A DNA stretch of 33,819 nucleotides from a bacterium BMS3Abin08 (GTDB lineage: Bacteria; Nitrospirota; Thermodesulfovibrionia; Thermodesulfovibrionales; JdFR-85): positions 1 to 33,819 of the forward strand of contig BDTA01000042.1 of NCBI GenBank assembly GCA_002897935.1, given 5' to 3'. The notes beneath the pieces were generated by a model. The model had not been told where the DNA came from, searched no databases, and saw only the letters and a program-made list of their open reading frames with translations. Made by a program: the position numbers and the translations under genes. Positions 1 to 33,819 of this stretch are shown in pieces. The first letter of the stretch is position 1, and the number at the start of each line of letters is the position of its first letter.

Positions 1-1
1 A

Positions 2-196
2 TATCTGAAGTCGGCAGGGGAGACGTTCAGGATTGATAAAGACAAGATAAAGGAAGAATCACGATACGATGGCAAATGGGTATTGACTACAAACACGGGG
101 TTAACAGCCGAGGATGTAGCGTTACAGGCTGTAGGGGTAGCCGTCCCTCCAACTGTGAGGGTGAATATAAACAAAGAGCATACAGTCAACTCATAG
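2..196 (+). pseudogene. IS1634-like (IS4 superfamily) transposase remnant, 3' end with internal deletion
   Basis: The open frame enters from the left edge and stops at TAG 194-196. Its first part carries a block typical of IS1634-like DDE transposases (RYDGKWVLTTNT, then AEDVAL). The text then jumps to AVGVAVPPTVR, which resembles the extreme C-terminus of the same family. The region normally between these blocks is missing, so the copy appears internally deleted in frame and inactive. A GTCGAAGATGGG stretch near 294-305 could be part of the element's terminal repeat. Family assignment is from memory of conserved blocks, not a search. Confidence 0.6.
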
Positions 197-393
197 CAGG
201 AAGACATTTTCATATAACAAGGAATCATAGTGCCACGCTTGTTTTGTGAGGTCATAACTGCTTGAATTTGCAGAATATTTATTTTGCAACTGTCGAAGAT
301 GGGTTTGAGGTAAGTTGTCGTTGACATTGTTGATATCATGGACACAAAATGACATCGTCAGTCAGGAATTTTTTCGAAAATAAGAATGAACTG

Positions 394-413
394 CCCCGCC
401 GCAAGCAGCGGGG
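394..413. repeat. GC-rich hairpin repeat (REP-like)
   Basis: CCCCGCCGCAAGCAGCGGGG folds with a CCCCGC/GCGGGG stem. A weaker GCA/TGC hairpin follows near 433-444. Paired hairpins of this kind are common as dispersed non-coding repeats. The rest of 197-499 holds no gene I can support; it lies between the transposase remnant and the 3' end of the transglycosylase gene, so the hairpin could also help end transcription. Confidence 0.5.
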
Positions 414-499
414 TATCAATTTCTCTATTCGGTGCATTACTCGCAGCAAGTTGCAGGGAATTAGACCCTAAAAGAGATTAAGAAGAACGACTGAAGGTA

Positions 500-2218
500 T
501 TATAAATTTCTGATTTTCAGAATTTGCCCTACATATAGGAAAGTGGAATTCATCTTGTTAAGCCGTTTAATCGCTGCCGCACTTGTACTAAACCGATGAG
601 CAATTCTCCACAGAGAATCTCCTCTTTTGACACGGTAAGTCCCATCGGCTCTGAGTCTCCCTTTTGAAGCCCTATGTGTTCGCACCCCTTCTCTTCTTAA
701 AGGTATCTTTAATTTTCGGCCTATCCTAATAAAATGTTTGCTCCTGAGCCTGTTTGCCCTCATGATGGCACGAACGCTGGAACGGTATTTCAGTGCTATA
801 AGAGAAAGAGTCTCACCGCTCCTTACACGATGAAAGGCATAAGCCCGTTGGGGCGGCGTCCATTTGGGTATATCATCGATAGTTGCAAGCAGTAAAGAGG
901 CCTTCCCGACAGGCACCTTTAAAATGTAAGGATTAGGTGGTGTTGCTTTGTAACGAAGTTCGGGATTGAGGTCCGTAAGTTCCTTAGCGGATATGCCGAG
1001 CTTCCCGGCAACCTTTTTCAGATGTACCTGCCTGTCAATAGTGGCAACCTCGTAGGGGACAACGGGATAGGGGGCATCAAGGTTGAAGCCATATTTCACC
1101 GGGTCTTTCACGATCTGAAGCACAGCAAGAAATCTTGGGACATAACGGGCGGTTTCAAAAGGCAGTTTCTGAAAAAGATCCCAAAAGTTATCAAGATAAT
1201 TTACCTTCTGGTGTCTTATAACCCTGAGAACCGTGCCTTCTCCACAGTTGTAGGACGCAAGAACAGTAGTCCAGTCGCCGAAGATATTGTGCAGCTCCTT
1301 CAGATATGCTATAGCGGCTTTAGCAGACTTTCGGGGGTCGAGCCGTTCATCAATCCATGCATTTCTGGATAATCCGAACTTGTAGCCCGTTGAAGGGATA
1401 AACTGCCAGAGACCCAGCGCACGTGCGCGTGAAAGGGCCCTGATCTTGAACCCGCTTTCAATAAGAGGCAGCCATGATAATTCCTCGGGCAACCCGGCCT
1501 CTCTGAGCATCTTAACAATTTCACCCCTGTATCTTCCCGACCGCCTGTATGAATCAATAAAGAATTTTCTCTCCGGTCCCTGAAACAGTTTTATCTCATT
1601 TTCAACATATCTGTTCATCACAAGCGGTATCGCCTTGTGATTTCCTTTAACGGCAGTATATCGGGAGGCATATATCTCGAGAACCCTCTTGGAAATCATG
1701 AACCTGAGGTCATCCACCTGTTGAACAAGCTTGGGGGTATCATCCGCTTTGACTTTAAGCATATTGGCATATGCCTGATCGAGGGCAGCCATGGCCTTGT
1801 CGGGATTATCTTCTTTCCAGAACTCCTGCGATGTTTCATAAAACTCAAGCGCTGTATCGAGGAAATTCTGTTCTTTATCAGGATTATCAATATTTACGTC
1901 TGTCTTACCCGCTTCGCAACACAATCCCTTATAATTATCAATTAGGGTGTCATTAATGCTTTCTTTGTTTGCATAATCAAAAAGACCGGGTAATCCATTT
2001 TCAATATTTGAAGGTCCTTGACGGGGCTGCCTGTACTCAGGCCCCAAACGGCTGCTGCCACTGTGTGAGTCTGCAGGATTCGACAGGGATGGGTGTTCAT
2101 TTCTTACATTAAGGGATGGGTGTTCCTTTCTTACATTATTTGTAACATCAGCGACACAGCCGGAAGAGAAGACAACCACCAAAATGAAAATCAGATATCT
2201 GTTAACCGTCATTCTCAT
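500..2218 (-). CDS. mltD: Membrane-bound lytic murein transglycosylase D, LysM lipoprotein
   Basis: Predicted peptidoglycan-cleaving lipoprotein that acts in the periplasm. The N-terminus has a hydrophobic segment ending in lipobox SSGC, so it should be lipidated. An alpha-helical region leads into an SLT (GH23) domain with the MltD-type block LPLIESGF, whose Glu is the catalytic acid, followed by GLWQFIPSTG and a further ASYNCGEG block. At least two LysM domains close the protein (RVRSGETLSLIALKY and YRVKRGDSLWRIAHRF), with a LysM-like segment before them. I chose ATG at 2218 because it places the signal peptide normally and has an AAGGTG upstream; an ATG at 2248 adds ten residues and lacks a ribosome site. 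Length from this start is 572 residues, usual for the family. A 9-residue duplication sits just after the lipidated Cys. Confidence 0.9.
   Translation of the reverse strand: MRMTVNRYLIFILVVVFSSGCVADVTNNVRKEHPSLNVRNEHPSLSNPADSHSGSSRLGPEYRQPRQGPSNIENGLPGLFDYANKESINDTLIDNYKGLCCEAGKTDVNIDNPDKEQNFLDTALEFYETSQEFWKEDNPDKAMAALDQAYANMLKVKADDTPKLVQQVDDLRFMISKRVLEIYASRYTAVKGNHKAIPLVMNRYVENEIKLFQGPERKFFIDSYRRSGRYRGEIVKMLREAGLPEELSWLPLIESGFKIRALSRARALGLWQFIPSTGYKFGLSRNAWIDERLDPRKSAKAAIAYLKELHNIFGDWTTVLASYNCGEGTVLRVIRHQKVNYLDNFWDLFQKLPFETARYVPRFLAVLQIVKDPVKYGFNLDAPYPVVPYEVATIDRQVHLKKVAGKLGISAKELTDLNPELRYKATPPNPYILKVPVGKASLLLATIDDIPKWTPPQRAYAFHRVRSGETLSLIALKYRSSVRAIMRANRLRSKHFIRIGRKLKIPLRREGVRTHRASKGRLRADGTYRVKRGDSLWRIAHRFSTSAAAIKRLNKMNSTFLYVGQILKIRNL
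2085..2138. repeat. 27-bp tandem duplication inside mltD
   Basis: Two adjacent 27-bp units (2085-2111 and 2112-2138) differ at one base (A at 2099, C at 2126). They encode consecutive VRKEHPSLN and VRNEHPSLS in the linker between the lipobox and the folded part of MltD. In-frame slippage is the simple explanation. Confidence 0.85.
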
Positions 2219-2329
2219 AATCAGGTACACCTTTTTAAGGATAAACATAAACCGTTATTAAAGGCAAACTATCGCCGAATTGCCTCATGAATTGCCTTAC
2301 AAAACACTGACCCGGTAGCGGAGTGCAAG

Positions 2330-3562
2330 TTACAGGCTTTTCCTCACCCCTGAAGGCCGCCAGGCAGGGGAAATAACGCCTCCATGGAGGGGGTTGTAGA
2401 GACAGGGTGCCCATGTCAGGGTGAATGAGCCGAACCTTTCATTAAGGCTGTCCACCGCCTTAAGGAGTCGCTCCCTCTGCCTGTGTTCCTCAAAAAGGGG
2501 AATCTGACCGTTCATCTTCTCAAGGCCTGACAGCGTTACACCGAGGAGACGCACGGGCTCTTTCAGCCTTATCTTCTCCAGTATACCCATGGCGGATTTA
2601 TAAATCCTCCGGGTATCGTTGGTTACGGAATTTGTCCTGCCATGTCTGGTAAAGGTCTCAAAACTGCGGTACCGGACGGTCACACCGATAACCCGCCCAC
2701 TGAACCCGTATCTTCGCGCCCTGGCCCCCACCATCTCTGAAAGCCTGAGGATGTGTGTCTGAATCTCTGAATGACTGTAAATGTCATGGGACAGTGTCAT
2801 ACTATGCCCAATGGACCTTGTCTCATCTCCCGCCTCCACCTCATCTGAATGAAGAGGTGCTGAATCAGCCCCAAGGCCCATTGCCTTAAGCCTCTCACCA
2901 GGTATCCCGAAATGACTCCTCAGCACCCCTACAGGAGACCTTCCAAGCTCACCACAGGTCCTGACCCCGATGGATTCAAGTCTTTTGGCAAACCCCTTCC
3001 CTACCCCCCATAGTTTATCTACCGGCAGATCCTCGAGGAGACCTTCCACCTCATCTTCCCTGACCCATCTCAGGCCATCGGGCTTGGAGAGATCCGACGC
3101 AAGCTTGGCGATCAGTTTATTTGGTCCTATGCCGACTGTTGCATTTATGCCAAACAGATCCCTGACCCCTTCCTTTATCTGCCTGCCCACCTCACCGGGA
3201 CCCCCGAAGAGGTGATGGGAACCCGTTATATCCAGGAACGCCTCGTCCACTGAATAGACCTCCACAACGGGGGTATACCTCAGATACAGATTCTTCAGGG
3301 TTGCACAGGTATGGGTGTATTTACTGTTGTCACCCACCACAAGTATGAGTCGTGGGCAGAGGCCCCTGGCCTCATATATGTTCATCCCCGTCTTTACCCC
3401 ATAGGCCCGTGCCTCATATGATGCGGTGGTAATAACCGTCCTGTGCCCACCCCCTATCACCCCTATGGGTTTTCCCCTGAGGGCGGGATTACACCGCTGC
3501 TCAACGGAGGCAAAAAAGGCATCCATATCAACAAGGAGTATCGTTCTCTCTGTATTCACCAT
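2330..3562 (-). CDS. dinB: DNA polymerase IV (Y-family translesion polymerase)
   Basis: Error-prone translesion DNA polymerase, 410 residues. It starts with the Y-family block VDMDAFFASVEQ (metal ligand D12) and contains SVDEAFLDITG (D106, E107), the second catalytic acidic pair. A helix-hairpin-helix-like thumb (LWGVGKGFAKRLESIGV) and a little-finger domain (RSIGHSMTLSHD) follow. AGAGGGGAT lies about 10 nt upstream of the ATG. It is the last gene of a minus-strand run with lexA and a small protein; the spacer to the small gene is 73 nt. Co-transcription from the LexA-controlled promoter makes it a likely SOS gene. DinB rather than UmuC or ImuB is favoured by full catalytic motifs and length. 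Confidence 0.95.
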   Translation of the reverse strand: MVNTERTILLVDMDAFFASVEQRCNPALRGKPIGVIGGGHRTVITTASYEARAYGVKTGMNIYEARGLCPRLILVVGDNSKYTHTCATLKNLYLRYTPVVEVYSVDEAFLDITGSHHLFGGPGEVGRQIKEGVRDLFGINATVGIGPNKLIAKLASDLSKPDGLRWVREDEVEGLLEDLPVDKLWGVGKGFAKRLESIGVRTCGELGRSPVGVLRSHFGIPGERLKAMGLGADSAPLHSDEVEAGDETRSIGHSMTLSHDIYSHSEIQTHILRLSEMVGARARRYGFSGRVIGVTVRYRSFETFTRHGRTNSVTNDTRRIYKSAMGILEKIRLKEPVRLLGVTLSGLEKMNGQIPLFEEHRQRERLLKAVDSLNERFGSFTLTWAPCLYNPLHGGVISPAWRPSGVRKSL

Positions 3563-3635
3563 TTAATCCGTGATCCCCTCTGCTCCTGCCGGCCTGTGCA
3601 GGGCACGCAGACAGGCCCGGTTTTCAACAGCTCCC

Positions 3636-3884
3636 TCATATATCCGTCTCCAGGCCCTCAAGCCTCCAGATAAGCCCTGCTGGGTCAAAACTTATGTTAT
3701 AGAGGGTCCTTCCATCCGTCAGGGAAAAGAGATAGAGCTTGCGCTTCCCCTCCTGTTTCGTCCATCGGTATGTTATCTCCTTTACATGAATCACCCTGTC
3801 TCCCCATCTGAACTTTATGGGCCTGACCCTTTCACCACCTGCAAAGGAGGCAACAACCACAACAGGTTCATCTATCGGCGTCAT
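3636..3884 (-). CDS. Small SOS-cassette protein, possibly DUF6504-like
   Basis: An 82-residue basic protein whose ATG (A at 3884) shares one base with the lexA TGA and is preceded by GAGGAGG inside lexA, so translational coupling is likely. Visible features are a beta-rich pattern (VVVVASFAGGERVRPIKF, then RVIHVKEITYRW) and a C-terminal WRLEGLE. I associate this layout with small proteins encoded beside Y-family polymerases (DUF6504-like), but that is recollection, not a search. No catalytic motif is visible. Position between lexA and dinB suggests DNA-damage-induced expression. A role as a polymerase accessory factor is only a hypothesis. Confidence 0.7.
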   Translation of the reverse strand: MTPIDEPVVVVASFAGGERVRPIKFRWGDRVIHVKEITYRWTKQEGKRKLYLFSLTDGRTLYNISFDPAGLIWRLEGLETDI

Positions 3885-4483
3885 CAAAACCTCCTCACAA
3901 GACCCACAACCTTTCCCAGGATCCTCACATCCTCCTCCCCAACCACCATTGCCTCCATCTCCGGATTCTCCGGCTGGAGCCTTATCTTTCCCTTTTCCCT
4001 GTAAAAACGCTTCACTGTTGCCTCATCACCGATAAGGGCAACGACTATATCACCCTGCCGGGCCTCAACTCCGGGGTTAACCACCACCGTATCTCCATCG
4101 AGTATACCGGCGCCCGTCATGCTCTCTCCCACCACCCTAAGCCCGAATCCATCCGTCATCCTGAACATCCGCCGGTCAAGACTTATATAATCCTCCATAT
4201 CGGACCGGGCAATAAGGGGTTTTCCTGCCCTTATCCTTCCGAGGACCGGGAGTTGAACTGCCTCACAGGGCCTCATGCCCACCACCTCAAGCCCCCGCGA
4301 GAGGAGGGGTTTCTTTTTCAGGTACCCCTTTTTAACCAGTGCATCTATGTGAAGCTTTGCTGCAAGGGGACTCCGGTACCCGAAGTGTCCGGCCACCTCT
4401 CTGACCGTCGGCGGACATCCCTTGTCCATGATATACTCCCTTATGTATTCCAGCACCCTCTTCTGCTGAGTGGTCAGCTCCAT
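3884..4483 (-). CDS. lexA: LexA SOS repressor / S24 autoprotease
   Basis: Transcriptional repressor of DNA-damage genes, cleaved when RecA filaments form. From ATG 4483 it is 199 residues, the usual size. The N-terminal winged-helix starts LTTQQKRVLEYI and holds the recognition segment PPTVREVAGHFGY. The C-terminal S24 domain has cleavage site A86-G87 (RIRAGKP), nucleophile S121 (GESMTGAGILDGD) and general-base K158 (DEATVKRF). A TTG five codons upstream (4498) is less likely, because it would lie inside the promoter and operator. The first gene of the lexA-small protein-dinB cassette, it probably represses itself through the palindrome at 4491-4506. Confidence 0.95.
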   Translation of the reverse strand: MELTTQQKRVLEYIREYIMDKGCPPTVREVAGHFGYRSPLAAKLHIDALVKKGYLKKKPLLSRGLEVVGMRPCEAVQLPVLGRIRAGKPLIARSDMEDYISLDRRMFRMTDGFGLRVVGESMTGAGILDGDTVVVNPGVEARQGDIVVALIGDEATVKRFYREKGKIRLQPENPEMEAMVVGEEDVRILGKVVGLVRRF

Positions 4484-4489
4484 ACCGAT

Positions 4490-4518
4490 ACTATACAAAT
4501 GTATAGGCTAAAAGTCAA
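4490..4518 (-). promoter_or_regulatory. lexA promoter with overlapping candidate LexA operator
   Basis: On the minus strand TTGACT (4518-4513) is followed after 17 nt by TATAGT (4495-4490). The perfect palindrome CTATACATTTGTATAG (4506-4491) covers the -10 and half the spacer, a classic repressor position. Only six bases separate the -10 from the ATG, so the transcript would start at or next to the start codon. The palindrome differs from Gram-positive GAAC-N4-GTTC and alphaproteobacterial GTTC-N7-GTTC boxes. Confidence 0.65.
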
Positions 4519-4603
4519 CCATTGCCCCAAAGCATGGGGATAGTCTCTACATAACGGATCAAAACATGGGGGCAAGCTATTGGATCCGGGGTGAGGCTTT
4601 GCC

Positions 4604-4629
4604 TCCGTGTAATGAATCCGTGTAATGAA
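4604..4629. repeat. 13-bp perfect tandem repeat
   Basis: TCCGTGTAATGAA occurs twice head to tail (4604-4616, 4617-4629) in the non-coding stretch between lexA and the tRNA. A small GAGGC-TTT-GCCTC hairpin lies just before it. No function is evident. Confidence 0.7.
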
Positions 4630-4672
4630 CTGGAGACATCATACACTTTTCTGTCTCTGTTCCCCGGGCTTC

Positions 4673-4700
4673 TTGACAATATCGGGAGTAAATGTATAAC
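4673..4700 (+). promoter_or_regulatory. Sigma-70-type promoter of the tRNA-Ala gene
   Basis: Consensus TTGACA (4673-4678), 16-nt spacer, TATAAC (4695-4700). The predicted start near 4707 lies a few bases before the mature tRNA 5' end, as expected for a short-leader tRNA transcript. Confidence 0.75.
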
Positions 4701-4713
4701 TTATATATAGGTC

Positions 4714-4789
<76 letters not shown>

Positions 4790-4948
4790 GTCAATTTATC
4801 ATCCTCACACCCGGCCGTCTGCCGTAAAATCCAGGTGGTCTTTAATTTCAGGATAGGAGCCACCTCCCGGCCCGGGTTCTGGAATGCCTGCCGTTTTCCT
4901 GAACATTCAGAACTCATTTCCGGAGGATCAAGAAGTTGTAAGCAGGAG

Positions 4949-4975
4949 TCATCCCCCCGGGGGGTGAGTTTTTAT
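4949..4975 (+). terminator. Possible Rho-independent terminator after tRNA-Ala
   Basis: TCA(T)CCCCCC / GGGGGGTGA forms a GC-rich stem with one bulged T, followed by GTTTTTATT. It lies 160 nt beyond the tRNA and just before the kinase promoter. The bulge and the tight loop reduce certainty. The rest of 4790-5205 has no gene. Confidence 0.4.
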
Positions 4976-5003
4976 TGCCGGATTTGGGTATAATGGGTAT
5001 AAT
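4975..5003 (+). promoter_or_regulatory. Candidate promoter upstream of the two-component genes
   Basis: TTGCCG (4975-4980) and TATAAT (4998-5003) are separated by 17 nt. A second TATAAT lies at 5161-5166 with a poor -35. The leader to the ATG at 5206 would be about 195 nt or 33 nt respectively. Confidence 0.45.
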
Positions 5004-5121
5004 ATGTATAAGTTATGTTACCGGAAGATCCGGAGTTTCAAAGACAACGGATCTGGATGAATCATTGAGGCGCCTGCAGTGCTGATCAGGAGTCATAATC
5101 TTCTCACCTTAACCCTTACTG

Positions 5122-5140
5122 AAGGAACAGTCTGTTCCTT
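5122..5140. promoter_or_regulatory. 19-bp perfect palindrome upstream of the histidine kinase gene
   Basis: AAGGAACAGTCTGTTCCTT is a perfect inverted repeat of two 9-nt arms around one T. It ends 20 nt before a TATAAT (5161-5166) and about 65 nt before the start codon, so it sits over the -35 region of the nearer promoter. It suits a dimeric DNA-binding regulator; which one is unknown. An RNA hairpin in the leader is the alternative if the upstream promoter is used. Confidence 0.55.
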
Positions 5141-5205
5141 ACTACACACTAAACCTGCATTATAATCCTCATCTACAGGGCAGCGCCCTCGTTTCCGGAT
5201 ATGGT

Positions 5206-7659
5206 ATGAAGAAAGGGACAAAAAAGACAGGGGAAGGTAACGTAGTGCAAGGCAACGCCGGTGAAACTACGGTTGTGTCCGGACAAAACAGCAGGCCGGC
5301 AATACCGTCAATTCATGATACCACGTTTGATTCAGGTTTAATGGGACGCCTGGGTCTGTATGAAAGCATACTTGACGGGCTGACCTGTGGTGTTTGGGTA
5401 TCGGACAGGGAAGACGTTATATGTTATGCAAACAAGGCAATGGAGATGATTGCCGGGGTTACCCATCAGAAACTCCTGGGCTACAATGTCCTTTCGGATA
5501 GTTCTGAAAATACCATCGATTATTTCCGTCAGTACTATCAGGAGGCCAAGAAAGTGTTACAGTCCGTTCATTATTCTGAAATCCCTGTTGTTACCCCGGC
5601 GGGCAGACAGACCTATCAGTCGGGCTGGTTCATACCAAGGCATAACAACGGCACATATGACGGCATGGTCTGTATCCTTGAGGACATAACAAACCAGCGA
5701 GAGATCAAGGAAGCCCTCATTAAGAGCGAGGCAAAATATCAGGAGATCGTTGAAAATGTAAACAGTATAATCATACGAATGGATTTGAGGGGGAATGTAA
5801 CGTTTCTTAACAGGTTTGCCCAGGACTTCTTCGGGTTCAGGGAGGCTGAAATACTCTCCAGGAATGCGGTAGGGACGATTATTCCCGAAAAGAAGACAGC
5901 CGTCCGGAGTTTCCGGGAAATGATCGCAAACATCGGTAAAGATCCCGGGATGTATGCCAACTGGGAATTTGAAAATATCCGGAAGGACGGCGGGAGTGCA
6001 TGGATTTCGTGGACGAATAAAGCGGTAACCGATGCAGATGGAGAGATCTCCGAGGTCCTGTGTGTAGGGAATGATATTACCGAACTGAAATACAACGAAC
6101 GGTTGCTGAAGAAGTGCCGCAATGACCTTGAAAAGAAGGTTGAACTCCGTACCGCTCAGCTTGTTGAAGCGAACAAGAGGCTGCAGCACGAGATCCACGA
6201 ATACAAATGGATTGAAGAAAGGCTCAGGAATTCCGAGTATAAATACAGACTGGTCGTTGAGAATGCCAATGAGGCCATCATGGTCGTACAGGACGGGATG
6301 TGTAGGTACATTAATCCAAAGACAGAAAAGATAACCGGGTACTCTAAAGAGGAGTTAACCGCAAACCCGTTTATTAAATTGCTGGTTCACCCTCACGACC
6401 AGCAGATGGTCCTGGGGAGATACCTGAAACTGCTGAAGGGAGATTCCCTGCCCAGTGTTTACTCCTTCAGAATTGTTGATAAATTCGGCAATATAAAGTG
6501 GCTTGAAGTAAACTCCGTCCTGATTGACTGGATGGGCAGGCCTGCATCATTAGCCTTTTGCAGTAATATAACCGAACGCAAGAGGTCGGAAGAAAGACTC
6601 AGGCTCCTCGAATCTGCCTTTCATCAGGCAAAGGACTCGATTATCATTACCACAACCGGCACAAATTATCCCTCTTCAGAGATTGTATTCGTAAATCCTG
6701 CATTTACAAAACTGACGGGGTACACAGCCGAGGAGGTTATGGAAAATCCCTCGATTATTCTCCAGGGGCCAAAAACAGATGGCGCAGAATGGCTGAAACT
6801 GGAGACTGATAAAACGGGAGGGAAGGCATTTTATGTGGAGACCGTTAATTATCAGAAAGGCGGGGCAAGGATTAACCTTGAATGGCAGATTACGCCCATC
6901 AGGGATGATGAGGGCAGAATTACTCACTTCGCTTTGATACATCGCGATATCACGGAGCGAAAGAAGGCTGAAGAGAAACTCCTTGCCTATCAGAAGCAAC
7001 TCAGTTCCCTGGCCTCTGAACTCTTACTGGCGGAGGAGAAGGAAAGGCGCCGCATTGCTACAATGCTTCACGACCATATTGGTCAATCCCTTGCCATGGC
7101 AAAGATACAGATGGGTGTACTTAGTGATTCACTTGACTCTGACAGATACGACAGCCTCCTTTCCGATATACGGTCTCTGATCGAGAAGAGCATTCAATAC
7201 ACAAAGTCTCTGACCTTTGAACTCAGTCCGCCCATACTCTATGAACTTGGTTTTGAGCTGGCCATAGAATGGCTCGGAGAGCAGATACAGAAGCATCATA
7301 AGATAAATTTCGAGTTCCATTTTGATGAAAAACCAAAGCCTCTCAACAGGGACGTCAGTGTGCTCATGTTTCAGGCGGTCCGTGAATTATCCATGAACAT
7401 TGTCAAGCATGCACATGCTCAGAGGGTGGAGGTATTAATAAAAAGAGAGGGCAAAAGGATGCTTGTCAGCATAAAGGACGACGGCGTCGGATTTGATATA
7501 TCAGAGATCGATAGAACAAAATCCTTCGGCTTTTTCAGTATACACGAACGGTTAAAACACTTTGGCGGCACGTTTTTTGTCGATACAAAACCAGGACTGG
7601 GAACGCTGGTTGTGCTTACGGCCCCTGTTGAGGTTGAGGAGGAAACGGATGAAGATTAA
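5206..7659 (+). CDS. Soluble PAS-rich sensor histidine kinase (NarX/DegS-type, HisKA_3)
   Basis: Autophosphorylating sensor kinase, 817 residues, with no membrane segment visible, so probably cytoplasmic. Four PAS-like domains can be followed: about 50-165 (PAS core ending EDITNQREI), 175-295 (ending GNDITELKY), 345-465 (SNITERKRSEER) and 470-595 (HRDITERKKAEE). A coiled coil lies near 297-345. The phosphoacceptor is H622 in LHDHIGQ, the HisKA_3 type, followed by an HATPase domain with DDGVGFD and a final GLGTLVVL. HisKA_3 kinases pair with NarL/LuxR-type regulators, and such a gene overlaps its end by 11 nt. The ligand is unknown; PAS domains could bind haem, flavin or small molecules. Position directly before the corrinoid cluster suggests it controls that cluster. 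Confidence 0.9.
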   Translation: MKKGTKKTGEGNVVQGNAGETTVVSGQNSRPAIPSIHDTTFDSGLMGRLGLYESILDGLTCGVWVSDREDVICYANKAMEMIAGVTHQKLLGYNVLSDSSENTIDYFRQYYQEAKKVLQSVHYSEIPVVTPAGRQTYQSGWFIPRHNNGTYDGMVCILEDITNQREIKEALIKSEAKYQEIVENVNSIIIRMDLRGNVTFLNRFAQDFFGFREAEILSRNAVGTIIPEKKTAVRSFREMIANIGKDPGMYANWEFENIRKDGGSAWISWTNKAVTDADGEISEVLCVGNDITELKYNERLLKKCRNDLEKKVELRTAQLVEANKRLQHEIHEYKWIEERLRNSEYKYRLVVENANEAIMVVQDGMCRYINPKTEKITGYSKEELTANPFIKLLVHPHDQQMVLGRYLKLLKGDSLPSVYSFRIVDKFGNIKWLEVNSVLIDWMGRPASLAFCSNITERKRSEERLRLLESAFHQAKDSIIITTTGTNYPSSEIVFVNPAFTKLTGYTAEEVMENPSIILQGPKTDGAEWLKLETDKTGGKAFYVETVNYQKGGARINLEWQITPIRDDEGRITHFALIHRDITERKKAEEKLLAYQKQLSSLASELLLAEEKERRRIATMLHDHIGQSLAMAKIQMGVLSDSLDSDRYDSLLSDIRSLIEKSIQYTKSLTFELSPPILYELGFELAIEWLGEQIQKHHKINFEFHFDEKPKPLNRDVSVLMFQAVRELSMNIVKHAHAQRVEVLIKREGKRMLVSIKDDGVGFDISEIDRTKSFGFFSIHERLKHFGGTFFVDTKPGLGTLVVLTAPVEVEEETDED

Positions 7660-8296
7660 GCTCATCCTGTCCGATGACCACAAGATTGTACGCGACGGTC
7701 TGCGTTCTATGCTGGCCAGGTACCAGGAAATTGAGGTGATTGCAGAGGCTGAAGATGGCAGGACAACGGTAGAGTTAGTAAAGGAAATGTCTCCCGATAT
7801 TGTCATTATGGACATTGCAATGACGGACCTCAATGGGATCGAAGCCACCCGGAAGATTATGGATGAACGGCCTGAAGTTAAGGTAATAGCTCTCTCAATG
7901 CATTCAGACAGACGGTTTGTTGCAGAGATGCTTAAGGTAGGGGCCTCTGCCTACCTGTTGAAGGACTGTGCCTTTGAGGAGCTTATAACCGCCATCCATG
8001 CCGTAATGGATGACAAGACATACCTTAGTCCGGCCATCTCCGGTATCGTTGTTGAGGACTTTATAAGACACCCTGTAAAGCAGGGGTCTTCCGTCTATTC
8101 CATACTTTCAAATCGTGAGCGGGAGGTGTTGCAGCTTCTTACGGAAGGCAAAAACACAAAGGAACTCGCCGCTCATCTCGATGTAAGCATCAAGACCGTC
8201 GAAGCTCACAGGATCAAGATTATGAATAAACTGGGTATTTATAGTGTTGCTGAACTCACAAAATATGCAATTCGTGAAGGACTCACTTCCCTTTAA
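7649..8296 (+). CDS. NarL/FixJ-family response regulator
   Basis: DNA-binding response regulator, 215 residues from ATG 7649. This start has GAGGAGG just upstream, overlaps the kinase gene by 11 nt and aligns the receiver normally; an open frame 29 codons longer lies inside the kinase gene and is not needed. The receiver has the acidic pair in SDDHK, phosphoacceptor D55 (IVIMDIAM), a Ser in switch position (IALSMHS) and K in YLLKD. The C-terminal LuxR helix-turn-helix reads LSNREREVLQLLTEGKNTKELAAHL (split here: LSNREREVLQLL, then KELAAHLDVSIKTVEAHR). It is the cognate partner of the preceding kinase, and the corrinoid cluster 255 nt downstream is the obvious target. Confidence 0.93.
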   Translation: MKIKLILSDDHKIVRDGLRSMLARYQEIEVIAEAEDGRTTVELVKEMSPDIVIMDIAMTDLNGIEATRKIMDERPEVKVIALSMHSDRRFVAEMLKVGASAYLLKDCAFEELITAIHAVMDDKTYLSPAISGIVVEDFIRHPVKQGSSVYSILSNREREVLQLLTEGKNTKELAAHLDVSIKTVEAHRIKIMNKLGIYSVAELTKYAIREGLTSL

Positions 8297-8368
8297 CCAT
8301 ACGGCCGCATAGATATAACGTTATTCCAGGCGATACCACCCTTTTCTGAAAGAAAACCATACAGTTAG

Positions 8369-8396
8369 TTTTTCCCTTATTTTAGGGGTAAAAAAA
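8369..8396. terminator. Likely bidirectional terminator after the response regulator
   Basis: TTTTTCCCTTA (8369-8379) pairs with TAGGGGTAAAAAA (8383-8395), giving a stem with one mismatch and a 3-nt loop, with T-runs in both orientations. It separates the two-component genes from the methyltransferase cluster. Confidence 0.5.
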
Positions 8397-8399
8397 CCT

Positions 8400-8409
8400 G
8401 ATTGCAATC
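8400..8409. promoter_or_regulatory. Palindrome GATTGCAATC in the leader of the corrinoid cluster
   Basis: A perfect 10-bp palindrome 142 nt before the first methyltransferase gene, in the 254-nt non-coding gap 8297-8550. A second weak inverted repeat TCCGG-N9-CCGGA lies at 8465-8483. Either could bind the response regulator. I could not identify a convincing -35/-10 or a -24/-12 promoter in this gap. Confidence 0.25.
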
Positions 8410-8550
8410 ATAACAAAAATGTTGATAGCATTACGATATGGCTATGGGGGTTAATGTTCTCAAATCCGGCGGCTCAGACCGGACTGAAAGGATCTTCCCA
8501 TTCCGCTTGCTACATGTTTATGCAATAAAGAGAGACAGAAAGGAGATGTA

Positions 8551-9582
8551 ATGAAAAGTTTGTCGCCAAGAGAGAGGGTGCTGGGATTTTTAAATGGTGA
8601 AGAAGTTGACAGGCCACCTATATTCAGCGGCATGGGGAACGTAATAACATCCGTACTTGAAAAGTACGGGATCAATTTTGCCAAGGCCCATCGTGACCCT
8701 GAACTGATGGCAAAGGCAGCGGCAGGGATGTACCGTGACTTCGGTTTTGAATGCGCTGTAGTCCCCTTTGACCTGGGTGTGGAGGCTGAGGCGCTCGGTT
8801 CAAAGATGAATTACTACGACGATGTGGAGGGCCTGCTTTATCCTACCGTCAAGGAAAAGTTTGTAAAAACCGCTGAAGACATCGAGTTTCCGGAGGACCT
8901 TGAAAATACAGGCAGGATTCCTGTTGTTGCGGAAGCAATAAGGATATTACGAAGGGAAATCGGAGGGGATGCTGCCATAGGAACGTATATCCTCGGTCCC
9001 TTTACGCTTGCAGGCCAGGTAAAGGAACTGGACGAACTCTTTGAAGAATCCTTCCTTAATCCTGAGGAGACAAGCCGCTTACTTGAGAAGCTTTCCGACT
9101 TCATTATCAGGGTTTTGGATATTTACAGTAAAGCCGGCGCTGACTATTTTACACTTCGCGAGATGGGAGGAACCTCCGATGTAATGAGCCCGAGAAGCTT
9201 CAGGAGTCTTATCAAACCCCATCTCATGAAGATTATTGCTGAAATGCCCCATCCCAGCATATTACACATCTGCGGCGATACGAATGCCATTATTCAGGAT
9301 ATGGCGGAGTGTGGGGCCGATGCTATCAGTGTCGACCAGAAAAACCATCTTACCGAAACAAGACAGAAGCTCGGCAATGATGTAATCATCCTTGGTAATT
9401 TCGATCCTATAAAGGTCTTGATGCAGGGTAAGGCCGGAGATGTCTGTCCGGCGGTAACAGGATGCCTGACTGCCGGAGCAGATGCGGTCTGGCCGGGATG
9501 CGACCTGTGGCCGGAGGTCCCAAGGGAAAATATGGAGACCTTAATATCCTGCCTCAAGGAGGCTAAGGCTTTAGGGGTGTGA
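8551..9582 (+). CDS. UroD-fold corrinoid methyltransferase, MtaA/CmuA-like (first copy)
   Basis: Predicted zinc-dependent methyltransferase that moves a methyl group between a corrinoid protein and a thiol, tetrahydrofolate or substrate. It has the UroD-like (beta/alpha)8 fold, opening SPRERVLGFLNGEEVDRPP. The zinc ligand pattern of MtaA/MtbA enzymes is complete: H239-x-C241 (LHICGDT) and C317 (PGCDLWPEVP). True HemE lacks this triad and no haem genes are nearby. Length 343 is usual. AGAAAGGAGATG precedes the ATG. It heads the cluster and its stop is one base from the GTP-binding gene. C-terminal PGCDLWPEVP is nearer MtaA-type (methyl acceptor side) than the second copy at 15193. Substrate is unknown. 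Confidence 0.85.
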   Translation: MKSLSPRERVLGFLNGEEVDRPPIFSGMGNVITSVLEKYGINFAKAHRDPELMAKAAAGMYRDFGFECAVVPFDLGVEAEALGSKMNYYDDVEGLLYPTVKEKFVKTAEDIEFPEDLENTGRIPVVAEAIRILRREIGGDAAIGTYILGPFTLAGQVKELDELFEESFLNPEETSRLLEKLSDFIIRVLDIYSKAGADYFTLREMGGTSDVMSPRSFRSLIKPHLMKIIAEMPHPSILHICGDTNAIIQDMAECGADAISVDQKNHLTETRQKLGNDVIILGNFDPIKVLMQGKAGDVCPAVTGCLTAGADAVWPGCDLWPEVPRENMETLISCLKEAKALGV

Positions 9583-9583
9583 T

Positions 9584-10189
9584 GTGAAACTGGTACAGAT
9601 AGCAGGTTATCTTGGATCCGGCAAGACCACCCTCGTTATTGCATTGAGCAAGGGCCTGTCAAGGTCGGGCTTGAAGGTGGCGATCCTGGTTAATGAGATA
9701 GGCGAAATCCCTGTTGACGGCAAGGTTATAGAGGATTACGGGTTTACCGTTAAGGACATCGGGGGCGGTTGTATCTGCTGCCAGATTGCCGGAAATCTGA
9801 CAAGGACATTGCGGTTCCTGGGGGATGAACAAAATCCGGATTTGGTTATTATCGAGCCAACGGGGATGGCGGTACCAGGTTCGATAAGAGAGACCGTTGA
9901 AGCTCTTAACATAGACATCGGCCCCACTATCGTACTCTTTGATACAACACGATCTGAAAAGCTTCTGAACTATGAAACGCTGAAGAGGCTGATCTCCACC
10001 CAGATCAGAGATGCCGACTTTATCGCCCTTAGCAAGATCGATAAGGTGTCCGAGGATGTGATTGAACATGCAAGGGCGGCCGTTTCCGTCATTAATCCTG
10101 CCGCCGGGATCATAAGACTCTCAACGCGAAGGGGAGATGGTGTTATGACCCTTGCCGCGGCTGTTCAGGAGGTGACCATAAAAAAATGA
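9584..10189 (+). CDS. G3E-family metal-chaperone GTPase (CobW/HypB/UreG-like)
   Basis: P-loop GTPase of the COG0523 type, 201 residues. It has Walker A GYLGSGKTT (8-16), the metal-binding GGGCICC (60-66, Cys 63, 65, 66), a Walker B-like LVIIEPTG and the base-recognition SKID (150-153). The separate C-terminal domain found in most CobW proteins is absent, leaving a minimal GTPase like HypB or UreG. The start is GTG at 9584, one base after the previous stop; AGGGGTG provides the ribosome site. Family knowledge says G3E proteins deliver metals or cobalamin cofactors to target enzymes. Here zinc delivery to the methyltransferases or corrinoid loading is inferred from context. Confidence 0.9.
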   Translation: MKLVQIAGYLGSGKTTLVIALSKGLSRSGLKVAILVNEIGEIPVDGKVIEDYGFTVKDIGGGCICCQIAGNLTRTLRFLGDEQNPDLVIIEPTGMAVPGSIRETVEALNIDIGPTIVLFDTTRSEKLLNYETLKRLISTQIRDADFIALSKIDKVSEDVIEHARAAVSVINPAAGIIRLSTRRGDGVMTLAAAVQEVTIKK

Positions 10190-10641
10190 AGGATGATCTC
10201 CAGAGCAGGGACCCCCTCCATGAAGGAATTTTTGCCTATAGCGTTTCATGTCTCCTCTCAAGGGACAGGGATATCGAAGGCAATGAACTCAGAAGGTTTG
10301 CCGGGGAACTGATGGTCTCTGTATCCGGGACCTGCTTTCACTACGGGGCTATAGATATCGGGCATATTAAGGCGTATATCGAAACGGGTACCGGATTTTT
10401 ATATGCGGACACCCTCGGAGATGCCGGGGATGTAACTATAGAGGGAAGAGAAGGGAATGCTGTACACGGTTTCAGGCTTGTCCTGAACTCGGTTATCTAC
10501 GGGATTACGGAGGAGGCTGTAAAAGAGGCTACGGAAGAGGCACTTGAGAGGACGATTAGCGGATTCGGTCTGTCGAGGCAGCCTGTTGCACCAAAGGTAA
10601 TTCCATTGTATAGGCCGGAAGGAGGAATGCATGACGGGTGA
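10186..10641 (+). CDS. Conserved-looking hypothetical protein in corrinoid cluster
   Basis: A 151-residue soluble protein that I do not recognise. It starts with an ATGA overlap on the GTPase gene and its end overlaps the ATPase gene by 11 nt, so it is translationally locked between them. The middle shows alternating hydrophobic strands ([20 protein letters not shown]) and an [13 protein letters not shown] segment. A long acidic helix follows ([19 protein letters not shown]). One Cys and two His lie in the central part. No signal peptide or membrane segment is present. Tight coupling suggests it works with the GTPase or the AAA+ ATPase, perhaps as an adaptor. That is inference. Confidence 0.8.
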
Positions 10642-11461
10642 TATCCATACAAAAACCATTGAGAAGAGCATGCAGGATTTCAGGATAGAGGGGGAACCCT
10701 TTTATCTTCCAATCGAGGATGAGATCCGGCTTTTCGAGATTGCTTACCGCAATCAGCTTCCCCTCATGCTGAAGGGTCCCACTGGGTGCGGGAAAACCCG
10801 TTTTCTCTCTTACATGGCATATAAGCTGGATCTGCCCCTGATAACAATTGCCTGCCACGAGGACCTGACCGCAAGCGATCTTGTCGGAAGATACCTGCTC
10901 GATGGTGCATCAACGCGCTGGCAGGATGGCCCGCTGACCCTTGCAGTAAGGTACGGAGGGATATGTTATCTCGACGAGATAGTAGAAGCGAGGAAAGACA
11001 CCACGGTTGTGATTCACCCACTGACCGATGACCGGAGGATGCTCCCGATTGAGAAGCAGGGGCAAATTCTGGAGTCAACGGATAAGTTCATGCTTGCCAT
11101 ATCATATAATCCCGGTTATCAAACGGTCCTTAAGGATCTCAAACAGAGTACCAAACAGCGATTTATCTCGATTGAATTCGGTTATCCACCGGCAAGCCTT
11201 GAAGAGGAGATCATAATCCATGAGGGCAGTGTGGACAAGAGGACGGCATCCGACCTGAGGAAGATAGCAGAAAAATTCCGCACATTGAAGGGCAGGGGGC
11301 TTGACGAAGGGGTGAGTACAAGACTCCTGATATATGCGGGACTATTGATTAAAGAGGGTATTGACCCACGCCGGGCCTGTACCGTTGCTCTTATAATGCC
11401 GATAACTGATGACCCTGAAATGCAAAAGACTTTGAAAGAGGTTGTCTCAACTGTAGTATAG
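10631..11461 (+). CDS. CbbQ/NorQ-type MoxR AAA+ ATPase
   Basis: ATP-driven remodelling ATPase of the MoxR clade, 276 residues. It has Walker A GPTGCGKT (49-56) and Walker B CYLDE (E115), with the segment [13 protein letters not shown] typical of CbbQ/NorQ. A sensor-1 Asn lies in ISYNPGYQ and an arginine-finger-like STKQRF follows. The C-terminal CbbQ-type domain is present ([17 protein letters not shown]). Known relatives form hexamers that, with a VWA partner, activate Rubisco (CbbQO) or nitric oxide reductase (NorQD). Its VWA partner is next door, 8 nt downstream. No Rubisco or NO reductase gene is in the window, so the client is probably a corrinoid enzyme or RACE. Confidence 0.9.
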
Positions 11462-11469
11462 GTACTGTT

Positions 11470-14163
11470 ATGAGAGAAGATATATCGCTATCAGAGACGA
11501 TAGTTCTTGTTGGTGAGAGGCTCGGAGAAGATGACTATCTCAGGGAGAAAATCCGTGATGTCAGTCCCCTGCTCAATGATGAGGGATTAAAAAACTACGT
11601 AAGGCTTATCGGCATGTTTGTCAGCTTCGATCACTCCGTATCTCTCCGGCTGCTCAAGACGGGAAGGGGTCTGTTCTCAGCAATTGATGATCCTGATACG
11701 TGTACGGAGGTGCTCAATGAGGTAATCAGGATGGGCAGGGCTAAATGGAGTGTGGCAGCCGAGGCCCTGAAGACTCTACCCCTTGTTGCTCATATGCCTT
11801 CAGGATTCCTTGCAGACTGGTTGAGCCTTGGTAACAGGATCGGTGAGATTGATCAGGACGTGGCTATTCAATATATTGCCGTATCACCTCCGGTATATGA
11901 AATACTTGGCACTGCAAGGTTCGTTCACTGGGCTTCATGGGGCCGGAAGATCACGGAGATGGCATGGAAGGCGGGCAGGGAGTATTTTAAAGCGAGTCCG
12001 GATGTCCTTAAGAGAGTCGATCCCTGTGAGATAGAACGATGGGCAAGTCTCGGTATGCACCTTATTGAAAAGAGCCCCCGGGTTAAGACCGGGTATGGGG
12101 CACACAGTCTCTTTGCACAGGGCACAGGTGCAGGTAAGCCCAGGGTGATTGATCTGGCGGCGCAGTATTTCAGGTCATCACCACAGATACTTGGACGCCT
12201 CTCGATGAATGACCTGGAACAATGGGTTGTAAAGGGCCTGGAGGCCGTTGATAGCGGCAGAGACAAGGGAACGGCGTTTTTTTCCTTAGAGACCGGATCG
12301 AGCCGGGAGACGGTAGAGAACCTCGTAAAGGGGACCGAGTTAAGGGATATTTATTCCGTCCTCAACAGGTCTGCAGCTTTTTTGGTTGACAGGCGAATCC
12401 GGATCAGATCGTCTTCCCTGTTTTACAAAAACCTTCCGGGACTGGGCCGCTTTTTCTCTGTAACGGATGGTACGAGGATATTCCTCCCATCGAGGATTTC
12501 AGTATTTGAGGACGAAGAGATGAATTTCAAGACCTATAAGTGTACCCTTGCACATGAGATAGCCCATATTCTGTTCGGGACATTCGACATTGGTCCGGAT
12601 CGGGTTAACAGACTTTCAGATTCTGACCGCCATGTACATGCATTCAGGATCTTTGAATTCCTTGAGGACGAAAGGGTTGATTATCTCATGGGGCGGGAAT
12701 ACCCGGGACTCGAAAAGGACAGACGCATGATCATGGACAATTATCTGAGCAGGATACCCCACGGTGATAACGGGGGAAGATCTGTTTTCGCCTCTTTAGG
12801 GTTTCAGCTCCCGGACACATTCGATAAATCGGGAACTAAGAAGAGTGAGTTGAGGTCAGTACTTGAAGGTGCATTAAAAGAGGTGAGGGACCCTGCACAG
12901 ACTGTTCAGGGTGTACTTGAGTTAACAATGAAGATCTGCAGTTGCCCCGGGAATGAAAGACCCCTTGAGTTCTCTGAAAGCCGGCAAGCATACGAGCGGC
13001 TCTTTTACCGTGGCATAATTGACTACAGGCTTGTCGAGAGCGCCCGTGCCGGTATGTCTCATCTGCTTTCAGAGATGATGGAACGGTTTAATGAAGGGGG
13101 CAGAGAAGTAGATTCAGAGGTAATTGAAGAGGCCATTCTCAGGATAGAAGAGTGTGAAGGGCCTGAATCCGAGCTGCTCCTCTGGCAGACAGGAGATAAC
13201 AGGGAACTCGATGAATTATATGAAAGAGTTGAGCTTATCGTCACAGATATTGAGGAAGAGAGCCGCTACAGGAGGTCTGTCTATTACGATGAATGGGATC
13301 TGGAACTCAATGACTACAGGAAGGACTGGTGCAGGGTACGTGAGATAGAGATGCCGCCCACAACCCTCAGTTTCTATAACGATACAATCAGTGTCAACTA
13401 TGGGCTTGTGAGTCTCCTGAGGAGACACTTTGGTCTTCTAAGGCCTGACAGGATAAAACGGTATTTTCGTGAGGAACGGGGAGACGATTTTGATCTTGAT
13501 GCCCTGATTGAATCTATTGTTGACCGTCATGCAGGGGTGACCCCGTCAGACAGGGTATATATCCGCAGGGACAAAAAATTGAGGGATGTTTCTGTTGCCT
13601 TTCTCGTGGATATGAGCTATTCCACCGGTGAGGAACTTCCCTCCGGCAAGAGGATAATTGATATCGAGAAGGAGGGGCTTGTCCTGATGGCCGAGGCCCT
13701 TGAGAGTATCGGCGACAGGTGGGCTGTTTATGGATTCTCCACAAACTACAGGGACCGGGTCGACTTCTATATTGTCCGTGATTTCAATGAACCCTTTAAC
13801 GATGAGGTGAAGATGCGTTTTGAGAGTATCCAGCCGATGGCCCAAACACGTTTGGGATCTGCCGTCAGACATGCAAACAAGCTGCTGGAAAAACAGGATT
13901 CCCTGATACGCCTGCTGATTCTGCTCTCAGACGGCAGACCTTATGATATTGACTACGGTGAACTCGACTATGCGGTTGAGGATACGAGGATGGCCCTCTG
14001 GGAGGGCCGCAGCAGGGGGATAAGCTCCTTCTGTATTACGGTAGACAAAAGGAGCCGCGAATATCTCTCCCATATGTACGGGGAATCGAACTACACGATT
14101 ATAGATAACATTGAGTCTTTACCAACGAGCCTGCCACTGATTTACAAAAGGCTTACAACCTGA
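11470..14163 (+). CDS. CbbO/NorD-like VWA protein with embedded HExxH zincin motif
   Basis: Large partner of the preceding ATPase, 897 residues, soluble. Residues 1-330 form a helical repeat-like region with recurring W-x-x-x-G units (LSLGNRIGEID, HWASWGRKITEMAW, ERWASLGMHLIEKS, EQWVVKGLEAVDS). A metallopeptidase-like core follows: HEIAH at 362-366 and LEDERVD at 398-404, the His-His plus Glu layout of gluzincins. The C-terminus is a VWA domain with a complete MIDAS (DMSYS 714-718, then LILLSDGRPYD). In CbbO and NorD the VWA MIDAS anchors the ATPase to its client. The zincin-like core may be catalytic or only a metal-binding scaffold. No client is identified. Confidence 0.85.
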   Translation: MREDISLSETIVLVGERLGEDDYLREKIRDVSPLLNDEGLKNYVRLIGMFVSFDHSVSLRLLKTGRGLFSAIDDPDTCTEVLNEVIRMGRAKWSVAAEALKTLPLVAHMPSGFLADWLSLGNRIGEIDQDVAIQYIAVSPPVYEILGTARFVHWASWGRKITEMAWKAGREYFKASPDVLKRVDPCEIERWASLGMHLIEKSPRVKTGYGAHSLFAQGTGAGKPRVIDLAAQYFRSSPQILGRLSMNDLEQWVVKGLEAVDSGRDKGTAFFSLETGSSRETVENLVKGTELRDIYSVLNRSAAFLVDRRIRIRSSSLFYKNLPGLGRFFSVTDGTRIFLPSRISVFEDEEMNFKTYKCTLAHEIAHILFGTFDIGPDRVNRLSDSDRHVHAFRIFEFLEDERVDYLMGREYPGLEKDRRMIMDNYLSRIPHGDNGGRSVFASLGFQLPDTFDKSGTKKSELRSVLEGALKEVRDPAQTVQGVLELTMKICSCPGNERPLEFSESRQAYERLFYRGIIDYRLVESARAGMSHLLSEMMERFNEGGREVDSEVIEEAILRIEECEGPESELLLWQTGDNRELDELYERVELIVTDIEEESRYRRSVYYDEWDLELNDYRKDWCRVREIEMPPTTLSFYNDTISVNYGLVSLLRRHFGLLRPDRIKRYFREERGDDFDLDALIESIVDRHAGVTPSDRVYIRRDKKLRDVSVAFLVDMSYSTGEELPSGKRIIDIEKEGLVLMAEALESIGDRWAVYGFSTNYRDRVDFYIVRDFNEPFNDEVKMRFESIQPMAQTRLGSAVRHANKLLEKQDSLIRLLILLSDGRPYDIDYGELDYAVEDTRMALWEGRSRGISSFCITVDKRSREYLSHMYGESNYTIIDNIESLPTSLPLIYKRLTT

Positions 14164-14183
14164 AGAAGGGAGGTGTGTGGTCA

Positions 14184-14408
14184 ATGGAAGTATGTTCCAA
14201 ATGCAGGAAACAGGCTGATTTTATATGTCCGGGTTGTGACAGGAAGTTCTGCAGATCTCATATGGAACTCCGTTATGCGGGACCGGACAGGGGGTTCCGG
14301 TCGCGTTATATGTGTCCTGCCTGCTGGAAGAAAAAGCAGGTGGTGTTGAACGAAAACATGGTTAATGCCAGGACCTTTCAGCCCAAAAAGTATTTTTACA
14401 GGTCTTGA
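14184..14408 (+). CDS. Cys-rich zinc-ribbon-like miniprotein
   Basis: A 74-residue protein from ATG 14184, chosen because GGGAGG lies about 10 nt upstream; a GTG at 14175 falls on the ribosome site. Its metal ligands are CSKC, CPGC, a further Cys and H in FCRSH, and CPAC: three CxxC units plus C/H, enough for two zinc sites of the B-box or zinc-ribbon kind. A Phe-Tyr basic tail (KKYFYRS) ends it. It sits between the VWA protein and the DUF2284 gene. A role in metal handling or as an adaptor is likely from context only. Confidence 0.75.
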   Translation: MEVCSKCRKQADFICPGCDRKFCRSHMELRYAGPDRGFRSRYMCPACWKKKQVVLNENMVNARTFQPKKYFYRS

Positions 14409-14438
14409 TTGCAGGAAGGACAGCTCTGGAGATTTATT

Positions 14439-15101
14439 ATGGAAAAGGCGGAAGCTACAAAGAAAATCAGGAAGCTTGAAGAATTTGCACTTGACAGAGG
14501 TGCAGACCATGCCAGGGTCTTTCCGGCACGCATGGTTGTACTGGATGAGCGGGTAAGGATGAAGTGCCAGATTCCCCTCTGCCCTCACTACGGTCGTACA
14601 CTGACCTGTCCACCGAATGTGCCTACCGTTGAAGAGTTCAAACAGGTACTGAACCGCTATAGAGAGGCACTTTTAATACAGATAGTGACTTTGCTGGAGA
14701 AGAAAGCCGAGTCCTACGACAGGGAAGAAGTTAAGGAGTTTTTTAAAAACCCCGGCAAGAAATCAAGGAAGAAAGGGGGTGAAGACCAGGAAGCCGTTGA
14801 TGACTTCGTTAAGGTAAAGGATGCTGCCGTCATGCTGCATAAACTGGTTAACGAGCTTGAACTCAAGGCCATGACCCTTGGGTTCCCTTATGCCCTCGGT
14901 CTTATCGGGGGGGAGTGCATGCTTTGTACTGAATGCGTGGGTGCTGGTTCTGCAAAGGGATGCAGGCATCCTTATGAAGCGAGGCCGTCAATGGAGGGGG
15001 TTGGTATCGATGTAATCAAGACAAGTCTAAAGGCGGGACTGCCCTTTGAGATACCGCCGCAAAAGGAGATAGTATGGAGCGGACTGGTCCTGATCTGTTA
15101 G
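14439..15101 (+). CDS. DUF2284 predicted metal-binding protein
   Basis: Soluble 220-residue protein from ATG 14439, preceded by GGAGA; the frame is open from a TTG at 14409 but without a better ribosome site. It shows the DUF2284 arrangement: CQIPLCPHYGRTLTCPPNVP near the N-terminus and a C-terminal cluster GGECMLCTECVGAG followed by GCRHPYEARPSMEG. Seven or more conserved Cys suggest an iron-sulfur cluster or other metal site. DUF2284 genes are often seen with corrinoid methyltransferases; their biochemical role is not known to me. A low-complexity Lys-rich insertion (NPGKKSRKKGGEDQE) sits in the middle. Confidence 0.85.
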   Translation: MEKAEATKKIRKLEEFALDRGADHARVFPARMVVLDERVRMKCQIPLCPHYGRTLTCPPNVPTVEEFKQVLNRYREALLIQIVTLLEKKAESYDREEVKEFFKNPGKKSRKKGGEDQEAVDDFVKVKDAAVMLHKLVNELELKAMTLGFPYALGLIGGECMLCTECVGAGSAKGCRHPYEARPSMEGVGIDVIKTSLKAGLPFEIPPQKEIVWSGLVLIC

Positions 15102-15192
15102 GAAGTGCTTTGCGTGCTACAGAGAAAGGCCTGATCCGGATAGAGTTATTAACGATCCCAAAAACCTCAATTAACAAAGGAGGAGGTAAGAC

Positions 15193-16260
15193 ATGGCAAC
15201 AAAGGATGAAATGAGCGGCCTTGAACGGATAGCAACTGCTCTACAGCAAAAGGAGGCTGACAGGGTGCCCGTTGCCCCACTTGTATGTGGGGCTTCACAC
15301 CGGGTGTATGGAATAACCTATGGTGAGTGGTCCAGATGTACAAATATCGATGCAATGGTTCGCGGGCATGTCGAGGCAATAAAATTGCTTGGTCATGATG
15401 GAGTGGTGGCACTTGTTGACCTGTCAGTCGAGGCAGATGCATTCGGCTGTGAGGTTATATTCCCTGAATTCGATACCGCCCATCCAAATTATGACGCCCC
15501 CTTCATTAAGGGACCTGATGAATACGGGAAGATAAAAAAGGTGAATCCGAGAAAGACCCAGAGGATGAAGGGAGTAATTGACATGGTTGCAGGGCTTTCC
15601 AGGGAGATCGGCGAGACGCACGCAATAGTCGGTTTCGTTTATGGCTCCCTCGGGACGTTGAGCATGATGCGCGGTCCCGAGAACTTCTTTATGGACCTGA
15701 TGGAGCACCCCGATGAAGTAATGGAAGCCCTCCAGATCATGGATGATGTGCTTGCCGAATATGCGGTGGCCCAGGCTGAGGCGGGCGCCCACGCTGTGTG
15801 CTATGACAACCTCTATGCTTCGCAGAGTATATTGAGCAAGGAGCTGTGGGAGAAATTCGAGGGCGAGTCGCAGAAGAAGGTCTGTGACGCTATTCGTAAC
15901 GCCGGAGCCCTTGTGCTCTTTCATAACTGTGGGAACGGGATATACTTTGACATGTGCGAAAAGTGGGGCTCCCCTATAGGGATTTCTCATGCCTATGTAT
16001 CCGATGATGTGGACAGCTGGGCAGAGCACAAGGCAAAGTGGGGCGGCAAGATTGCGACCATTGGCTGGATTCCGCCCGGACCCGTAGCAATGCTCGGTAC
16101 GCCGGAAGAGATTGAAGAGGAATGCAAGGCTGAAATCGAGATATTCGCAAAGGGTGGGGGATTCATACTCTCAACCGGATGTGAGTTCGGGCCTAATGCA
16201 CCGCTATGGAATTCCCGGTTAATTGTTGATGCTGCAAAAAAATACGGTGTATACAAGTAA
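15193..16260 (+). CDS. UroD-fold corrinoid methyltransferase (second copy, probable MT1)
   Basis: A second UroD/MtaA-superfamily methyltransferase, 355 residues, only distantly similar to the first. The zinc triad is H244-x-C246 (LFHNCGNG) and C330 (STGCEFGPNAP). The C-terminal STGCE-GPNAP differs from the first copy and from canonical MtaA, resembling the UroD-like methyltransferases that demethylate substrates onto a corrinoid protein. It directly precedes the corrinoid protein gene (38-nt spacer), the usual place for the substrate-specific methyltransferase. AAAGGAGGAGG provides a very strong ribosome site. No MtaB, MtmB, MtbB, MttB or MtrH gene is in the window, so this protein is the best MT1 candidate. 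Substrates could include methoxylated aromatics or methyl thiols; the sequence does not say which. Confidence 0.85.
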   Translation: MATKDEMSGLERIATALQQKEADRVPVAPLVCGASHRVYGITYGEWSRCTNIDAMVRGHVEAIKLLGHDGVVALVDLSVEADAFGCEVIFPEFDTAHPNYDAPFIKGPDEYGKIKKVNPRKTQRMKGVIDMVAGLSREIGETHAIVGFVYGSLGTLSMMRGPENFFMDLMEHPDEVMEALQIMDDVLAEYAVAQAEAGAHAVCYDNLYASQSILSKELWEKFEGESQKKVCDAIRNAGALVLFHNCGNGIYFDMCEKWGSPIGISHAYVSDDVDSWAEHKAKWGGKIATIGWIPPGPVAMLGTPEEIEEECKAEIEIFAKGGGFILSTGCEFGPNAPLWNSRLIVDAAKKYGVYK

Positions 16261-16298
16261 ATATTTTAAATCTGATAAAGATCAGGAGGTAGACAGAT

Positions 16299-16976
16299 AT
16301 GGCATTTACAGAAAAAGAAAAGGAGTTGATTGACAGGCTTCAGGATGCTGTAGTCAACTATAAGGTTGACGAGGCAAGGAAGGCTGCTCAAGACGCTGTT
16401 GATGCGGGAGTTAATGCTTACACGATGACAATGGAAGGGCTTGCAGGGGGCATGGCAGTGGTAAGCGAAAAGTTTGACAGCCATGAGTACTTTGTCCCTG
16501 AAACGCTCCTCTGTGCAAAGGCACTCTATGCGGCCCTGGATATCCTGAAACCCCGGATCAAGGTCAAGGACGGGGAGGTGAAGGGACAGGTGGTGCTCGG
16601 TGTCCTGCAGGGAGACGTACATGACCTCGGTAAGAACCTCATAAAGGCGGTATTCGAGGCAGCCGGCTGGACGGTACACGACCTCGGGAGGGACGTTCCC
16701 CTCCAGAAGTTCGTTGAGGAACAGATCCGGACAGACTCGGATATAGTCATGCTTTCGGCCTTGATGACGACCTCCATGGTGGGAATGAAGAGGGTGATAC
16801 CAATGATCAAGGAAAAAAACCCAAATGTCAAGATCATGATTGGTGGAGCTCCCATTACAGAAAAGACCGTTGAGGAGTTTGGCGCTGATTCTACCGCAGA
16901 CAATGCCCCCAATGCATTGCAGGAAGCAATCCGGATGGTTGATGTACTCAAGAAAGGGGAGATGGCATCCGCGTAA
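16299..16976 (+). CDS. Methyltransferase corrinoid-binding protein (MtaC/MtbC/MttC-like)
   Basis: Small corrinoid carrier, 225 residues. The N-terminal four-helix cap (about 1-90) leads into a B12-binding Rossmann domain with GDVHDLGKN, where H108 is the lower axial cobalt ligand. The further cobalamin signature parts are MLSALMTTSM and MIGGAPITEKTVEEFGAD. It shuttles a methyl group as methyl-Co(III) between two methyltransferases. It follows the second UroD-like enzyme and carries AGGAGG before the ATG. A 123-bp mobile element separates it from the activator gene. It is the only corrinoid protein in the window, so both methyltransferases presumably use it. Confidence 0.95.
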   Translation: MAFTEKEKELIDRLQDAVVNYKVDEARKAAQDAVDAGVNAYTMTMEGLAGGMAVVSEKFDSHEYFVPETLLCAKALYAALDILKPRIKVKDGEVKGQVVLGVLQGDVHDLGKNLIKAVFEAAGWTVHDLGRDVPLQKFVEEQIRTDSDIVMLSALMTTSMVGMKRVIPMIKEKNPNVKIMIGGAPITEKTVEEFGADSTADNAPNALQEAIRMVDVLKKGEMASA

Positions 16977-16991
16977 GCAGGGGATATGCTG

Positions 16992-17114
16992 TAGTGTCGC
17001 GTCAACTCTCAATAGTCATTCCGGCTTGTCCGGAATCAAAGAGGAGTATGATTCCCGACGTAGCGGGAATGACAATTCAAACACCCCGACATTACCAAGG
17101 TTGACACGACAGTA
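16992..17114. mobile_element. TA-flanked MITE, copy 1
   Basis: The left end TA-GTGTCGCGTCAAC and right end GTTGACACGACAG-TA are inverted with two mismatches, and TA stands on both outer sides, as left by IS630/Tc1-mariner-type insertion. The inside has the dispersed inverted repeat GTCATTCCGG...GCGGGAATGAC. A 208-bp relative is at 25010-25217. There is no coding capacity. It sits in the operon between the corrinoid protein and its activator, where its hairpins could weaken read-through. Confidence 0.75.
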
Positions 17115-17164
17115 GTTTACTTTGAGCAGCACAATCAAAATCGAAGAAGGAGGTTCGTGTTCTT

Positions 17165-19120
17165 ATGAAGGAGCATACCGTGATCCTGCAGCCGTCGGGA
17201 AGACGTGGCAAAGTCCCCGAAGGAACCACCATCCTTGAGGCTGCCAGAAGGCTGGGGGTGGGTATAGAAGCAGTCTGTGGGGAGAAGATGGTTTGTGGAA
17301 AATGCAGGGTAAAAATAATGGAGGGCCGCTTTACCAAAGAGGGAATAACGTCATCGATGAGCCATCTGACCGGACGTGCAGAAAAGGAAAAGAAGATACT
17401 GAAACACAGGGAGACAAAAGAAGGAGTCCGCCTGGCATGTTCTACTGAAATCCTTGGGGATATACTCGTTTTTGTCCCTGAGGCAAGCCGGACAGGTGAA
17501 CAGGTGGTACGGAAGGAAGCGGGGAAGATCAAGGTACGCTTAAAGCCGGCTGTCAGAAAGTATTATGTTGAACTGTCCACTCCATCCCTCGATGACCCTC
17601 TCGGGGACTTTGAACGCCTTAAGGATGCCCTTGCAAAAGAATACGGGCTTAAGAAACTCAAACTTGATTTCGGTGTTCTTCAGAAACTGCCGGATATCCT
17701 CAGGAAGTCGGACTGGAGGGTTACAGTAACGGTATGGCAGGGTTGCGAAGTAATACGTGTAGAGCCCGGGAAGGAGGACGTTAATATTGGCCTTGCAGTG
17801 GATATCGGCTCAACCACGGTGGCAGGCTACCTGACCGACCTCAATACAGGAGAGGTACTCACAACAGAGTCCTTGATGAATCCACAGGTAAAGTACGGTG
17901 AAGACGTTATGTCCCGAATAACACACTGTATGCTGAATGAGGACAGCGGCCTTAAGGAACTCCGGCAGACAATTATCGATGGATTAAATACCATCATAAA
18001 GAAGGCCGTGAAGAGAATTTCCCGCTTACCCGAGGACATAAGTGAGATGACCATCGTAGGCAACACCGCCATGCACCACATGTTGCTCGGTATCAATCCG
18101 GAGTTTATGGGGGTTGCCCCCTTCACCCCGGCCATACATGAATCCATTGATATAAAAGCCGGGCGTCTGGGATTGCATATGCTCCCCACAGGCAATGTAC
18201 ACATTCTGCCCATTGAAGCCGGGTTTGTCGGTGCCGATAACGTGGGGTGCCTCCTTGCCGATGCACCACACAAACGAAGTGAGATAACCCTGCTGATAGA
18301 CATCGGGACGAATGGAGAGCTTATACTCGGGAATAAGGAGAGGCTCATCTCCTCCTCCTGCGCTACAGGGCCTGCCCTCGAAGGTGCCCAGATAGAGTAT
18401 GGAATGCGCGCGGCACCCGGTGCACTTGAGAAAATCAAGATTGATCCCGGCACATATGAAGTGCATTACAAGGTGATAGGGAACGACAACTGGAGTGACG
18501 GTAAAAGGAATATGCAGGCAAAGGGTATATGCGGCTCAGGGATTATAGACGGTATTGCCGAGATGTTCCTTGCCGGCATAATCAAGAAGAACGGACGGAT
18601 AAACCCGGAAATACAGTCTTCCCGACTCAGGAAAAGCGCAAAGGGGATGGCTGAGTTTGTTATTGCCTGGGGCCATGAGACTTCAATTGGTGAGGATATC
18701 GTTATCACGCAGAAAGATATACGGGCTATTCAGCTTGCCAAGGGGGCGCTTTATGCAGGATGTTTGATTATGATGAGGGAATTGGGAATTAAGAGCTTCG
18801 ACCGCCTGGTCATTGCAGGTGCCTTCGGAAACCATATAAATAAGTTCTCTGCAATGGCAATGGGGATGTTCCCTGACTGTGAACCTGATAAGGTGCAGAC
18901 GATCGGCAATGCCGCTGGGGACGGTGCGCGTATAGCTCTGTTGAATGTGAACAAGAGGCGTGAGGCATATGATATCGCGAGAAGGGTTGAGTATATCGAA
19001 TTGGGGTTAGAAGAGGATTTTAATGACCGTTTCTGCGAGGCGATGCAGTTCCCGCACATGTTCGACGAGTTTTCTCATCTTGCGGGTATGTTACCTGTTG
19101 AGTATAAAGAGGCCATGTAA
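17165..19120 (+). CDS. Reductive activator of corrinoid enzymes (RACE; ASKHA, DUF4445)
   Basis: ATP-dependent reductase that returns inactive Co(II) corrinoid protein to Co(I). It is 651 residues. An N-terminal [2Fe-2S] ferredoxin domain has C38, C44, C47 and C92 (AVCGEKMVCGKC...RLACSTE). A linker domain runs to about 200. The C-terminal ASKHA ATPase region starts LAVDIGSTTVAGYLTDL and includes TIVGNTAMHHMLLG, LLIDIGTNGE, a Ser-rich SSSCATGPALEGAQI and VIAGAFGNHI. GGAGG stands 11 nt before the ATG. RACE genes accompany corrinoid methyltransferases of acetogens and methylotrophs. The target is surely the corrinoid protein just upstream. Confidence 0.95.
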   Translation: MKEHTVILQPSGRRGKVPEGTTILEAARRLGVGIEAVCGEKMVCGKCRVKIMEGRFTKEGITSSMSHLTGRAEKEKKILKHRETKEGVRLACSTEILGDILVFVPEASRTGEQVVRKEAGKIKVRLKPAVRKYYVELSTPSLDDPLGDFERLKDALAKEYGLKKLKLDFGVLQKLPDILRKSDWRVTVTVWQGCEVIRVEPGKEDVNIGLAVDIGSTTVAGYLTDLNTGEVLTTESLMNPQVKYGEDVMSRITHCMLNEDSGLKELRQTIIDGLNTIIKKAVKRISRLPEDISEMTIVGNTAMHHMLLGINPEFMGVAPFTPAIHESIDIKAGRLGLHMLPTGNVHILPIEAGFVGADNVGCLLADAPHKRSEITLLIDIGTNGELILGNKERLISSSCATGPALEGAQIEYGMRAAPGALEKIKIDPGTYEVHYKVIGNDNWSDGKRNMQAKGICGSGIIDGIAEMFLAGIIKKNGRINPEIQSSRLRKSAKGMAEFVIAWGHETSIGEDIVITQKDIRAIQLAKGALYAGCLIMMRELGIKSFDRLVIAGAFGNHINKFSAMAMGMFPDCEPDKVQTIGNAAGDGARIALLNVNKRREAYDIARRVEYIELGLEEDFNDRFCEAMQFPHMFDEFSHLAGMLPVEYKEAM

Positions 19121-19179
19121 GTACACTAAGCCTTATACAGGCCATACCTTTTACGGTGCCTGTATGAAAGGAGGAAATT

Positions 19180-19365
19180 ATGAAGGTGAAGTATCTGGGG
19201 GAAACAAGAAACTTTCAGACCGTCAAGGGAGGAGAGAAAAAGATCGACAATGGTATGGAGCTTGAGTGCATGGAAAAGGAGTACCAGTCTCAAGCTGTGG
19301 TGAGGGTAGTGCTTGATACGGGAGAACATGTGAAAATAAAGAGATCAGAGCTGCAGAGAGTTTAG
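19180..19365 (+). CDS. Small hypothetical protein after RACE
   Basis: A 61-residue basic protein with an excellent ribosome site (AAAGGAGGAAATT then ATG) 60 nt after the RACE stop. Two beta-like stretches (MKVKYLG and AVVRVVLDTGEHVKIKRSEL) suggest a small beta-barrel or SH3-like fold. There are no Cys pairs or signal peptide. The strong translation signal and a hairpin directly after its stop support a real last gene of the cluster. I do not recognise the family. Confidence 0.65.
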   Translation: MKVKYLGETRNFQTVKGGEKKIDNGMELECMEKEYQSQAVVRVVLDTGEHVKIKRSELQRV

Positions 19366-19372
19366 GCCTTGT

Positions 19373-19417
19373 TAAAGGGGGCTTCTATTACAGCATATGG
19401 CGTAGAAGCTCCCTTTA
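19373..19417 (+). terminator. Hairpin ending the corrinoid cluster
   Basis: TAAAGGGGGCTTCTA (19373-19387) pairs with TAGAAGCTCCCTTTA (19403-19417): 15 pairs including one G-U, with a 15-nt loop. It starts 8 nt after the small gene. The T-run is poor, so intrinsic termination is probable rather than certain. Confidence 0.55.
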
Positions 19418-19515
19418 GTACCTGTTAACACACAGAGATTCCCTGAATTGCCGATAGAGATTCCATCAATCCATGAAAAGGGCTGGTGGGTCAAACGTCG
19501 GATTTGGGAGGGATC

Positions 19516-19543
19516 TTGACTTAACGGAAGAGATTATTATTTA
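19516..19543 (+). promoter_or_regulatory. Candidate promoter of the riboswitch-btuBFCD operon
   Basis: TTGACT (19516-19521), 16-nt spacer, TATTTA (19538-19543). The start near 19550 would lie just before the first stem of the riboswitch leader (TAAAGG/CCCTTATC region). The -10 is weak. Confidence 0.4.
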
Positions 19544-19584
19544 ATGATTAATGTCAGATAAAGGACTTTCCCTTATCTGGCACA

Positions 19585-19800
19585 GATGGGGGTGGGAAGA
19601 GGGGTGAGTCCTGAGTGGTGAATTGTTTTTTTCTGACTTACTGAGTCACTTGATCTAATTCACTGATTTAAGGCAAATCCCCCGCTGCCCCGCAGCCGTG
19701 AAGGGAACGAAAGCCCACGGAGCCACTGGTCAATTACCGTTTAAACGGTAATACCGGGAAGGCGGGTGAGTAGGATGCCCTGAGCCGGAAGACCCTCCCA
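19585..19800 (+). promoter_or_regulatory. Cobalamin (AdoCbl/B12) riboswitch upstream of btuB
   Basis: The core shows the conserved order of B12 aptamers: GGGAAGAGGGGTGAGTCC (about 19593-19610), AATCCCCCGCTGCCCCGC (19676-19693), GAAGGCGGG-like stem (19758-19767) and the B12 box GAGCCGGAAGACC (19782-19794). The coding start lies 28 nt beyond. After the aptamer, CCTC (19811-19814) can pair with GAGG (19819-19822) inside the ribosome site GGGAGGAG, so B12 binding probably blocks translation of btuB. The leader 19418-19828 contains no gene. Confidence 0.92.
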
Positions 19801-19828
19801 TCTGAAATTTCCTCGCGGGAGGAGTTCG

Positions 19829-21925
19829 ATGAAACGTAATCCAAGACCCATTTTTTCAAGTCCTTTCGTTTTAGCCCCAAAAACAGTGAAGGCCCTTTTC
19901 ACGCCGTTTCTCAATTATCTTGATGCAGGGAGACTCCTCATGTTTCCCGCAAGCATCATCCTATCTCTCGCCCTTATGGTATCCGCTGTATCGGCCGGTA
20001 CCGCAGACAGGGAGGGAGATGAGACAATTGATGTAGGGGAGATCGTTGTTACTGCAACGAGGTATGAGGAGCAGATCTCCGGTATACCGGCAAATGTTAC
20101 CGTGATTACAGAGGATGAGATAAAAAACTCAACTGCCCGTGACATCCCTGACCTCCTGAGAACGGAGGTTGGAATTCAGGTGACCGACATCACCGGAAAC
20201 GGGAGGAATCTCAATGTTGATGTAAGAGGGTTCGGTGAAACGGCTCCACTCAATACCCTGGTGCTCGTTGACGGAAGAAGGGTGAATCAGGCAGACCTGA
20301 GCGGGGCTGACTGGATACAGATACCCCTGGACAGGGTAAAGCGGATTGAGATAATCCGGGGTGGCCGCGGCAGCGTCCTTTATGGCGACAATGCAGCGGG
20401 AGGTGTTATTAATATCATTACCAGGAGCGGTAATAAATTCAGGACCGGTGGCGAGCTTGCCTACGGGAGCTATGATACATTCAGGGGTAACGGCTTTGTA
20501 GGCGGGACCTCTGGGGATCTCTCATATTATCTGTCCGGCAGCTATTCGTCTACCGACGGGTACAGGGAAAACAGTAATTCCGAATCAAAAGACTTCGGCA
20601 CAAAGCTCGATTACTACATAGGAGACTCCCTCAGGTTAGGCCTGAGCAGCGGGTATCACAAGGACAACACCGGCCTGCCCGGAGCCCTTAGGGAGAGTGA
20701 TCTTGATTCAGGGGTTTCAAGAAGGGATTCGTTGAACCCGAAAGACTTTGCCGACACCGAGGACTACTATGTAACGTTTACCCCCCAGGTCTACTTCCTG
20801 GATGAAAGTTACTTTAAGGTGGAGACCTCTTACAGAAAGAGGAGTTTTCTCTCCTTTGCATCCTTTGCAGATGGTAATTTTACGGGTGATACGGAGATCG
20901 ATACCATAGCCATCTCACCCCAGCTTCTCCTGAAGGGAAAGATAGGCGGGATCCCCAATACCCTGACAGCGGGTTTCGATTATCAGAAGGCCAAGGAGGA
21001 CATACTCAATGATTCGCTCTTCTTCGGCACCCGTACCCTGGGTAATTTCAGACTGGAGAAAGAGAACTATGGCTACTATATACATGACCGGGCGACGGTA
21101 ACAGATGGCCTGGAGGTCTCGGGCGGGTACCGTTTTGACAGTGCTGATTTCTCCTTCAGCCCCAGCACACCCGACAGCACAACCCTTGACCAGAACCTCT
21201 TTACCCTCGGTATAAATTACAGATACCAAAAAGACTCCCATGTATATGCAAGCTATTCGAGGAGCTTCAGGTATCCTGTGCTGGACGAACTCTTCAGCTT
21301 TTTTACCAATACGCTTGATACAGGCCTGGTCCAGCAGACCTCGAATGACTATGAAATAGGGCTGAGGCACCGGTTTAATGATGCCGTTTCCGCTTCAATA
21401 AACGTCTTCAGGATTGACACGGATGATGAGATCTTCTTTAACCCCATGACCTATGCGAATGAGAACCTTGACGGGACCACAAGGCGTCAGGGGCTTGAGG
21501 TCTCCTTTGAAACAAAGGCCCTTGACTGGCTCTCCCTGGGGGGGAGTTATACCTACACGGATGCCACGATCAGGGGCGGACAGTTTGAGGGGAATGATAT
21601 TCCCGGTGTCCCCAGACACAAGGCAACCCTGAATACCCTCCTCACATTCAAGGGTGGGATCAGTATGCGGCTGAGCGGTGTTTACACAGGTGAGAGGGCC
21701 TTTATAAGTGACTTCAACAATGAGTTCGACCGTCAGAAAGGCCATATTATCTTTAATGCAAAGGTGATGTACCGGTGGAAGAAGATGACGGCATTTGTTG
21801 ATGTATTAAATATCACGAACAAAGAATACTCCGAATACGGTGTGATTTCCGGGTTTCCAGCGGAGAAGGCATTTTATCCCTCCCCCAAGAGAAACTTTCT
21901 TGTCGGGGTAAGGGTGGAACTCTAA
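19829..21925 (+). CDS. btuB: TonB-dependent vitamin B12 outer-membrane receptor
   Basis: Outer-membrane transporter for cobalamin, 698 residues. An unusually long N-terminal leader (first hydrophobic core at about 38-56, MFPASIILSLALMVSAVSAG) precedes a TonB box-like IDVGEIVVTATR. The plug domain follows (about 75-190, with LVLVDGRRVNQ, IEIIRGGRGSVLYGDNAAGGVINI). The 22-strand barrel runs to the terminal NFLVGVRVEL. GGGAGGAG sits 4-5 nt before ATG 19829; an internal ATG at 19940 would give a normal-length signal peptide but has no such site. B12 is assigned because of the riboswitch and the following btuFCD, since sequence alone cannot exclude a siderophore receptor. Confidence 0.9.
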   Translation: MKRNPRPIFSSPFVLAPKTVKALFTPFLNYLDAGRLLMFPASIILSLALMVSAVSAGTADREGDETIDVGEIVVTATRYEEQISGIPANVTVITEDEIKNSTARDIPDLLRTEVGIQVTDITGNGRNLNVDVRGFGETAPLNTLVLVDGRRVNQADLSGADWIQIPLDRVKRIEIIRGGRGSVLYGDNAAGGVINIITRSGNKFRTGGELAYGSYDTFRGNGFVGGTSGDLSYYLSGSYSSTDGYRENSNSESKDFGTKLDYYIGDSLRLGLSSGYHKDNTGLPGALRESDLDSGVSRRDSLNPKDFADTEDYYVTFTPQVYFLDESYFKVETSYRKRSFLSFASFADGNFTGDTEIDTIAISPQLLLKGKIGGIPNTLTAGFDYQKAKEDILNDSLFFGTRTLGNFRLEKENYGYYIHDRATVTDGLEVSGGYRFDSADFSFSPSTPDSTTLDQNLFTLGINYRYQKDSHVYASYSRSFRYPVLDELFSFFTNTLDTGLVQQTSNDYEIGLRHRFNDAVSASINVFRIDTDDEIFFNPMTYANENLDGTTRRQGLEVSFETKALDWLSLGGSYTYTDATIRGGQFEGNDIPGVPRHKATLNTLLTFKGGISMRLSGVYTGERAFISDFNNEFDRQKGHIIFNAKVMYRWKKMTAFVDVLNITNKEYSEYGVISGFPAEKAFYPSPKRNFLVGVRVEL

Positions 21926-21961
21926 ATCCGGTTTCGGGGAGGAAAGAGGTTCGGTTTCGGA

Positions 21962-22828
21962 ATAAAAAAGATACTGTTATGCGTATGCCTGTGCCTGACT
22001 TTTGCAGGGAATGCCTACGCCTATACATACGACAGGATAATCTCCCTCGCCCCCAGTATAACGGAGATACTCTTTTCTCTCGGTCTTGATGACAGGATAG
22101 TCGCTGTAACGAACTTCTGCGACTATCCGCCCGAGGCAAGGAAAAAGCCAAAGATCGGGGGTATGTCCAACCCGTCACTTGAGGCGGTAATCGCGTTAAA
22201 ACCCGACGTCGTTGTGCTTACCAAGGACGGAAACCCTAAGGAGTTTGAAAGGCGTCTGAGGAGCCTCAATGTAAGGACCTATGTGTTCAGTGCAACAAGG
22301 ATCGCCGATCTCCCCGCTGAAATTCTGAAGATGGGGAAATTCCTCGGTGTAGAAGTGCGTGCCAGGGACCTTGCCGGCAGGATCGAATCGGAATTCAATC
22401 ACTACAGGAATGCCTACAAAAAGCCATCGGGGAAGCGGGCGGTCTTTATTGTCTGGCCTGAGCCCCTTCTGGTTGCCGGGCCTGATACAGCGGTGGATGA
22501 TGCGCTCAGGCTGCTCGGCTGGGGAAACGTGGCCTCAGGGGCAAGGGCCCGGTATCCCAGGTATTCAATTGAAGAACTGATTCTTCAGGCCCCCGACGTG
22601 ATACTGATAGGCAAGGGACATAAGGATATGAAGGCCCTCTCCGGAAGGCTCCTCAAGCGCCTAAATGTCCTAAAGGCAGTAAAAAACGGCAGGGTATATT
22701 ATACCGGTGATTTTCTATACAGGCTTGGTCCAAGGGTGATTGAAGGGATCCGGGAGCTTGAGGGGATACTCTATAATAAATCCGGTGCTAAAGAGACAGG
22801 CATATCCGGCAATGGACTGCACGATTGA
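21962..22828 (+). CDS. btuF: Periplasmic cobalamin-binding protein, apparent ATA start
   Basis: Substrate-binding protein of the B12 ABC importer, about 288 residues. Reading the frame upstream from ATG 22163 gives IKKILLCVCLCLTFAGNAYA (a signal peptide), then DRIISLAPSITEILFSLGL, the classic BtuF opening. The internal ATG would delete the signal and the N-terminal lobe. The frame is open back to 21926 but contains no ATG, GTG or TTG; ATA at 21962 stands where Met should be. AGAGG lies about 12 nt upstream. Either AUA is used, or one base is mutated or misread. The last region (GRVYYTGDFLYRLGPRVIEGI) is typical. It starts 36 nt after btuB and shares its riboswitch. Confidence 0.8.
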   Translation: MKKILLCVCLCLTFAGNAYAYTYDRIISLAPSITEILFSLGLDDRIVAVTNFCDYPPEARKKPKIGGMSNPSLEAVIALKPDVVVLTKDGNPKEFERRLRSLNVRTYVFSATRIADLPAEILKMGKFLGVEVRARDLAGRIESEFNHYRNAYKKPSGKRAVFIVWPEPLLVAGPDTAVDDALRLLGWGNVASGARARYPRYSIEELILQAPDVILIGKGHKDMKALSGRLLKRLNVLKAVKNGRVYYTGDFLYRLGPRVIEGIRELEGILYNKSGAKETGISGNGLHD

Positions 22829-22933
22829 TCCTGCACGGCCTTGAATTTTCCATAGGATTCTTCGGGCTACCCATCGCATGCCGGCCCATGGTTCCGACCA
22901 TAGAAGATAACGTTCTCAGAGAGGTATCTTGAG

Positions 22934-23896
22934 TTGAAAAGAAGAATGATAATTCTGATGGTTGTCTCAACGGTCCTGGTACTGATCTCAATAGTCGCCG
23001 GTCCCCGTTTTATTAATCCATTCAGCCTGAATGATACCACATGGGAGATTCTCTTCAGGATCAGATTGCCGAGGGTGGTTGTTGCAATGCTGATGGGCTC
23101 TGCCCTCGGGGCCTCGGGTGCAATACTTCAGGGGATCCTGAGGAACCCCCTCGCTGATCCCTATATCCTCGGTATATCGAGTGGTGCAGCCCTGATGGCA
23201 GTGCTGGGTATCCTGCTCGGGAGCACCGTCTTTGGAGCACTGACAGTCCCTATCCTTGCATTCATAGGCTCTGTGCTGACAGGCGTGACCGTTGGTGCGC
23301 TTGGATACAGGAGGGGGAAGATCTGGCCGGAAAGGCTCCTCCTTGCAGGGGTAGGCATCGGGTTCCTCCTCACAGCAGTGCTTATGCTGATGATGAGTGT
23401 AGCATCAGACCAGGGGATCAGGAGGGCGATCCTCTGGATATTCGGCGATCTCTCCCTTGCAGACTGGACCATGATACCATATGGATTTTTTTTCATACTT
23501 ACCGGCTTTGTCATCTCCCTATGGAGATACAAGGGGCTGAATGCCCTGATGCTCGGGGATGATATTGCCCATAGTCTCGGCTTTGCCCCATCGAGAGAGC
23601 GGCTGATACTCTTTGTTTCAGTGGGACTTATGGTTGCGGCCTCGGTTTCGCTGGGCGGGGTGGTCGGATTTGTCGGCCTTCTGATCCCGCATATTGTGCG
23701 GTTCTTTGTGGGTTCGGACAATAAGCTCCTTGTCCCCCTCTCGGCAGTTGCCGGTGGCGCTATGCTCTGCGTTGCCGATATGATTGGAAGAAGCGTCATG
23801 GCACCGATGGAACTGCCGGCAGGATTAATCACCGCAGTACTTGGTGCGCCATATTTCCTCTATCTCCTCAGGAGGAAAGAGATACTCGGGGTGTAG
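22934..23896 (+). CDS. btuC: Cobalamin ABC transporter permease (BtuC/FecCD family)
   Basis: Inner-membrane permease, 320 residues with about ten hydrophobic segments. It carries the family blocks RLPRVVVAMLMGSALGASGA, LRNPLADPYILGISSGA and GGVVGFVGLLIPHIVRFFVG. TTG at 22934 is the likely start because GAGAGG lies 9 nt before it; ATG 22946 is the alternative. A 105-nt spacer without a gene follows btuF. It should dimerise and bind BtuD through the loop near the third block. B12 specificity comes from the riboswitch-led operon; FecCD-type iron permeases look alike. Confidence 0.92.
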   Translation: MKRRMIILMVVSTVLVLISIVAGPRFINPFSLNDTTWEILFRIRLPRVVVAMLMGSALGASGAILQGILRNPLADPYILGISSGAALMAVLGILLGSTVFGALTVPILAFIGSVLTGVTVGALGYRRGKIWPERLLLAGVGIGFLLTAVLMLMMSVASDQGIRRAILWIFGDLSLADWTMIPYGFFFILTGFVISLWRYKGLNALMLGDDIAHSLGFAPSRERLILFVSVGLMVAASVSLGGVVGFVGLLIPHIVRFFVGSDNKLLVPLSAVAGGAMLCVADMIGRSVMAPMELPAGLITAVLGAPYFLYLLRRKEILGV

Positions 23897-23897
23897 T

Positions 23898-24644
23898 ATG
23901 ACGATTCTGGAATTGAGGAAGGTCTCGTTCTCTTATGAAAAGTCTTCCTTTATAAACAAACTCTCCCTGTCCATTAAAGAGGGTGAGTTTGCAGGGATTA
24001 TAGGGGCAAACGGGTCAGGGAAATCAACGATACTGAAGCTCTCTGCGGGTATACTAAACCCCTCGGATGGTGAGGTGCTTCTCTGGAACAAGCCCATACG
24101 CCGGTACCGTGGTAAGGACAGGGCAAAGCTCATAAGCTACCTGCCTCAGATGCTCGACAGCAATCTGCCTTTCAGGGTGAGGGAACTGGTAAGCATGGGG
24201 CTTTATCCCTATGATATCCCGCCGGAACTCACACCTGATGAGGCAATAGAAGTGGTGGGACTCCGGAATAAGAAGGACTCCCCTGTTACGGAATTGAGCG
24301 GGGGGGAGAGAAGACGGGTCTTCATTGCCATGACGCTCCAGCAGGGAGCGGGTGCTCTACTCCTTGATGAGCCACTTGCAAACCTTGATATCAGGTACCA
24401 GATTGAACTTATAAGATTACTCAAGGGGTTGAGGATAGAGAAGGGCATATCCGTTCTGATGGCCCTCCATGACATCAATATGGCCTTTCTCTTTGATACC
24501 GTTCATGTCATCAAGGAAGGAAGGCTTCTTATATCGGGTAACCCTGAAGAGACTATCACGGAACAGGTATTGCATGAGGCCTTTGGTGTGGATGTCAATA
24601 TTTACAGACAGGAAGATGGAACGTTTTCCTTTGGGTATAAATGA
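23898..24644 (+). CDS. btuD: Cobalamin ABC transporter ATPase
   Basis: Cytoplasmic ATP-binding subunit, 248 residues from ATG 23898, one base after the btuC stop. It has Walker A GANGSGKST (36-44), Q-loop LPQ, signature LSGGERR (133-139), Walker B LLLDEP (154-159) and switch His in ALHDINMA. A longer frame begins inside btuC but is not needed. The stop overlaps the next gene by ATGA. It energises BtuC for uptake of cobalamin captured by BtuF. Confidence 0.94.
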   Translation: MTILELRKVSFSYEKSSFINKLSLSIKEGEFAGIIGANGSGKSTILKLSAGILNPSDGEVLLWNKPIRRYRGKDRAKLISYLPQMLDSNLPFRVRELVSMGLYPYDIPPELTPDEAIEVVGLRNKKDSPVTELSGGERRRVFIAMTLQQGAGALLLDEPLANLDIRYQIELIRLLKGLRIEKGISVLMALHDINMAFLFDTVHVIKEGRLLISGNPEETITEQVLHEAFGVDVNIYRQEDGTFSFGYK

Positions 24645-25006
24645 AGGACGCAAAGTTTGGAGTCAATGAAGAAAAGGTCGCTGCCCTAAGGGAACGGATG
24701 GAACTGCTCGGTATCAAAGAAGCGGAGATAGTTGAGAAATTCGTCCGTTCACAGGGACATGGCGGCCAGAAGGTAAATAAGACCTCTACCTGCGTATATC
24801 TGAAACACCTGCCTACAGGAATCGAGGTCAAGTGTCAGAAAAGCCGCTCCCAGCCCCTAAACCGCTTTTTCGCGAGAAGGATACTTATGGAAAAGATAGA
24901 GGCCGAAATGCTTGGAAAGAACAGCCCCGAAGAAAAGAAGAGACAGGGTATACGGAAACAGAAGGCCAGGAGGAAAAAGAGGGCAAAGGAAAAGCGCACA
25001 GTGTAG
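24641..25006 (+). CDS. RF-1-domain peptidyl-tRNA hydrolase / release-factor-like protein (GGQ)
   Basis: A 121-residue single-domain release factor homologue with the catalytic GGQ at 41-43 (SQGHGGQKVNKTST) and a Lys/Arg-rich C-terminal tail suited to ribosome binding. It lacks the codon-recognition domains of RF1/RF2, like ArfB and C12orf65-type rescue factors. The start overlaps btuD by ATGA, so it is co-translated with the B12 operon, probably by chance of gene order. Rescue of stalled ribosomes is the likely role. A TA-flanked MITE begins five bases after the stop. Confidence 0.9.
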   Translation: MKDAKFGVNEEKVAALRERMELLGIKEAEIVEKFVRSQGHGGQKVNKTSTCVYLKHLPTGIEVKCQKSRSQPLNRFFARRILMEKIEAEMLGKNSPEEKKRQGIRKQKARRKKRAKEKRTV

Positions 25007-25009
25007 TAC

Positions 25010-25217
25010 TACTGTCGCGTCAACTCTCAATTGTCATTCCGGCTTGTCCGGAATCGTTCATAGCGCATAGGGCATAGCGCATAGCATTCGTTTTTCTGTC
25101 ATTCCGGCTTGTCCGGAATCTAAGAGGAGTATGATTCCCGATCCCCGACAGGCGAGGACAGGCTCAGCGGGAATGACAATTCAAACACCCCGACATTACA
25201 AGGTTGACACGACACTA
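25010..25217. mobile_element. TA-flanked MITE, copy 2 (expanded)
   Basis: Same ends as the 16992 element: TA-CTGTCGCGTCAAC at 25010 and GTTGACACGACAC-TA at 25217. It is 85 bp longer, with a second copy of the GTCATTCCGGCTTGTC block and a small GCGCATAGGGCATA repeat tract (25048-25087). It fills the gap between convergent genes, and the right-hand TA plus one element base form the TAG of the GT9 gene on the minus strand (25217-25215). Its hairpins may end transcription from both sides. Confidence 0.8.
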
Positions 25218-26348
25218 CCCACTCTTCTCTATGGTGCTCTTTGCTGCCTGAAGAACCTCTTCAACACTTATTAGCGACATACACTTAACTTTTTTCCTGC
25301 ATGAAGGTGTGTAACCAAACCTTGTGCATGGACTGCAATCGAGGTGTTTGTTTAACACCGTGTGTTTCCTGCCGCGTGGTGCCCACTTTTTCTCAATACC
25401 CGAACCAAAGAGAGAGACGGTGGGAGTTCCAACGGCATAAGCAATATGCATCAGGCCTGAATCTGCCGTCAGTAACAGCTTGCTCATATTAAGTACGGCA
25501 GCAAGATCTCTTAGATTCGTTCTGCCGGTGAGGTCGATGCAGTCGCCTGCATATTCCTTTATCCTGTCGGCATCCCTCCTGTCTGCATCTGAGCCAAGTA
25601 TCACAATCTCATAGCCTTTATCGCTTAACACCTTTGCCACCCTTCCATATCTGTCTCCTCCCCACCTCCGCTCAGCCACTGATGCCCCCGGAAAAATAAC
25701 AATTAACCCTTTCGTATTCTTTTTGAAATGATTAATGACTAATGGCCGATAACCATTACCGGTGGGAGCCTCTCTGATATCTAAAAAGGGGGCCTCAGGA
25801 TTAAAGGATAACCCGCAGTCCGCAACTCGTAACTCGCAACGGGAAACCAATGGTTCTATTAAATGTAAAAAGCTGTATACCTCATAGTCATCATGGCTGT
25901 ATGCAATTCCGTGAGTAAATAACCTTCCTCTTTCGTTTGTGTCAAAGCCTATCCTTACAGCAGCACCTGTAAGATAGGCCACGACTGCCGGGAGCCTGTG
26001 CCATTGTTCGGTATCGATCACAACATCATATCTGTTTCGGAGGTATTTAAAAAGCCCCCCGCCCTTGTCGTAGAGATAAATCCTGCTTATCCCTTTGGAA
26101 AGCCTGAATATATCTGCATTTCTTTTTTCGCAAAGGAGATCAATGTCAGCGTCAGGAAATTTCGCTCTCAACGAATTAATTGCAGGAAGGAGAAGCACGG
26201 CATCACCGATGCCGCCCGGACGGATGATAAGAATCTTTTTAAACTTCGCAGGATACCCTTTATGATGCTTTTTCACCCTGCAAAGCAGGAATACAAGTGG
26301 TTTGCCCAAAATATTATCAACAAATTTTAACAACTTTATCTTATTCAC
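25215..26348 (-). CDS. Glycosyltransferase family 9 (heptosyltransferase-like)
   Basis: A 377-residue ADP-heptose:LPS heptosyltransferase-type enzyme of the GT-B fold, probably peripheral at the inner membrane. The N-terminal domain opens ILIIRPGGIGDAVLLLPAI. The C-terminal domain has FPGASVAERRWGGDRYGRVA, VILGSDADR, a TADSGLMHIAYAVGTP donor-site motif and SLFGSGIEKKWAP. A terminal CSPC...CRKKVKCM Cys pattern is common in GT9 proteins. Role in lipopolysaccharide core or other surface glycan assembly is family knowledge; donor and acceptor are unknown. The stop codon is supplied by the end of the neighbouring MITE, so the native C-terminus may have been altered by a few residues. Confidence 0.9.
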   Translation of the reverse strand: MNKIKLLKFVDNILGKPLVFLLCRVKKHHKGYPAKFKKILIIRPGGIGDAVLLLPAINSLRAKFPDADIDLLCEKRNADIFRLSKGISRIYLYDKGGGLFKYLRNRYDVVIDTEQWHRLPAVVAYLTGAAVRIGFDTNERGRLFTHGIAYSHDDYEVYSFLHLIEPLVSRCELRVADCGLSFNPEAPFLDIREAPTGNGYRPLVINHFKKNTKGLIVIFPGASVAERRWGGDRYGRVAKVLSDKGYEIVILGSDADRRDADRIKEYAGDCIDLTGRTNLRDLAAVLNMSKLLLTADSGLMHIAYAVGTPTVSLFGSGIEKKWAPRGRKHTVLNKHLDCSPCTRFGYTPSCRKKVKCMSLISVEEVLQAAKSTIEKSG

Positions 26349-26487
26349 TGTTTAAAAAACCTGTTCTTTTGACATTTCTTCGGACAGCTTGAGGTGAATA
26401 AAAAATGTTCTTCCGACTTTACTGTGGATAATTTCTCTTCAATCCTTCCTTCGTTCCCCTCTTTGGAAAAGAACTCCTGTATTTATT

Positions 26488-26508
26488 CCCCTCTTTGGCA
26501 AAGAGGGG
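26488..26508. repeat. Hairpin repeat CCCCTCTTTG-G-CAAAGAGGGG
   Basis: A perfect 10-bp inverted repeat around one base, followed by TTAGGGGAGATTTT. A degenerate partner (CCCCTCTTTGGAAAAGA) lies at 26457-26472. It is a dispersed REP-like family and may also end the DUF559 transcript on the minus strand. 26349-26527 has no gene. Confidence 0.6.
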
Positions 26509-26527
26509 TTAGGGGAGATTTTATAAA

Positions 26528-26988
26528 TTACAAATAACTCCATATTCTTTCCATTACTCCCTTAAGATTCGCGAAAACCTCTTTATCCGAAAACCTTAAG
26601 ACCTTAATTCCAACGCTTGCCAAATAATTATCTCTTATCCTGTCCTTTTCTTTACCATCAACACTATAATGTTGCCCGCCGTCAAGCTCTATTACTATAT
26701 TCGCCTTCGGACAGTGAAGCTCCCCGACCAAAGGTCGGGGCTTCCGAGTAAGGAATATTGATATTTATATCGCTGGCATTCATCCCCGATCAAAGATCGG
26801 GGCATGCAGCCGGCATACTCGTAAAAATCAACGATATAATTACCTGAAATCTTTTGTCTGTAAAATTGATAGCCTTTCAATTGCTTGTTCCTTATGCTTG
26901 ACCATAGCAGCTTTTCAGCATCGGTCATATTTCTTCTCAGGTTTCTCGATAACTGTTTTAAAGTTTTATTATATGAAAACGTTTTCAA
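26528..26988 (-). pseudogene. DUF559 (restriction-endonuclease-like) gene split by insertion
   Basis: Two minus-strand frames are the halves of one DUF559 protein. The upstream half reads LSRNLRRNMTDAEKLLW...GYQFYRQKISGNYIVDFY; the downstream half reads CPKANIVIELDGGQHYSVDG...VLRFSDKEVF. Between them lie 107 bp (26714-26820) that shift the reading. Removing exactly that segment joins ...IVDFY to CPKANIVIELDG in frame. The joined protein has the PD-(D/E)XK-like D...E-x-D/Q core of the family. A TTG at 26988 is the likely start; the frame further up encodes the PPLEKGGRG artefact of a hairpin repeat. Confidence 0.85.
26714..26820 (-). mobile_element. 107-bp two-hairpin insertion (IS200/IS605-type PATE candidate)
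   Basis: Read on the minus strand, the insert follows TTTTTAC and contains CCCCGATCTTTGATCGGGG near its left end and CCCCGACCTTTGGTCGGGG near its right end, both in the same orientation, with no terminal inverted repeats. Subterminal hairpins, a TTAC-like target left of the element and clean excision without a real duplication (only an ambiguous AC) are features of IS200/IS605 elements moved by a Y1 transposase. There is no coding capacity, so it is non-autonomous. Confidence 0.6.
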
Positions 26989-26998
26989 ATCCCCCCTC

Positions 26999-27019
26999 CC
27001 CCCCTTTTCTAAAGGGGGG
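26999..27019. repeat. CCCCCCTTT-TCT-AAAGGGGGG hairpin
   Basis: A perfect 9-bp stem with a 3-nt loop. When translated it yields the widespread PPL-KGGRG artefact peptide, so the apparent coding start upstream of the DUF559 remnant is not real. Confidence 0.7.
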
Positions 27020-27059
27020 AATCTTACCCACACAAAACTCGGAGGAGCCTAAAAAGAAA

Positions 27060-27168
27060 GGTTTCCTCTTTGACCGTACAACAGGTTAACCGCTACTTCA
27101 TGTGCATATACAGGATTATTCGCACCAGCCCCAGGTTCCTCTTTGATCAGACAATAGGTTAACGGCTA
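27060..27168. repeat. Two degenerate 36-bp direct repeats with 37-bp spacer
   Basis: 27060-27095 and 27133-27168 match at about 29 of 36 positions (shared CCTCTTTGA and AGGTTAAC cores) and are separated by 37 nt of unrelated sequence. This geometry matches a CRISPR repeat-spacer-repeat unit, but there are only two copies, they are diverged, and no cas gene is in the window. It may be a relic or an ordinary duplication. It lies just after the stop of the DUF4143 ATPase gene. Confidence 0.45.
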
Positions 27169-27171
27169 TTA

Positions 27172-28413
27172 TTAAAACATATTCCATGGTATGGCAAAAA
27201 TATTTTTTGTAAGTTGTTTTATCTCCTTTCCTGCATATATAATCAATCCACCTGTGAACTTACTGGACAGGTCTTTAAAGAAAAGCATATTATTTATGTC
27301 TCTGATTGATACATTATCCGATAGTTTAACCTCTATAGCCACTATCTTATTGTCTTTTTCAAAAATAAAATCCACCGCTCTTTCCTTTCCTCCCTGCGTT
27401 CTGAAATAAAAGACCTCCCCTCCTATTACAGCTGCCCTGACAATCAAATTAAGAAGCACATACGATTCAAACAATGCCCCCATAAAAGACTCTGCTACTG
27501 AGGCGACAGATGAAAACCCCGCAAGTGAAGCTATAAGACCGGAATCAATAAAAAACCCTTTTGGTGATTTTATAAGTCTTTTGGATATATTTTTAGAGTA
27601 TGGTCTGAGTTTTAAAAAGAGACCGGTTGCTTCGAGTATGTTTATATACCTCCCGGCTGTTGCCTGAGAAAGGGCAGCATCTCTTGCAATCTCACTCTGT
27701 TTGAGGATGTTTGAACATCTGAGAGCAAGAAGTTCCATCATCTTTCTGAAATCGGACAGATGCGATATTTCCGATATTTCTCTCAGATCGCTCTCAAGGT
27801 AAGTCTTTACATATCCTTTCCACCACATAGCGATATGGCTTTCTTTTTTCAGAAAGGCAACAGGTGGTAGAAATCCCCTCAAAAGGTTTTGCCTGAGGTC
27901 TCCGTTAACCTTGTTGACAGGTCGATATTTATTAGCTTCGATGGATAGAAGCTCTCCGGTATCTAAAAACGAGGAGAACCATCCATTGTCTTTCCTTCCC
28001 GGTAATTCTCCAAAAGCAAAGGGCATCAAGTTGAAATAAATAGCCCTACCGGCAAGACTCTCAGAGACCTTCTTTATTAAAAGGAGATTGGCAGAACCGG
28101 ACAGCACAATACGTCTTGACCTATCCCTATCTATTGCCCTTTTAACTGCATGAATGAAATCAGGAGACTTCTGTACCTCATCAATAACCATGTTGTCGGA
28201 GATATTCAGAATCTCTTCAGGATTTTTATTTGCAAGAGCAAGGATATCAAGGTCATCAAAGCTAATATAGTGCCAGTTTTTAAACGGTCTTTCATTCTTC
28301 AGAAGTGTGCTTTTACCGGTCTGTCTTGCACCCGAAAGTACCACTACAGGGGAAAACTCGATTGCTTCCCTCAAACTATCAGCAAGCCACCTCTTTCTAT
28401 ATTTTGCTATCAT
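27172..28413 (-). CDS. AAA+ ATPase with DUF4143 C-terminal domain
   Basis: A 413-residue soluble protein of the ORF-type AAA_14/DUF4143 family. It has Walker A GARQTGKST (28-36), Walker B MVIDEVQ, sensor segment VLSGSANLLL, a winged-helix region (SEIARDAALSQATAGRYI) and a C-terminal PD-(D/E)XK-like core (AVDFIF...IVAIEVK). Such genes are common accessory genes scattered in bacterial genomes; the function is unsettled, with suggested links to toxin-antitoxin or mobile-element biology. The promoter side has four TCATGA boxes, suggesting autoregulation. It is the lone intact minus-strand gene in this repeat-rich part. Its AT-rich codons contrast with the corrinoid cluster, hinting at transfer. 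Confidence 0.88.
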   Translation of the reverse strand: MIAKYRKRWLADSLREAIEFSPVVVLSGARQTGKSTLLKNERPFKNWHYISFDDLDILALANKNPEEILNISDNMVIDEVQKSPDFIHAVKRAIDRDRSRRIVLSGSANLLLIKKVSESLAGRAIYFNLMPFAFGELPGRKDNGWFSSFLDTGELLSIEANKYRPVNKVNGDLRQNLLRGFLPPVAFLKKESHIAMWWKGYVKTYLESDLREISEISHLSDFRKMMELLALRCSNILKQSEIARDAALSQATAGRYINILEATGLFLKLRPYSKNISKRLIKSPKGFFIDSGLIASLAGFSSVASVAESFMGALFESYVLLNLIVRAAVIGGEVFYFRTQGGKERAVDFIFEKDNKIVAIEVKLSDNVSIRDINNMLFFKDLSSKFTGGLIIYAGKEIKQLTKNIFAIPWNMF

Positions 28414-28466
28414 GATATATATTATATCACATCATGATAGAAAATATATCATGTTTCCTGTCATGA
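28408..28466. promoter_or_regulatory. Repeated ATCATGAT operator-like boxes at the DUF4143 gene start
   Basis: TATCATGATA (28408-28417, palindromic, includes the start codon), ATCATGAT (28431-28438), ATATATCATG (28445-28454) and TCATGA (28461-28466) occur at roughly 15-22-bp spacing over the start and upstream AT-rich tract. Repeated palindromes here suggest binding by a dimeric repressor, possibly the product itself. Confidence 0.5.
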
Positions 28467-28612
28467 TCTTGTAAATCCTATAATGAATAGCCCTGATAAT
28501 CAGCGTAAACACCGGCCATTTATCCTTCGTCGTGGCCTCTGTCGGTCCACCGCAGGGTCAGATGAAAAAAAATGAGTTTACTTATTAGAATAATTTTTAA
28601 TAATATACTTAC

Positions 28613-29002
28613 ATGAGAAAAGATACAGAAAACTTCCTTTTTTCTTCAGAATATGACTTTATAACTGCTAAATATATGTTTGAAACGGGCAGGTATGTGT
28701 ATGTAATCTTTATGTGTCATATGGCTATTGAGAAGGCATTGAAGGCAATTGTGTCTGAACTAACTGATAGGGTGTCTCCCAAAACTCATAACCTTATATA
28801 TCTTATAAAAGTCGCTAAGCTAAATATTCCCCAAGACCTTTTTGATTTCATTGCAAAGATAAACAATGCAAGTGTAATTACCAGATATCCAGAAGACTTT
28901 AAGAAACTTTTAGAAAGTTATCCTGAAAAGATTACCGAAAGTTATCTTAAAAACACAGAAAAGGTGCTTCAATGGTTAAGACAAAACGGGAAATTGAAAT
29001 AA
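28613..29002 (+). CDS. HEPN-domain toxin of a HEPN/MNT pair
   Basis: A 129-residue all-helical HEPN protein with MCHMAIEKALKAIV, the usual helix, and the RNase motif R-x5-H (R53...H59, RVSPKTH). HEPN toxins of this type cut RNA. It is immediately followed, with 31 nt overlap, by an MNT-domain gene; this order and overlap match known HEPN/MNT toxin-antitoxin modules, in which the MNT protein adds AMP to the HEPN tail. Length is usual. A weak ribosome site precedes the ATG. Confidence 0.85.
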   Translation: MRKDTENFLFSSEYDFITAKYMFETGRYVYVIFMCHMAIEKALKAIVSELTDRVSPKTHNLIYLIKVAKLNIPQDLFDFIAKINNASVITRYPEDFKKLLESYPEKITESYLKNTEKVLQWLRQNGKLK

Positions 29003-29286
29003 TAATCGAGAAATATAAAGTGGAACTTAGAAAACTTGGTATAACACCACAGGAAATTATACTATATGGTTCATTTGCAAGTGGACACCCTCGGGAAGAT
29101 AGTGATATTGACTTGATTGTCATCTCTGATGATTTTAAAAATATGAATTTTAGAGAAAGACTTGAAATCCTTGGCCTTGCTGCAGGTAGAGTTTTTGAAC
29201 CCATAGAGGCAATCGGTTATACAGAAGAAGAAATAAAAGATACAAAGGGCACATTCCTTGAAGAAATATTACCTACTTCGTCCTAA
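28972..29286 (+). CDS. MNT-domain nucleotidyltransferase antitoxin
   Basis: A 104-residue minimal nucleotidyltransferase. The active-site motif is complete: G33-S34, ten residues, D45-I-D47 (GSFASGHPREDSDID). A further Asp or Glu downstream would complete the triad. It starts inside the HEPN gene, so the two are translationally coupled. In characterised pairs the MNT enzyme neutralises HEPN by AMPylation. The frame runs to TAA 29284-29286. Alternatives such as an antibiotic nucleotidyltransferase are unlikely given size and partner. Confidence 0.85.
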   Translation: MVKTKREIEIIIEKYKVELRKLGITPQEIILYGSFASGHPREDSDIDLIVISDDFKNMNFRERLEILGLAAGRVFEPIEAIGYTEEEIKDTKGTFLEEILPTSS

Positions 29287-29340
29287 CGAACCTCCTCGCA
29301 GCAGGCTACAGGGAATTATCAAGTTAAAAAAATTAAGCTT

Positions 29341-30369
29341 ATGAAAGATCTGAATAGCCTCAAACCCTTACTCCTTTACACCATGACCTCCGGCCTTGGG
29401 GATTTCATTGTTATGGGTGACCTGATGATAAAGATAGAGGAGTTAGTGCCGGAGGCCCGGTGTTTTATAGCACATAGAGGGAATCCTCATGTGAGCTTGT
29501 GGAGAAAAGATGATTATTCAAAGCGGTTTTATGATGTTTACAAGCCTTCACAATTCTTTAAACTCATCACAAGTTTAAAACGGGCAAGGAAAGAGGGCTA
29601 TACGGGTTTTGGCCTTCAGATGGCTCCGGGGTCCTTACAGGGGTTCCTCTTTCACACCTTCTTAAAAAAGATCAAAAGCATTGATTTCACTGTAGATTTC
29701 AATCTTATCAATGCAGATATTATTACTTCGCCAAAGGGAAACTATATCTTGGATTTGCACTTAAATCAGATAAAGGATCTATTAAAGCTCGATATCCCTG
29801 AGGATTTTTATAGATTGGAACTCCCAACAGGAAATGAGGACCTCGATAATCAAACGAACAATAACCGGAAGAGGATAGGAATCCATCCATGGAGCCGGAG
29901 GGGAGACTTACCTTCTTTTGCCTGGCCATTTGAGAATTGGCTGGAGGCAATAAAATTTTTGCTTGACAGGAAAGAGCTTGAAATCGTTATCTTTGGAAAA
30001 GACGGAAAATTCGAAGATTTCAGGGCTTATATGTACGAAAGAGTTAACCCCTCTTCTCGAATAAAATTTATACCTTGTAATTCTGTAAAAGAATTAATTA
30101 CCATAGTAAAAAGCCTGGACTTGTTGTTAAGCGTTAATACTTCTGTTGTGCATATCGGGTATGCCTTAGGAAAAAAGATGATAATTTTATCCGGACCGTC
30201 TCTGGACTTATGGACACCCAGGGGAGAAAATATAATAATTATCAACGATGACAAGGCAGTTTTCAGTGGGTCGGACAAGTATATAAACGATGCAAGATTC
30301 CCCAGTGTTTCAAAGATTGCTCCAAAGAGCCTCCTGTCTTCAATATCCCTGATTTTAGGAAAGCAATAA
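29341..30369 (+). CDS. Glycosyltransferase family 9-like protein
   Basis: A 342-residue GT-B fold protein. The N-terminus reads TMTSGLGDFIVMGDLMIKIEEL, comparable to the GGIGD region of GT9. The C-terminal domain has IGIHPWSRRGDLPSFAWPFENW, LEIVIFGKDGK and the donor-site-like LLSVNTSVVHIGYALGKKMIIL, ending in LDLWTPRG. The HIGYALGK portion matches GT9 enzymes. Divergent from the gene at 25215. A surface-polysaccharide role is likely; sugar and acceptor unknown. It precedes a broken GT9 copy and two other damaged genes, so this is a decaying glycan locus. Confidence 0.8.
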   Translation: MKDLNSLKPLLLYTMTSGLGDFIVMGDLMIKIEELVPEARCFIAHRGNPHVSLWRKDDYSKRFYDVYKPSQFFKLITSLKRARKEGYTGFGLQMAPGSLQGFLFHTFLKKIKSIDFTVDFNLINADIITSPKGNYILDLHLNQIKDLLKLDIPEDFYRLELPTGNEDLDNQTNNNRKRIGIHPWSRRGDLPSFAWPFENWLEAIKFLLDRKELEIVIFGKDGKFEDFRAYMYERVNPSSRIKFIPCNSVKELITIVKSLDLLLSVNTSVVHIGYALGKKMIILSGPSLDLWTPRGENIIIINDDKAVFSGSDKYINDARFPSVSKIAPKSLLSSISLILGKQ

Positions 30370-30429
30370 GATTGGCAAGAATGGGCACTAAAAATAAACC
30401 CTTCAGGGAACCGTGTGGGAGAATAAATA

Positions 30430-30780
30430 ATGCAAGATAAACCACAGAGGCATCCCGAAGGCTTTCGGGACACAGAGCAGCCAATAGAGGATAACAAGGT
30501 AGTTGTTGAGCTTAAGTGTGTTGATAAAATAACACCTGTACATGAGGCTCAATTGTTGACCTATTTAGAGTCTGTGTACAAAATCGGACAGTTCTCGTTT
30601 TTACGTCATTCCGGCTTGTCCGGAATCGTTCTTTGAGAAGGATTCCGGACAAGCCGGAATGACAAATGATTGTAATTTATACACAGAATCTATTAAAGGC
30701 TATCTAATATTAAAGTGGGGTTGATTATTAACTTTTATACCCCGGTATTAACAGATGGAATTAAAAGGCTCGTTTTATAA
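30430..30780 (+). pseudogene. GxxExxY-family gene, truncated and interrupted by a MITE
   Basis: The readable left part (VVVELKCVDKITPVHEAQL, then LTYLE) and the right part (VGLIINFYTPVLTDGIKRLVL, split as VGLIINFYTPV and LTDGIKRLVL) are the C-terminal half of a GxxExxY protein. A 121-bp insert at 30569-30689 parts them. Deleting the insert with one 8-bp flank gives LLTYLGLSNIKVGLIINF in frame up to TAA 30780. The GxxExxY signature itself is absent upstream, where a CCCGAAGGCTTTCGGG hairpin begins the frame, so the 5' half is also gone. Confidence 0.8.
30569..30689. mobile_element. MITE with TCTGTGTA ends and 8-bp target duplication (IS256-like)
   Basis: The ends are AGTCTGTGTACAAAATC (left) and the inverted ATTCTGTGTATAAATT (right). 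The flanks CTATTTAG (30561-30568) and CTATTAAA (30690-30697) are an imperfect 8-bp target duplication. TCTGTGTA-type ends with 8-9-bp duplications fit IS256/mutator elements. The centre is a perfect 23-bp inverted repeat (30605-30627 with 30641-30663, 13-nt loop) of the GTCATTCCGGCTTGTC family also in the TA-flanked MITE. No coding capacity. Confidence 0.75.
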
Positions 30781-30821
30781 ACTCAGTGTCTCTGTGCCTC
30801 TGTGTTTAATTTTCTACAGAA

Positions 30822-31460
30822 ATGTCTGAAGAACCTAAAAATAAACCCTGGCAAATAAGATTAGGTTTTACACTGAGAAAATTCTTTTTTGCTCTCTACA
30901 AAAAGACAGGATTAACCCAAAAGCAAACCATTGCTTATAAAGAGATTAATAAGATTCTTATAATAAGAACAGACAGATTAGGAGATGCCGTTATTACTAC
31001 CCCTTTGATAAAAGCTATAAAAGCTAACCTGCCCGACAAACAACTCTATATACTATGCTCAGAGCAAAACAGGCTTATTTTTAAAAACAATCCCTTTATT
31101 GATAAATTATTCATTATTGATATTTCACCCTGGCTTGACTATCGCATTATTAAAATTCCTGTATTAGGCCCGGCATTTAATTTCATTTATTCCTTGATTT
31201 ATCACTTTAAAGACAAAAAATTTACGTCTGTTTTAAGGTCATTGAAATCCGAAAAAATCGATGTTGTTTTTGACGCTGTAGGGCGGAGACGGACGGCTTT
31301 TCTATCAAGATATTTAGGGAAATTCACCATCGGCCCAAAGGTATCCGAAATTATATTCTTATATAACTATTACCCGGATTATATCTGGGTAGATACAACG
31401 AATAAAAAACATATTATAGAAAGATATTTCGATACGTTTTTCAAAGCAATCCAACTATGA
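30822..31460 (+). pseudogene. Half-length GT9 glycosyltransferase (N-terminal domain only)
   Basis: A 212-residue frame with the GT9 N-terminal domain: KILIIRTDRLGDAVITTPLI, then LYILCSEQNR and IDVVFDAVGRRRTAFLSRYLG. GT9 enzymes need a C-terminal donor-binding domain of about 150 residues, absent here. The stop at 31460 is followed by dispersed repeats rather than more coding sequence, so an event at the repeat boundary probably removed the 3' half. It might still be translated but should be inactive as a glycosyltransferase. Confidence 0.75.
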
Positions 31461-31484
31461 TGGATTCGTAAGAAATCCCTAATT

Positions 31485-31556
31485 GTCACCCTGAACTTGT
31501 TTCAGGGTCTCACAACTTCTTGATTTATATAGATTCTGAATCAAGTTCAGAATGAC
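31485..31556. repeat. Imperfect inverted repeat GTCACCCTGAACTTG...CAAGTTCAGAATGAC
   Basis: A long inverted repeat of the common CTGAACTTG/CAAGTTCAG dispersed family directly after the truncated GT9 gene. It is the first of a run of repeats that fills most of 31461-32589, where only the GIY-YIG remnant is coding. Confidence 0.65.
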
Positions 31557-31608
31557 AGAATAGAATACGGTATTTCTGATTTTTTACGAGACTGTCAACT
31601 TTGATACC

Positions 31609-31729
31609 CTCGCAAAAAGTCGTCATTCCCGCAAAAGCGGGAATCCAGGAAGCGTGTAACTATCTGAAAAGACTGGATTCCAGTTTCCACGGGAATGACA
31701 AAAAAACACTTTTTCAGACTTTTTACGAG
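31609..31729. mobile_element. CTCG-ended MITE, copy A
   Basis: The left end CTCGCAAAAAGTC and the right end GACTTTTTACGAG form 13-bp terminal inverted repeats with one mismatch. The inside holds GTCATTCCCGCAAAAGCGGGAATCC and a second GGATTCC...GGGAATGAC arm. Copy B at 32128-32247 is nearly identical in the same orientation. A lone end (TTTTTTACGAGACTGTC) lies at 31581-31597. No coding capacity. Confidence 0.7.
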
Positions 31730-31834
31730 TCAATCAACTTTGATTTCTAAAGTTTTGGCTCATCAGGTAATAGTGTGGAAGAAATGCCTTGTTGTCATTC
31801 CCGCAGTCTTCAGGTGGGAATCCAGTATCAGTTA

Positions 31835-32123
31835 ATGAAAACATATTGTGCTTATATATTATGCAGCAGGCGTAACGGCACACTATATGTTGGAATGGCA
31901 TCTGATCTTATTAAACGTGTCTATGAGCACAAAAACGGTATGGTTAATGGATTTCACTAAAGAACACGGTGTACACTGTCCTGTATGGTATGAAACGCAT
32001 GAGACACCTGAAGCCGCCATACTGAGAGAAAAGCAGATAAAGAAGTGGGAGAGGAAGTGGAAGTTGAGGCTTATAGAGGAGAAGAATCCTGAATGGAAGG
32101 ATTTGTATGAGAATCTATTATGA
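31835..32123 (+). pseudogene. GIY-YIG endonuclease-like gene with single-base frameshift
   Basis: From ATG 31835 the frame reads YCAYILCSRRNGTLYVGMAS and LIKRVYEHKNG, a GIY-YIG (YhbQ/UvrC-N-like) domain, then ends at TAA 31958-31960. The continuing family sequence GFTKEHGVHCPVWYETHE, AILREKQIKKWERKWK and NPEWKDLYE is in another frame up to TGA 32123. One surplus base in TTTCACTAAA (about 31952-31957) explains the break. Full length would be about 95 residues, normal for these single-domain proteins. It may be a genuine pseudogene or a read error. Confidence 0.8.
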
Positions 32124-32127
32124 CAGT

Positions 32128-32247
32128 CTCGTAAAAAGTCGTCATTCCCGCGAAAGCGGGAATCCAGGAAGCGTGTAACTATCTGAAAAGACTGGATTCC
32201 CGTTTCCACGGGAATGACAAAAAAACACTTTTCCAGATTTTTACGAG
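32128..32247. mobile_element. CTCG-ended MITE, copy B
   Basis: Ends CTCGTAAAAAGTC and ATTTTTACGAG; the interior is almost the same as copy A (shared GGAAGCGTGTAACTATCTG core). Its left flank TGACAGTCTCG is the reverse complement of the isolated end at 31585-31597. With copy A it brackets the GIY-YIG remnant. Confidence 0.7.
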
Positions 32248-32265
32248 TTCATCTATTATAGTTTC

Positions 32266-32379
32266 TGGATTCCCGCCTGAAGACTGCGGGAATGACAACA
32301 AATACTGGATTCCCGACCAAAAGATCTCGGGAATGACAACAAATACTGGATTCCCGACCAAAAGATCTCGGGAATGACA
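32266..32379. repeat. Three tandem 40-41-bp hairpin units
   Basis: Units starting TGGATTCCCG at 32266, 32306 and 32347 each end CGGGAATGACA; the last two are identical and the first differs in the loop (CCTGAAGACTG). Each unit folds into a TTCCCG/CGGGAA hairpin. An inverted single copy lies at 31791-31824. 32380-32589 contains nothing further I can name. Confidence 0.8.
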
Positions 32380-32589
32380 GAGCAGGGAGCACAGAGATGA
32401 CTGTGCGGGAAATTGTGGGAATGACGGTGCCGGACTATATTGACAACGCGCACAATATAAATATGTACCCACACAAAAGCCAGTAGTGCCATAAAAAATA
32501 ATGGGTAATAGTTTGCCGCAGAGTGCGGTGAGCTGAAATCTTATGACAACGGAAGATGACAACGGAAGATTGACAGTAGCTTCATCGAT

Positions 32590-33642
32590 ATGTTAAAAAA
32601 AAGCATGTCCCGCATTTACTTTCTGATTATCGCTATTGTTAGCGTTATTCTAACCGCCTGTGCTCCTCCTGCGACAAAGAAGGTGGAGATCTACTGGCCT
32701 TTACCCCCCGAACAACCGAAAATAAAATGGGTTGGCTGGATAAGGGGAGAGATCGACGTTAAGGAGACAGGCACCGGAGAACAGCTTCTCAAGACCATTG
32801 TCGGAGAGAAAGAGGGAGGCATACTCCTTGGAAAACCATATGGTGTTCATGCTGCAAAAGGGAGGCTATATGTATCCGACACCGGGGCAGGGAGGGTGGC
32901 CGTCTTCGACCTGAAGGCAAAAAAGGCATTCTACATCGGCAATGAGGGGTTGGGTATGCTCAAGAGGCCCATAGGAGTTGTTACCGACAAGGATGGCAAT
33001 ATATATGTGACGGATAGCGCAGAGGACAGGGCGATAGTTTATGACAACAACGGGAAATATCTCCATGCTATCGGCGAGAAGAAACAGTTTGGACGACCGG
33101 TCGGGATCGCCGTAAACGACCGGCTCGGAAGGGTGTACGTGGTTGATACAAAGAGGCATCATATCCAGGTCTTTACAAAGGGCGGTAAATTCCTGTTTGA
33201 ATTCGGTAAGAGAGGGACCGGTGATGGAGAATTCAACTTTCCTACAAATATCTTCATTGGAAAGGACGGCAAGATATATATAACAGACAGTATGAACTTC
33301 CGGGTTCAGATATTCGACCCTGAAGGAAAATTTATCATGAAGTTTGGTCAGATAGGCGATATCCCCGGGAAGTTTGCAAGACCAAAGGGGATCGCCGTTG
33401 ACTCCGAGGGACATATCTATGTGGTTGATGCAGCATTTAATAATGTCCAGATATTCAATGAGAAAGGCCGGCTCCTTCTCTTTTTCGGACAGATGGGAGT
33501 CGGTCCGGGAAAGTTCTGGCTCCCTGCGGGTATGTACATAGATAAGAATGATAAGATATATGTGGCTGACCAGTATAACAGGAGGATAGATATATTTCAG
33601 TATTTGGGCGAGAAGTACAGGAAAAGCCGGCAGCAGAAATAG
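32590..33642 (+). CDS. NHL-repeat beta-propeller lipoprotein
   Basis: A 350-residue exported lipoprotein: hydrophobic segment then lipobox LTAC (Cys24), after ATG 32590 (ATG 32608 is possible too). After a short linker there are about six NHL-type blades, each with a G-x-x-V/I-Y-V-x-D signature: YVSDTGAGRVAVFD, YVTDSAEDRAIVYD, YVVDTKRHHIQVF, YITDSMNFRVQIFD, YVVDAAFNNVQIF and YVADQYNRRIDIF. Such propellers bind proteins or glycans. The protein probably sits at the periplasmic face of a membrane. The following gene appears to be a glycosyltransferase, so a role in envelope glycan assembly is possible. Confidence 0.88.
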   Translation: MLKKSMSRIYFLIIAIVSVILTACAPPATKKVEIYWPLPPEQPKIKWVGWIRGEIDVKETGTGEQLLKTIVGEKEGGILLGKPYGVHAAKGRLYVSDTGAGRVAVFDLKAKKAFYIGNEGLGMLKRPIGVVTDKDGNIYVTDSAEDRAIVYDNNGKYLHAIGEKKQFGRPVGIAVNDRLGRVYVVDTKRHHIQVFTKGGKFLFEFGKRGTGDGEFNFPTNIFIGKDGKIYITDSMNFRVQIFDPEGKFIMKFGQIGDIPGKFARPKGIAVDSEGHIYVVDAAFNNVQIFNEKGRLLLFFGQMGVGPGKFWLPAGMYIDKNDKIYVADQYNRRIDIFQYLGEKYRKSRQQK

Positions 33643-33663
33643 GTGGTAGGTAAATAATCTATA

Positions 33664-33764
33664 ATCCAAAACCAATGACCCAAAACCTACGACCTAAGCC
33701 CTGACCCATGACCTACAACCTACACCCTACACCCTAAGCCATGACCCGTCACCCATCACCCCAG
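33664..33764. repeat. Degenerate 7-nt C-rich repeat tract
   Basis: Between the NHL gene and the next start, the plus strand runs in approximate heptamers such as TACAACC, TACACCC (twice), ATGACCC, GTCACCC and ATCACCC. It resembles a decayed simple-sequence tract and supplies the ATG of the next gene. Confidence 0.6.
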
Positions 33765-33819
33765 TCAACAATAGCGATACTCATTCCCTGTTATAACGAG
33801 GGAAAGACTGTCGCCGGAG
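33741..33819 (+). CDS. Family 2 glycosyltransferase, 5' end only
   Basis: Twenty-six codons are visible before the window ends. After MTRHPSPQS they read TIAILIPCYNEGKTVAG, the standard N-terminal Rossmann opening of GT2 enzymes (IPCYNE). ATG 33741 is the only usable start, since TAA stands in frame two codons earlier. No ribosome site is seen, and the first nine codons come from the heptamer tract. Confidence 0.75.
   Translation, partial: MTRHPSPQSTIAILIPCYNEGKTVAG

Follow-up and report, generated by a model that had tools for sequence, protein, structure and literature searches.

The window analysed here, a stretch of 33,819 nucleotides, encodes among corrinoid methyltransferase genes a VWA protein of the NorD/CbbO type that carries a HExxH motif and a distal glutamate. 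Does this site bind a metal, does it cut protein, and which client is served by the protein and its AAA+ partner? To our knowledge, the clients of MoxR-VWA machines are mostly unknown. The reading preferred here, to which we assign a probability of about 0.58, is that the protein is the VWA half, or adaptor, of a CbbQ/NorQ-type AAA+ machine maturing or reactivating a zinc- and corrinoid-dependent methyltransferase system, and that its H-H-E site would bind a metal, with a conserved role other than peptide hydrolysis. The features of the locus are collected in Table 1.

Table 1. Genes of the corrinoid methyltransferase cluster and sequence features of the VWA adaptor (window coordinates).
Feature	Coordinates	Strand	Evidence and remarks
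PAS histidine kinase (5206-7659) and LuxR-type response regulator (7562-8296), head of the cluster	5206..8296	+	
MtaA/MtbA-type methylcobamide methyltransferase (MT2-like) with H-x-C...C zinc motif	8551..9582	+	PF01208; NF004889 above cut-off
CobW/COG0523-type G3E GTPase, GGGCICC metal motif	9584..10189	+	PF02492
151-aa protein, conserved in the Nitrospirota operon	10186..10641	+	no Pfam or NCBIfam match
CbbQ/NorQ-type MoxR AAA+ ATPase, partner of the adaptor	10631..11461	+	PF07728; PF08406 CbbQ_C 4.7e-31
NorD/CbbO-type VWA adaptor	11470..14163	+	897 aa; ORF, PF00092, phmmer, AlphaFold
N-domain segment, residues 228-600, with the H-x3-H...E site	12151..13269	+	alignments, hhalign to CbbO and NorD N-domains
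HEIAH, residues 362-366	12553..12567	+	predicted helix 349-368
LEDERVD, residues 398-404	12661..12681	+	predicted helix 388-410
MIDAS DMSYS (D714, S716, S718)	13609..13623	+	completed by T793 (13846-13848) and D821 (13930-13932)
DUF2284 predicted metal-binding protein	14409..15101	+	PF10050
URO-D-fold methyltransferase (MT1-like), H-N-C...C zinc motif	15193..16260	+	PF01208
Corrinoid (B12-binding) protein	16299..16976	+	PF02310, PF02607
RACo/AcsV-type corrinoid reactivation ATPase	17165..19120	+	PF14574, PF17651, PF17650

Organization of the adaptor

The adaptor starts with helical repeats, followed by the domain hosting the H-x3-H...E site and by a linker; the VWA domain is C-terminal, and is the only region matched in Pfam (residues 709-878). 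The original prediction had described a gluzincin-like layout, formed by HEIAH and LEDERVD, in one chain with an intact VWA MIDAS. Both elements are in place. The two histidines and the distal Glu are conserved, 31 residues lie between H366 and L398, and all five MIDAS residues are present, D714, S716, S718 and D821 being invariant in alignment A3, and T793 in alignments A1 and A2. The same prediction spoke of the ATPase partner as possibly binding zinc or cutting protein; the site is in the VWA adaptor, and not in the ATPase. The HExxH...EDxR motif is not due to chance. Any HExxH was obtained in 2.3% of composition shuffles of the adaptor, and HExxH followed at 20-60 residues by [LIVF]EDxR in 0.01% of them.

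Conservation of the H-H-E site

Relatives of the adaptor were gathered from Nitrospirota, Bacillota, Pseudomonadota and plasmids. Overall, 85 non-redundant family proteins were aligned, and residues at positions 362, 363, 366 and 399 were tabulated. Both histidines are found in 62/85 proteins, all of which feature also E399; Glu is found at position 363 in 25 only. In a set of 61 sequences, drawn from the corrinoid-operon, CbbO and Nitrospira clades, only 6 of the 372 columns of the N-domain (residues 228-599) are invariant: H362, H366, E399, D400, R402 and G413. H362, H366 and E399, half of the invariant set, match the residues by which a gluzincin would hold its metal; E363 is not included. 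The invariance of H, H and E, which the original prediction proposed to check by alignment, holds in 61/61 sequences, but does not extend to the Glu of HExxH, which varies.

A tree of 84 of the 85 proteins was drawn from the VWA region alone, and is as such independent of the motif columns; being a quick build, some of its deep forks and long branches are uncertain. The window adaptor is found outside the CbbO clade, in a clade of 12 Nitrospirota-type rows, all featuring HExxH. Its sister group is made of 8 Bacillota proteins, seven of which have HxxxH without Glu, and one HEMAH. HEAGH is found in the Nitrospira-type clade (n=12), and HxxxH lacking Glu in all the 28 rows corresponding to CbbO and relatives, where position 363 is M, I, C, T, L or A. 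The triad is gone in the NorD-type proteins (n=9), the second His is lost in short paralogues (n=6), and a further Nitrospirota clade (n=7) features mostly YQAGY. In the latter (homologues L037, L038, L047, L048, L054) YQAGY replaces HEAGH; both His are changed to Tyr and Glu to Gln, and the distal Glu is kept, as though the entire metal site had been disabled.

H362, H366 and E399 are invariant in the 20/20 corrinoid-operon orthologues, 13 of which have Glu at 363. This residue is conserved throughout the Nitrospirota part of the window clade (12/12), and is replaced by L, M, Q or K in 7/8 Bacillota orthologues of the same corrinoid-methyltransferase operon, which read HLSAH, HLVAH, HLAAH, HMAAH, HQLAH, HLTSH or HKLAH. 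The H-x3-H...EDxR triad was found in the whole CbbO set (29/29, one amidase-linked relative included), and Glu at 363 in none (0/29). The identity of CbbO rests on neighbours, as ORFs of RuBisCO subunits, recognised by eye, adjoin the CbbQ-CbbO genes; they are a form I large subunit in L160 and L163, and a form II-type subunit in L161. The observation of the motif is stronger than first stated, because the triad extends to CbbO.

These patterns make it unlikely that the N-domain is an active zinc protease of the gluzincin type, cutting the methyltransferase or the corrinoid protein during maturation. Full HExxH and distal Glu do occur, in 12/12 Nitrospirota sequences from the window clade as well as in 12 homologues of the Nitrospira type, and DUF2201 offers a precedent for HExxH associated to a VWA-like domain, but the catalytic Glu is missing in 7/8 same-operon Bacillota orthologues and in all CbbO examined, no zincin fold was matched, and Pfam peptidase matches are at chance level (M78, E 0.11; WLM, E 0.067). 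Since same-operon Bacillota orthologues lack the general base E363, proteolysis is probably not the conserved function of the site. Of the initial suggestion that the protein may bind zinc or cut protein, the first part gains support from the invariant H, H and E, and the second, taken as a family function, does not stand. The H362, H366, E399 triad is thus regarded as probably a metal site, a candidate suggested by sequence conservation.

Fold and family of the N-domain

The AlphaFold model of the adaptor (mean pLDDT 77) matches the fold of NorD (9qh6, 9qhd). Sequence similarity to the solved NorD chains, monitored by phmmer, spans about residues 587-896 (9qhd, 1.9e-52; 9qh6, 4.1e-44). Two models place HExxH and E399 in the two helices listed in Table 1, the local pLDDT of the AlphaFold model being about 75-90. 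The model of the N-domain, derived from a shallow alignment of 14 sequences (mean pLDDT 75), has only short strands ahead of the two helices. A Foldseek search of the isolated domain model against the PDB gave no match at E < 0.001, and no zincin.

The N-domains of VWA proteins partnering MoxR have been described as not conserved, and those of NorD and CbbO as unrelated (PMC9976466). The window-type and CbbO N-domains were aligned by hhalign with a probability of 99.5%, H, H and E being in register; values for the window-type and NorD N-domains ranged from 90 to 97%, varying with the set. These alignments suggest that window-type, CbbO and NorD N-domains make one family, in which the site was lost in NorD. 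Accordingly with the tree, H362, H366 and E399 are all absent from NorD, though a homologous N-domain is kept.

Alternatively, a metal-free, hydrogen-bonded network for helix packing could be formed by H, H, E, D and R of the invariant set, likeness to zincins being a coincidence of helix geometry. The persistence of E399 in the YQAGY clade, where both His are lost, and in some HxxxQ-type paralogues, fits this view, as do the neighbouring D400 and R402, as invariant as the triad, and the failure to find a zincin fold. Yet the two His and E399 occur together in 62/62 HxxxH sequences, the positions in between varying freely, and His residues at i and i+4 on one helix, with a Glu on a later helix, are a standard layout for metals. 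A packing network is considered rather unlikely.

In HD domains, the second position of the motif must be acidic. A site of the HD-superfamily phosphohydrolase kind, rather than zincin-like, was considered, as a dGTPase is the best PDB sequence match of the profile (E 0.0096), over a HDxGxxPFG-like stretch. The match is weak, however, and the acidic second position varies freely here (position 363); the resemblance is a motif coincidence only, and an HD-type site looks highly improbable.

Genomic context

Genes in the cluster are ordered as kinase, regulator, MtaA-like methyltransferase, CobW, 151-aa protein, NorQ, adaptor, DUF2284, URO-D methyltransferase, corrinoid protein and RACo. The full order is kept, as far as each contig extends, in 11 loci (L011-L021), mostly from Nitrospirota by record name, two being filed under other names. 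Kinase and regulator are kept in the Nitrospirota loci whose contigs extend far enough upstream, the CobW GGGCICC motif in 9/9 Nitrospirota loci compared, and the MT1-like H-N-C motif is present in the loci compared. In the operon of Nitrospirota, the 151-aa protein invariably separates CobW from NorQ. The adaptor gene starts 9 bases past the end of the ATPase gene, and the two lie side by side in the Bacillota loci and in all Nitrospirota corrinoid loci with contigs long enough to include the ATPase. In Bacillota, the NorQ-adaptor pair is accompanied by the URO-D methyltransferase and the corrinoid protein, and usually also by CobW and DUF2284; locus L096 showed no DUF2284, and L097 no CobW.

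Orthologues of the adaptor and of the URO-D methyltransferase were each found in 11, and together in 10, of 396 Nitrospirota genomes (Fisher p about 5e-18, relatedness ignored). Both single-gene exceptions, one adaptor alone and one MT1 alone, are at contig edges. The operon is patchy across genera and classes, which may point to horizontal transfer.

The neighbours of the window adaptor are genes for corrinoid methyltransferases, not RuBisCO, and no norB/norC-type genes were found among the window genes searched. We infer the client of the adaptor from guilt by association. By analogy with NorQD and CbbQO, the methyltransferase or the corrinoid protein encoded alongside should be the client, and the MT1-like URO-D-fold methyltransferase is a likely one, given its co-occurrence with the adaptor. 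Corrinoid and zinc methyltransferases would be a new, likely class of clients for MoxR-VWA machines.

Downstream of RACo (19829-24644), genes for a TonB receptor, a periplasmic binding protein, a FecCD permease and an ABC ATPase are found. The set probably serves corrinoid uptake, and none was observed in the related loci used for comparison. Farther on, a HEPN and nucleotidyltransferase pair, laid out as a toxin-antitoxin module, is located at 28613-29286. It adjoins a DUF4143 AAA_14 gene (27172-28413) and a DUF559 gene (26695-27033).

Plausible role of the probable metal site

NorQD reportedly twists its adaptor via a finger inserted in the ATPase pore, and is needed for iron insertion (PMC13036017). 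CbbQO reactivates RuBisCO, and its MIDAS is required (PMC5437159). In the preferred reading, that of a maturation or reactivation machine with a metal-binding adaptor, H362, H366 and E399 would hold a single divalent ion, be it Zn, Co or Fe. The ATPase hexamer would grip the adaptor by the VWA domain and twist it, as shown for NorQD, and the metal-bearing domain would dock on, or hand the metal to, the TIM-barrel methyltransferase or the corrinoid protein. Roles envisaged for the site are a structural metal, the shaping of the face on which the client docks, or the carriage of metal supplied by CobW.

As one alternative within this reading, the pair might remodel an inhibited methyltransferase, as CbbQO does on RuBisCO, with no insertion of metal, the site only shaping the docking surface. 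RuBisCO and URO-D-type methyltransferases have TIM-barrel folds, so that clients would be TIM barrels both times. The triad is moreover common to CbbO, an activase adaptor (PMC5437159). CobW-type metallochaperone GTPases and zinc methyltransferases encoded in the operon point instead to metal handling, and pure remodelling is a tentative option, below even odds.

It may also be conjectured, though with less confidence, that CbbO-like adaptors share an unrecognised metal-carrying N-domain (H-x3-H...EDxR), which would receive metal, here perhaps Zn or Co from CobW, and pass it to the client as the AAA+ hexamer twists the adaptor. If metal transfer were true, corrinoid methyltransferases would be a new class of clients of MoxR-VWA machines. 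NorD, of all relatives the best studied, acts in metal insertion without the triad, and hence the triad is not needed for metal insertion in general; we know of no metal insertion by CbbO. The most conserved N-domain residues of CbbO and of the corrinoid-operon adaptors are the candidate metal triad, lost in NorD. CbbO is an established component of an in vitro RuBisCO activase, and the triad offers three point mutations testable in it.

Comparison with known systems

The original prediction called for a comparison with CobT, CbbO and NorD; the triad is found in CbbO, not in NorD, and the link to CobT is weak. CbbO resembles the window adaptor in having a CbbQ-type partner, a MIDAS-bearing VWA domain, a homologous N-domain and an identical H-x3-H...EDxR triad, but its first His is not followed by Glu, and its gene is located beside RuBisCO rather than corrinoid methyltransferases. 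NorD (9qhd, 9qh6), which acts in NorQD for iron insertion into cNOR, shares a VWA domain with about 30% identity, a matching fold, a NorQ-type partner and detectable homology in the N-domain. It differs for the loss of H362, H366 and E399 and for the client, which is a membrane oxidoreductase. NorD chains of solved structure are also shorter than the window protein, by about 250 residues.

CobS-CobT, of the aerobic cobaltochelatase, similarly combine a MoxR with a VWA protein, and are connected with cobalt and CobW. CobT proteins L109-L120 feature a helix, AVEQARVE, resembling LEDERVD, preceded by H-x4-H in place of HxxxH. The Pfam CobT profile matched 1/14 members of the adaptor family (E 0.0058), and hhalign values were 9-23%; on this weak link, CobT may carry a remote, modified form of the N-domain.

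DUF2201 (PF13203, putative metallopeptidase) includes HExxH and a VWA-like domain in one chain, according to the Pfam description, but residues following HExxH differ from those of the adaptor. Membership of the adaptor in DUF2201 was rejected, as hmmscan gave no match and hhalign values were 0.2-3.5%. One Pseudomonadota sample was also searched for DUF2201, with no hits over cut-off.

MtaABC/MtbA-type corrinoid operons that include RACo share with the window MT1-like, corrinoid, MT2-like and RACo genes. NorQ, the VWA adaptor, CobW, DUF2284 and the 151-aa protein are additions of the window operon. In the literature searched, mostly outside subscription journals, neither a description of such a set with NorQ and a VWA adaptor was found in work on corrinoid clusters, nor a mention of the HxxxH site in work on CbbO, NorD, MoxR-VWA systems and corrinoid clusters.

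Other associations were seen among the relatives. Genes beside the Nitrospira-type HEAGH adaptors (L023, L024, L103, L106, L107) code for a small conserved protein, for a malate/lactate dehydrogenase and for a NuoF-like product; an adjacent NorQ gene is often absent. In the Paraburkholderia plasmid pBN4 (L128), a CbbQ and VWA pair featuring HALAH...IEDARVE adjoins an aliphatic amidase gene, which suggests an amidase or nitrile-type client. In a Miltoncostaea oceani plasmid (L057), the VWA adaptor is split near the motif region into two genes (5350-6438 and 6585-8231), probably by a frameshift.
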